A DNA stretch of 64,000 nucleotides, taken from assembly GCA_001972305.1 (NCBI GenBank), contig BDDD01005788.1, positions 1-64,000 on the forward strand. The letters are read 5' to 3'. The position numbers were made by a program, and so were the translations under genes. Shown piece by piece: positions 1 through 64,000 of this stretch (positions within the stretch are counted from its first letter, which is position 1; each line of letters opens with the position of its first letter). The stretch comes from Cephalotus follicularis (Eukaryota > Streptophyta > Magnoliopsida > Oxalidales > Cephalotaceae). The notes under the pieces are model-generated. The model saw only the letters and a list, made by a program, of their open reading frames with translations. It was not told the DNA's origin and did no database searches.

Positions 1-312
1 ACCATAGTCGGTATCGGAAAATGCATGTAAATTAAACAAAGAATCATTTGAATAAAACAATCCTAATAAAGGGGTGTAGGCAAGATATCTAAAGATTCGC
101 TTAACCGCAATTAAGTGAGATTATTTAGGTGATGATTGAAACCTAGCACATAGACATACGCTAAACATTATGTCCGGTCTACTAGCTGTAAGATAAAGAA
201 GTGATCCTATCATACTTCTATAAAGCTTTTGATCTACCTCTTTACCATTCTCATCCTTGTCGAGTTTGGTCGTTATGCTCATTGGAGTCTTGCAAGGCTT
301 TGAGTGTTCCAT
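1..312 (-). pseudogene. pol: copia RT C-terminus and start of RNase H
   Basis: The frame encodes the end of the copia RT region, including a YRSMIGSLLYLTASRPDIMF block typical of the RT-RNase H junction. A TAA at 121-123 replaces the codon expected for Glu in the conserved P-K-E-S-H motif. Downstream of this stop the same frame stays open to the window edge and reads as recognisable RNase H linker (AVKRIFRYL). It is separated from the main RT frame by an in-frame TGA at 319-321. Both are point nonsense changes with no shift of frame. The catalytic RNase H residues lie outside the window. Confidence 0.8.
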
Positions 313-318
313 TCCAAA

Positions 319-1656
319 TCATTTGAGTAAGTCCTTTGTGTATTTGGATTGGTTGATGAAAGGGCCTTCATTTCCTTGTTGGATTTGAAATCCAAGGAAA
401 TACTTGAGTTCTCCCATCATGCTCATCTCGAATTCACCTTTCATAGTGTTAGCAAACTCAACGCAAAGAGAATCATTAGTAGAACCTAAAATAATGTCAT
501 CTACATAAATTTGCACAATAAGAATATCATTAAGCTTAGTTTTTACAAAAAGATTTTTATCAACTAAGTCTCTTTTAAAATCATTTTCCAAGAGAAATTT
601 TGAAAGCCTTTCATACCAAGCTCTTGGTGCTTGCTTCAAGCCATAAAGTGCTTTTGATAATTTAAAAACATGATCGGGAAAATGCATATTTTCAAAACCC
701 GGAGGTTGTTTAACATAAACTTCCTCATTTATGATACCATTCAAAAATGCACTTTTAACATCCATTTGATGCAATTTAAATCCTTTAAAACATGAAAATG
801 CCATTAACAATCTAATTGCTTGTAACCTAGCTACGGGAGCAAAGGTTTCATCATAGTCAATGCCTTTTTCTCGACTATAACCTTGTGCAACTAATCTAGC
901 CTTATTTCTAATAACCAACCCATTTTCATCCATTTTATTTCGAAAAATCCATTTAGTTCCAATGATGGATTGATTTGTAGGCCTAGGAACTAGGGACCAA
1001 ACATTACTTTTGTCGAATTGGTTTAGTTCCTCTTGCATGGCCACAATCCAATAATCATCTTTAAGAGCATCAAAAATATTTTTGGGTTCAATATTAGAAA
1101 TAAAAGCTACATTATCATAATACTCCCTAAGAGCGGAACGAGTTCTTACCCCTTCGGTAGGATTACCGATTACCTCGTTGTCTTTTACATATTCTCTTTC
1201 TCTTCTTGCTATTGACTCCTTGGTGACTTGAATTTGTTGGATATCCTCTTCATGTGCACCTTCTTCTTCATTCTTGTCAATTTTGACATCTTTTTTGGAT
1301 ATGTCCAAGCCTTCCATTTGCTCCAATATACCTACATCATCAACAATATCTCCCTTTCTCGGAGCACTATTAGACTCTTCAAACAATACATGAATAGACT
1401 CTTCAATAATCACAGTTCTTTTATTAAAGACTCGATATGCTTTAGAATTTAAAGAGTAGCCTAGAACAATTCCTTCATCACTCTTGGTATCAAATTTTCC
1501 AAGATTGTCTTTCCCATTGTTTAAAATAAAAACTTTGCAACCAAAAGGTCTCAAATGACTAACATTTGGTTTTCTATCATTAAAAAGTTCATATGGGGTT
1601 TTCTTTAAAATAGATCGAATCATGACTCTATTTATTATATAGCATGCGGTGTTCAC
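319..1656 (-). pseudogene. pol: copia integrase C-terminus and reverse transcriptase
   Basis: This 445-codon open stretch starts in the integrase C-terminal region (RPFGCKVFILN, then the VLGYS block), passes a linker rich in acidic residues and enters reverse transcriptase. RT landmarks are GTKWIFRNKMDENG, RNKARLVAQGYS, the DVKSAFLNG block with one catalytic Asp, ALYGLKQAPRAWY, and the YVDD catalytic box followed by I-I-L-G-S. It continues into the connection region. The enzyme would copy element RNA into cDNA in cytoplasmic particles. It is not independent: on its 5' side an in-frame TAA after L-P-K cuts it from integrase, and a TGA ends it before RNase H. The domain itself looks well preserved. 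Confidence 0.88.
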
Positions 1657-1671
1657 GGCTTCGGCCCAAAG

Positions 1672-2667
1672 TTATTTTGGCAAATTGTTTTCACAAAGCA
1701 TGGTTCTCCCCATTTCTTCTAGGGTTCTATTCCTCCTTTCAACAACACCATTTTTTTGAGGAGTTCTAGGAGTCGAGAAGTTATGGTGAATACCAAGTTC
1801 ATCACAAAAGTTTTCAAAACCAATGTTTTCAAATTCTTTACCGTGATCACTACGTATGCTAACAATAGATAGACTCTTTTCATTTTGAATTCGTCTAACA
1901 AATTTAATGAAGGATTCTAGAGCATCACTCTTTAAAGCTAAGAAAATAACCCATGTAAATCTAGAATAGTCATCTACAATAACTAAACCATATTGTTTGC
2001 CACCAAGGCTTAAAGTTCTAGTTGGTCCAAACAAGTCAATGTGTAAGAGTTGTAAAATTCTAGTAGTAGAAACAACATTTTTTACTTTAAAGGAAGTTCT
2101 TGTTTGTTTGCCTTGTGCGCAAGCATCACATAATTTATCATTTTCAAATTTCATTTTAGGCAAACCAATAACTAAGTCTTTTCTAGAAAGTTTAACAAGA
2201 ACATCCATGCTAGCATGGCCTAACCTTCTATGCCAAAGCCATTTATCATTAGTATTAGCATTAAAGCACACATCTTTGGAAAACATTTCTTTTAAATAAA
2301 CAACATACACATTTCCTTGCCTATGATCAACAAACTTTACAACATTGGTGCAAGAATCAATAATGTGACAAAGTGAGGACTCAAAATTAACTTTATATCC
2401 TTTATCACATAATTGACTAACACTAAGCAAATTATGCTTAAGGCCTACAACATAAGAAACATTTTCAATTAAAGTATTAAATTTGTTACCTATTGAGCCA
2501 ATACCAACAATTTTGGCTTTGTTGTTATCTCCAAAGGTGACATTTCCTCCATCAAATTCTTTAAGATCAATGAAGAGGCTTTTGTCACCCGTCATGTGCT
2601 TTGAGCACCCGCTATCCACGTACCACGGTTGTTCCTCCTTGTGGTTTGCTTGCAAGCACATTTCCAC
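1672..2667 (-). pseudogene. pol: copia protease, GAG-pre-integrase and integrase core
   Basis: Near the start, W-Y-V-D-S-G-C-S-K-H-M is the aspartic protease/GAG-pre-integrase motif. A GAG-pre-integrase zinc finger follows, with HRRLGHAS (two His) and LCDACAQGKQ (two Cys). The integrase catalytic core comes next: HIDLFGPT supplies the first Asp, SDHGKEFEN the second, and TPQKNGVVERRNRT holds the Glu, so DDE is complete. It ends at an in-frame TAA where other copia proteins read on into WAEAVNTA, which is in fact encoded right after the stop. The upstream junction with gag (about 2668-2690) contains a frameshift. Confidence 0.88.
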
Positions 2668-2689
2668 CTACAAAAACGTCAAAAGATTT

Positions 2690-4381
2690 TCACCTTGGTA
2701 CCCATTGTTTGTTGGGTCCTTTATAGTTACATTTTTGACTAATTGTTCCCTTGGGAACCCAAACTTGTCTAAATGTAATAGGATTGTGATTAGGAGATGG
2801 TCTAGTGTGTGAATGAGAGTGAGCAATCCTTTTAAAACATTTATTCCTAACATGTCCTATCTTATTGCAATATGTACAATGAGGTCTAGTTTTAGTATTC
2901 TTCAACTTAGCCTTAACCTCTAGAGGAGCATACCCTATACCGGTTTTGTCTAAGTACGATTTTTGACTAGCTAGCATCTCCTCTAATTTCTTGCTACCTA
3001 ATGTGAATTTACTTAATGATTTTTCTAAATTCACATTCTTTTCTTTGAGTGATTCTACTTCCTTTTCTAAAGCAATGTCATTACATGAAGTAGTATCCTT
3101 TTTAGCAATGTCATTTTTCAAAAGGGTAAGTTCACTTTTTAGTTTCTCATTTTCAAATACTAACGAGTCCTTCCCATTTTCAATGCTAACCATATTTTTC
3201 TTAAGTGAAGAACATTGTGAGCATTTCTTTTTAAACTCTACAAGCAATTCTTCAAAAGAAAATTGTAATTCACCAAAGGTGTAGGAATCATCTACCTCAT
3301 TGTCGCTTTCTTCATCATCACCCAATGCCATGAAGCAAAGATTTGCAACTTGCTCGGTGACCTCATCATCGGAGGAGTCATCATCACTAAGGTGCCATGC
3401 TTTGAGGGATTTCTTTTTGAAGAGCTTCTTCTTCTTTAATTGTGGACAATCCACCTTGATATGTCCCGGTTTGTTGCATTCAAAGCATGTGGGAGGATCC
3501 ATTTTGCTTCCCTCTCCCTTGTTAAGGTTCTTCTTTTGAAACCTTCTAGCTTTGTTCATCTTTGCGAATTTTGTGAATCTTTTCGCAAAGAGAACGTAGT
3601 CCTCTTCTTCTAGCTCCTCATCACTTGAGATTTCTTCCTTGTGAGTGCTCTTGAGGGATATGTCCTTCCTTATTTCTTCTTGCGGCTTTGTCTCCACAAG
3701 GTTGGAGGATTTCTTGTTTAGCTTTACCTCATGAGTCATGAGGGAGCCAAGTAATTCTTCAATTTCCATAGTCTTTAGATCCTTGGACTCTTCAATTGCC
3801 GTCACCTTGGGTTCCCACTCATCATTGAGACACCCTAGCAATTTCCTAACAAGTTCATCCTTTCCAAAGACCTTGCCAAGACCAAGTAAAACATTAGTAA
3901 TATCAAGCAACCGGTTATATAAATTCTTGATGGATTCATTAGGTTGCATCTTAAAAAATTCATAATCTCTATTTAATAAGGCAAGTTTAGCATTCTTAAC
4001 TTGCTCGGTACCCTCATGTGTGAGGATGAGAAATTTACACACATCATGTGAGGAGGTGCATCTCCTAACTAGATTGTATTCGGTTTTATCTAAAGATACA
4101 AGCAATATATTTAAAGCCTTATTATCTATAGTCAATTTCTTAAAGTCATCCACATCCCATTCGTCTTCCGATTTGGCAACGAGTTCATTTTTATCATTGG
4201 TTTTCATTGGGATGTGAGGGCCATTTTTTACACTAAGCCAATTCTTAAAGTCTCTAGACTTAAGGTAGATTTTCATATGAATTTTCCAATAAGGAAAATC
4301 GTCACCACTAAAGAACGGTACCTTAAATTCGGAGACATCATCATGGTTTCTAGTTTGGTTGTTCATGCTAGTTGAGGCCAT
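2690..4381 (-). CDS. gag: copia gag (nucleocapsid) polyprotein
   Basis: This 563-codon uninterrupted ORF begins at ATG 4381, about 45 bp inside the primer binding site. The N-terminal half is the copia gag core (F-F-S-G-D-D-F-P-Y-W-K, then N-R-L-L-D-I-T-N). A zinc knuckle C-x2-C-x4-H-x4-C is visible at CFECNKPGHIKVDC, followed by a Lys-rich patch and a coiled-coil region rich in Lys, Glu and Leu. A second knuckle, CTYCNKIGHVRNKC, lies near the C-terminus. Two knuckles plus a coiled coil between them fit Sirevirus gag. The protein would package element RNA. It is the only uninterrupted module of this copy; the frame to protease is shifted near 2690. Confidence 0.87.
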   Translation of the reverse strand: MASTSMNNQTRNHDDVSEFKVPFFSGDDFPYWKIHMKIYLKSRDFKNWLSVKNGPHIPMKTNDKNELVAKSEDEWDVDDFKKLTIDNKALNILLVSLDKTEYNLVRRCTSSHDVCKFLILTHEGTEQVKNAKLALLNRDYEFFKMQPNESIKNLYNRLLDITNVLLGLGKVFGKDELVRKLLGCLNDEWEPKVTAIEESKDLKTMEIEELLGSLMTHEVKLNKKSSNLVETKPQEEIRKDISLKSTHKEEISSDEELEEEDYVLFAKRFTKFAKMNKARRFQKKNLNKGEGSKMDPPTCFECNKPGHIKVDCPQLKKKKLFKKKSLKAWHLSDDDSSDDEVTEQVANLCFMALGDDEESDNEVDDSYTFGELQFSFEELLVEFKKKCSQCSSLKKNMVSIENGKDSLVFENEKLKSELTLLKNDIAKKDTTSCNDIALEKEVESLKEKNVNLEKSLSKFTLGSKKLEEMLASQKSYLDKTGIGYAPLEVKAKLKNTKTRPHCTYCNKIGHVRNKCFKRIAHSHSHTRPSPNHNPITFRQVWVPKGTISQKCNYKGPNKQWVPR

Positions 4382-4425
4382 GATCTTTTACTCAAGATGT
4401 TAATCTTAAAAATAAGAGCACACAA

Positions 4426-4437
4426 GCTCTGATACCA
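4426..4437 (-). other. primer binding site (initiator Met tRNA type)
   Basis: On the minus strand, TGGTATCAGAGC follows the LTR end (CTACA, then ATT). This 12-mer matches the 3' end of plant initiator methionine tRNA and is the standard copia minus-strand primer site. It fixes both the inner LTR border and the element's orientation. Confidence 0.9.
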
Positions 4438-4986
4438 ATTGTAGGAAGTCTAGAGGGGGGGTGAATAAACTTATAAAAATTTACTAGAAATATTTCTAGA
4501 AACAATTTAAACACTATCACACAATTGTGGAAATATAAAGAGTGTAGGGTTGAGAGAGATTGCAAACAGATGTATAGTGGTTCAGCAAACCACCTACGTC
4601 CACTCCCCAAGGCCTCCCCTTGAGTATTTCACTATGTATGCCCTAATCCGGGCTTGAAACTCCAACCGAGCTTCAACGACCTTCGCTCCAACCAAGCGAA
4701 TACAAATTTGCTCCAACCGAGCAATACAAGAGACAACCTCTCTTGTTTATATATGAAATAAAGTGTTTGAAGGATTACAAATTCTCAAGGAATTTGTTTT
4801 CAATTAGGCTCAATTCTCACAAAGCTCTTAGTGATAGAAAATGTAAAATGTAAAGGCTTTGTAACGAGTGTGATTGCTTTGATGTGATCTCTTTTGATGT
4901 TTAGAGTGCTTGGAATTGTACTTGAGATAGCTTGAATGAATATTCACTTTGAATGCTTGATTACTTGTGCAAGAGCTCAACTTTGG

Positions 4987-4994
4987 CTTATATA
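4987..4994 (-). promoter_or_regulatory. TATA box of Sirevirus LTR
   Basis: TATATAAG on the minus strand, inside GTATATAAGCC, lies about 40 bp downstream of the nearest palindrome in the array. Position and sequence fit the core promoter at the U3/R junction. Confidence 0.65.
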
Positions 4995-5037
4995 CTTTTG
5001 CTTCCAACTGATCTATTTTTAAAGTTCTGGTACAATC

Positions 5038-5548
5038 CAGTCGGCTAGATTCCTTGGGCAGTCAGCTGGATTTGATGGCACGTATTTCAAATATAGTCGT
5101 TGGTGATGACAGTCGGCTGCTTCCTCTGGGCAGTCGGCTGGTGGAGCCTGGCAGTCGGCTGGTGCTCTGTTCCAGTCGGCTGGTTGAGCTAAAATTGGAC
5201 TTACAGAAGCTACTGCCAAATGTTGCACAAATGGTGACAGTCGGCTGGATTTCTTGGCAGTCGACTGGTTGCCCCTGGCAGTCGACTGGTGCCCTGCTTC
5301 AGTCGGCTGGATGAGGTGTTGTGAAGATACAGAAGCTACTGCCTAAAATTGTCACCCTTGGCAGTCGACTGGGCCTCCTTGGCAGTCGGCTGTCTTGGCT
5401 TGGCAATCGACTGCTCCCCTGTGGCAGTCGGCTGGATCAAGTGTTCCTGCAGTTCCTGGAGTTGCTTGATGAACCAGTCGGCTACTCATCCCATGGCAGT
5501 CGACTACTCATCCTTGGCAGTCGGCTGCCCAACCTTGGCAGTTGGCTG
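5038..5548. repeat. 18-copy palindrome array, 21-bp phased (CAGTCGRCTG)
   Basis: Eighteen copies of CAGTCGGCTG or the perfect palindrome CAGTCGACTG (a few with one or two changes) start at 5038, 5059; 5110, 5131, 5152, 5173; 5238, 5258, 5279, 5300; 5362, 5383, 5404, 5425; 5475, 5497, 5518, 5539. Within clusters the spacing is 20-22 bp, almost always 21, which is two turns of B-DNA; clusters are 50-65 bp apart. The array sits just upstream of the LTR TATA box in U3. Palindrome-rich U3 regions are known for Sireviruses; this motif and phasing look particular to this family. Confidence 0.9.
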
Positions 5549-5826
5549 GATTGCCCTGTACCTGCAGAAATAGCCTTTTGCACACTTTGGACACAAGATC
5601 AAGTGAGTATATGAAGTGATAGCTCAGCGAATTATGCATACAAGTAATATATGTTTGTTAATCATCGAAATAACATATGTTAATGCAATTAACGGGGTGG
5701 CAAAGGCCAACACTTACGATAAGTTATCCTAAGGGAATTGTAAGTGATCAGATGGGGCTCAAGCATACATGGTTAAAAGCATAGAAGTTCATAAAGCAAA
5801 GATCCGAGCTTTCAAAAGTCCAGTAA

Positions 5827-5832
5827 TTTATT
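5827..5832 (-). terminator. AATAAA signal of antisense gene, element 1
   Basis: AATAAA on the minus strand lies about 60 bp beyond the stop of the antisense gene, after a T-rich stretch with GCAATGTA that is conserved in the 3' flanks of the other two copies. It is a plausible plant polyadenylation signal. Confidence 0.55.
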
Positions 5833-6840
5833 GATTAAAAGTAGTTACATTGCTAAAGAAAAATTACAAGGCAAAAGAAAGAAAAATCTACTCTAGCTTT
5901 CATCCCTTGAAGGGATGTCATGTACAATTGGAGAATGAGGCGATGGAGGATCCTCGGCTCTTGGTTCAGAAGGAGGCAGTGGAGGATCCTCAGCCACACG
6001 CTCAAGTAGAGGATCCTCGATCACGGGTTCAGCAGGAGGATCCATAGCCACGGGCTCAAGAGCAGGATCCTCGGCAACTATAAGAGAAAGAGGCTCCACA
6101 TCCAAAGGCTCAAGGTTGGGCTCCTCGGCAGGATCAATGAATGGAACCATATCATGACCCTCAGGCAACCACTCAGGTTCCTGAGCATGACTCTGCTCCT
6201 CGTCATGGGCCCAAATAGCTTCTTCCTCGGCATCATCAACACCCTTAGGAAAGAAGTCGTACCCAGTCACAAAAGGACCACAAATAATGGAGTCCAACGG
6301 AAGCTCCGGATGACATCCGACCATGTTTCGGCAGGTGTAAAATCCCCCAAGATAAAGGACCAATAACTCTTTAAGGACCTCCTTGTTAAAATCATGAGAG
6401 GGCTTGAAGTTGTCCATAGCCTTGGTCATAGCATCCTGAAATTCTGAGGAAGCTCTAAAGTCCTCCACTGCCTGGGCCTGTGCATCTCAAAACTCCGAGG
6501 AAGCCTTGAAGTCTAGGATAGCTCTGTCCACTGCCGCCGCAGTCCGAGCATCCTCCAGCTCATGAAACTTGGCAAGCTTCTCAGCATAAGCATTCAATTT
6601 GTCCTCAAGCAAGACGTTGTGGTGGATTGCAGCCTGCTTGGTCATTTTCTTCATTGCAAGGTCCTTGAGAGCCTGATTCTTCTCGGTAATGATAGTCTCT
6701 TGGACCCCAAGCACTTCCTCTAGTTGAGCACGGGCAATGTCCAATGACTTTTTAAGCTCAGCATTCTTAGCCCCGAGCTGCTCGTTCAAGGTGCTATCCT
6801 CCTCAGATCTATCCATCAGAAGGTGGGCATCGACCATGGC

Positions 6841-6915
6841 CTAAAAAAGAAACATAAAGATTAAAAAGAAGCAAAAGGCTTACTTAAAGGAAAAGGTTGG
6901 GAAGAGCTTACTGAC
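6841..6915 (-). other. Intron 2 of antisense gene, element 1 (75 bp)
   Basis: The minus strand has donor GTCAGTAAG after ...TTCAG-G and acceptor TTTCTTTTTTAG before GCCATGGTC. The interior is T-rich with CCAAC as a possible branch site. The same intron is 74 bp in element 2 and 75 bp in element 3, always phase 0. Confidence 0.7.
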
Positions 6916-7575
6916 CCTGAAGCAACTCTGGAAAAGGTGAGCCCACGTTTGGCTAATAGTCCATTTCTCCCTCACCTCCAACTCATGGGGAAAAAGACCT
7001 TCCTTTCCAAGTTCAACGGGAACACCGGGCGTCTTCAGGTAAACGCCAGACCTGCCGAATGCTCTGAGGATCTCTCTCACTTGCCCAAGCTTTTTCGGAA
7101 GGATATGGGAGGTCAGGGTCCTGGGAGCGCTCCTCGGTAGCTCCAGCCCGAGATGCGTATCCCTCATCTGTCCTCTGCCATCTCAAAGGATGGGCAAGAT
7201 TATCAGCAGCAAGCCTCTTGACACTTGCAATCTCAGCCCTCACCTCCATGGCCTCCTCGGTCATTGCCACCTTGGCATCCTCCGCCATGACCTCTTCGGC
7301 CACGGCCCCGGCTTCATCAACCTCGGCCCTAGCCCTGGTCTCATCGGCCTCCTCGGACCTAATCATGGCCTCCTCTCCCTCGACCCAAGCCTGCTGCTCG
7401 ACTTTGGCCTTAGCGGCAGCTTACTTGGCTATCCTTTTCCTTGTCGCAGCAGCAGTTTTCTCAAAGGCCTTCTTCTTCCTATGAGTTTCTAGCCTTATCT
7501 CCTCGGGATTAGCAGCTCGGGCAGCCTCCCGTCTAGCCCTTACGATATCCATTGTTGTTTCCCGAGATGTCATTA

Positions 7576-7667
7576 CTGCAAGGAATCACAAAAAAATGGT
7601 TAGAAACACATCAAAGATAAAGAATGAAAGTAAATTGAAGACAAAAATCCAAAGGAAAAAATAATAC
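7576..7667 (-). other. Intron 1 of antisense gene, element 1 (92 bp)
   Basis: Minus-strand donor GTATTA follows GAGAGCC, and acceptor TTCCTTGCAG precedes TAATGACATC. CTAAC, a branch-point match, lies about 25 bp before the acceptor. The phase-1 join keeps the frame. The matching intron in element 3 is also 92 bp. Confidence 0.7.
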
Positions 7668-9171
7668 GGCTCTCTCCTTCGACAGTAGCCGAGGACCCAG
7701 GTTCGTCTCGGGTATATTGTGACATGCCCGGACCCAGCCTCACTGGGATCCGCCGTGTCCGCTAAGAGGTCAAGCCTCCTATAAGAGACTCACTTTGTAG
7801 GTTCAGCAGATTAGACTTTCAAAAATATATTTTTAAGCATAAAATTTCTTTAAAACATAAAGAAAAACAGAAAGTTTCTTGAAAAACTTGAAAATAATTC
7901 TAACTCTTAAAATTTTACGAAAATTGGGCATGTAATAATCGTTTATCGGACTATGCCCCATGTAAAGAAAAACACAGTTTATAAACTCACACTCCCGAAG
8001 GAGGAAATCATCAGTTTGTATGGGCTCAGCCTTCAGCAAACTATAATTTAAACAAAAAACAAGTATGGGTTGGGCTCTGCCTCAACCATATTATCAAAAC
8101 TTGAAACATGAATAGGGCTCAGCCCCTTTTAAACAAAACCAAAATAGTTATATAAAAACATAAGTAATGCAGAAATTTAAATGCAACAATCGTGAATGAT
8201 ATGCTTGTGTTGACTCTGGTAGGCATGCCCTTGTGGTCTCACCCAAGCAGACAGACTGACTCCAGCTGACAGAGCTCAGCAGACTAACCTGTCAGAACTA
8301 AAAACAGAAAATATAGGAGGGGGTTAGTCCATGGAAGTAGTGGGATGCAACAAAAGACTCAGCAGAGTTTTTGCTCGCATATAAATATCTTTGCAGGAAA
8401 GATATAACAAAACTATAAAACTGAAACAGAATTTCATAAACAGAATCTGATTTGTAAAATAGATTAAAACAACTTAAACAGAATATCAATAAAACAGAAT
8501 GAAAAACCAAAATCCGATTTATAAAACAGCTCATAAACTCAAAACTAACAGAATCAGCAGAAAATCAGATTAGTCATCAGAAACTCAAATGTGTGTAGTC
8601 TTTAATCGATTTTAAACCAAATAAATATATAGAGATGCAGTTGGGTCTACTATGTAAGGTTGGCGTCTGGGCCCCGTCGGACCGAACGTCCAGCAGAAAT
8701 AGTGGCGATGACACCGTCGTGTCAAAGCATCAGCAGAAGGTCATACACGTGTAGACAATGCCTCTCATGGGCATCAGAAATATAAATAATACAATACCGA
8801 TATCTCCAGTGCATCATAATATACTTAAGCAGATTTCAGAAATATAGAAGTCACCAATACTTCAAAACAGATTTAACATAGTCAAAACAAATTCAGACAG
8901 ATACATAATTCATCAATGTTTCAAAACATACTTAAAACAAATTTCAAACAGATCCAGAAATCATTTTCTTATCAAATACAGATATATCTGAAAATAGCGT
9001 CATACTATGACTATCATCTTGCGAGCGTTTGAAACATTAAAAGAAAGTTCCAGATATTTAAACTTAAACATCTTTCAGAAACATAGTAGTCCAAAATCAT
9101 TCAGATACAGAAATACTTAAACGAAAACGTTCAAACATTCAAACCAATTAAAAGAAACTTTAGAGTAAAAA

Positions 9172-12071
9172 TGTGACATCCGTGTCCTTGTACGGTATGT
9201 GTCTGTGAGCCTACGTGGCTTCAGTCTGTCTGTCGGTCTGTTAATCTGTTTTCTGGCATTCATGATATGCATCATGGCATTATTTAAATTTTTATAATTT
9301 TATTCTGATGGTTTTCTGCATAAGAAATTAATTTGTCTTTCCGTAAATTAAACAATAGTTTACTGAAACTGCTGTTGATTTCAGAAAATAGGCCAAGTGG
9401 TATGTCCTAAATATTCGATTTTTGTCCGTATCGGTTTAATTCTAGACAAATCGGTCCGTTTTGAGTTATATATATGGAAAATGCAAATTTTTTTTGGCAT
9501 TTTTTTTGGACTTTCTCTCTCTCCCCCCCGGTTTCTCTCTCCTCTCTCCCGTCTCTCTCTGCCGATGTCTTCTGCCGCCCGCGTCAGTACCGATCTGACG
9601 CCGGCAAAGGTACCAACGTGACTGCCTCAACGTCCTGAGCACACCGCACCCCTCCCCCGCTCCGGTAACCTCGCCGTTTGCGCCCGGCAAGCACTTCTCT
9701 CTCCGCCATTGTTTCCCATCGTTTCTCCATCTCCAGTGGTCGTCACTACAAGGCGAGCCCAGATTTGGACTCCTGGCATCCCGGCCGTTCGAACCGTACC
9801 TGCCCAGACCCGTGACGATGTCGGCAGCGCTGATCGTCGGCGAAGGCAGCCGTGATCAACGCGGCCGTTCCGGCCAGATGCGGCGGCGCCAGACCCAACG
9901 CGCCTCAGATCCGTGATCCCCGGCTTCCAGCGCTCCAGATACGACCTCTGCGGCTGACCGGCGACGCCCATGGCTGTCACGCGCCGGTCAGCGACAGCGC
10001 ATGGGCCCACGCACCGGCGACCCTCCAGCGATAAATTTCGGACAGTTTTCCGACTCCGTTCTCTGCGGTGATGTGATCCGTTCCAGTTCCGCTGCGGGAT
10101 TCTGACTCTGTGCTTCGTTCCATCGGCTTTCGGTAAATTCTGAACTCTGTTCTGTTAGTTCTGTTTTCCGCTGTTTTCTGCATTTCTGTATCTGTTTTTG
10201 TTGCATATGAACTTAAATTGCTTATATGACTTGAATTGGATAACCTGGATGACCACTTGGACTTACTTTAATGTTTTCAAATGGATGTTTAGATTGAAGG
10301 TTTAAAAGATGTTTTTGATAATCAAACTTCTGTTTCTGTCGACCGGATAGGTCGTTATGGTTTTCTGACATCTGCACGCATTTCATTGCATAACGCATTG
10401 CACGGTTTTGTGCATGCTTAGGTTATGATAATCTGTTGTCTGTCTGAATTCTGATGGTCTGTCTATCTGTCTGTCTGTTGGCAGGGGATCCTGCCTTTGA
10501 GGTCGGTCATGGAGGTGACCAGTCGAGGGACTCGTTCGTCTGTACTGTGAGTGGAACGCCTTTCTTAAACCTTTTTACTATGAGGTTTTCTTTAATGGTT
10601 TGAATGTTTGAACATTTTACTTATTAATTTCTGTATCTTAATGAATCTGAATCTGTTTCTGTTCTGAAAATATGTTTAAGTTTTAATGTCTGAAGCTTTC
10701 ATTTACTGTTTTCAAATGCTCGCACGGTTATAGTCATACTATGATACTATTTTCTGCTATATCTGTATATGATAAGGAAAATGATTTCCTCTATCTGTTT
10801 TAAATCTGTTTTGATGACTCGGATGAGTCTCTGTGTCTGTATAGAGATGCTTAAAATCTGTTTTGAGGATTCTGTATTCTCAAATTCTGAATTCTGAAAT
10901 TCTGTTTTCTGAAATCTGTTAAATATGTTTAGATGCATGGTGATCTCGGTATTGTATATATATATATCTGATGCCCATGAGAGGCACTGTCTGCACGTGT
11001 ATGACCTTCTGTTCTGATGCTTTGATACGACGGTATCATTGCCACTATTTCTGCTGGACGTTCGGCCTTACGGGGCCCAGGCGTCAACCTTACTTAGTAG
11101 ACCCATGACATCTTTATGTATTTAGTCTGTTTAAACTGTTTTAATTACTACATATATCTGAATTCTGAAGAATTAAATCTGTTTTGGGAAAATAATTTGA
11201 TTTTCTGCTGATTCTGTAAGAAATCATTTTATAATCTGTTTATAATTTGGATTTTTGTAGTTTATACTATTTCTGATTTTCATTCTGTTTCTGGAATTCA
11301 GTTTAAGGTTTATTTTTACTTTTGTATGAAACATTTCTGTAAAGATATTTATATACGAGCAAAACTCAGCGGAGTCTTTTTGTTCCATCTCACTAGTCCT
11401 GTGGACTAACCTTCTCCTCTGTTTTCTGTTTTTAATTCTGACAGGTTAGTCTGTTGCGCTCTGTCAGCTGGAGTCTGTCTGTCTGCTGAGGTGAGACCAC
11501 ATAAAGGGCATGCTACCAGAGTCAACATATGCATATCATCATTGCATAATTGTTTTAAATTCTGCATTACTTATATGTTTATATAACTGTTCTGTTTTCA
11601 TTTAAAAAGGTCTGAGCCCTATTCAGATTTTAAGTTTTGATAATATGGTTGAGGCAGAGCCCAACCCGTTTCTTGTTTTCTGCTTTTAAATTATGATCTG
11701 CTGAGGGCTGAGCCCATTTTATAAACTGTTTCCTCCTTCGGGAGTGTGATCTGTTGAGGGCTGAGCCCATATTACAACTATTTCCTCCTTCGGGAGTGTG
11801 ATTTTTATAAAACTGTGTTTTTCTTTACAGGGGGCATAGTCCTATAAACGAATACTACATGCCCGATTTTCGTAAACTTTTAAGAGTTAGAATTATTTTC
11901 AAGTTTTTCAAGAAACTTTTCTGTTTTCTTTCTGTTTTAAAGAACTTTCTGTTTTAAAATGCTTTTTTCTGAATCTCTGTTCTGCTGAACCTACAATGTG
12001 AGTCTCTGATGTGAGGCTTGGCCTCGTAGCAGGCGTGACGGATTCTAGCGGGGCTGGGTCCGGGTGTGACA
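9172..12071 (+). mobile_element. Solo LTR (2900 bp), plus orientation, nested
   Basis: TG...CA ends (TGTGACATCCGTGTC... ...GGGTGTGACA) flanked by AAAAA at 9167-9171 and 12072-12076. Removing it restores the outer LTR across the site: the outer reading then matches the inner LTR's own interior near 10565-10575. It contains a CT-rich stretch (9515-9560), a G/C-rich core (about 9580-10090) and long T-rich arms with many CTGT motifs. ORFs such as 9627-10010 overlap in several frames and match nothing I recognise. Confidence 0.82.
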
Positions 12072-13075
12072 AAAAAGGTTAAAGAAAGCGTCTCACTCAC
12101 TATACAGACGAGCGAGTCCCTAGACTGGTCACCTCCATGGCCGACCTCAAAGGCAGGATCCTCTACCAACAGACAGACAGCAGACTATCAGACTCAAACA
12201 CGTACTAAGACGTGAAATGCTTTATACGATGAAATGCATGCAGATGTCAGAAAACTAAAACCGACCTATATGGTAAACAGCGGCAGAAATCTACTAGTTA
12301 AAAACATTGTTTAAACCTTTTTATTAAACTCTTTCGAAAACATTAAAGTTAGTCCAAGTGGTTGTCTAGGTTATCCAATTTTGAGTCATATAAGCAATTC
12401 AAGTTCATAATATCTCATAAACAAATACATAATTACTGAATTCAATGGAAAACAGAACTAACGAAGCAGAGTTCAAAGTTTACCGAAAACGAACCGAACG
12501 GAGCACAGAGCCAGACTCCCGCAGCGGAACTGGAACGGATCACCTCCATATGTAGAACGGAGTTGAAAAGCTGTCAGAACGGGCAGCAGAAGGCTGCCAG
12601 CGCATGGGCCCATGCGCCACCGCTGGCCGGCGAGTGGCAGCCATGTGCGGTCGTTGGTTAGCTGCAGAGAAAGCCGGGTCTGATGTGCTGGAGGACGAGG
12701 ATCACCGATCTGAGGCGCGTTGGTCACGGCGCCGCCGCATCTCGCCGGAACGGGCGCGTTGACCGCGCTGCCTTCGCCGCCGATCTGCGATGCCGGCATC
12801 GTCACTTGTCGGGGCTGGTACCATTCGACTCCCCGCGACGGCAGGATGCTGGATCTGGGTTTGCCTTACCGTGAAGATCACCGGAGACGGAGATTCGACG
12901 CAAAACAAGTGATGAGAGAAAAACGGCCACTATGCACTCACGACGCGGTTGCCAGGGCGGGGAGGGGTCCGGTGTGCTCAGGGCGTGACGACGATCACGT
13001 CGATACCTTCGTTGGCATCGGTTCGATAGTGACACCAGTGGCAGAGGGTCACAAAGAGAGAGAACGGGAGAGAGG

Positions 13076-13078
<3 letters not shown>

Positions 13079-13121
<43 letters not shown>
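13079..13121. repeat. (GA)n microsatellite
   Basis: About 21 uninterrupted GA units in the outer solo LTR. The corresponding part of the inner LTR (9515-9560) is only an imperfect CT/C-rich stretch, so the repeat expanded in the outer copy. Confidence 0.95.
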
Positions 13122-13125
<4 letters not shown>

Positions 13126-14330
13126 AAATGGGACACAACAAATGGCATTTCACAATATATATAAATTCAACCCTAACAGACTGGGTTTTTGTCCAGAATT
13201 TAACCGATACGAACAGAAATTGGATGTTTAGGACATACCACTTGGCTTATTTTCTGAATCCAATAACCATTTCAGTAAAACATCATTTGATTTTACAGCA
13301 GAGAAAACTTATTTTTTATGCAGAAAAACTATCATAATGAAATCACATTAGTAAAAATTTTATTAATGTCGTGTCGTGATGCATATGTCATGAGAACCAG
13401 AAAAACAGACTAATAGACAGACAGACAGATAGCCATGTAGGCTCACAAACACAGACCGTACAAGGACACGGATGTCACATATTCGTCCCTCTCTCTCTCA
13501 ATTCCCACGGGAACCTCCTCTTCCAACTCTAGACGGACCCGATGACCCGGGGACATGCTCAGCCCAACTCGGCACAAGCGATCCTCAAAGACCACAGAGC
13601 TCACCTCCTCGGGCGCCAGGGTAGATAGATTCCCCAAGTTTTCCTTCTCAGTCTCGGTCAAGGTTATCCTTTGATTAAGGCGCACGGTATCCAAAGTGTC
13701 ATACCATGGACAGGGAGTGAAGCCGGGGAGATTCTTGACCATGAAATATTCCCCCCTCCATCCCTTTACAGACTTGGTATTCTCCGCCAATAGCCTGTTT
13801 TGACTCGCTTGAGACTTGAAGTAGAAGCCACGCTTGTTTGGAGAGGAATTTACAATGTGAAATTCCTTGAATAGCCCAACTGTGGCTGTCACCCCGGTCT
13901 CCAAGCACCTTACCAAGAAGCCGATGATGAACCCCCGGGACTGAGCTTGGAGCATCGACGGGTGGATTTGGTAATGCCTTAGGATGGTTATGGCAAAGTA
14001 CAACAAATGAAGCCTAAGTCCGTGCTCCAGAGCATCCAGGAACACTACAAAGTAACCGGGCTTGCTCTCCGTGACCACCTTGGGGTCATTGGGAATCTCA
14101 TACTCTAGACTGTTGGGGAAGGAGTATTCCTTGACTAGCTCCCCCACCTTCCTCGGGCATAGTTTGCTCTGGTCAAAATTGGTCCTAAAAACTTGGACCC
14201 CAGCCTCGGTTGATGCAACATTGGGAGCACCTGCAGTGTTGGCCTCCATCTCCACCTCGGTATCAAGGGGACGCTCACCTATGGTAACCCCGGCCGATGC
14301 CCTGGTTACCTCCTCGGGATTCCTAATAAA

Positions 14331-14357
14331 CCTCTTGGTTTGTTTAGTTCTAGCCAT
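14331..14357 (-). other. Histone H3-like N-terminus codons, element 1
   Basis: These nine codons read MARTKQTKR. The ATG has G at -3 and G at +4, a favourable plant start context. In-frame upstream codons, including an ATG at 14414, encode sequence not shared with elements 2 and 3, so this ATG is preferred. Confidence 0.8.
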
Positions 14358-14575
14358 TGCAGTTGTAGAGAGAGAGAGACAAAGATATGGTGGATGAGAA
14401 AAAATCTTCAGGAACATAAACAGAAAGGTAAGAGCGAGCAAAGAAAATCAGTTTACCTGGGATTTTTGGTGCAGAAGAAACAAAGAATAGATTGGGTTTG
14501 AAGATTGAAAAAGCGGAGAACTATCTGAGTTTTAGAGAGCAAGGAAACGTAAAGAGATTCTCACCGAGAGAGGGG

Positions 14576-14588
14576 GGAATTTAAAAAA
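14576..14588 (-). promoter_or_regulatory. TATA-like element of antisense gene, element 1
   Basis: TTTTTTAAATTCC on the minus strand aligns with TATTTAAATA in element 2 and TTTAAATA in element 3. A conserved CTTTACG lies about 25-30 bp downstream in all three, where transcription would start. Confidence 0.5.
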
Positions 14589-14911
14589 CCTTGGATTGCT
14601 CTCAGACCTTTGGATCTCTGTCAATCTTAACAGTGGAGATCGGCCTGTCAAGTCGGGCGCAGGAAACGAAGGGTTTATGCGCGGGAACCGAAAAGACAAG
14701 CGTACAATTCCACTTCGGCGCAATGATTATCATTAATTAGAGCTTTTTTTACTTTGTCACATCACATTAAATGCCGTATTTGGGCCAAGTAACCAGGTCC
14801 AACGGGAGATTTAATCCATCCCATCCTCGGACAATAAGCCCTGCTCAAAGCCACACCACAAATGGTCTTCATCCTCTGTCAAGCCCAGAAAATGAAGACC
14901 AGGGAGGCATA

Positions 14912-15419
14912 TGATATGAGAAGAATCTTACCCAAAGTCAGTGCCACGTGTCCTCAGGAGAACAGGGCAGATGTCCTCCAGAGCTAAAGACACGTTGTCG
15001 GGCATTACTATTCAAAATCTAGCAAAATGGGGCACAATAACGACCAAACGCCAAATCCGGTGGAGAATTAGGGAAATGCCTGAGATACTCGGCATTTCCT
15101 TAGGGGCTCGTTTATCATCTCTGAAAGTCATGGTAGGCAATTACAATCCAACTTCTATAAATACAAGAATCAACGACATATCTCAGGTCCGCTATTTTTA
15201 CATACACTAAAGCACCCTGTATTCATTTTCTCTGTCTTTCACTCACTTTAGCATCGGAGTGTCCCCGGGAAAAAACCCTTCTGGACTTTCGACGAGTTTG
15301 TTCTATTTGTACATGGAAAACGACCCAACATCCATTCTCGAAGCATTTATAGCGTTTCTCTCAACAAATCAAACCCTTCCACATAAGGAACTGTTGAGAA
15401 AATGTTTTTTGCATCAACA
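14912..15419 (+). repeat. 3' LTR of Tat-like element 1
   Basis: 508 bp from TGATATGAG to GCATCAACA, preceded by a purine tract. TATAAATA is at 15156-15163. Ends and interior blocks match the element 2 LTRs, though it lacks their 50-bp tandem repeat. Confidence 0.85.
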
Positions 15420-16229
15420 AATATATATGTAAAACTCAAAGTAATCTGCTGGGTTTACATTTGAGTTGATCCTAATTTTGTTATAGATCACCCTTAATGA
15501 CCCTAATTTTGTTATAGATCATCCATAATGACTCAGGTAGCAACTGGTGTTGATTGAATTTTGACTTGTTATTTGCATGATTATTGAACACATCTTCAAG
15601 CTTTTGTGTTTCCTTCGTTACTGAAAAATACTTTTCCACAACTGGAAACATAGAAAATCTGAATTAACAATTGTTTAAGTGGCAAGTTTATACAGTTGAA
15701 ACTTGATATTAACTTTTGATTGACTACTTCGTTGTATCCAATTGGTGGTCTTGTTATATATTCCATCAATATAAATTGGTGGCCTTGTTATATATTGGCT
15801 ATTTTATTGAATTCAATTTTAATTATGCTTAGTGATTTTATTTTTTTTATCATTTGCAAGGGTTGTAGAGGTCGTTAGTTGACAAAGCACATCAAATTTA
15901 TCGTTGAAAAGTACGTGTGTACTTTTTCAAATTGATTGATGACACAATACTTTATCAATTTGATTTTGAACAATTTTGATTATTGTCTAACATGTTACAA
16001 ATTGCTTTAACATTTTTTGTAATGGAATCAATGAAATTTTGGTGTTTTGATAATGTTCGATTAATGCTTTTGATGAGTACATGGCATTGAATAATATGGT
16101 GATTAATATTAAAATTTTGAAAAGGAATTGGAATAATATGGTGTTTAATATTAGAAATTTGACTAGGAGCTTCAAATTATATATTGTTTTAATTAATATA
16201 TTTAAAATTAACATATACTTACATAAATA

Positions 16230-16668
16230 TTAAATGATGGACGTAGTTGAAACCGTCTTTAATGTTACAAATAATGCTTCTAAAAAATATTAAACATGAT
16301 TGAAGGCGATTGAAATCTATCACTAAAATATGGAAACAGTTGAAAACGCCCTTAATTGACAAAAACAAATAAAATCATATTTCTGATTTAAATGGGTTTT
16401 TGAAACTGCATTGAAAATTTTAAAGTAATTGAAAGCGATTGAAATTTCCTTTAAAAAATAATTTTATTTATTTAAATTAAATCGGTTGTAAACAACCTTA
16501 ATATGATAGTTGTCTTTTATATGATATAAAGGCGACGAGTCTACTATAGCATTGATATATAAGAAGATGGTTAGGTGGTTTTCAACCATATTTATATTTT
16601 GTAGAGGTGGTTAAAACCACTATAAAATATGAAAAGCAACTACATTACATAAATTTTTTTTTTTGGTA
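16230..16668. mobile_element. Possible decayed CACTA-type transposon end
   Basis: Several 15-20 bp near-repeats of the form G-G-T-T-G-A-A-A-A-C-C occur in both orientations: GTTGAAACCGTCTTTAA, GTTGAAAACGCCCTTAA, GGTTGTAAACAACCTTAA, GGTGGTTTTCAACC and GTGGTTAAAACCAC. They are followed by a T-tract and GGTAGTA, close to the TTTTGTAGTG end of CACTA elements. Subterminal repeats of this type are a CACTA hallmark, but no second end or transposase is seen. Confidence 0.35.
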
Positions 16669-17539
16669 GTATAAGCCTAACCCATGTCACAAACCAAAAA
16701 TTATAGGTGATAAAACGGATCATTGACACAGATTTAGGTTTAACGGGTCATATTTAGATTAATATTCTTTTTAGATCCATGTTAATATGTCATAATCTAA
16801 CTCATTTATTTAAATAGGCAACCAAATATCTCTATAAATCATAAAAAACTAAAATATAGTATAATTTGGAATTCAAACTCCTAAATAAAACATAAGAGTC
16901 CAAATTAATAATAATACATAATCAAAAAAACTTCGTATAATTATAATTGACTAAACGGGTAATGGGTTTGGATCCAACAAGTTTTGTTATAATGAGTAAA
17001 AAATATTCGTGCTTAAGTGAGTTATAAATTTAAAAATCACATCCATTTATTTATCTCTGGATTTTTGGGGTTTTATGGGTAAATTTATTGTCTTCACAAA
17101 AAATTCCATAATTGAGTAACAACTAAAAGGAATTTTGATAGTAAAATAAGAGTTAATTACATTTTATTCATTCAGGTTTTGTCTTAAATACAACTCAATT
17201 CACTAGTTTGTATTAATTCAAAATAGTCATAAGTAATTTCATTTTAGTTCATTAGTTTCAATTTTTAATAAATTTAGTCCACTAATTTGAAATAAGCTAA
17301 AAATCAATCTATATTCTCTTCACCCCTCTCTCATTTCCAATTTAACCAAGGCTAAAACTATCAATAAAAGTTAATTTGGAGCACTGATTGTTGATATTTG
17401 GATGTTCATATTATTTTTTAGGGTGTTTTACCAATGACAATGTAATGATTTATAGATTGATATATTTAAAATCAAATTGATGGACAAGAATAAAATCATA
17501 AAAGCTATTTTGTATTATTACAAACAAGCACATTTGTAT

Positions 17540-17815
17540 AGATCACTGACACAAATTTTTAATTCAATAGATATTTATAGATATTGTATTGAATTGAGTA
17601 ATATTTTATTGTATATGAGTAAATTATAGAACAGTTAAATTGTGTATGTGCGAATAAAATTGTTAAAAATATTCAATTAACTTTCAAATTTATATGACTG
17701 ATCTATATTAATTAAGTAGCAACTCTAACAGTAAGATTTGAAAAATATTAATCATGAGTCACTTAATTAAAATGATTATTCACTTAAATTAAGTATTATA
17801 ACTATATAGATAGGT
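17540..17815 (+). repeat. Partial copy of AT-rich MITE family (see 45959-46296)
   Basis: Shares long diverged blocks with 46040-46300 in the same orientation: TATGAGTAAATTATA followed by a GTTAA-TT-TGTAT region, and ATTAATCATGAGTCACTTAATT followed by a cluster of CTTAA motifs. The left inverted-repeat end is missing. Confidence 0.5.
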
Positions 17816-18184
17816 TTTTTCTATTTTTTTATTAGAAAAAACAAAGCGATAAAGAGAGAGCCAAACAGGGTTTAGTGCACCCCACAAGTGTGGTGTCATT
17901 TTGATTTTCTCACTTCCACGTAAAGGCTATTCTTTAGTCTTCATATTTGGGATTCTTATCATAAACCTGCTATATATGCAGCATGTCATAATTATTTTGA
18001 AGGTCAACAACATATCATACTTTTCTTTTCAGTAATACTGTAAATAATAATTGTGATCTTATCATAAATAATACCGTAAATTTTTTTAAACATTATTAAT
18101 AATATTTTGATTTTTGATTGATAATACATAATAATAATATTTTATCACATTGTTTGTCATAAAGTCACAATTATTATTAATAAT

Positions 18185-18780
18185 TAATATGAAAAAAATT
18201 CTTTTTTTAAGCATAAGGACACGTGCCTCCTGAAAAAGACGACAGATATCATTCCAAAGCCTGGGCACGTGGCCTGGTACCATGTCAAAAAGGCAACAGA
18301 GGCCACCAAACCCATAGACGTGCACTCCACCATATCAACAAGGCAACAGAGGCCACCAAATTCATAGGCGTGCACGCCACCACATCAACAAGGGAAAAGG
18401 CCACCTAATTCGGCAGAGATCATGGGAAATGCCTCTACTCCCTAGGTATTTTCCTTAGGGGCAACCACCAACTCCTGATTGGACGCTCAACAGTTGCATT
18501 GGAGATCTATAAATACTAAATCAAACGACTTCAACAAGGTCAGCCATTTTTGCACTCTAAAGAACCTAGCTTTCTCTGTGCAATTACTAACTAGAGCGTT
18601 CGAGTATCCCCGGGAGAACAACCTCCTGGACCTTCTACCCTTGTCTTTCACTTGTGTAGGGATCATCAATCACCAAACACTCTTTCTCGGACATATTCCA
18701 GCGTTTCTATAAACAAATCAAGCCCTTACACGTGGGTAACTGTTGATGTAACTGTTGAAGGAAGGATTTCTGCATCAACA
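18185..18780 (+). repeat. 5' LTR of Tat-like element 2
   Basis: 596 bp, ending GCATCAACA before the primer site. The start reads TAATATG rather than the TGATATG of the 3' LTR (one G-to-A change). It has two copies of a 50-bp tandem unit (ggcaacagaggccaccaaac...) at about 18294-18393, where the 3' LTR has three. TATAAATA lies at 18508-18515. About 95 bp downstream, CCCGGGAG-AACAAC-CTCCTGG can form a stem-loop that recurs in related LTRs. Confidence 0.9.
18508..18515 (+). promoter_or_regulatory. TATA box of the Tat-like LTR
   Basis: TATAAATA is conserved at the same place in every LTR of the three related elements (15156, 31816, and on the minus strand 34580 and 45008). It is the likely core promoter for the sense gag-pol RNA. 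Confidence 0.75.
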
Positions 18781-18804
18781 GTTGGCCCCGTCTGTGAGAA
18801 ACGC
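18780..18804 (+). other. Primer binding site, element 2
   Basis: Directly after the LTR, GTTGGCCCCGTCTGTGAGAA corresponds to the common plant Ty3 primer site TTGGCGCCGTCTGTGGGAA with two changes. The tRNA is not assigned here. Confidence 0.7.
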
Positions 18805-18825
18805 AGCGAAAAGCCATACAGAATC

Positions 18826-20534
18826 ATGTCTCCGAGGAAGAACATCAACAACCACTCCACAACTGGTGGAAGCCAACTCGCCACTGAAAACGACCCAGCC
18901 CAAACCAGCCAAGTTGCCATCGTCGCCGAGCAGGCTCCCGTTACAGGGGAGCAGTTCAATCAGCTGATCCAAGGGGTGGAGCGCCTCTACAATTTGCTGG
19001 TCACCAGTTTGGCCAACCAACAACATGTCAGAACTGCTTCGTCAGTGGTCCAAGGAGTTTCTGGTCCAAACAGGTCAGTGGTGGAGACAAGGCACCCCCG
19101 AGGTGCCAGGCGAAACCCGCTGAGGGGAGACGGACTTCCCCCAAGGCGGTCAGGGGATAATGTTCCCCTGGGGAGGAGACCTGAGATCAATGCATCTAAG
19201 AGGGCAGAGTCCTCAACTGGCCGAATCAGCTCAACGATCCCAGAAGAGTGCGTCCTGAGCACCAGGCTATGGAAGTGGATCCCCAAGGGGAGGCCAGGGA
19301 CGCAGAGGAGGCACGAGTGCGCTCCAACGCTTCGCACAGAGCTGGAACGGTGCGGGGGAGCAAGGATGACCGCACAGCCACATTGGCTGGGGGGTCACGC
19401 ATTTCTAGCGGGGCTAGGAACATTGAGGATGTGGAGCAAGCGATGAACAGAAGGCTTGCCGAGGTGGAGAGAAGGCTCCAAGGAGCCGAGAAGCCAAGGG
19501 GGTATCTGTCAAAGGTGTGCAACCTTAGCGCCCACCCCTTCACATCCAAGATCATGACGGAGCGTCTCCATAGTGGATTTCGACTCCCCAACCTTGACAA
19601 ATATGATGGGTCTACAAACCCCATCCAACATGTGCGCACCTACATTCAAACCATGTTGGTGCACCAGGCCTCAGATGTCACACTTTGCCGAGGGTTCCCA
19701 GCAACGTTGACTGGAGCTGCCCAGTCGTGGTTCTCAACCCTGGCTCAGAAGTCAGTGAAGGATTTTGACCAGCTTACGGAGCTGTTTGTCACAAAATTAC
19801 TTAACAGCACCACGCAGATGAGGAAATCCACCCACCTGATCAATGTGGTGCAGGGGAGAGATGAGTCACTGAGGGACTACCTCACCGAGTTCAATAAGGA
19901 GTCTCTCATAGTGAAGGACCTGGAGCCATCCTTCGCCATGGCAGCATTAAATAGTGGGTTGAGGAACAATTCTTCTTTTACTTTCTCTCTTCTGAAGAGA
20001 CCCGCCATGGACATGGAAGATCTGCTGAGGAGAGCAGAAAGTTATGTCAACGTAGAGGAAGAGATGGCGGACAGGAAACAGAAAACACCCTGGTCGGGCC
20101 ATCAGAAGGAGAAATTAGAGCATTCACAAAATGGTCCTAGGAAGAAGGAAAATAGGAGGGAGAAGTCAGACCTGACAAATGACGACCTCAGACACAAGCT
20201 TGTCAGGAGGGAGGACTCGACCCAGGGAGGGGCACCAATCCCATCATACAACAACTTTGCCCCCCTCCTGGACACATGCACCAGAATACTTGCTATGGAG
20301 CAGGATAAGCTCCCCATCCAATGGCCTGAGAAGATGAAGTCCCTGGCAGAGAAGAAGGACACAGAAAAATACTGTCGATACCATCGTGACCACGGCCACG
20401 ATACCGAGGAGTGCAGGCAGTTGAAGAATCAGATTAAGGACCTAATTCAGAAGGGGCACCTGCGCAAGTATGTGGACAGAGATTCTCCCCAAGGAAGAAG
20501 GGAGAAAAGGAGAGAAGAGGCTCATCGGCAATAG
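18826..20534 (+). pseudogene. gag: Tat-like gag, one frameshift
   Basis: Translation starts at ATG 18826 (MSPRKNINNHS), 46 bp after the LTR; upstream codons in this frame belong to the LTR. The first frame runs through G-E-Q-F-N-Q-L-I-Q and L-L-V-T-S-L-A-N-Q-Q. Around 19200-19250 a 2-bp length difference from element 3 shifts the frame; the rest is open to 20534. Landmarks are the retrotransposon gag core (P-F-T-S-K-I-M, W-F-S-T-L-A, F-V-T-K-L-L-N, L-R-D-Y-L-T-E-F-N-K-E) and the C-terminal CRYHRDHGHDTEEC zinc-binding motif. The product would form the particle and bind RNA. This is the best preserved gag of the three Tat-like copies. Confidence 0.88.
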
Positions 20535-20599
20535 GAGGAGCAGTAGCAGCAACCCAGAGGTGTCATCCATACCATCTCTAGGGGGGGCACGTATGGTAG

Positions 20600-22987
20600 T
20601 GATAAGCATAAAAATGTGTGATTTAAAATGATTTATTTATTATATTTTTATGCTTGGAATAGACTACTGTGGTGGTATTTATTTGATTTTCAGGTATTAT
20701 TTAATTATTGCGGGATAAGCGAAAATGGTGCTAAAACGCTACTTTTTGAGTTAAAGTGGTTTGAAGTCAAAAATTGGTTGAAGAGCATATCCACTTAAGC
20801 GAGAGAAGTCAAAATTTAAGACTCCGAAGATATTGAATATTGGGCTCATTTTGTTCATAAAATTATTTGGAGCATTTTTAGTTCTTGGGCTGACTCATTT
20901 TGAAGATCCGACGAAGAGATATTGCAAGAAAATAAATGTTGAAGCATGTGGAGCCCACTGATTACATAATCATGACATCACTCTCCAATGTTATAATCTT
21001 TTGCTGTGTAAATGCAACCATTCAATTTCTGCAGAATTAACGCCTCCATGCATACAACATCAAGCAGCCCATGCACATGCGCCAGTGTCTTCAGTCCAAT
21101 TAAAGCTCTCCATGCATCACACGCCCATACATGCGGGCCAACCAATCAATGCTCGCCGAGCCCATGCACACCATGATGATGTCTTCAATCTTGTAACGCA
21201 TCAGCTTACATTCAACAAAGCAACCCATGAAGCCTCATTGCAAAACGCCAAAATTACTCGCCAAGCCCATATACGCATGCATGCTTTAATTAAACGCCAC
21301 GAAAGCAAGCGCCCAGCATCCACAAATCAGTCCATGCATTTCATGCTTGCAACATGCGCCTCACCAATCAAAGTCTGTGTCAAATAAGGAAAAAAATCAT
21401 GGGAGCGCCACACGTTTTAATTTATGTTTTAGGGTAAGTCGGTTATATATATACCATTAAGCAAAGCAGTAAAGGGAGAGCAGCAGCTGCAACGCAAATA
21501 GACGCAGAAAATAACGCACGCAGTACGGCAGGGGCAGTGGAAGGATGAAGAATTTATTGAAGATTATTGTAGCTTCCGTCGTCATGTCCGGCTAAGTATT
21601 TTAATCCCTAGATGTAGATGAACTCATGTTATATATATATTAATTTTGGTTTCAAGTTTAATTGCATGTTTGTGAGACAATTTTTCTTGTTAATGTAGTG
21701 ACAACGTTGATGAGAATAATTTTCAATTTATAAAATCTGTGTTAATGACATGCAATATTTTTTTTTTATGTGATTGAACCAATGACAGCCTTTAACCAAT
21801 CAACCTTTTGAGAGTATCAGGGTTTGACAGGATAGGTTGTACCTAGGCTAAATCATCAGCTTTCATTCAACAAAGCAACCCATGAAGCCTCATTGCAAAA
21901 CGCCAAAATTACTCGCCAAGCCCATATACGCATGCATGCTTTAATTAAACGCCACGAAAGCAAGCGCCCAGCATCCACAAATCAGTCCATGCATTTCATG
22001 CTTGCAACATGCGCCTCACCAATCAAAGTCTGTGTCAAATAAGGAAAAAAAATCATGGGAGCGCCACACGTTTTAATTTATGTTTTAGGGTAAGTCGGTT
22101 ATATATATACCATTAAGCAAAGCAGTAAAGGGAGAGCAGCAGCTGCAACGCAAATAGACGCAGAAAATAACGCACGCAGTACGGCAGGGGCAGTGGAAGG
22201 ATGAAGAATTTATTGAAGATTATTGTAGCTTCCGTCGTCATGTCCGGCTAAGTATTTTAATCCCTAGATGTAGATGAACTCATGTTATATATATATTAAT
22301 TTTGGTTTCAAGTTTAATTGCATGTTTGTGAGACAATTTTTCTTGTTAATGTAGTGACAACGTTGATGAGAATAATTTTCAATTTATAAAATCTGTGTTA
22401 ATGACATGCAATTTTTTTTTTTTATGTGATTGAACCAATGACAGCCTTTAACCAATCAACCTTTTAAGAGTATCAGGGTTTGACAGGATAGGTTGTACCT
22501 AGGCTAAATTACTAGTTTGCTTGTATTAATCAAAAACAGTCTTTAACCAATCAACCTTTTGAGAGTATCAAGGTTTGACAGGATAGATTGTACCTAGGTT
22601 AATTCGGTAAATTTCTGAGCTAAACTGAAACTTGTGCCATGAATTTAAATATATATATACATGCGGGGATTCTCACATCTACGGGATTGCTGTTTCATAT
22701 TAATTTTCTTATTTATTTATTTTGTTAGTTTACGTTAGATATTTAATTTGAATTGTTTATTTTTTTATTATTAAATTAGTTTAATCCAAATCAATCATCT
22801 TTTCAATTTATTTATTTGTATTGCTAGCTTAAATTAATTTAAATTAGTATTTATTATTTTTGTTTAGTGGCATCCTAGGTTTATTTTTATAGCATCTCAT
22901 TTTAGCTCTTCGTGGGAACGATCCCTACTTCCATTTGCTAAATTGTTAGATTAGGGTAATTTTGATTCGGCCTAACGACACCCATCA
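20600..22987 (+). mobile_element. Solo LTR, Athila-like, inserted between gag and protease
   Basis: 2388 bp with TG...CA ends (TGATAAGCATAAAAATG... ...CGACACCCATCA) and an exact GGTAG duplication at 20595-20599 and 22988-22992. Removing it rejoins gag-pol sequence matching element 3. Near the left end AAGCATAAAAAT and ATTTTTATGCTT form an inverted repeat. The tail with TCGTGGGAACGATCCCTACT resembles Athila-group LTR ends (inference). It encloses a 655-bp tandem duplication. The ORF at 21001-21387 looks like chance. Confidence 0.85.
21200..22510 (+). repeat. 655-bp tandem duplication inside solo LTR
   Basis: Copy 1 (about 21200-21854) and copy 2 (about 21855-22510) are almost identical over their length, including an ATATATATA run and the CGTCATGTCCGGCTAAG block. 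A third, partial copy of about 70 bp (TTTAACCAATCAACC ... TGTACCTAGG) follows at about 22535-22603. Confidence 0.92.
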
Positions 22988-23065
22988 GGTAGCGACCACA
23001 AGAATGCTAGAAAAGCCTATGGGAGGCAGTCCCTTACTGTGCAATAGGTTCATCACAGCAAAAGG

Positions 23066-23662
23066 TTGAGGAATGGTGGAGATGAGGAGGTTATATCCTT
23101 CTCTGAGGCAGACTATGAGGGAATACGTCTCCCTCATGATGATCCAGTGGTGGTAACTCTTCTGGTGGAGCTTTTCCCCATGAAGAGGATCCTTATAGAT
23201 AGTGGCAGCTCAGCCGATATCCTGTACAAACAAGCATTTGATCAGTTGAGGATACCGATCGATCGGTTGAAGCCCGTGAAGACCCCACTGGTTGGCTTCA
23301 CAGGGGAGATGGTTCATCCTCTAGGATCCATCGACCTGTCAGTGGTTGCAGGCACGGCCCCACGCCAGACCCAGGTGCAGATGACGTTCCTGGTGGTTGA
23401 TACACCAAGCCCATACAATGCAATAATCGAGCGACCAGGGCTGAACCAAATGGAGGTGATAGTATCCATGAGGCATTTGCTCATGAAGTTTCCTACAAGG
23501 TTTTGTGTAGGGGAGGCCAGTGGAGACCAACAGGTAGCCAGACAGTGCTACAAGACTGTCGTCATGGACCAAGGGAAGGGCAAGGTACTCCCAATCGTAA
23601 ATGTGGAGCTTAGGGGGAATGTAGAGCCTGAGCATCCACAGCCTGTCGAGGAAGTGATCTGA
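23066..23662 (+). pseudogene. pol: Tat-like aspartic protease
   Basis: The frame contains F-S-E-A-D-Y-E-G-I-R-L-P-H-D-D-P, the catalytic box ILIDSGSSADILY with active-site Asp, then TPLVGFTGEM-HPLG and a YNAIIERPGLN block (normally IIGRP). It would cleave the gag-pol polyprotein. The ORF start is arbitrary because gag-pol is one reading unit in this lineage. RT, RNase H and most of integrase, which should follow, are deleted: about 60 bp after the stop, sequence resumes in the last part of integrase. Confidence 0.88.
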
Positions 23663-23724
23663 GTGCCCCTGGAAGAGGGCAACTCTGAGAGAGTTTTCCA
23701 AGTTAGCTCCCGCATGGGAATGAC

Positions 23725-23838
23725 CATACAAGATCAAGAGAGTGCTCCGCCCAGGAACATTCAAACTTGAAACTCTGGGGGGAAGGGAGATTGCTAGAGC
23801 TTGGAATGCTGAACATTTGAGAAAATACTATCAGTGAT
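23725..23838 (+). pseudogene. pol: Remnant of integrase C-terminus (GPY/F module)
   Basis: The reading PYKIKRVLRPGTFKLETLGG ... TWN/AWN-AEHLRKYYQ, then a stop, matches the integrase C-terminus of element 3 (39200-39320, minus strand). It is not in frame with the preceding protease. It marks the right breakpoint of the pol deletion. Confidence 0.75.
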
Positions 23839-23984
23839 TTGCTGTAAGTTGTACAAATTCAAGATAGCAATAAAGTTGAATTTTTTTTAAAATACTTGTT
23901 CAAGATCATAGTTCCAAGTTTGCAAGGGACCGAAAGACCAATGTTCATGTCCTTAAACCTCTAAACAACCTTCGATCAACTCCC

Positions 23985-24800
23985 TCAAAGCACCAAAAAG
24001 CCTCCCCACCAGGGGAGCAATAAAGCCTCCCCCCGGGGAGCACCAAAAGACCCCCCAGGGGGCAAAACAAAAATACCCCGTAGGAGGCAATTCAAAAAAA
24101 AATGCCTCCTCCAAGGGAGCGCAAAAAGACCCCCCAGGGGGCAAACCGAAAAAGTAACGCCAAGCAAAGGACAACCACCTGAGGTCCCCAAAACGCTCAA
24201 CTAACACTAAGGAGACGGAATCTCACCCCGTCCAGGTACCCAGGGGATCCACCAGGGCTGACCTGAAAAAACATCTTCAGGGACCGAGCTGGTCCAAGGT
24301 CGGGAGGATGGGCAAAACAAAGGAAAACTTCCTACCCTCCCTTAACGCCTGCGAGCATGCCCAGGGACATATATCCGGGGATGCCACCAGACCTCAGCTT
24401 AGGGTCGACCAACCCGAGCTGCGAAGCCAACCTAAGTTTTGACCAACCAGCAACAAAGCCTCCCCCAGGCGAACACCCAACGAAGCCTCTCCCAGGGGAA
24501 CACTCAACGAAAGACCCCCAGGGGGCATTCAAAAAAGACCCCCCAGGGGGAAATTCAAAAAAGACCCCCAGGGGGAAACCCAACAAATCTTCCCCCAAGG
24601 GAGCACCCAGCAAAGCCTCCCCTAGGGGAGCACTCAACGAAAGACCCCCCAGGGGGCATTCAAAAAAGACCCCCAGGGGGCAATTCAACAAAGCCTCATC
24701 CAGGGGAGCATTCAACAAAGACTCCTCCAAGGGAGCACTCAAAAAAGACCCCAATGAGCAATAAAAGACTCCCCAGGAAGCACACTCTGGTCAGCAACAC
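23985..24800. repeat. 27-bp tandem repeats with G/C palindromes, convergence zone
   Basis: Two blocks (about 23985-24150 and 24440-24800) of 25-28 bp units built on AAAGCCTCCCCCAGGGGAGC or AAAGACCCCCCAGGGGGCAT. Each unit has a CCCCC-AGGGGG type palindrome, and the main block has about 13 units. Because the period is near a multiple of three and lacks stops, long ORFs appear in several frames on both strands. Element 3 has only 4-5 such units (38888-39005). The zone lies between the ends of gag-pol (+) and the antisense gene (minus). Confidence 0.88.
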
Positions 24801-24839
24801 CATGGGAACTTGTTCGACCAGACCTAAAGTCGTGTCTTG

Positions 24840-25360
24840 AGAGGTGAATCCATGAGAACTCGCAACGATCAAGTTCGTTGTACTGAGCACTTTAATACAA
24901 GTGTCCCTACGAGGACTGGAAGCTCAGACGACCTGGTTCACAATATGTTGAACCAGACGATATCTTGTTCGGCAAACCCACCCGGGCAGACCAAAAAACT
25001 TAATCCACGAACACAACAGAACTCGTAAAGACTAAGTCTCTTTTCCTAAGCGCCTTTGAAATAAGGTGTCATAATGGGACTACAAAGCTTAGGTGATCAA
25101 GCCTGAAGATTGTTCTATTATTTACAGTCATCCTAAAGGGAGTGGTGAAAGCCCATTAAGAGCTCTAGCATAGCATACAATGCTAATAAAGCAAGGAAAG
25201 TCCGGGGAGAAGAAGCTTAATGCTTCGTTAGCACTTGATGACATTTCAAAGCAAAGAAAGAAAGCATACACAAGTGAGGTACAAAAATACTTCATTTCTA
25301 TTGATTGATAGAAGAGTACATTGCAAGAGAAAAGGAAAATACAAAAGGCAAACTAAAAAT
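24840..25360. other. Conserved spacer and 3' flank of antisense gene, element 2
   Basis: No ORF of note. A block around 24840-24930 (AACTCGCAACGATCAAGTTCG and neighbours) is conserved as the reverse complement of element 3 near 38700-38780. AATGAA-type signals on the minus strand near 25291-25300 sit where element 1 has AATAAA. This is the likely 3' UTR and polyadenylation region of the antisense gene. Confidence 0.5.
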
Positions 25361-26025
25361 TCTATTCTAAGTTCTCATCCCCTGAAGGGATGTCATGCAC
25401 AACCAGAGGAGGAGGAGGATCTTGGAGAGTTGGATCTGTGGGCAAAGGAGGAGAATCTACGGCCACGAGCCTTGGTGAAGTTTCCACGGCCAGGGGATCA
25501 GAGCCAGAGGTCTTGGTGAGGACAGTTGAGAGGGGTTCTACACCTCGGGGCTCAGCGTCAGGCTCCCCGGTAGCTCCAATGAACATGACAACGTCGCGCC
25601 CCTCAGGCGCCCACTCATGGTCCCAGGCTGGGTCCTGACCCTGGTCCGCAGCTTGGAAGGCCCTCTCCTCAGCTTCGTCGACTCCATCGGGGATGAATTC
25701 ATGATCATTTACCTGAGGCCCGCAGATGATAGACTCTAGGGGGAGCTCAGGGTGAAACTCCACCATGTTCCGACAGGAGTAAAACCCCCGCCGAAACAGG
25801 AATGAAGACTTCTTGAAGACCTCTTTGTTGAAGTTCTCTGAGGCCCTGGAGTTGTCTACAGCCCTGGCCATGGCTTCATCAAACTCCGCAGAAGCTCGAA
25901 AGTTGTCCACAGCCCTGGCCATGGCCTCTTCAAACCTCGCAGAAGCCTAGAAATTGTCCATGGCCCTGACCATGGCGTCTTGGTACTCTAAGGAGGCTCT
26001 GAAGTCAAGAACGACCCTCTCCTTG

Positions 26026-28670
26026 TGTTGGAAACTTGGCAAGGGTTCCTGGTTGATTTGATCCTAGGACGCAAGTGTGTATAATTTTAATTTTTTAAAA
26101 TACCAAGACTGAAAGTCATGGTCCACACTTACATCTTAGTACCAAATAGAAAAGCCTAGGATCTCCGTTTAATTAACAAGCGAACTAAAAACAAGAACAA
26201 GCATGCACATAAAGATAAACTGAACACACGTCGGTAACAATAAAAGTAAGAGTGAAGCAATCATACCAACGTTGTAGGCTCCACCACTTTGCCGCTACAC
26301 GCTTACAGTAGCAAATGCCGGTCACTGGTAACACCGCCGGTTTTTGGACAATCCACGTTTCATCCGATCTTGACACCAACAGACTCCAAAAAATCTGCTC
26401 AACCCGAATCTGGAGGAGACACGCCCGGAACAGCGCCGGAACACTGCGGCCAGAGGTGGCGACTCACTGAGTTCGGACTCAGTGAGTCTCGGTCAACTCG
26501 CCATTGACCGGCCTTGACATATGTGGACACCAACACCACGACGAACACACCGGTGGCCGAGACTCGGCCTGGAAGGCAGAGAACGACCGGCGGTGAGTCA
26601 CGGGGTTAACTCGTCATTCGTCATCAGCGGCCGCCAAGCCACCAAACGGCTCAGCGACACCCGCCCGGCACAACCCGACCCAAGACTCGCTGTGACTCAG
26701 CACGGAACGCCAAGTCACAGCAGCCTGACACGTCAACTCGCCCACTTGACTCACCAAACACAAAACGGTCGGAAAACGACCAGGAAACGCAAAACAAAGA
26801 TCAAAATGGATAGAGCCATGGATTGGCTCCACCCACTGTGATCATCGGCGGTGGAAGAGACGCCGGGAGCAGGTGGACGGCAAAAATCGATTCTGCCGCC
26901 ACAGAGAGAAACATGGAGAATCCGGGAGAGAGAGGGAAGGAGACTTACCAGGGAAGGACGCCCGCCTTCTCACAGCCTCCGGCGCGAAGCGCCTGTCTCT
27001 CCTCCGGTCGGATCGCGCGCCCCTGCGCGCCAGACGCCATGCGCGTCTCTCTTCTGCCTAAAGCGTACGAGTCGTGGGTTATAAGATGAAGAAAATGGAG
27101 AGATGGGAGAGAGTGTGAGAGAGATTGAGAGAGAGATTTTTAAAAAATCATTTTTTTGACTTAAAAAAAGTTTTGACTTAATTAAAATTAAGTCTCTCTC
27201 TTATTTCTCTTTTCTCCTTTAATTAAAATCTCTTTCAATTTTAATTTTGTTTCTCCTTTCTCCTTTAATTAAAATCGATTTCAATTTCAATTTTTTTTTG
27301 TTTCTCATACATGTTTAATAATTCTCTCAATTAATTATACATGTTTCTCTCTTTAATGATTTAATTAAAGTCTCTCACTTCAAATAATTAAAGACCCTCT
27401 CTTTAATTAATTTAATTAAAATTAATTCATGCACCGACTGTAAAATCTCTTATACATCAAGATGACTATTAGTAGAACGAAAAACAAACCACTAATGTCA
27501 AAGTAATTTATACTAGTTTAAAAACTAGATTTACCACCAAGCGAGCATGTGTGCAGCATGCGTCACTTTTTCAATAATCAGGCAGGACCCTAAAGCCCGG
27601 TGGATTTTCAATACGATGATAAATTTCCCAGAACATCCCTAAGATCTGGTACGACTATCCAGCTAATAGTCCCGGTGTGATCTATAATCACCCCTGGATC
27701 CGCGGACCACACGTCTATCATTCGTTAACCGGTTCCCTAGTACTTTATCACTATCATCGGTTTGCGTGCCACGTATCCTTCATCATCTCGGCTCCGACCG
27801 CGGACTAGGGTTTGGATAAATGTCACCCCTAGGTAAAACCGCGATAACTATAATTCTATGAATGCACTGAGACTATGGGAAATATCCCCGGAAACCTCTT
27901 ATTCCCAATCTCCCAGTGCCTGGTCAGGACTTTAAGTCTTCAACGGTCACAGATGTTATAGAGCCTATAACCCTCAACACGGGTGTGACAATCCCATCTT
28001 ACGCACTCGCCCATACATCTCAATGCAGCTCCCACAAGGCCCAAAGACAACCCTTTTTCCAGCACGTGGCTAGTGCTGAGGAAGACAGAAATCAAAACCA
28101 AGCAGTTACTACACAACGTATGTCAGCCGCTCAGGTCTAACGATAAACCGTAAATCACGTATGATCTACTAGTCACCTTTGACTAAGCACTACCGTGAGA
28201 ATAGGAACTCTATTGACAGAGGTGTTGACTCTCCAAATAGATAACCTATGGCGGGCCGGTTCAGTGTCGTGCCTCTGCACGCACCCCGCATCAGCTTTAG
28301 GGTAAAACCCAAATGGCAATGAGATGATCCATCATCCTTTACCATTCGGAGCAAGCATAACACGGTAAGTCTTTACGGTTCATCAATTTCCCTAAGAAAG
28401 TGAACCTATTACTTGGAACTTTTGTCACAAGGGAGTAAGGATCTCATTCTCATAACCTCTCAGGCACGAGATCCAACCCTTTACGGACAGGATGCTAACT
28501 GATCCGTAGAGACGGTATGGGATAATACATATACCAAGATGCCAATATTTACTGAATATGCACAATAGAATATTAATGGAACTAAGAATGTACGATTCAA
28601 GAGTGTGTCATATGCTGAGAACATATGTCTGCAGCCTCCTCGTGGCTTGCAGGGACACCCTAATATAACA
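26026..28670 (-). mobile_element. Solo LTR (2645 bp) inside antisense gene exon 3
   Basis: TG...CA ends (TGTTGGAAACTTGG... ...CTAATATAACA) with an exact CCTTG duplication at 26021-26025 and 28671-28675. Sequence on both sides rejoins the antisense gene as seen in element 3. It has no coding domains; the G/C-rich part 26400-27060 with its ORFs and the AT-rich part 27120-27440 match nothing I recognise. Superfamily and true orientation are not determined (strand nominal). Confidence 0.75.
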
Positions 28671-28983
28671 CCTTGGCCGTATTTATCCGGGCTCTCTCCA
28701 GTTCATGGCGCTCCTTAAGCCTCTCATCATAAGCTTTCAGCATGTCCTTAATGAGGGCAATCTTCTCAACTGCCACCAGCCTCATGCTCTTATCCCTCTT
28801 CAGATCTTGGAGGGCTTTGTCCTTCTCAGCAGTGAGGCCCTCCTGGACACTGATCACTTCCTCGAGCTGGGCCTTCAGCACATCCTCCATCTTCTTGAAC
28901 TCAGCATTCTCAGCACCAAGCTGTTCAAGCAGAGACCTCTCCTGGTCAGTCCTCTCCATGGCAAGCTGGGCGTCGTTCATCAG

Positions 28984-29057
28984 CTGAAAAGAAGAATGTA
29001 AAGACAGGGGAGGGTAGAAGAGCCAATAATGTCAAGAGTTAGAAAAAATTCACTAAC
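28984..29057 (-). other. Intron 2 of antisense gene, element 2 (74 bp)
   Basis: Minus strand: CTTCAAG then GTTAGTGAATTTTTTC, a CTAAC branch-type motif, and TTCTTTTCAG before CTGATGAACGACG. Phase 0 join (F-K|L-M-N-D). Same site and near-identical length in elements 1 and 3. Confidence 0.75.
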
Positions 29058-29794
29058 CTTGAAGCCGCTTTGGAAGAGGTGGATCCATAAGTGGGTGATG
29101 TCCTAGTCCTCTCTCAGCTTCACCTCATGAGGGAAAAGGCCAGCCTTCCCCAGCTCAACAGCGACCCCCGCCGTCTTTAGATTCACTCCGGTCCCGCCAA
29201 GCCTAGTAAGGATCTTAGCAATTTGATCCATCTCTTTGGTGGTGTATACGATGGCAGGGTCCTGGGGGCCCTCCTCAATGGGTTCAGCCCTAGGAGCATC
29301 TCCCCCCTCCGTCCTCTGCCTCCTCGACGGATGGTCGAGATCATCGATAGTAGCCCGCTTTTCCCGGGCAATCTCAGCCCTCTTTTCCTCAGTCTTGGCC
29401 CCAACGGCCATATTGGTCCTAGTCGTCACAGCGACCTCGACCCTGGGGTCCACGATCTTGTCGCTGGTAGCTTTGACCACAGTTTTAGCCCTGGCTTCCT
29501 CGGTCGCCACTGCCCTGGCCCTTGGCTCATCGGCATCCTTTCGAGCTCTCTTCTCAACCCTGGCCTTTGCCTCCTCGGCCTTTCTCCTGGCAGGCTCTTG
29601 TGCCCTGGCCTTTTCGGCAGCCACCTTGGCACCTCCCCTTGGAGCCCCAGCAGCGGATTTCTTAGAGGCCTTCATCTTCACGAGAGTCTCTTTCTTCCGT
29701 GCAGCCTCCCACCTTTCCTCCTCGGGGTTTTGTGCCCTGACTTGCTCCCGGGAAGACTTAATAGCATCCAGAGCTGATTCTTGGCTTGTCATCG

Positions 29795-29892
29795 CTGCAT
29801 AAAAACAAAGGAGAGCAGTAAGAAAGTTAGTCAGAGCAGGGGACAAAGAAAAATAAAAAGTGCATGCAAGACTCCAGAGGAAAGCAAAGCAT
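29795..29892 (-). other. Intron 1 of antisense gene, element 2 (donor mutated)
   Basis: The acceptor TTTTTATGCAG before CGATGACAAGC and a GACTAAC branch-like site are intact. The donor reads GAGAGCT-ATGCTT where elements 1 and 3 have GAGAGYC-GTAYTT, so the GT is changed to AT. Length about 98 bp against 92 in the others. This copy may not splice correctly here. Confidence 0.6.
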
Positions 29893-30790
29893 AGCTCTCC
29901 CCTTCAACAGTGCCCGAGGATACAAGTTCACCTCGGATGTCCTGATCCCCCTCTCTCTCGATCCCCACGGGGATCCCCATAGCCAGACCAGGGTTGGCCC
30001 TACGCCTTGGGGCCATGCTCAGCCTAAGATTTCGTAGGTGGATCTCGGACACCACGGTTGCTACTTCCTCGGGGGCAAGTTCCAAAAGCCTCCCCAGGTC
30101 GGTCTTCTCAGTTTCAGACAGCACTGTCCTCTGGTTCAAGCGCACCATGTCCAGGGAGTCACTCCAGGGGCAAGGAACGAAGTCTGGGAGGTTCTTGATC
30201 ATAAAATACTTCTCCCTCCAGTGCTTGACTGTCCTGGTATTCTTGGTCAACAGCCTGATAATCTTTGCACAGGTTTTGAAGTAGTAGCCACGTTTGGTGG
30301 GGGAGGCGTTCAAGAGGTGGAATTCCTTGAACAGCTTCACCGTGGTAGTCGCCCCACACTCCAAGCACCTTGCTAGAAACCCAATTATAAATCCCCAAGA
30401 TTGCTCCTGGAGCACAGAGGGATGGAGCTGGTAATGCTTGAGGATAGCCCTAGCAAAGGGCACCAGGGGAAGCCTCAACCCATGCACCAGGGCCTCTTGA
30501 AACACCACAAAATAGCCCTGCTTGCTCTCTGTAGCCACCTTAGGGTCAGAAGGGATCTCCAAGTCCAGGCTGCCAGGTATAGAGTATTCCCTCACCAGCT
30601 CATCCAGTTTCTTCACATCCATTGTTGTCTTTTCAAAGTCGATCCTAACAACTTGGACTCCAGCCCTCGTGGCCTCAACGTTGGGGTTCCCAGCGGCGGA
30701 AGCCTCCATTTCCACCTCCATGTTGAGGGGACGTATAGTGACAGTGACCCCCGTAGATGCCCGGGCAACCACTTCAGGGTGCCTGACGAG

Positions 30791-30817
30791 TCTTTTGGTC
30801 TGCTTGGTTCTGGCCAT
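30791..30817 (-). other. Histone H3-like N-terminus codons, element 2
   Basis: Codons read MARTKQTKR; ACCATGG gives an excellent start context. Relative to element 1, six of the eight codons after ATG differ, all at third positions and all synonymous. An in-frame ATG 13 codons upstream (MSTSSSS...) has a weaker context. Confidence 0.85.
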
Positions 30818-31017
30818 GGTGTTTTCAGAGAGAGAGGAAGACGAAGTGGACATGGGAAATCTTTGACAAGTAACGGGTAAATGGAAACTGAGTTCACCTG
30901 TGTTCTCGAGCGAAGAAGGAAACAAAGTTTGAAGATTGGAAGAGCAAGGGATTCAAGAAATCTTTTGCTTTTAGGGTTTATGAAAACGTAAAGAGGATCC
31001 CCAAAGGGGGAAGGGGG

Positions 31018-31027
31018 TATTTAAATA
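31018..31027 (-). promoter_or_regulatory. TATA box of antisense gene, element 2
   Basis: TATTTAAATA, palindromic, lies about 200 bp upstream of the antisense ATG and about 415 bp from the 3' LTR. CTTTACG is about 26-30 bp downstream on the minus strand, as in elements 1 and 3. Confidence 0.65.
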
Positions 31028-31443
31028 CCCTAGGAACGGATCTGGACCGTAGATCCCAGTTATTTTCAATGGTGAAGATCCTCATGTCCAATCAGGAGTG
31101 GCAAGCGAAGAGTTATGCATGGGCACCGAAGCGTCAGGCATTCAAAATTCGTAATTTACGGCGCAATGATGGATATTAATTGAGGGGGTATGACGCGAAA
31201 TGACATCTTTCACGCCACTTCTTATCAACAGCTGGTATGGGTTATAAGGTTAGGCCCACATAAGGATTGGGTCAAACTTATCTACAAAGAGTAAGGCCCC
31301 TCTTGAGGCCTCACAAGCCTCATTCTCCTCTTCCCCTGGTCAGCCCAGGGTCAATCCATCAATGGAGTTCTGCCCTGGTTATTACTCTCAACTCTGCTCC
31401 TCCTCCTCTTCCAAGACCAGAGGAGAAGAACCAGGGGGGCATA

Positions 31444-32076
31444 TGATATGGAAAAATTCTTTTTTTAAGCATAAAGACACGTGCCTTTTGGAAATGACGA
31501 CAGATGTCATTCCAGGGCCTGGGCACGTGGCCTGGCACCATGTCAAAAAGGCAACAGAGGCCACCAAACCCATAGACGTGTATGCCACCATATCAACAAG
31601 GCAACAGAGGCCACCAAACCCATAGACGTGCACGCCACCATATCAACAAGGCAACAGAGGCCACCAAATCCATAGTTATGCACGCCACCACATCAAAAAG
31701 GGAAAAGGCCGCCTAATCCGGCGAAGATCAGGGGAAATGCCTCTACTCTCGAGGCATTTTCCTTAGGGACAACCATCAACTCCTGATTGGACGCTCAACA
31801 GTTACATTGGAGGTCTATAAATACTAAATCAAACGACTTCAACAAGGTCAGCCATTTTTGCACTCTAAAGAACCTAGCTTTTTCTGTGCAATTACTAACT
31901 AGAGCGTCGGAGTGTCCCCAGGAGAACAATCTCCTGGACCTTCTACCCTTGTCTTTCACTTGTGCAGGGATCATCAATCACCAAACACTCTTTCTCGGAC
32001 AGATTCCAGCGTTTCTCTAAATAAATCAAGCCCTTACACGTGGGGTGCTGTTAAAGGAAGGATTTATGCATCAACA
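31444..32076 (+). repeat. 3' LTR of Tat-like element 2
   Basis: 633 bp from TGATATGG to GCATCAACA, preceded by the purine tract AACCAGGGGGGCATA. It has three copies of the 50-bp unit (about 31541-31690) and lacks a 12-bp GTAACTGTTGAT stretch present in the 5' LTR. TATAAATA is at 31816-31823; the stem-loop CCAGGAG-AACAAT-CTCCTGG is at about 31918. Confidence 0.92.
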
Positions 32077-32081
32077 ATAAT

Positions 32082-34322
32082 ATTATATACTCTCTTTTTT
32101 TCCTCGAGTCAAAAGACTTAATCAAATGGATATATTCCTTTTGCCATTGTTAAATTTTCTTGCAAATTTGTGGTCCTTAATTTCCAATATGTTTTGTCAT
32201 TATTTTTCAGGATTTTTTTTTTCTAAATGTATGAAAATCACTTTTTTGTAGGTACCATTTAATTTAAGTGACAGGGTCTTTAACGTTAAAAATTCGATTT
32301 GTGATGAAAGTGTTTATCCATACCTATAATTGAAAGTATTCAATCTGAAAAAATTATATTATTTATAATCCATTGAAATTATTCATAAAAATGGTGAACA
32401 TCACATAAAATGATACAAAATCTAGTATCACCATTTTTATTTTATTTTTTTTGCCATGGTGTCAACAGGCATGTCCAAATCTGAAATCACTAAAGAAGAG
32501 TTTTATGTAGAGAAGAAAAAACATGATGGGACCATACACTTCAAACCAAATTCTTGTTCATTGAAGGATTATAGGGAGTTGTTTGTCCTAACTCCTGGTG
32601 GTGCTATAAAACTATCAAGCTACAATCAAAATAATGGTAAAAGCCTACATGAAAGAGTTGACTCCTGACATTTGACAAATGCACCCTACCTACAATGTGA
32701 GGTTTATTTTGAAAATGTGAACTTTTTGATCGACAAAACGACAAAAAAGGCCTTCATTTTTCAATAGGTTGTTGGTTAATTAGACACCTATTGAATTAAA
32801 AACCTAGTGATAGTTCATGCAATTGAGTCTATTACTATTAGATAGTCGTCATATAATTGAAGTCTAAAAGATACAGTTAGTCCCACTTTAACTATAATAA
32901 TGTTGAATTTGCATTTAAAATGCCGGGAATTTGGTAAGTGAATAACAAGTTTAGAGTATAAAATTATAGTACCTAAATAGCTTTGTATAGTAGCCGAAAG
33001 TAACCCAAGTAGGGTTGAAAAACATTTGTGAAGGTGAAAACCTATGCTTACTTCTTTCTTTTTTTTGATAAAAGAAAACCAATGCGTACTGATGTATTAA
33101 TTTAATTTTATAGTATATCCCACCCAAAAAATGTTCCAAACTGTTTTTTTTTATAAATAAGGTTAATATTATAAATTGCCAACATTAAGAGTTACATGGA
33201 AAAATACGTAAATTATCATGTCAGACACACTCAACAATAGAGTCTTTAGCAAAAAAAGTTGTTACATATACCGACTTATTATCTTCTCTACAAATATAAC
33301 AAAGGTTGTAAACATAAAAAACTAGTTTAAACTTTTTAATATCTTCCACTATGTTTTCATAAGATGTCTGATATAACTATCATCGCATCTGATTCCACAA
33401 TCAAACTTTGTGACCCTAACCGTATCCTGCAAATCATGCCGTAATAAAACAGAAAGACTTTGATTATTGATGGGTTAGCTTACTAAAAAAATAATAATTT
33501 AATTGTGAAATTAACGATAGTGATTTTCCACAATATATTTAATTTTCTTCCAAAAGAAAAGGTATATAGAAGTTTTCTTAGAGACTTGTTTGCTAACTTC
33601 TGGAAAAAAAAAAACAACAACAACAACAACGACAACTTGCAATAAAATAAAACGGGAATAATGCAATATTATGTAAGAATATGAACCACGTTCAAGTCTT
33701 GAGGCTACTTTTGGAAGACCTTAGCAGATGATATATTATTGCAGATCTTTGTATTGTTTTTGACATTAGTTTTTCGATTGACATTTCATTCTATGGAACC
33801 TAGTATATTGTGATTTATACCTATACAATTCTTTATATAAACACCTTAATTTAAACGAGAATCCACACATCCGGCAAAACTGTAGAATCACTCAACTGTC
33901 TATTGAATAAGAATTTTAATAAGTTAAAAGTAATTCACCATATGCTTAACCGTTATATCAACTGCGGGTTAAGTATATAACAGTTAATACCAATTCGCAA
34001 AGGCATCAATGCCATTCACTAAAAGAATTCAATGCATAAATGTTGTCATATATTCTTAGCATATCATAATCAGAGAACAAATTGAATGCCGAAATCTTGC
34101 TTGCACATGGTGGTGACAAACACCAAGTTTTTAGTTAGTGGAGGTGCCATTCTATTTGGATCAGCCACTCAATAATTGCACCCACTAATTAAATTTTTGC
34201 CTAGAGTTAAACAACCACTACTTTCATTTCTTCAATAAATGGGATAATACACACCAAACCCAAAAGAAAATCACAATATTAATAATGAGACTCTCGTCAT
34301 ACAAATATATACTTGTGTTTTA
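32082..34322. other. AT-rich spacer without recognised genes
   Basis: Low-complexity AT-rich DNA. A 70-codon ORF at 32456-32668 (+) has no motif I recognise. A CAA microsatellite lies at about 33610-33634. Near 33948-33990, TTAACCGTTATAT and ATATAACAGTTAA form a short imperfect inverted repeat. Confidence 0.6.
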
Positions 34323-34327
34323 GGTTT

Positions 34328-34822
34328 TGTTGATACAAGCATTATTCCTTTAACAGTATCCTACGTGGAGTATTTTGATTTGTTGGAGGAAACGTTGTAA
34401 TATGCCCTAGAAGAAAGATGGAATGGTGATTATCCCTGCACAAGTGGAACGAATACGTTGAAGGTCCAGGAGGTTGTTCTCCTGGGGACACTCCGACGCT
34501 CAAGTTAGACAATGCACAGGAAGATATAGGTTCTTTTGTATGCAAAAATGGTCGACCCCATTAATGCCGTTGATTCTAATATTTATAGGCCTTGATTGTA
34601 AGTACTGAGCATGAGAATCGAAACTAATGTGTATCCCCTAAGGAAATGCCCGAGGATCACGGGCATAACCCTGATCTCCACTGGATTTGGTGCTTGTATT
34701 TCTATTAAACGCAATTCGTTGGTTGGTAACGTCTGACCACGTGCTAGGGTCTCTGAATGACACATGTTTCAATTGCTTGAGGACACGTGACAGAATTTGT
34801 GGGCTAACTTTTACCCACATCA
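34328..34822 (-). repeat. 3' LTR of Tat-like element 3
   Basis: 495 bp; on the minus strand from TGATGTGGGTAAAAG to GCTTGTATCAACA. Preceded by the purine tract CCAGGGGGGTTA. TATAAATA (minus) at 34580-34587 and the CCAGGAG...CTCCTGG stem-loop near 34470 match the other LTRs. Confidence 0.88.
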
Positions 34823-35165
34823 TAACCCCCCTGGTCCCCATGTTTTGGGCTTGTCAGGGGATAAGGAGCATACATAGTCTGGATCCAAGATTGGGGCCTG
34901 TTGCCCATGGATGAGGAGAACTTGAACTTCCGTTGGGCCTGATAGTTTGGCCCAAGGTGGCCAATAATGGCTGCAAGACAAATGCTCCCCCTATTCTTTA
35001 ATTTTCAAATTAATGCTCATCATTGCGCCAAAGTTGAAGGGATATTACACACCTGACGCTTCGATGCCCACGCACAACCCTTCGTATTTAGCACCTGACG
35101 GGACAGGGTGATCTCCACCGTTGAGATCAAAAGGAAACTAAAATCCTGGATGCCTTCCCCGGTTC

Positions 35166-35173
35166 TTTAAATA
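35166..35173 (+). promoter_or_regulatory. TATA box of antisense gene, element 3
   Basis: TTTAAATA, with CTTTACG about 25 bp downstream, aligns with the TATA regions in the two other copies. The antisense ATG follows at 35398. Confidence 0.6.
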
Positions 35174-36322
35174 CTTCTTCCCCATGATTGGGATTTCTTT
35201 ACGCTTTCTTGCTTTTTAGAAACCCGAGATCTCTTGTCTCTTGCTCCCCTAATACTCAAGCTTAACTTCTTTGTTTTTTTCTTCGCCCAAGCTTTTAGGT
35301 GATTCGATTTCTTCAAACTGTTCTCATTTTTTGTTTAGATCCCCCCAACATTTCACATGTTCACTGCCTCTTCGTCTTCCTCTCTCCGAAAGCTCCATGT
35401 CCAGAATTAAGCAAACCAGGAGGTTGGTTGGACGTCCCGAGGTGGTAGCCCAGGCGTCAACGGGGATTACCATAGATGAGCGTCCCTTTGATATGGAGGT
35501 GGAGATGGTAGCGGCCGCTGCCGGGAATCCCAACGTTGAGGCAACAGAGGTCAGGGTTCAAGTCTTTAGGACCAATTTTGACCGAACCAAAATAGTCCCG
35601 AGGAAGTTGGCAAAGCTGGTAAGGGATTACTCCATCCTTGGCAGTTTAGATTTCGAGATCCCCTCCAATCCCAAGGTGGTCACGGAGAGCCAACCGGGCT
35701 ATTTTGTGGTGTTCCAAGATGCTCTGGAGTACGGATTGAGGCTTCCACTGCCTCCCTTTGCCAAGACCATCCTCGACTATTACCAAATCCACCCCGTGGC
35801 ACTCCAAGCGCAGTCCTAGGGGTTTATAATTGGATTCCTAGTGAGGTGCTTGGAGTCCGGGGTGACCGCCACGGTGAACCTATTCAAAGAGTTCCATATC
35901 TTGAACGCCTCCCCCCAAAAAATGATGTTATTACCTCAAAGCCCGTCTAAGGATGGTCAGGTTGTTGGCCGAGAACACTAAGACGGTCAAGAGCTGGAGG
36001 GAGAGGTACTTCATGGTCAAGAACCTCCATGGCTTCATCCCTTGCCCCTGGAGTGATTCCCTAGACACGATAGGCCTAAACCAGAGGACGACCTTGACCT
36101 CAGCCAAGAAAACTGACCTAGGAAAGCTTCTGGTTCTTGCCCCCGAGGACGTGGCGGTGGTGGTCTTTGAGATCCGCCTGCAGAGCCTTGGGCTGAGCAT
36201 GTTCCCAGGCCGTAGGTCTAACCTGGATTTGGCCGTAGAGACCCCCTTGGGGATTGTGAGAGAGGGGGACCAGGATACCCGAGGTGAACTTGCATCCTCA
36301 TATATCGTTGAAGGGGAGAGTC

Positions 36323-36414
36323 GTACTTTGCTTTCCCCTGCAGTCTTATATTTATTTTTACTTCATTATTTGTTCTTGATGTGTTACTAACCATTTCCTT
36401 GTGATCCCCTACAG
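36323..36414 (+). other. Intron 1 of antisense gene, element 3 (92 bp)
   Basis: Donor GAGAGTC|GTACTT, perfect branch point TACTAAC about 25 bp before acceptor CCCCTACAG|AGATGG. Phase 1; same length as in element 1. Confidence 0.75.
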
Positions 36415-37103
36415 AGATGGAAAATCATGAATCAACAATGGATATTGTCAGGGCTGCCTGGGGACAAGTCAGGGTTATGGACCATGAGGAACAAAGACAA
36501 GAGGCTCTGAGGAAGAAAAAAGCCCTTGAAAGGAGAAGGGACCTTGAAAAAACAACTGTCGGGGCACAAAGGGGGGCCGCCAAGGTGGCTGCGGATAAAG
36601 CCAGGGCTAAGGAGCTTGCCCGGAAGAGTGCAGATGAGGAGAGGGCCAGGGCTGAGGCAGCCGAGGTGCGTGATCCGAAAGATGCCAAGGAGGCAAGGGC
36701 TAGAGTTGAGGTGGACAAGGAAGTTCAGGCCTGGATTGCTAAGGAGGTGAGGGCCGCGGAGGCCAGAGCTTTGGAAACAAGGACCGAGGTTGCTTTGGGC
36801 AAACGGCCTGCTGTTGATGAGCTCGTCCATCCTTCAAGGAGGCAGAGGACAAAGGAGAGAGATGCTCCTAGGGACGAGCCCAAAAAGGAGGGCTCCCAGG
36901 ACCCTGCCCTCACTTACCCTGCCAAGGATATGGAGAAGATCGGCAAGGTCCTCAAAGCTCTTGGCGGGTCAGGGGTGAACCTGAAAATGTCGGGGTTCGC
37001 CATTACGCTGGGCAAGGCTGGTCCATTTCCCCATGAGTTAGAAGTGAGGGGAGATTGGGACGCTTGCCATCTTTGGACTCACCTCTTCCAGAGTTACTTC
37101 AGG

Positions 37104-37178
37104 GTTAGTAAGATTTTTCTAACCTTTTGATATTATTGGATCCTCTATCTTCCTTTAACTGTGCATTCCCCTTTTCAG
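37104..37178 (+). other. Intron 2 of antisense gene, element 3 (75 bp)
   Basis: Donor CAGG|GTTAGTAAG, T-rich interior with TCTAACC, acceptor CCCTTTTCAG|CTCATGAACG. Phase 0. Confidence 0.75.
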
Positions 37179-38123
37179 CTCATGAACGATGTCCAGCTTG
37201 CAATGGAGAGGACTGACTAGGAGAGGGCCCTGCTTGAGCAACTTGGGGCTGAAAATGTTGAGATTAAGAGGCAGCAGGTCGTGCTACTGGCCCAACTCGA
37301 TGATATGATCGGGGTCCAGGAGAGCATTACTGCTGAGAAGGATAAAGGCCTTCAAGATCTGGCGAGGGAGAAGAAGATAAGGCTGGCTACAGCCAACCAA
37401 GTTGATCTCCTTGAAAAGAAATTGAAGGACTACGACGAGAGGCTCAACAAGCACCAGGAACTCGAGGGAGCCCAGACCAGAGCTACCGTGGAGAGGGCCG
37501 TTCTTGACTTCAAGGCTTCCACAGAGTTCTGAGAGGCTGAGGACAGGATCGTGGAGAACTTCAAAGCTTCAGTGGAGTTTCAGGATGCTGTGGACAAGGC
37601 TGTGGACAACTTCAAGGCCTCTGAGGATTTTAACAAAGAGGTCCTCAAGAAGTCCTCGGTCCTTTTTCGCTGGGGATTTTATTCCTATCGAAATATGGTC
37701 GAATACCCTCCTGAGCTTCCGTTGGAGTCGATCATTTGCGGACCCTCGGTGGCAGACTATGACTTTTCCTGAAGGCATCAACAAAGCTGAGGAATAGGCT
37801 TTCCGGGCCCATGACGAGGAGCAAGATCAATCCTTGGACCTAAGGTGGTCGTCCAATAGTCGTGACATAGTTACTTTTACAGCCCCTGCTGAGGAAGAGA
37901 ACCTTGGGACTTTGGACATGGAGCCTGTTTCTTGTATAGTGGCAGAGGACTCAGCTCCTGAGCACTTAGCCGTGGATCCTACTGCATCTATGTCCGAGGA
38001 ACATCATCATGAGTCTATGGCTGAGGGTTCCCCACCTCTACCTACTGATCCAAGGACTGAGGATCCTCCCCCGCCTCCTCCGGCAGAAGAAGATGCTCTA
38101 TCACCTCCTCCAATACTAGAATA

Positions 38124-39199
38124 GCTTTTTCTTTGTTTTTGCCTTGTAATTTGTATTGTTTCTGCAATGTACATATTTCTTATTGATCTATAAATGAATA
38201 CTTTGGCACCTCGAGTGTTCTTTACTTTCTGCTTTATTTGTGTTGTGTGCTTTGAACACTCGTGCCCTGATTGATATTTGCAATCTCATTAGGATAATTG
38301 AACATGAGTAGTAGAAACTGAGCACCCAAGTATATCATTGTTCCCCTGGGGGATTTTGTCATAGTCTAACTCTTTCTCCCCGGGCTTTCTTTGCTCTTGT
38401 TGCATTGCAAGTTATGCCTGAGCTCTTCTCAGACGTTTACAATTTCGTTAGGAAATCAAATTTAATCTAACTTATAAACTTTATAATATTGCCTTGCAAC
38501 TTTCAGGCCTTATTACCCAAACTTCATAGTCCCCTTAAGACACATTATTTCAAAGGCGCTTAGGCAAAAAGGCTTAATTTTTACGAGTTCTGGTGTGTTC
38601 GTAGACCAAGTTTTAGGTCTGCTCGGGCAAGTTCCCATGGGTTTGCCAAGCAGGGTCTCGGCTGGTCCGTTATAGTTTAGACCAGGTCACCTGAGCTTAC
38701 AGTCCACGTAGGGACACTTGTTTCAAAGTGCTCAGTCCAACGAACTTGATCGTTGCGAGTTCCTATGGATTCACCTCTCAATACACGATTTTAGGTCTGG
38801 TATGGCAAAGAAATGTTGGCCGGTGCTTGCTCCCTTGGGAGTCTTGTTGCTTCATTATAAGTCTTTTGTGTGTATAGTTTTAGGTGCTCCTCGGGGGGAG
38901 TATTTGAGTGCTCCCCTGGAGGAGGCTTTGGATCTTCCCCTGGAGGAGGCTTTGGATCTTCCCCTGGGGGAGGCCTTGGGTGCTCCTCTGGGGGAGGCTT
39001 TGTTGAGTTGAGACACCCTTATATTGAGGCTTCTTAGTTGAGGGTATTGATCAGTGACTGTTCAGAAGTTTAAGGACATGAACATTGAGCCTCCGATCCC
39101 TTGCAAACTTGGAACTATGATCTTTGCACATATGTTTTGAAGAAAAATTCAACTTTATTGACATTTCAAATTTTGTACAGCTTACAAAGAATCATTGGT
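38124..39199. other. 3' flank of antisense gene and convergence zone, element 3
   Basis: After the stop comes a T-rich stretch and AATGAATAC near 38193, aligned with the AATAAA region of element 1. Conserved spacer follows at 38680-38790. At 38888-39005 lie 4-5 units of the G/C palindromic repeat (GCTCCCCTGGAGGAGGC type), far fewer than in element 2. The end of integrase (minus strand) is reached at about 39200. Confidence 0.6.
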
Positions 39200-40277
39200 A
39201 GTACTTCCTCAGATGCTCGGTATTCCAAGTTCTGGCAATCTCCCTGCCCCCCAGAGTTTCAAGTTTGAATGTCCCTGGACGGAGCACTCTCTTGACCTTG
39301 TATGGCCTTTCCCAGGTAGTGGCTAATTTTTCTCTGGTACCGAATGGATCCTCAATAGTTGAGTTGCATAGGACTAGATCTCCTTACCTTAGTGGTCGGG
39401 GGCTGACCCTTTTGTTATAGTAACGGCTCACTCTTTGTTGGTAGGCGGCAACTCTGATGGCGGCCTTATCTCTGAGCTATTCTACTTAATCAAAGAGGCA
39501 TCTAAGTCCTTCTTCATTGTTCTCTTTAGTGAAGTTCACAACCCTTGGTGACTGGATACCAATTTCCACCGGTATCATAGCTTCAGCTCCAAAGCAAAGG
39601 CTGTATGGGGACTTACCAGTTGTGGTCCGAGGAGTGGTTCGATACGCCCATAGTACACTTGGTAGCTCCTCTGTCCATTTTCCTTTGTTGTCTTCAAGGC
39701 ACTTCTTCAATACTGAGATGATTTCTCTATTGATCACCTCCGCTTGACCATTACTCTGAGGGTAGGCTACTGAAACAAGTCTATACTCTATTCTCCACTC
39801 TTTATGAAAGTCACAGAATGCTTGGAAATCAAACTGTTTATCATTGACTGAGACTATTATCCTCGGGACTCCAAATATACAGATGATGGACTTCCATACA
39901 AAGCTTTCCGTGTTCTTTTCTGTGATCGTGATCAGGGGTTCTGCTTCTACCCACTTGGTGAAGTATTCCACCGCCACAATGAGAAATTTTCTCTGCCCTG
40001 TTGCCATCGGTAAAGGTCCAACGAAGTCCATCCCCCACTGTGCAAAGGGCCAGGGAGCCGTGATAGATGTCAAAGGTTCTGAGGGTCTCCTGCTTATGTT
40101 GACGTTCCTCTGGCACCTATCACACTTTCTCACAAAGTCTATGGCATTCTGGTGCATGATTGGCCAAAAATAGCCCTGCCTCAGCAGTTTGTAGGATAAG
40201 GTTTTGCCTCCCGTGTGATTGCCACAGATTCCTTCGTGAACCTCCCTTAGAGCATAATTGACCCCCGGGGGAGTCAT
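39200..40277 (-). pseudogene. pol: Tat-like integrase
   Basis: The His2Cys2 zinc finger is seen as V-H-E-G-I-C-G-N-H and C-D-R-C-Q. The core has GMDFVGPL (first Asp), then V-N-D-K-Q-F-D where the family has S-D-N-G-x-Q-F, so the second catalytic Asp is lost or displaced. NGQAEVINREI supplies Glu, and LWAYRTTPRTTTGKSP follows. After a stop at 39486 the GPY/F-like C-terminal module (RPGTFKLETLGG) continues to about 39200 with further stops. The enzyme would insert cDNA into the chromosome; this copy should be inactive. Confidence 0.85.
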
Positions 40278-40325
40278 ACACCTCAGGCAAGGATATGAAA
40301 ATGACTTTTTGTAGAGAATTCCATC

Positions 40326-41034
40326 TCATAGGGTGAATCTGTTAGCTCTGTATACCAGCTTCCTGGCCTCCAAGGGGTCCTCGAACAGAATCCCATTCCT
40401 CAGCCAGTTGATAAATGGGGTCATCCAGTTTGGCTCCTGTGGTAGGTCTATGTCCATCACATCTACTTCAGAGATGATGGGCCTGTCCAAGTAGTCTACT
40501 AGCACTGTTTGATTTTTTTCCAGCTCCTCCGCCGTGGCTAGTTTTGATAACTGGTCTGCTTGGGCGTTTTCTGCTCTGGGAACTTTCACAACTCTTAGAA
40601 CTTCGAAAGATGACTTCAAACTCTAGAAGTGTGATAAGAACTTGTCCATTGAGTCTTCTCGGGCTTCAACTCTCCACTTGCCAAGACCATCACTAGCTAA
40701 GAATCACTGAAGGCTTATATCTTTTGCACCTCCAAGTGCTTTTCAATTGTCAGCCCGGCTATCAGACCTTCCCACTCAGCTTCGTTGTTCGTAGCTTTAA
40801 ATCTAAACCTTAGAGCATATTCCAACGCCCAACAATATGGGCTCGTTAATACCAGCCCTACTTCACTGCAGTGATCCAGGAAGAGCCATCCACTAACAAT
40901 TTCGATAACCCCCTCTCACTTTCAGAGGGGTCCTCCTCCATACACTCCGTGGGTGTATTATCTCCAACAAAGTTGGCCAGGACCTGTGATTTGATTCCTG
41001 GCCTGGCTTCGAATTTCACATCATACTCGTCTAT
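40326..41034 (-). pseudogene. pol: Tat-like RNase H and linker to integrase
   Basis: Translating the minus strand gives Y-D-V-K-F-E-A-R-P-G-I-K-S-Q-V-L-A-N-F, L-V-D-G-S-S and N-N-E-A-E-W-E-G-L-I-A-G-L, standard for RNase H of this group. The end is V-K-V-P-R-A-E-N-A-Q-A-D-Q-L-S-K-L-A. Several stops occur between 40620 and 41035; 40326-40619 is open. It would degrade the RNA strand during reverse transcription. Confidence 0.75.
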
Positions 41035-42337
41035 TTAGACTGACCACTTGATTAATCTTCCTGAGGTGTCAGGCTTTGCTAGAACTTGTTTGAGTGGTTT
41101 GTCAGTCAGAACCTTGATTGTATGGGCTTGAAAATATGACCTTAATTTTCTGGCTGCTATGATCAGAGCATAGGAAAATTTTTCTACCTCTGGGTATTTC
41201 CCCTCAACGTCATTTAAGGCCTTGCTTACGTAGTATACCGGCCTTTGTACTTTCTCCTCCTCCATGACTAGCACTGCACTCACTGCGCCCGAGGTGGCCA
41301 CAAGGTACAAATACAAGTCTTCCCCATCCTTAGGTTTTGAGATCAGAGGAGGGGAAGCCAAATATTCCCTTAATTTATCGAATGCTACTTGATATTCGTC
41401 GGACCAAGAAAATCCCTTGGGATCCCTAAGCACCTTGAAGAATGGGAGACACTTCTCTGCTGACTTTGAAACAAACCTGCTCAGGGCTGCTATCTTTCCA
41501 TTCAGCTTTTGAACATTCCTGATGGTCTGGGGAGGCCTCATACTCTGAACTGCTAATATCTTCTCTGAGTTGGCCTCTATTCCTCTGCTTGAGACCATGA
41601 ACCCGAGGAACTTACCAGAGGTGACCCCAAAAGTACACTTAGAAGGATTGAGTTTCATTTTGTATTTTCTCAGTACCTCAAATGTTTCCTCTAAGTCTTT
41701 AATGTGAGGGTTCCTTGCTGGCGTTTTGACGAGCATGTCGTCAATGTAAACCTTCATGTTTCTTCCGATCTGAGGTTCAAAGATCTTGTTGACCAGTCGT
41801 TGGTAAGTTGCCCCTACATTCTTCAACCCAAAGGGCATAACCTTGTAGCAATACATCCCCCGGTCTGTGATGAAAGCTGTCTTGCTCTCGTCGTGGTCTC
41901 AAGAAGCTTAACATTCTGTACCCCGAGTATGCATCCAAGAAGCTTAACATTCTGTACCTTGAGGTTGCATCCACCAACTGATCGATTTTGGGGAGAGGAA
42001 AGTGATCCTTGGGACAGGCTTTGTTGAGGTCCGTGAAGTCAATACACATCCTCCACTTTCCATTTACTTTTTTGACTATGACTGGATTCACCAACCAATC
42101 TGAGTAATGCACCTCCCTGATGAATTTTTCTTGCAGTAGCTTGCTCACTTCTTCGGCTATCACCTGCTGCCTCTCAGGAGTGAAGTTCATTTTTTTTGGC
42201 CTAGTCAGAGGCCTCATTGGATCCACACTTAGCTTGTGAACCATTACATTTGGGCTGATCCCAGTGACCTCCTCTGCCAACCAGAAAAATACATCTCTGT
42301 TATTTTGGAGGAATGTTATTAATTCCCCATTCTCCAC
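41035..42337 (-). pseudogene. pol: Tat-like reverse transcriptase, local duplication
   Basis: The N-terminal part (41777-42337) has V-H-K-L-S-V-D-P, K-F-I-R-E-V-H-Y-S-D-W-L-V-N-P-V-I-V-K-K and DFTDLNKACPKDHFPLP. The second part (41035-41856) has M-P-F-G-L-K-N-V-G-A-T-Y-Q-R, the catalytic YIDDMLVK box and the thumb region. Between them, LDAYSGY is followed by R-M-L-S-F-L a second time where the family continues to the active-site region. The cause is a duplicated 22-bp segment (41901-41922 and 41937-41958) that also shifts the frame. The first catalytic Asp (in LDAYSGY) is present. Confidence 0.87.
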
Positions 42338-42526
42338 CTCCCCAAGCTGTGAGCCAACTTGGAAAACTCTTTCAGTATTTCCCTATTCCAAGGGCACTTG
42401 GATCACATCCTTAATAGGCTGTGGACGCTCCGGTTCCACGTCCCCTCTAAGTTCCACATTTGTAATAGGAAGTACATTTTCCTTCCCTTTATCCATTATG
42501 GCAGTTTTGTAGCACTGCCTTGCCAC

Positions 42527-43021
42527 CTATTGATCTCCCCTGGCTTCCCCCAGGCCAAACCTTGTAGGAAACTTCATCAATAAGTGCCTTGTGGACAGTA
42601 TCACCTCCATCAGGTTCAGGCCTGGTCGCCCAATTATCGCATTGTATGGGCTTGGTGTGTTCACCACCAGGAATGTCATCTGTACCTGGGTCTGGCGTGG
42701 GGTCATGCCTGTAACCACGGACAGTTCGATGGATCCCAGAGGACGGACCATCTCCCCTGCAAAGCCCACCAGTGGGGTTTTCATGAGTATGAGCTGGTCG
42801 GTTGGTACCTTTAGCTGATCAAATGCATGTTTGTACAATATATCGGCCGAGATTCCGCTATCAATAAGAATTCTCTTCATAGTGAAAAGTTTCACCAGGC
42901 GAGTAACCACCATTGGATCATCATGAGGGAGACGTACTCCCTCGTAGTCTGCCTCGGAGAAGGATATCGCCTCCTCATCTCCAACTGTTTTCAACCTTTT
43001 GCTATGCTGAATTTGTTGCAC
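42527..43021 (-). pseudogene. pol: Tat-like aspartic protease, active-site variant
   Basis: The domain matches that of element 2 (F-S-E-A-D-Y-E-G-V-R-L-P-H-D-D-P; T-P-L-V-G-F-A-G-E-M; Y-N-A-I-I-G-R-P-G-L-N). The catalytic box reads LIDSGISADIL, with Ile for the usual Ser after DSG. Open for 164 codons, then a stop near 42527 before RT. Confidence 0.83.
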
Positions 43022-43199
43022 AGCAATGGATTGCCTCCCATAGGCCTTTCTGGCATTTTATGGTTGCCACCAGATGCGACCCCCCCAGAGATGGCGTGGA
43101 TAAAACCCCTGGGCTACTGCTGTTGTTGCTCCACTGGTTGCTGAGGAGCCTCTTCTCTTCACTCCTTCCTTGCCTGAGGAGCATCCCTGTCCATATACT

Positions 43200-44729
43200 T
43201 GCATAGGTGCCCCTTTCAAATCAGGTCCTCAATTTGATTCTTTAGTTGCTTGCACTCATCGGTATCGTGCCCGTGGTCACGATGGTACCGGCAATATTTC
43301 TATGTGTCCCTCTTCTCTGCTGGGGACCTCAGTGGCGCAGGCCATACCTTGTCAGACTCTTCTCTCCTTGAGAGCTTGTGTCTGAGGTCATCCCTGTGGA
43401 GCTCAGACCCCTCATTCCTCTTTTCTTTCTTGCCGGGAGCATTTAGTGAATGCTCTCATTTCTCCTCCTAATGGCCCGACCAGGATGTTTTCTATTTCTG
43501 ACTGCCATCCCCTCATTTGCATTGATGTACCTCTCTACTCTTTTCAGCATGTCCGCCATATCCACAGCTGGCTTTTTCAGCAGAGAGAAAGTAAAGGGGG
43601 AGTTGTTCTTAAACCCACTGTTCAGAGCAGCTAGAGCGAAAGATGGCTCTAGGTCTTTCATTGTGAGAGACTCCTTGTTGAATCTGGTGAGGTAGTCTCT
43701 CAGTGATTCATCTTTCCCCTGCACCACGTTGATCAGATGGGTGGACTTTCTCCTCTGCGTGGCGTTGTTGAGGAATTTGGTGACAAACAGCTCCGCAAAC
43801 TGGTTGAAATCTTCCACTGACCCCTCTGCAAAGGTTGAATACTAGGATTGGGCAGCTCCAGTCAATGTTGCCGGGAATCCTCTGCAAAGAGTGGCATCCG
43901 AGGCCTGGTACACCAATATGGTTTGGATGTAGGTGCGCACATGTTGGATGGGATCCGTGGACCCATCATACTACTAGAGACTCGGGAGCCGGAATCCACT
44001 AGGGATACGCTCCTTCATGATCTCGGATGTGAAGGGGTTGGCGCTAATGTTGCGCACCTCGGCCAAATATCCCCTTGGCTACTCAGCTCCACGGATCCTC
44101 CTCTCCATCTCCGCAAGCTTCTTGTTCATCTCTTGCTCGACCTCTTCAATGTTCCTAGCCCTACTAGAAACCTGCAACTCCCCTGCCAGTGTGGCGGTGT
44201 GGCACATCCTGCTCCCTCGCGATGTACCAGTCCTGCGTGAGGCATTGGAACGCACACGCATCTCCTCGGCACCTCCATGGCGTTCCACCTCCATCGTCTG
44301 GTGCTCGGGGTGCTCTGGCCAGGGATCGTTGTGATCCCGGGCAGTTGAGGACGCTGCCTTCTGAGATGTATTAATCTCAGTTCTCCTCCTCAGGGATGCA
44401 TCGACCCCTGACCGCCTTGGGGGAAGCATGCCCCTTAACGGGTTTCGCCTTTGCCCATGGGGGCGTCAGTTCACCTAGGCCGGCCTCTGTGGTCCGGAAT
44501 GTCCTTGGGCCACTGGTAGGGCAGGTCCAGGTTGATTCTGGTTGGCTAAGCTGGTAGCCAACAGGATGGTGAGGCGCTCCACTCCTTAGAGCAACTATGT
44601 GAGTTGCTCTCCAGTAATGGGGGCTCGCTCGGCAGTGGCAGCAACTTGGCCAGTTGAAGCCGGGTTGTTCCCAATAGCAGCCTGGCTGCCACCGGCTGTT
44701 GAGTGGTTGGTATTCTTTCTCGGATGCAT
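43200..44729 (-). pseudogene. gag: Tat-like gag
   Basis: The start ATG is at 44729 (MHPRKNTNHSTAGGS), colinear with MSPRKNINNHS of element 2. Stops appear in the first 50 codons. Segment 44079-44429 matches the gag linker (H-Q-T-M-E-V-E, A-R-N-I-E-E-V-E-Q), and 43443-43817 is the gag core (F-V-T-K-F-L-N-N-A, L-R-D-Y-L-T-R-F-N-K-E). The zinc-binding C-terminus is readable at about 43200-43290 in pieces. Confidence 0.82.
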
Positions 44730-44774
44730 GATTCTCGATAGATTTTTATTGCGTTTCCCACAGACAGCGCTAAC

Positions 44775-45250
44775 TATTGATACAAAAATCCTCCCTTCAA
44801 CAGTATCCTACGTAGATGACTTTGATTTGTTGGAGGGAACGCTCTAATATGCCCGAGAAGAAAGATTGAATGGTGATTATCCCGGCACAAGTGGAACGAA
44901 CACGTTGAAGGTCCAGAAGGTTGACGTTCAAGTTAGACAATGCACAGGAAGATATAGGTTCTTTTGTATGCAAAAATGGCTGACCCTGTTAATGTTGTTG
45001 ATTCTAATATTTATAGGCCTTGATTGTAACTGCTGAGCGTGAGAATCGGAGCTAATGTATATCCCCTAAGAAAATGCCCGCGGATCACGGGCATAACCCT
45101 GATCTCTACCGGATTTGGTGCCTGTATTCCTATTAAACGCGATTCGTTGGTTGGTAACGTCTGACCATGTGCCAGGGTCTCTAAATGACACCTGTTTCAA
45201 TTACCTGAGAACATGTGACATAATTTGTAGGTTAATTTTTACCCACATCA
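44775..45250 (-). repeat. 5' LTR of Tat-like element 3
   Basis: 476 bp; minus strand from TGATGTGGGTAAAAATT to TGTATCAATA (CA changed to TA). The primer site GTTAGCGCTGTCTGTGGGAA follows at about 44755-44774, a changed TTGGCGCCGTCTGTGGGAA. The stem-loop block present in the other LTRs is partly deleted near 44925. TATAAATA (minus) at 45008-45015. Confidence 0.88.
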
Positions 45251-45958
45251 GGTTTAAAGTATGATTAAAAGTACACAACCTACTTACTCTTTTTAACTTT
45301 ATATTAAATAATATTCTATAACTAAAGGGTTCTCATCAATTAAGGTGCAAAATGGTTTTCTTTAAAGAATTATTTGTACCCTTTGAACAATATCAAATTT
45401 GATAATAGGTTAAAACAAATATCCCTCCAGGATATATGACAAAACCTTTGAAGACGTTATGCATAACAATCTTGGAAATCTTCCAAAGATTCTCTCATTG
45501 AAACACACGGGATGAGGAATTTTGGTTCTGTTAATAACAAAACTTATTTGACAAAAATAACATGAGAAGAAAAAGTTAAACTTTTATACATTTGAATAGT
45601 AAAAAACATGATTTGGTTTCGTTATTTTTTATAAATAAATAAATGTATTACACGTGTAAAGTCACGTGTATTGAAATTAAAAAATTGATAAAAATTTTGA
45701 GATATCTTACATTTCTCGTTAAACTAATAACTGACATAACTATTGACATGATAATTATGTTAGTTTAAATTTTGAAATTTAATTAACTTTATTTTTTAAA
45801 AATCAATTTATATAAATAATATGTATTTTAATTAATTTCATATTTAAAAAAACATAAAAGATAGCTTCATATTATCCACAAGCGTGTAAAGTACCACGAG
45901 TCTAACAATCGTGTCACTCACATGTTGGTATATAACGTATATATAATGTCTATGCATC

Positions 45959-46296
45959 TAACTTAGGTGTATAATCATTTTAATTAAGTGTCTTGCGATT
46001 AATATTTTTTAAATCCGGCTGTTCGATTTGATATACTATCAATATATATCATTCATGCAAATTTTTAAGTCAGTCAAATTTCTCTAGATATTCTATTGAA
46101 TAGACTAAGTTTTTGTTTCATATGAGTAAATTATAAAACGATTAAGTTTTGTATATGCAAATGATTTGCTAGAGATTTTTATTTTATATGAAAAATTATA
46201 TGCATGATTAGACATGAAGAACATAAAATCTAATAGTTAAATTTAAAGATTATTAATCACAAGTCATTTAATTACGGTGAATATGCACCTAAGTTA
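45959..46296. mobile_element. Foldback MITE with long terminal inverted repeats
   Basis: 338 bp. The ends TAACTTAGGTG and CACCTAAGTTA are exact inverted repeats, and the similarity extends inward about 60-70 bp with mismatches (ATTAAGTGTCTTGCGATTAAT against ATTAATCACAAGTCATTTAAT). The interior is AT-rich. No clear target duplication. Related fragments at 17540-17815 and 46370-46440. Confidence 0.65.
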
Positions 46297-46438
46297 TGTA
46301 TAATATCAATATAAATAAGTTTGTCAAAAAATTAAATTCATAATCTAGACATATAAAACATCAAGTTGAACGATTAAATTTAAAAATTATTAATCATAAT
46401 TAAGTCTTAATTATGATAACTATGTACTTAAGTTAAGT

Positions 46439-46441
<3 letters not shown>

Positions 46442-46470
<29 letters not shown>
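46442..46470. repeat. (TA)n microsatellite
   Basis: About 14 uninterrupted TA units. Confidence 0.95.
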
Positions 46471-46476
<6 letters not shown>

Positions 46477-47949
46477 GAAAATGAAATGTCCCAAACGAAT
46501 GTAAGATAATTTGTTTTTCAAATAAATTTACCAACAGTTGCTATTTTGTGAATTTGTGATTGTATAAACCCAATTAACATGTTAATAAGTTAATCTAGTT
46601 TTAACGTCTTTTTTATGATACAACATAAGGAAAGATTTTTTTTTTTAAAATGTCAAATCATTCATTAAGGATCAAATCATGATTTTTTCAATGATTAATA
46701 TAAAATATTTGTTGTTAGAGTGTTCTCTAATGAAGACTTACCTAATAATTCAAGTGTTGAAACCACATTTGTTAAATAATTTGATAAAATTTTACAATAA
46801 AGTGTAGAGAGTATTATAATAATTAGAAATGATAACAAATTGACGCCGCCCAAATAATAAATAAGTAGGGAGGAAGAATATGAGCACATTAAAAGGAAAA
46901 GATAAAGATAAAGATAGAAACAAATAACATATTGATCCAACAAACGATTTTAATAATGACAGATTGACAAAAACTGCCTGAGGAGGAAGAATATGTTGTC
47001 ATGTGATCTTTTTCCTCACATATATATTATATTATATAATACTCACATGTCAATCAAATCTTTGACTAATTATCAAATTTCCTCATTTGCCGATTATCAT
47101 TCACGATTATACGTGATAATATAATTAAAAAATAATTTTAATTATTGAATTCAATCTTTTTCTTTAAAACAATGAATCGTCTTGTATTTGTTAATCTATT
47201 ACGATATATTTATATATCAATTTTATATTTTTAATTATTTTATAATGAATTGATAAAAATCATTATATCACGATGAAATAATTAGAAAAGAGAGACAGAA
47301 AATGTAAAATATATAGATGTAACATTTTATACATAAAAAATAAGGAAAATCCTTATTTAAATGAGAACAAAAAACAAAAGTGAACACAGAAAAGTCTATA
47401 TCAGGGTGTTAGTGGAGTCCTGTATCGTTCATGTCCACCAGCTCATTTAATTTTATATATATCCTATTTCATTTCATTTCATTGTTATTCTAATTATATC
47501 CTCCTCCTCTGTATATTTTTATTCACAAATATTATAATAATACTGAAAACCCACCCTAGTAATTTTATCAATTTATTTTATTTTAACATATATGGTATTA
47601 TAATATTAAATACATTGATACATCTCATTAATTTTTATACATCGCATCTGTTTTGTTTATGTAATAAAACGAAAAAAAATTGATAAAAAAATTGAAAAAT
47701 CTAACATTAATTTAAAGAGATTATAGGATTATGGATATGGGGCCATTATTTATTGTCTAATAAAATGACACTTGAAAAAAAAAAAAAAAAGGACACAAGT
47801 GGGTCCTACACGTAAAACATTGGAACCAAAATTCTCCACAGCAAACGTGGCTTACAACGCCACAGAATGCCACAAACTCTCCCACTACTTTAGTCTTTAG
47901 TTGGTGCTTTCTCTCTCTACAACACATAGCTGGTTTTTATAGATTAGTG

Positions 47950-49258
47950 TCTAAAACAGTTACACTAAACACCTGTTTTTTGTGTCTTTCAACTTTTTTA
48001 GAAACAGAAACACTATGTTATTTTGTAACTTTAGTGTTTTGTCTTTCTGTTAACTGGCTTCTTTGTTTCTGAGATGAGCTCAAAATTAATGGGCACTTAA
48101 GTGATTTGCTTTAGAGGGAGTTATGGGTTGCTTCTCTTGCTTTGTGGGTTTTTCTTAACTGGAGTTTGGTTTTGGTTCCTTGGATCCATTTCTTCTGGTA
48201 AGCACAAAACTTCTTTTTTCTCAGTTGTTTATTCATCAAAGTTTGCAACCTTTTAGTTTACTAGTATTTCTGGATGAGTTTGTTTTTTAATTTTTGTGGT
48301 ACTTTGTGGACTAATTTGTATTATATTATTGCCATCAGATTATAGATTTGTCCTTTTAAAGTTGGTACATTATAAAAATTTGAAATTTAGCTTGTCTAAG
48401 AGTGTTTTTTTTCTGTTCATTTTGTGAAAACTTTCCTTCTTTCCTCTTGCCTTTTCTCTCTTCCTTAGAATCAAAAGCTGGCAGAATTGGTGAGCTAAAT
48501 GGAATTAATTGGATTGTAGTATTGAAGTTCTGTTTTTTAATCATCTATCTTTGAGTCTGAGCAACATAATCGGCCTTCTTGAGCATGTAATTTGTTCAAT
48601 CTTCTCTCTGTGTTGTGTGTGCTATGTATCTTATGCTTGAATGAGTTTTTTATTTGATATAATAGTAGCCTTTTAAATATCTGCTTATGCAATTTTTGGG
48701 GTTTCTAATTTGACATCTTTCTACCTTTGGCTCTCTCTTCCTGGTTATTATTTACTGTTTCATATTCTTTCATTAACTTGAACATTAATTTCCATCCAAT
48801 TATTGTTGATACGTGATATTATGGCTTAAATTTTCTTTCAGTAAAGAAACAAATTCAATGGGAATTAAGAAGAGAAAGTAGGAAGATACCCGTTATTGAA
48901 ATTGGTATCCATACAAGGATAAACAGATGACAGCTTACAGAATTACTTTATTAGGCTTTTTTTATTTTATTTCATAATTTGTTAATCGGATATTTTCTTT
49001 AACTTTTTCTAAAAATGGTTTATGTGTCAATCATTATTGGTTTCTTTTTGTTTCTTTTATGCATTTTTTTTGTTAGATTCTAATCTGGCCGATGCTAACT
49101 GTTTACATCACTCTTCAGATTTCTCCTTGTGAGGTATGATTTGGATAGAGAGACTTCCACATAATGTAGTCAGCTGTCAAGCTATCATCAAGAGGGAGGC
49201 ATATGATGGAAATCAAAGTTTTCCACCTTTAATGCACTTCTTTTAACTGCGGCAGAAG
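47950..49258 (+). other. Probable 5' UTR exons and intron of DUF3527 gene
   Basis: TTTATAGA near 47936 could be a TATA box. A first non-coding exon could end at 48197 (TTCTG|GTAAGC). A 5' UTR intron of about 920 bp, T-rich, would end at 49118 (branch GATGCTAACT, acceptor ACTCTTCAG). Short upstream ATGs occur before the main ATG. Inferred from splice motifs only. Confidence 0.45.
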
Positions 49259-51715
49259 ATGGAGAATACTATGAATGTTCAGAAAGACAACGAGGATAAA
49301 GAAGTTTCACTGGATAGCTTGAGCGAAGACACAGAAATATTGGGAGACATTGCTATAGATGGTTCTGAAAAGTTGGTAGGAAGAGTAAATCGACCGGATA
49401 CCTTAATTTTAAATGTTGATCAACTTATGAACAATAAAAGCTCAATTGGTGATTTGTTGCTTCGAAGTGTTCGTGTCTTAGATAATAGAATTCCTAAGCA
49501 TATGGTTACTCTGGATGAGAAATATCTCCGTCGTTGCCTGGAATTGATTCATATCAGTGCATCAAAAGCACCCCCTTGCAACATCTCCGTGAACTTAAGG
49601 TCTACAAAGGTAAATAATTTGTCTGACTGCTCAAATCAAGCTGAAATAAGAAATCAAAATGCATTAGATTTAGCTAGATTCGTTTTGGAGGGTCCATTGG
49701 CTACTGGCACTGGGAGTGTAGTCATTAGTGCTGAAGGGCAGTGGATTGCTGGTTCAATCATGGGTAGCAAGAGCATGGAGAATATATTGACCAGCCCTTT
49801 GTTACGGAAATTGGGTGCTGTAGAGGACGATGCTAATTCCAAAGGCATCGGTTTGAATGATGTCAAAGCGTCAGCAATTGATGATTTCATTATCTTTCCT
49901 GGTAAATTAAGTGTTAACTCACTGCATAACCTAGGAAATGAAACACAGATTCTGCAAAACCATAAATATGGATCACAGACTGCACATAAACAACATGTTT
50001 CAATGTCAAGCACAAAAACTACATGTTCTGATCAGTCTTCCTCTACTTCTGCTTCTGCCAGCATCTCTCAGGGATTGTTGCAATGCATTTGGAAAGGTGG
50101 GGTTCCCCATTTTATTTTCTCTGTGGACGATCAGAGGGATGCCTATGTGGCTAACTTGTGGAAGATTGACTCAGCGGATGATAAGGTTTTGGACTATGTG
50201 TACCTGTTCCATTCTATTAAAGATGGACGAAAGAAACTTGAGATTAATGATAATGAGTCGCACCTTGTTGGCAAGATGAAGGTATCAACTTCTTTCACCG
50301 TCTGCTTCAATAATAAAAAAATCATGGAGAGAGAGTTCATATTATTTGGTGTTAATGAGAAATTTATGGGGGAGATGCAAAATGATAGTCACAACCTCAG
50401 GAAGAACAAGGGTTTGTCGAAGGTGGTGAAGGTGCTCAGAACTAGTCACTCATCCAAGCACAGAAGTACCTCCAAATTTAGCGGATCAAGTGACATTATA
50501 GAAAATCGTTCATGGGACCCAAGTCAAGCTGGAGGCAACAATTCTGATGTACTTGCTGGTTTCAATCATCTAGATAATCAGCTTCCTCCTAATCTTGAAT
50601 TAGCTGCCATTGTTGTGAAAGAACAGCTCCCTGTTGATCATCATGAGAAGGTTGGAGGTTGGGGCATGGAATTTCTTAAGAAAGTGAGACTAAAGCAAAC
50701 CACTCTGGAAGCCCCGGTAGCTTCTGCTTATTGTGTGCAAGATACTGGTAAGTGTGCAATGAGTATAGAAATTCTTGTGCCAGCGGGTCTTCATGGTGGG
50801 CCAAGAGCCAGACATGGTGGCCCTTCTAGTCTCATTGAACGATGGAGATCTGGAGGAAGCTGTGATTGTGGTGGCTGGGACCTGGGTTGCCCCCTGACTG
50901 TTCTTAAAACCCAAGAAAAGACTTCATCCGAAGCAGCTATGCCAGAGTGCTGCAGGTTCTTTGATTTGTTTATCAAAGTATGTCATCCTCCTTGAATTTA
51001 TTTCTCAATTACCTTTTAAAACGGACAACTGGTTTCACTACTTGGTTCAAGATACAAGAACGAATAGATTTTTTTTTTTTTTTGCCATTTGTCCTCTCGA
51101 TTCGATTCTACTTTCTATGTTTCTCCATATCTACATTTTTCGGGGTCTTTTGTTGTTTTTCCATTTCAAGGTTAGGTTTATTATAATGCAAATTATGTGC
51201 TATTACTGTTTAATATTAAGTTGTGTTTTATTTTGACTGAAAAAGAAAGTTGATATGCCTCTGAAACACCAGTGGTACTGTAAAAGTTGCTTTGAACCAC
51301 ATTCATGGTTTTTATATTTAGAAAAAATGTTTGTATACGGAATTCTCTATATTCTCTCATTTCTTCTAGGAAAAAGGCATTTTAATTGCTGTAAAAAACT
51401 ATCAGAACAATTTCTCACTATAATATTAACATTCTTTCGTTGGTGATGTATTAAGCGATTACAACTTATTTAAAAAAAAGCAGTTAATCCTATTAAGTTA
51501 AAAAAAAAAAAAGTATATGACCATGCCCCACAATATATTTTCAGGGTTCAGAGCATGGCACTCCCACGTTGAGGATGGTGAATGTGCGCGATGGTTTGTA
51601 CTTTGTTCATTTTCAATCTACTCTTTCAGCTCTGCAGTCCTTTTCAATTGCAGTAGCATATGTTCATGGCCAGAGTCCTAGCCTCCGACCTGAAAATGTG
51701 CAGGAGGTGAACTAG
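49259..51715 (+). CDS. DUF3527 domain protein (host gene, two coding exons)
   Basis: Exon 1 is 49259-50977, the intron 50978-51544 (GTATGT...TTTTCAG, 567 bp), exon 2 51545-51715; the product is about 629 residues. The join is at a codon boundary (F-I-K|G-S-E). The C-terminal third carries the plant DUF3527 signature: L-E-L-A-A-I-V-V, H-G-G-P, S-L-I-E-R-W-R-S-G-G-S-C-D-C-G-G-W-D-L-G-C-P-L, then in exon 2 G-T-P-T-L-R-M-V-N-V-R-D-G-L-Y-F-V and L-Q-S-F-S-I-A-V-A. A middle block (C-I-W-K-G-G-V-P-H-F-I-F-S-V-D) is also typical. The family is plant-specific and its function unknown; no signal peptide or membrane segment is seen, and there is a Ser-rich linker. It is the only intact host gene in the window. 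Both exons are free of stops, and base usage differs from the transposons around it. Confidence 0.88.
50978..51544 (+). other. Intron of DUF3527 gene
   Basis: GTATGTCATC donor, T-rich body, acceptor ATATATTTTCAG. Reading through would add only three residues and a stop (ORF end 50995), so splicing is needed to complete the domain. Confidence 0.8.
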
Positions 51716-53606
51716 CAACATCTGGGTTTAAGGTTCCTTTAGTTTGTTGTAACTCCTTTATATTCTTACAGCAGCTTGTAAGTCAAAATTTTAAGTATGA
51801 TACATGATTGAGTATAGTTATGATTTATGGTAGCTAGTTCTTTTTAGTGGCAGACTGCTTTCTCATTTTAGGTAGATTGGTACTAATTGGGATATCTCAT
51901 CCTTTTATTGACAGACTGGAAATCTTGTAATCTGCTCCATTTTGATAGAATGTAGAAGTTTTTACCAAAGTAATTCAATACCAAATGATCCTGAATGTTG
52001 CAGCATATTATAATATTAGAATCGGTTTAAAATGGATAAAAATTTTAATTGTCATTTAGCCTAATGTTCTTGAGGATATTACAAATTGCGCAAGTAATTT
52101 ATGATGTTAGTTCTCTAAAATAATGACAGTGGAGTACTTGAGGGGAATGTGTTGGTCCAATTAATCTCCTAAAACATCGACCATTCCATGTTTTATCCAT
52201 TTAACTTTTTTTTTATCCTTAAATCTCCATTTTTTTTTTGTTTACATATTGTCAAATTTTCATTTACCTTATTTGAATTGAAATCTTAAATCCAGATCTA
52301 CATTTTCAAATTCTCAAACTTAAGTGTCGCATTAAGGTGTTGTAGACCTGTCAGTTGACTGAAATTATAGCATATGAAGAACAATTCTCTCTATCACATT
52401 TTGTGGAAGAAACTATTTCTATGGAACTTAATTTTTTGCAATAAAGGAATTTTGAAAGAGAGAAGAATTTATTTATTTCTCATGCTTTTTTTCTTTCAAG
52501 TTTTCCCCTAAATTTATACTTGATGCTCCAAGCAAGTGTTTGAGTGGAAAAGTTGATTTGGTGAGGGTTGACAATGGATAAAGGTATTGATTCTGTCCAA
52601 TTCCATATTGATGATTTAGTATGTCAGTTATTAGCTGGGGAGGGGGGAGCATCACCTTGATTGCGCGACTGGCGGGAGTAGTAACCACCACGTCATTTAC
52701 ATGTCACTGGGGTAGTTTATCAGGCTGCAAGCCTGCAATGTGTTCTGTAAGAGACCTTATTGACAATGTTCCAGAGTACTGCATTATTGGTTAGTTATCT
52801 GAATCTACTTGATCCTAATATCATCTTTACGTTCGAAAGAACTGCAATATGTATTGGTTAGTTGTGCCTCATGCATGGATTTAAGGCCTTAAAGAGCGCT
52901 ACCCCTTGCAAATAGCAAGGATATTCTCTGTACCTGAATTAATTGATAATTTTCAATAGCAGCTAATGATTCATTTAAACAATTATTTGAAACCACTTAG
53001 TTCACTTACCATCTTTTAGGTGGTAAGACTACATTATGCCCTCTTAAGAGATTTTAATTGATGATTTTTATAGCAGTGCATGGTTCAATAAGTCATAGTT
53101 GGAAGCCTCTCATACCTTGGGCCATCTTGTTAGTTGGAAGTTGCTGCATAGTGTGATCGGCTAAGGTTGCTCATTTAAATGCATGGCTCCGAGTCCCTAA
53201 AATGTTGCTTTGTAGTTGAGAGGTCCATGTTATGCCTACACTACCATGCTACTTGTTGCATCTAGAGCACACATTGACTGAAGAGATTTGTATTACTTCT
53301 TTTGTTTGCTTTCAATTCTCAGTTGTAATGGCAGGCTGTTATGTATTCAAAACAACGATATTGAGGGGACTTGCATGCATTTATCTAGAGAGAAACATAA
53401 ATGTGCCTTCTGTCAGGAGTCATTCCAGCTCAATTGGCTTCTATGGAGCAATGGATTTTGCATTGAAAATGCATGCTTGCTGAAGTTTACACAGGTATCT
53501 TTTTGTTGCTGTCTTCTTATACCAAACAGGCCTGAGTAAATTCTTGCAGATACATGTTTGGTTTTACTGTTTCCTACCTGTTCATTACTAGATTTTATTA
53601 AAAAAG
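51716..53606. other. 3' flank of DUF3527 gene, no recognised gene
   Basis: 51716-51800 is probably 3' UTR (TTGTAACTCC, then TTGTAAG); no AATAAA is evident. Beyond it AT-rich DNA has only short ORFs. The open stretch around 53288-53490 with a few Cys/His codons (K-C-A-F-C-Q) ends at a GT; it could be a gene remnant, but I recognise nothing. Confidence 0.5.
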
Positions 53607-53615
53607 GGATATGGT

Positions 53616-54280
53616 CTCTGAAGCACGGACACTTCAATCTGGTTGCCGGGCGGCGTGTCGGACACGGCGACACGCGCCCGACACGGCTCCGACACGTGTC
53701 CGACACTTGGTCAACGTGTCGGAGGAGTGTCCAAAACTTTTGACCGGTTTCAACGTGTCGGACACTCCAAAATTAGGAGTGTCCGACACTTCGACACTTC
53801 TGACCCAAAAAAATTAAAAAAAATTCAAAATTTTTAAATTAAAATCTAATAAATTAACTTAAAAACAAAACAAAACAAAATTAAAACAAAACAAAATTAA
53901 AACATTCAACACCTTAAAAACAAAACAAAATTAAAACATCAACTTAAAAACAAAACAAAACCTAAAAACAAAACATTAAACAGACACAGGCTTCTGTCTC
54001 GCAAGACGCTTCTCTCTCTCTCACAAATATTGTTGATCATAATCATTATAGTATTTTACATTCTTACAAATTTAGAATTGTGAAAAAAAAAATGTTTAGA
54101 ATTGTGAAAAACATAAAAAAAAATAAATGACATGTGTTATAAATAATATTATTATATATAAAAAATATTTATTTATTGCCGTGTCCTCGCCGTGTCGTGT
54201 CCTGATTTTTCAAAATTTGTCGTGTCCCCGTGTCCGGGCGGTGTCGTGTCCGACACCCGTGTCCGTGTCCATGCTTCATT
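53616..54280. mobile_element. Mutator-type MITE with CGGACAC-rich ends
   Basis: 665 bp between exact 9-bp direct repeats GGATATGGT (53607-53615 and 54281-54289). The inverted ends are TGAAGCACGGACAC on the left and TGAAGCATGGACAC as the reverse complement of the right. Both flanks inside are arrays of GTGTCGGACAC-like palindromes (53650-53790 and 54181-54270). The middle is A-rich, built of AAAACAAAAC and AAAATTAAAAC units. The 9-bp duplication points to the Mutator superfamily. No transposase; ORFs across the ends come from the repeats. Confidence 0.8.
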
Positions 54281-54289
54281 GGATATGGT

Positions 54290-54784
54290 AGCTTACTTGC
54301 GATCATTACAGCTTCTTACTTTCGATCATCATAGCTTCTTGCAATAGAAGTTGTTGAAGGAAATATTATTAATTGTACTGAAAAAGGCAACCTGAACTAA
54401 CAAAACCATGATAACTACCCTCAACCACTTGTTTATCCTGATCAACTTTCAAAAATTCTGTATCCTTCTATTTCTAGTGGTCTATTTGCAGAAAGTGGGG
54501 ACACATTTATTTTGAAGGATGGGAAGATTTGGACATCCTCATAAACATCTATTACTTTCTTTTGATATTGTAATTATTTCAACCGAATTATTATTCTATG
54601 GAAGTAAACTTTACTATTACTGTTACCAGATTGTTTCAGGTTTTTTGCAGTTATTTTTGTTTTTATTTTATATGTTGTTGGTGGAGGAGGAAAGGGGCTA
54701 TTCGCGCCTCAAAGGATACTCGATCTGTGGATCTTCCAATCAAACGAGTGAAATGCTACTTTGGCTACAAGGCCATTGGCTCAA
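54290..54784. other. Spacer before copia insertion
   Basis: AT-rich. The ORF at 54519-54872 runs into the LTR at 54790. Sequence directly left of the copia element continues at 63037 on its right; no domain is recognised on either side. Confidence 0.4.
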
Positions 54785-54789
54785 GATTG

Positions 54790-55194
54790 TGTTGGGAATT
54801 TCTTGTTTCCCCGTTTATGCACTAATCGATCTGAGGAAAAACACGCACGTACGTAATAAGAAAATCACTTAAAAGAATATACAGATGTACGTGGTTTGGT
54901 CCACATTGACTTACGTTTACGGAGAATCAACTAGGGAGATCTTTTATTCTCTCTAACAAGAATTAGATCCTTACTACAATTCTCTCAGAGATTTCTGTCT
55001 TAGGCATTGTCTATTTCACAACCACCATAAGACTATATCTCTCACCCACCAGGTTTACAATCACTCATACAAAGACATTATGTAGGGAAACCTGAACTCT
55101 AAAACACAACTACCCACTTTACGTGTAAATGGACCAAACCCGATCCAAATTCATAAAAGTCCGGTAAACAGAATAAAAGAAAAAAAACCCAACA
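54790..55194 (-). repeat. 3' LTR of outer copia
   Basis: 405 bp; minus strand from TGTTGGGTTTTTT to GAAATTCCCAACA. Matches 62647-63031 along its length with scattered changes. Confidence 0.9.
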
Positions 55195-55699
55195 ATCTCT
55201 ACTTTGGCTTAAATTTTGTCAGACGTCTTGAAGCATTATTAGTTGTCTTCAATTTTGCAAACACGTTCATGTCTCTGTATGTTTGCGATGCCCGAACTGA
55301 TATGCCTTCCACACCTCCATCTTGGGCATCTCACACTGCGTTGTATCGTGTTGTGCGATGTGGCTCCTCCTTTCTCCTACAATCCAAGAGAATAATGCCA
55401 CCATCAAGATCAAAAACAAACTTCACACGTTTCTTCCTCAATCTACATTCAACCTCTAAACAAACTATCTTACGTCCTCGTCCCTCAACTGTAAGCATTC
55501 TCCTGCAATGTAACAGAACCTCCACTTGTTTGAACAGTCCCTACAATCTATGCAGTTTCCTGATCATCTTCTCCTGCAGCTTTACTAAGGTTCCTTTGGT
55601 GACCCTTATGACTTCACCTTCAATAGTATACCTACACACTCAAATCCAGAGTACCCGATGAAATCAGATTCTTTTGTAGATATGGCACATGTTGAACAT

Positions 55700-56258
55700 C
55701 AGCCAAAGTTTTCATGACACCAACAAACATGTGAAACCGTGTCGATCCAATACCAGCAACCTTGCACTCTGTATTATTTGTCCTCTTGATTGGACCACTA
55801 TCTCAAGCTTGATGCATGCTGAATTGCTCTTTGACTTCACGTATGTGAAATGCATGACCGGAATCTAAAATCCAATCTGAACTGATCATACTTGAAGGTG
55901 TAGCAAGATACGCTTCATCCTCATCTGACAATGCCACAACAACTGTAAACTCAGATGATTTTCCTTTCCCTTTCAAAAACTCTTTCTACTATGGGCAATA
56001 TTTCTTTATTTATATATGACCTTCCTCATCCCACACAAAACACTTTCTGTTTGTATTGCGAAATTTTGACTTTGACTGAGCTATGACTCTACTAGACATA
56101 TCACTCCAGTCCTTCGATCTACTCTTCCGGTTACCACTAACTGTAACCAAGGCACTAGCCTCCCTTGATGTCACCTCGTTGATGCGCTTTTTCATTTTCT
56201 TATTCATCAATAAAGAAGTAACGACCTTGTCCAAATAGAGAATATTCTTTTCAAACAA
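55700..56258 (-). pseudogene. Outer copia gag zinc knuckle and protease remnant
   Basis: ORF 56010-56258 ends K-C-F-V-W-D-E-E-G-H-I, a degenerate C-x2-C-x4-H-x4-C knuckle (second Cys replaced). Further left the frame reads W-I-L-D-S-G-H-A-F-H, the copia protease/GAG-pre-integrase motif, then G-I-G-S-T-R-F. Frameshifts separate the two. The rest of pol is gone. Confidence 0.65.
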
Positions 56259-56358
56259 TAATGTGGTGACTATGTGATCATCTGATGTGGATCTCCACTT
56301 CCAAAGATGTCAGCTCTGTTTGAATCTTGTTGAACTCACTTAAAGGCACCTCAAAACT

Positions 56359-56572
56359 AGTTGAAAACTGAAAACAATGATTGAAAGTGTTTTCAGCTTA
56401 TCTTTAATGGTAGAGGCCTTGTATATTTATACTAGTAGGGTTACAAGGGAATTACAAATCCTATTCCTAAACATAGTGATATTCCTTAATTACATAATCC
56501 TATTCCTAAATGTATTCATATTCCTTAGATAGAAAGACTAATCTACCCTAACATGTTTTATGTACATTAACA
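56359..56572 (-). repeat. 3' LTR of inner copia
   Basis: 214 bp, TGTTAATGTACAT... on the minus strand to ...TTTTCAACT. It carries about 35 bp (56499-56545 region) that are missing from the other LTR. Confidence 0.82.
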
Positions 56573-56579
56573 CTCCTCC

Positions 56580-57206
56580 TCAAGTTGGTGTGTGGATATC
56601 TCGCATTCCCAACTTGGAGACAAGAGGATGAAAATCTTTCTTCGTTAAAACTTCAGCTAACTGATCCGTTGATTTCACAAAGGGTGTGCAGATAATGTTA
56701 TTCTCTGATAAAAATCTATCAATCTCGATGCGTTTCGTTCTGTCGTGTTGGACTGGATTGTGAACAATGTTGATCGCCGCTTGATTATTACAGAAAAGTG
56801 TCATAGAGCTTTCACGCGTTATTCCTAGATCATTCAAGAGTTTTTTAAGCCATATCAATTCACAAATTCCTTGTGCTATTGCTCTGTATTCTGGTTCTGC
56901 ACTAGATCTTGACACTACATTTTGCTTTTTGCTTCTCCAAATAACTAAACTGCCACCCATAAATGTGCAATATTCGGAAGTGGATCTTCTATCTACTTTA
57001 GAACCTGCCCAATCTGCATTACTATAGGCTTCTAACTTCAAGTGACCATATTGAGAAAACAGGATCCCTTTGCCAGGAGCAGACTTCAAGTATCTCAGGA
57101 TTCGATGGACTACTTCTAAGTAAAGTGTCCGTGGATCATGCATAAATTGACTAACAATACCTACTGCATAGGCAATATCAGTCCTAGTATGAGACAAATA
57201 TATCAA
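56580..57206 (-). pseudogene. pol: Inner copia RNase H
   Basis: 208 open codons: I-Y-L-S-H-T-R-T-D-I-A-Y, then R-I-L-R-Y-L-K, Y-S-N-A-D-W-A-G-S (catalytic Asp), R-R-S-T-S-E-Y-C-T-F-M-G-G (Glu), S-R-S-S-A-E-P-E-Y-R-A (normally A-E-A-E-Y), F-C-N-N-Q-A-A-I (usually C-D-N, so this Asp is lost), ending with Q-L-A-E-V-L-T-K. Complete in length for the copia domain. Confidence 0.87.
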
Positions 57207-57321
57207 TCTTCCTACCAGTCTCTGATATATCTCCTTATCAACTAAATCATTGCCTCAATCACAAAGACGATGGTCAACCTCATCAGAAAATCTGTAGGTT
57301 TGCAATTACATAAGTGATGGT

Positions 57322-58010
57322 TTACCTCAATAGGAGAATCTGCAGGCCTACACCAAGCATGCCAGTCTCATCATGAAGGTCAAATGCATACTTTCTTTGG
57401 GAGATAAAAATACCGCTATCTGATCTTGCCACCTCAATTCCTAGAAAAATTTTCAATGGACCCAAGTTTTTGATCTCAAATTCCTTGGCCAAGTGAGATT
57501 TGAGCTTGGATACTTCTGCCTCATCATTGTCTGTCATTACTATGTCGTCCATGTAAACAATAAGGGCTATAATTCTTTCTCTGAATCGTTTAACAAACAT
57601 AGTGTGATCTGCTTGACTTTGGTATATTCGAACTCTAGCATAGCCTTGCGAAATCTACCAAAGGAGGATCTTGGAGACTGCTTCAATTCATGCAGGGCTT
57701 TCTTCAGTTTGCATACCTTTCCTTCAATTAGCTGAGATGGAAAACCAGGAGGAATATCTATGTACACCTCTTCCTTAAGCTCTCCATGAAGAAATTCATT
57801 TTTCACATTTAACTGTTGTAGATTCCATCCAAAGTTTACATCACAAGATAGAAGCACCCTAACAGAATTCATTTTTGCTATAGGAGCAAATGTCTCTTGG
57901 TAATCAATTATGTATGTTTGAGTACAGCCCTTTGGAACCAAATGAGCTTTGAATATCTCCACAGTTCCATCTGCCTTTTGTTTTACTGTAAATACCCATT
58001 TACATCTCAC
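57322..58010 (-). pseudogene. pol: Inner copia reverse transcriptase
   Basis: 57567-58010 holds K-W-V-F-T-V-K, A-H-L-V-P-K-G (usually A-R-L-V-A-K-G), F-A-P-I-A-K-M-N-S-V-R, then N-V-K-N-E-F-L-H-G-E-L (catalytic D in DVKNAFLHG is changed to N), E-V-Y-I-D-I-P-P-G-F and L-H-E-L-K-Q-S-P-R. 57322-57600 continues in another frame with the Y-M-D-D catalytic box and L-K-I-F-L-G-I-E-V. A frameshift lies near 57585. Confidence 0.85.
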
Positions 58011-58550
58011 TATTTTCTTTCCAGCTGGTAAAGAAACTAACTTCTATGTATCATTCTTTTTCAAAGCTGTCATTTCCTCTACCATGGCATTCTTCCACTT
58101 TGGATCTGTAATGGCTTCTTTCCAACCCTGCAAAATAGACACAGAGGATAACGAAGAAAGAAAAGGACGATAGGTAGAGGACAAACCTTTTGTAAGACAA
58201 AAAGTTAGAAATAGGATGTTGAATAAACTCCTTTTCGATGAGCAGTAGGTTTATTTAAGTCATTGATAGAAGGATTACCATTACCTGACACCAAAGGAGA
58301 TGGAGATGGATCTGAGTCCGGGGTTGTCAATTGCTCTGGTTGCACGTGAATGAACTTTTCTATCCGATTCTTTCTCTCCTGGAATAAGTGATTAAGTCAT
58401 TTCCCACTTGTGGCTGAGTTGCTCTTGCATCCTCTTCCACAACACATTTCTCACTCTCTCCCTTGCTATAATTCTTGCTCTCCCTCTTAACACAAGTAGT
58501 ATCATTAATCAAAGATGAGTTAGAGGGATTCTCCTTCTAAATATTATGAC

Positions 58551-59343
58551 TTATAATCGGTGAAAAAACTTAAAGCTCAATATGATTCCCCCCCTGAAGA
58601 GATGATTGGAATAGCGACTTTGTTTCATGAAAGGTGACATCCATGGTGACAAAGAGTTTGCGAGAAGAGGGATGGTAACACTTGTACACCTTTTGAGATG
58701 CGGAATAGCCAAGGAAGACACAATGTAGAGCTCGAGGATCAAGTTTGTCACGGGAAGGAGTAGAATTATGAACAAAACAAACACAACCAAAGACCTTTGG
58801 TTGGAGGTATGAGACAAGAGAGGCATATGGTAAAAGTGACACAAGTCTTTTGAAATCAAGTATATTAGATGGAAGCCTATTAATTAAATAAGTAGTAGTT
58901 TGCATTGCATCCACCTAATAAGATTTAGGAACACTTATAGATAACATAATTGACCTAGTGACCTGTAGAAGGTGTCTATTTTTCCTTTCTAGGATACCAT
59001 TTTCATATAGATAAGTGTGAAATTTGCCATCTATGTATTCAGTCCCATTATCACTACGAAGAATTTGAACTTTAGCATTAAACTGAGTACGGATCATAGC
59101 ATGGTAATATTTGAAAAAACAAAATGCCTCATTTTTAGTGCGTAGAAGATAGACATAAGTAAGATGAGTACAATTATCGAAAAAAGAAATAAAGTATTTA
59201 AATCCATCACGGGATACAGTTCTAGAAGGACCCCATAAATCAGAATGTATAACTTGAAAATGAATAGTACTTTTATTTAAACTCAAAGGATAGTGAGAGA
59301 GTATGCTTTGCAAATTCACAGATATCACAAACAAACGTCTCAT
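58551..59343 (-). pseudogene. pol: Inner copia integrase
   Basis: 58915-59343: I-H-S-D-L-W-G-P-S (first Asp), L-R-S-D-N-G-T-E-Y (second Asp), then E-N-G-I-L-E-R-K-N-R-H, where about 15 residues between the E-N-G-I and E-R-K-N-R-H blocks are deleted. 58551-58914 continues: Y-L-I-N-R-L-P-S, F-G-C-V-C-F-V-H, K-L-D-P-R-A-L-H-C-V-F-L-G-Y. A stop lies between them at 58915. Confidence 0.85.
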
Positions 59344-59643
59344 GAAAACCCTTTGTTATTTGTGGAAATAAAATGGATATAACTCTAAAGGAGGGATGAC
59401 CCAACCGTTGGTGCCATTGGTGTAGGAGAAGAAGCAATAGGAGAATCTAGATGGTAAAGTCCATTACGTATTCTACCAAAGCCAATCACTTTCCCGGTTC
59501 CCAGCTCTTGAAAAACACAGTGAGTAGACAAAAAAATGAGGAATTAATTTAGTTCCAAGGTTGAACGGAAGATTGACACAAAGATTAGGAACATGAAGTA
59601 TAGAGTTCAATGATATAATAGGAGTACAAGAGACAAACCCTTT

Positions 59644-59985
59644 TCATGAAATGGATGATAAAGAACCATCGACAACTTTAATCCTATCCTTACCAGAACA
59701 AGGGATATAGGAATCAAATAACCCTGGGGAACTAGTCATGTGTTTGTTTGCTCTAGAGTCCAACAACCAAGAAAGACCAGATGATAGGGGAACACTAAAA
59801 GCACTAGGAGTTATACATGAATTTACAAAGTTGGAAGAGCCATTAGAGGGACTAGATGGGGAAGAATCGGTCGAGGAAGTGCCAAGCTGCTGCTGAGAGA
59901 ACATTCGTTGAAGTGCTATAATTTGATCAGGAGTGAAAATTGCACTACTGTCAAAAATAGGGGAATAATCTGATACCTTAGACAT
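59644..59985 (-). pseudogene. pol: Inner copia protease region
   Basis: Ser-rich linker followed by W-L-L-D-S-R-A-N-K-H-M-T, the protease/GAG-pre-integrase motif with Arg replacing the Gly of D-S-G, so catalysis is doubtful. Confidence 0.75.
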
Positions 59986-60061
59986 ATGATCCTCTGAACA
60001 AGCATAAATAAATTTACCTCCGCGCCCTTTAGGGCGCCCATACAGCTTCCAGCAAAATTCT

Positions 60062-60988
60062 TTAGTGTGTCAACTTTCCACAGTAATCACAGACTTTTTC
60101 AATAGGAGAACTCTTAAGATCACTGGAAGGAACAGATGGCTGAGATATAGCAAGAGCACATCGATTACGAGTAACTGAAGGCAACATAATGGAACGAAGA
60201 CTCTCTTCATGTGGGATGAGGTTATAAGCTCTTTTTAATGTGAGAAACGGTTCCTTACCAAGAGTCAGAATCCGAACTTGGATCATATTCTGGATCGAGT
60301 CCTGCAAGGAAGTTCCATACCCGAAGTTTATCCTTGTACCTCTGAAATACCACAACGTCTGTAGGATTTGTAGGTGTAAAGCTACAATGAGAATCAAGTT
60401 GTTGACACATATACGTTAACTTAGAATAATTATCTACTAGAGATAGGCCCCCCTGACTAAATCCGGAGCACTCCTTGCGGATATCATAGCTTTGAGCATA
60501 ATTATTCTCCCCAAGTATTGTTCGGCAATAGTATCTCAGACATCTTTAGCGGTATTCAAAGCTATTTATTGTTTCCTAAGTGAAGGCTCGATGGATTGAA
60601 CAAGCCAATACGTAACCATAGAATCCTCAGACGACCATTTCTCTTCAGCATCTCTATTGCCATTGATAAGACGCACAGTTGTCCCTGTCAAGTACCCTGC
60701 AAGTTTATGAGCCCTAACAGATAACGTACAAGCTCTCAACCACGTTAGATAATTAGTCCCATCAAATTTGAAAGGACCGATCTGGAGGTTTGAGTTAAGA
60801 ACCCCAGTAGTCACAACTCTAGTATCAACCACAAATACCACAAAAAATAATCCAAAAAATGTTCCAAAAGGGCTCAGCAAACCAAACAAATTGCTTGCTG
60901 AAAGGAGCTGAAATAGAGGTCGAGAAAACAAGTCGTCGACGACAGTGGAAGCAACTAGGTTTCGTGGATCGGAGGCCGGCGAGTCCAA
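60062..60988 (-). pseudogene. gag: Inner copia gag
   Basis: 60566-60988 has F-D-G-T-N-Y-L-T-W-L-R-A-C-T-L-S-V-R (copia gag core) and W-L-V-Q-S-I-E-P-S-L-R. After stops, 60062-60397 covers the downstream gag part and ends C-D-Y-C-G-K-L-T-H; the remaining T-K-E-F-C of the zinc knuckle is encoded just beyond, after a frameshift. Confidence 0.8.
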
Positions 60989-61362
60989 CGGTTAGAGTGA
61001 TTCCATTGGAGTCGGTGTAGATCTACAAAAATCAGTGGCGGTGCAGGCTGACGTTGACTGCTCGTGTGGGCACGTGTGAGCTTCGATGACGGAAAAACTT
61101 CTGGCGAACGTAGAGCAGCAACGGACATGTCCAAAGGTTCGGTGCATTTGGACTGAATCTTGCCAGAAAAAGTGGTCGACGATGGCAGGTGCGTCTGACG
61201 AGGGAAAGGCCGGAATCGGAGCTTATTCCGGGTTTTTTCTGTCGCCGCAATACGTGTTTAGGCACCGGGAATGTGTAAGTAACCTCAAAGAAACACAGAG
61301 GAAAAGGCAGCGGCGCTAATCACCCCAAAAATTCCCGATACGGGATAGGGTTTTTTATACCG

Positions 61363-61545
61363 AGTTGAAAACTAAAAATAATGATTGAAAGTGTTTTCGG
61401 TTTACCTTTAATGGTAGAGGCCTTGTATATTTATACTAGTAGGGTTACAAGGGAATCACAAATCCTATTCCTAAACATATTTATATTCCTTAATTACAAA
61501 ACCCTATTCCTAAATGTACCCTAACATGTTTAATGTACATTAACA
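61363..61545 (-). repeat. 5' LTR of inner copia
   Basis: 183 bp, matching 56359-56572 apart from a roughly 35-bp deletion and point changes; next to it (61350-61362) lies the altered primer site. Confidence 0.8.
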
Positions 61546-61550
61546 AAACT

Positions 61551-62646
61551 CAATCTCTCCTCTGACTGAAGGCCATATAATTCTTCATAAAAAACAATAT
61601 GTTGACATAGACTTGTATCTACTTTGTAATTTTTCCCAGACATCTGCTGAATCTGTCAAATCAATGACCTCCCGCGATGTGTTATCTGCAAGACAATGCT
61701 GAGTTGTACTACATGCCAAATCCCTCATGCTCCACCACACCTGATTAGTCAACGTTTCAGGCTTCTATGTCTCCTTCTTGAGAGCTTTAATCAATTCTTC
61801 TCGCGTCAACAATTCTTCACCTTTTGTTGCCTTAACGTGAAGTCATTGTGGTCATTGAAGAGTACCACGGGAAACTCAGACTCTTCCCTGCTATTTGCAA
61901 TGCTCCATCGTTTCATTTAGTCCCTGTCATCTGCTCCAACTATCCTGATCAACCTTAACTCAACTCACGAATTTTTCTTGATCACCCGATTGAGCCAAAC
62001 CACACCGACCTACCAAAATCACACAATCTGAGGAAAATCTCACTAATATGAACTGTTCACTGCGTCTAGAACATTTAAAAGCCTTTGAGTTGACTCCTGA
62101 ACCACCCAATTTTGACTCCGATAACCCACGATATCGCGTTTGAAATTCCAAGCAACCACAACCGTTCAAAAACGAAAATCCCCCCCCCCCCCTTTTTTTC
62201 TTTTCTTCCCGTAACAATCGGGACCCACTCACTCTCTTTCGCGTGCGAGCTTCTATGGCCACAGCTGATGACGACCAATGGCGTTTTGATAGATCGGTTG
62301 ACAATTGTTGCTCCAGTGGTGTTTACTTGGCCTGACTTGGTCTGTATCTTCAAGATTGAAAAGTCAAAGAGAATTGGTCTATTTGCGGTGCGTTTTCCTC
62401 TTCTAGCTACTCTTGACGACGGAGATGACTCTGGATGAACGGCCGACGCTTCCTTATCACGGCGTAGGCTCTGGAGAACAACGATCTTTGACTGATAGTG
62501 ATAAAGGTTGGACGATGTTGCTGCCAATGGCTAGGGGGTGACATCAACGTCGTGTGTATTTGCCCGTTTCTTCATGTTTTACCTTTTTCCGCCTGTCTTC
62601 CACAATTTCGTGCCTTGATCAATCAACCCGACTATCTGATACCACT
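61551..62646 (-). pseudogene. Outer copia 5' leader and gag start
   Basis: The primer site (TGGTATCAGA) is at the right end, then a leader. Around 61800-61925 the minus strand reads M-K-R-W-S-I-A-N-S and V-L-F-N-D-H-N-D-F-T-L, comparable to the copia gag opening (F-N-D/G-x-N-D-F), with a stop soon after. A C-tract and T-tract occur at 62180-62200. Longer ORFs in the leader (e.g. 62075-62527) lack domains. Confidence 0.5.
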
Positions 62647-63031
62647 TGTTGGGAATTTCTTACTTCCCTGTTTACGCCCAAATTGATCCGAGGAAAAACA
62701 TACATGAATGTAATAAGAAAACCACATACAAGAATACATAGATTTACACGGTTTGATCTAAATTGACCTACGTCCACGGAGAACCAACCAGGGAGATATT
62801 CTATTCCTTATCTAACAAGAATTAGATCCTCACTATAATTCTTTCGGAGATGTTTGTCCTAGGCACTGCCTTATCTTTCTCACCCACCAGGTTTACAATT
62901 ACACATACAAGGACATTATATAGGAAAATATGAACCCTAAACCACAATTACCTACTCTATATATAATTGGACACAACCTAACCCAAATATATAAAACCCT
63001 GTAAACAGAATACAAGACAAAAAATCCAACA
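62647..63031 (-). repeat. 5' LTR of outer copia
   Basis: 385 bp, TG...CA ends, followed on the minus strand by AG and the TGGTATCAGA primer site. Confidence 0.9.
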
Positions 63032-63036
63032 GATTG

Positions 63037-64000
63037 TTTCAGGTCATTTCATTTATCTATTGGAGCTGAATGTGCTTATGCCTAAAATTTTTGGAGTTTG
63101 GCCATGATCTACCATTGTAATTGATGTTTTTAATAGTCTATTGTTCATCTAAAAATGTGATAATTCAAATTTGCTCTCAGTGATCATTAGATTATATCTG
63201 ATTTAGATTCGAAATGTTTAACAGCAATTACGAAGAATGCCATCTAGTGATAATTTTTTACATGTCATGCTTATACAAGCTCCGGCAAAAGGAATCCAAT
63301 GCTAACCTCCACTTTATTATTTATTTATTTGTTCTTCTTACTATCACTGAAAACACCTTTTTCATATTCCAGATTACCGGTATTGGCATGTTTAAAGCAG
63401 GTGATATCAAGAATTGAAAAGGAAGCAGGTGCTTCCTAGCTTTCTCCATTAATTTATCTCAAGCGATTTTACCTGAATGTGAAGCATGACCAAAATGATT
63501 CATATATTTTTATTTGGAACCACCCTTTATTTTTATTTTGATGTTGAAGTTTCTTGGATGTACCTGAAAATGATGAGGAACTGAGTAATGACTAGGCGGT
63601 CATAGAAGATTCTGCCTCCTTACATAGTTGTTTAGCATCCAGCATATTGAGTGCAGCTGATATGCGGCTACAGCTAGACGATCATAGATGATTCTGCCAT
63701 TCACATACAATCATGGAAGGTTTTCCCACCTTGAATCACTAGCATGAGATTTGAGTAATGAGGATTAACAGCTTGTTGGGTGTTCATAGGCGATGCAGAC
63801 TCTCCTTCAGCACATGCAGGTGACATTGCTGGTGAGCTGCGAGTTTTTTGAGAGAACTAGAATTCAGGCTTCCAGCTTTCCCTTATGATAGACAACAGGC
63901 TAAGCATCCATCTCAGCATCAGAAGTTGACCTTAAGCCAGAACAAACAAGCTTATCAGAATAGCAGAGCTGCCTTGCATGTTGTGTGACTGATTGCATCT
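63037..64000. other. AT-rich flank, no recognised gene
   Basis: Continues the DNA interrupted at 54784. Only short ORFs without motifs; two near-repeats with ATCATAGATGATTCTGCC-like sequence lie around 63600-63700. Confidence 0.5.

What the first reader, a model, noticed from the sequence alone, without database searches (positions are those of the whole stretch)
14331..14357. Retrotransposon antisense protein starts with the histone H3 tail (element 1)
The antisense gene begins MARTKQTKR. The first seven residues are identical, in sequence and position, to histone H3 (A1-R2-T3-K4-Q5-T6 after Met removal, expected since residue 2 is Ala), and R8 is also kept. Between this copy and element 2 (30791-30817), six of the eight codons after ATG differ, all synonymously, with no replacement; this suggests purifying selection on the peptide. 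The rest of the protein is not a histone. Inference: an H3-tail mimic that could engage H3K4 readers, writers or erasers (as the animal SNAG motif does with LSD1), perhaps to evade silencing or bias integration.
Basis: partly seen in the sequence, partly recalled or inferred. Interest (0 to 1): 0.92.

Follow-up and report, generated by a model that had tools for sequence, protein, structure and literature searches.

The report
Histone-tail look-alike on jumping-gene protein
Thousands of copies of a plant jumping gene seem to encode a protein whose first amino acids copy the very tip of histone H3, the part that cells read to tell active from silent DNA, and natural selection has kept that tip; what it does has not been tested.

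Summary
MARTKQTKR opens an antisense Transposase_28 (TRP28, PF04195) protein at 14357(-) and 30817(-); six of eight codons differ, all silently.

The window's own 1.58-Gb plant genome could be searched, and this strengthened the finding. The pattern for M-x-R-x-K-Q-T-x-R occurs 3,785 times against 20 for the reversed pattern. All 12 hits that I opened encode TRP28 relatives; four read ARTKQTAR, H3 residues 1-8. Between two diverged clades, codons 2-9 are the most constrained eight-codon window of the first 140 (rank 1 of 132; pN/pS 0.077, median 0.41).

Limits: 9 of 20 sampled PF04195 hits, from distant families, show no such start. The element-2 clade has a possible in-frame upstream start (50 of 55 copies); the element-1 clade has none (13 of 13 fetched). 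All data come from one genome, probably Cephalotus. No binding was tested.

Best explanation (about 50%): an H3-tail mimic on a nuclear accessory protein, engaging H3K4 readers or demethylases. Main rival: a basic nuclear-targeting tail that merely resembles H3. My literature searches showed no earlier report.

The parts
14331..14357 (-). H3-like N-terminus MARTKQTKR, element 1
   Evidence: translation, codons
13443..14357 (-). Element 1, TRP28 antisense ORF, first exon (304 codons, open); homologous to element 2 down to about 13476
   Evidence: PF04195 29.2 bits, cut-off 26.2; tblastn
5896..7573 (-). Element 1, matches to downstream exons 2-4 (7573-6967, 6837-6532, 6477-5896)
   Evidence: tblastn with element 2 and 3 exons
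14415..14417 (-). In-frame upstream ATG of element 1 (-60), absent from 13 of 13 fetched copies of its clade
30791..30817 (-). H3-like N-terminus MARTKQTKR, element 2
29932..30817 (-). Element 2, TRP28 antisense gene, exon 1 up to an inferred donor site (the ORF itself runs on to 29831)
   Evidence: PF04195 35.1 bits; splice site inferred by eye, joined
29103..29794 (-). Element 2, inferred exon 2, ends at a TAG
28663..28980 (-). Element 2, inferred exon 3
   Evidence: matches in elements 1 and 3
25365..25922 (-). Element 2, inferred exon 4
   Evidence: matches in elements 1 and 3
30851..30853 (-). In-frame upstream ATG of element 2 (-36), shared by most copies of its clade
18194..18780 (+). 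Element 2, 5' LTR match
   Evidence: 84% identical to 31452-32076
31452..32076 (+). Element 2, 3' LTR match
35397..35423 (+). N-terminus of the third copy, MSRIKQTRR, element 3
35397..36345 (+). Element 3, TRP28 antisense gene, first exon, with a frame change near 35914-35921
   Evidence: tblastn in two pieces; PF04195 25.3 bits on the first piece, under the cut-off
36417..38058 (+). Element 3, matches to exons 2-4
   Evidence: tblastn
34330..34822 (-). Element 3, 3' LTR match
   Evidence: 86% identical to 44777-45250
44777..45250 (-). Element 3, 5' LTR match

Best explanation
[quoted passage not shown] Shown: the peptide stands at the start of an ORF in many copies and several families of one genome, and between two clades it is the segment under the strongest amino-acid constraint in the first 140 codons. 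Inferred: it works as an H3-tail mimic. The protein would be held at element chromatin by its TRP28 domain (DNA binding is a published prediction), while the tail docks into H3K4 readers of the PHD type, or occupies LSD1-type or JmjC-type H3K4 demethylases, or is itself methylated at K4. The outcome would be to keep element chromatin permissive or to recruit host factors. No copy that I read in frame has Lys at position 9, so such a tail would offer the active-type K4 site without the silencing-type K9 site.
For: Genome-wide pattern 3785 against 20 in the reversed control; with K4 left free, 2702 against 13, and K4 is Lys in 93 of the 100 listed (counted by eye). Codons 2-9 rank 1 of 132 by pN and by pN/pS between the element-1 clade (14 copies) and the element-2 clade (48): 0.077 against a median of 0.409. 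Per-site counts in 50 copies: A1 40, R2 46, T3 47, K4 48, Q5 44, T6 48, R8 50. Residue 7, which differs between H3 (Ala) and these elements, is the free one: K 37, A 20, S 16, R 16, others 11 of 100 listed. Four of 12 opened pattern hits read ARTKQTAR, three of them with S at position 10. N-terminal exposure: no in-frame upstream ATG in 13 of 13 fetched element-1-clade copies; an in-frame stop directly before the ATG in 5 of 12 opened hits. Precedents for N-terminal H3 mimicry: SNAG proteins on LSD1 (passages of PMC5896174) and, as proposed, Sgo1 on survivin (passages of PMC12420818). In one survey 31 of 123 PHD-containing fusions bound the H3 N-terminus (passages of PMC6979384).
Against: Distant TRP28 families lack the motif (9 of 20 sampled), so TRP28 proteins do not need it. 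Element 3 and others lose A1 or T3 while keeping the basic residues. In raw identity among 50 copies, codons 2-9 rank only 22 of 131. The element-2 clade has an in-frame upstream ATG in nearly every copy, which would bury the motif. As an unanchored local match to H3 1-40 the first 64 residues are only mildly unusual (element 2: 146 of 5000 shuffles as good; element 3: 1016 of 5000). Ala at position 2 is also favoured by start-codon context (recalled). One genome only. No binding data.
Confidence: 0.5

Rival explanations
1. The N-terminus is a short basic tail (R-x-K-Q-T-K/R-R and following arginines) for nuclear import or nucleic-acid contact. Its likeness to H3 was inherited from one ancestor and is incidental.
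For: Element 3 keeps the basic residues while losing A1 and T3. R8 is 50 of 50 and position 7 is K or R in 50 of 50 in the first sample. The Grande antisense protein is nuclear (PMC7264820, section 7).
Against: Position 7 is A, S, V, T, F and others in 47 of the 100 listed pattern hits, while Q5 and T6 are kept in the copies not chosen by pattern (Q5 44, T6 48 of 50). A basic tail would not need A1, Q5 or T6.
Confidence: 0.27
2. Translation starts upstream in the element-2 clade (Ser-rich extension), and the peptide is an internal, accessible or cleaved segment with another role.
For: In-frame upstream ATG in 50 of 55 copies, mostly at -36 or -42. A Ser-rich start also opens the related clade (for example L132) and seemingly the distant copy L075.
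Against: No in-frame upstream ATG in 13 of 13 fetched element-1-clade copies; stop directly before the ATG in 5 of 12 distant copies; A at -3 and G at +4 at the MARTK ATG in 44 of 55.
Confidence: 0.12
3. The DNA is kept for start-codon context or splicing of a leader intron, not for the peptide.
For: AG directly before the ATG in 8 of 12 opened hits; R2 is AGR in 99 of 100 listed pattern hits; a donor-like GGTRAR sequence recurs about 100 bases upstream in several copies (by eye).
Against: Third codon positions vary freely while residues stay; the constraint covers eight codons. Scarce CGN codons may only reflect loss of CpG (inference).
Confidence: 0.08
4. Chance likeness without function, noticed because many famous motifs were looked for.
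For: Unanchored match to H3 is only mildly unusual.
Against: Genome-wide enrichment and selection.
Confidence: 0.03

Closest known systems
TRP28 (Transposase_28, PF04195) antisense ORF of Retand-lineage Ty3/gypsy elements (PMC11963269; PMC7264820; PMC6317226)
   Same: PF04195 domain, antisense gene between pol and 3' LTR (seen in element 3)
   Different: The papers' text that I saw does not mention an H3-like N-terminus ('histone' 0 times in two of them)
SNAG domain of GFI1 and Snail-type repressors
   Same: N-terminal peptide that mimics the H3 tail, there in the LSD1 cleft (passages)
   Different: SNAG differs in sequence from H3 (recalled) and belongs to animal transcription factors; here six to eight residues are identical to H3
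Shugoshin 1 N-terminal tail on survivin
   Same: N-terminal tail proposed to mimic the H3 tail (passages)
   Different: Mitotic host protein; target tied to H3T3 phosphorylation
Influenza NS1 histone mimic (recalled; only a search listing seen)
   Same: Genetic parasite with a short H3-like peptide
   Different: There a short C-terminal match (recalled); here N-terminal, 7 or 8 of 8 residues, in a plant retrotransposon

Membership tests
TRP28 antisense accessory protein of Retand-type elements | PF04195 domain over its cut-off | tested here: met
   29.2 and 35.1 bits for elements 1 and 2, cut-off 26.2; element 3's first piece 25.3, under it
TRP28 antisense accessory protein of Retand-type elements | Antisense to gag-pol, between pol and 3' LTR | tested here: met
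   Element 3: gag, protease, RT, integrase on -, TRP28 gene on + next to the LTR. Element 2: antisense to gag and protease, no RT or integrase found. Element 1: no gag or pol found for it in the window
TRP28 antisense accessory protein of Retand-type elements | RT phylogeny places the element in Retand | not tested
   No RT tree was made
Histone mimic | Sequence identity to a modified histone segment | tested here: met
   ARTKQT plus R8 in both named copies; ARTKQTAR in 4 of 12 opened hits; H3 sequence recalled
Histone mimic | Segment exposed as in the histone, here a free N-terminus | tested here: inconclusive
   Supported for the element-1 clade and 5 of 12 distant hits, open for the element-2 clade; structure model too poor
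Histone mimic | Binds or is modified by the histone's partners, with an effect | not testable with these tools
   Needs bench work
Histone H3 | Histone fold downstream of the tail | tested here: not met
   Only PF04195 found
SNAG domain | Its own N-terminal sequence beginning with Pro (recalled) | tested here: not met
   Sequence is ARTKQTKR; a few copies read PRTKQTKR, which is not the SNAG sequence as recalled

The most novel reading that the evidence does not exclude
A broad set of plant retrotransposon accessory proteins, thousands of copies in one genome, wears the histone H3 tail (residues 1-8 exactly in some families) as its own N-terminus and uses it to engage the H3K4 machinery while omitting K9. 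To my knowledge it would be the first H3-tail mimic encoded by a transposable element, and the first molecular handle on what TRP28 proteins do.
Probability: 0.45. Interest if true: 0.93.

Novelty: new variant of a known kind. Interest (0 to 1): 0.8.

Why it matters
TRP28 antisense proteins occur in nearly all recently active Retand clusters of one survey (all but 2 of 63, PMC11963269; an older survey found the domain in 23% of Retand elements, PMC6317226), and their role is unknown. A selected copy of the H3 tail at their N-terminus gives a direct and cheap hypothesis: peptide pull-downs against plant PHD fingers and H3K4 demethylases. If true, a retrotransposon would be shown to counter or borrow the host's chromatin reading through histone mimicry, so far described mainly for viruses and some host factors.

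Tried and rejected
Second H3-like piece (ARASTG in element 2, after residue 16): not significant, 854 of 5000 shuffles as good (183 of 5000 for the shorter L002 stretch); dropped.

Structure: AlphaFold2 on 15 sequences gave mean pLDDT 38 and pTM 0.34, residues 1-69 below 50; too poor for a fold search, which I did not run. It neither supports nor opposes an exposed tail.

Relatives outside this genome: three protein searches gave 12 relatives, all annotated Cephalotus follicularis. In 12 of 12 the protein starts at an internal Met or later, so no other species could be compared. IMG/VR: no relative. PDB by sequence: one match at E 0.59, not useful.

Raw identity: in 50 copies codons 2-9 rank only 22 of 131; the constraint stands out when synonymous change is counted.

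Pfam on four 120-residue starts of distant families gave no hit; they end near the point where PF04195 begins, so their assignment rests on tblastn.

Never answered: a search with P0006, the element-3 protein (not repeated), and a pattern to count ARTKQTAR copies and true H3 genes.

Full report
What was claimed and what is there. The minus strand of 14331-14357 reads MARTKQTKR. The same peptide starts a homologous ORF at 30817(-); six of eight codons differ, all silently. Both proteins carry Transposase_28 (TRP28, PF04195), 29.2 and 35.1 bits against a cut-off of 26.2. Between elements 1 and 2 codons 2-9 are the only 8-of-8 identical window among 286; against element 3 they are ordinary, 5 of 8, as 88 and 100 of 132 windows are or better.

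Anatomy. Elements 2 and 3 are LTR retrotransposons with LTR pairs 84% and 86% identical, so the insertions are old. In element 3, gag, protease, RT and integrase lie on the minus strand and the TRP28 gene on the plus strand between integrase and the 3' LTR. Element 2 has gag and protease in sense and TRP28 in antisense; my RT and integrase queries found nothing in it. For element 1 no gag or pol was found in the window; its TRP28 gene is interrupted from about 13483 to 7717 by an insert, and matches to exons 2-4 follow beyond it. This is the known build of Retand elements: in one survey all but two of 63 clusters encode TRP28 in antisense, with predicted DNA binding and unknown role (PMC11963269; abstract, section 11 part 1, section 12). 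I made no RT tree.

The genome. The window is contig C5788 of a 1.577-Gb assembly. All 12 database relatives are annotated Cephalotus follicularis, so that species is likely (inference). Their models start at internal Met residues or later and say nothing about the start.

Conservation. A search with the element-2 protein gave 122 scored matches among 14,777 first-look candidates. I took elements 1-3, the seven further loci of that search, and 40 fetched starts, 20 of them the lowest-ranking matches aligned from residue 1 and 20 spread over the rest. In these 50 copies exact ARTKQT stands in 28 and ARTKQTKR in 25; A1 40, R2 46, T3 47, K4 48, Q5 44, T6 48, K7 46, R8 50. The 14 of 122 matches aligned only from residue 4 or later were fetched as well; their starts are shifted, partly deleted or replaced, as in decayed copies. 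The same call took six others, which are not in the counts: three read MARTKQTKR, the rest MVITKQTKR, MEKTK-stop-TKG, and TARTKQTKR with ACG for ATG. A search with the element-1 protein gave 130 scored matches, and 20 starts were fetched. In all 70 copies (50 + 20) exact ARTKQT stands in 39 and K4 in 67; by clade 6 of 14, 27 of 48, 6 of 7, and element 3 not. One of the 20 (L097) has lost its ATG.

Selection. Between the element-1 clade (14 copies) and the element-2 clade (48), codons 2-9 have pN 0.062 and pS 0.801. The ratio 0.077 is rank 1 of 132 eight-codon windows, median 0.409. In pairs of the first 50 with pS above 0.45 the ratio is 0.10 for codons 2-9 and 0.25-0.35 elsewhere. Windows overlap, copies are related and pS is near saturation, so the rank is descriptive and not a P value. 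By raw identity among 50 copies the window ranks only 22 of 131.

Breadth. In the whole genome the pattern for M-x-R-x-K-Q-T-x-R has 3785 matches, the reversed control 20. Among the 100 listed, position 1 is A in 87, position 3 is T in 80 and V in 11, and position 7 is K 37, A 20, S 16, R 16, others 11; third codon positions vary freely. A pattern with K4 free has 2702 matches, control 13, and codon 4 is Lys in 93 of the 100 listed (counted by eye). True H3 genes are among these matches and could not be counted apart. I opened 12 hits, chosen for varied residue 7; 12 of 12 encode TRP28 relatives by tblastn. Positions 2, 4, 5, 6 and 8 were demanded by the pattern, so only positions 1, 3 and 7 are free evidence in these 12. 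In an alignment of 11 chosen copies, codons 10-20 fall to 18% identity in the worst pair. L109, L110, L118 and L120 read ARTKQTAR, H3 residues 1-8; the last three have S at position 10, and L118 goes on T11.

Where it is absent. A PF04195 search scored 150 hits. For 20 of 150, spread by hand over about the first 125 ranks, I fetched the stretch 420 to 150 bases upstream. Eleven of 20, of one younger clade, carry the motif: exact ARTKQT in 7, PRTKQT, ARTKQM and ERTKQT in one each, and one frameshifted copy. Nine of 20, of distant families, show no such start in three frames of that stretch. One further distant copy, met in 20 random stretches of 10 kb (L075), seems to open with MSSTSDSQ, read across unknown bases; it is also among the 150 hits. 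So the motif marks a broad subset of TRP28 families, not all.

Is it the true N-terminus? In the element-1 clade 13 of 13 fetched copies have no in-frame upstream ATG in the open stretch before the start, and 14 of all 20 fetched have none; element 1's own, at -60, is not shared. Of the 12 opened distant hits, 5 have an in-frame stop directly before the ATG, 8 have AG directly before it, and 3 have an in-frame upstream ATG within 60 bases. In the other set (70 stretches, 55 with ATG in place, nearly all of the element-2 clade) 50 of 55 have an in-frame upstream ATG, mostly at -36 or -42, opening a Ser-rich peptide. Four of the other five have it out of frame and one has a stop in between. So an extended form is possible there. 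The MARTK ATG has A at -3 and G at +4 in 44 of 55, while element 2's upstream ATG has C at -3, so initiation at MARTK by leaky scanning is plausible (inference). Donor-like GGTRAR sequences recur upstream (by eye), so a leader intron is possible.

How it may work. Best reading: an H3-tail mimic on a nuclear, probably DNA-bound accessory protein. The step from conserved peptide to H3K4 machinery is inference. A basic nuclear-targeting tail is the strongest rival. N-terminal H3 mimicry has precedents in SNAG proteins (passages of PMC5896174) and, as proposed, Sgo1 (passages of PMC12420818), and readers are many: 31 of 123 PHD-containing fusions in one survey (passages of PMC6979384). Whether the elements captured the start of an H3 gene or converged on it cannot be told from these data.

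In print. Searches on H3 mimicry, transposons, ARTK, MARTKQT, TRP28, SNAG, Sgo1, NS1 and antisense ORFs (listings) showed no such report. The word histone does not occur in the two reviews of antisense ORFs. Most subscription journals are not held.

Noticed in passing
7717-13483: Insert in element 1's antisense gene in which 7717-9174 matches 12072-10569 and 9168-10576 matches 13483-12072, both in inverted orientation at about 74% identity.
   Followed up: no
21199-22509: A 655-base tandem duplication, 99.4% identical, inside element 2.
   Followed up: no
L109-L120, bases 1-60: A CT-rich tract and AG directly before the ATG in 8 of 12 distant copies, with donor-like sites upstream in other clades: possible leader intron ending at the start codon.
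   Followed up: partly
L110, L118, L120: A TRP28 family whose start is ARTKQTAR with S at position 10, and T at 11 in L118: closer to H3 than the copies in the window.
   Followed up: partly
P0001-P0012: All 12 annotated Cephalotus relatives start at an internal Met or later, so the published gene models hide the N-terminus.
   Followed up: yes
49259-50995: A 578-codon ORF on the plus strand that does not look like a transposon gene by eye.
   Followed up: no
319-4381 and 56580-60988: Minus-strand ORFs that look by eye like Ty1/copia polyproteins.
   Followed up: no
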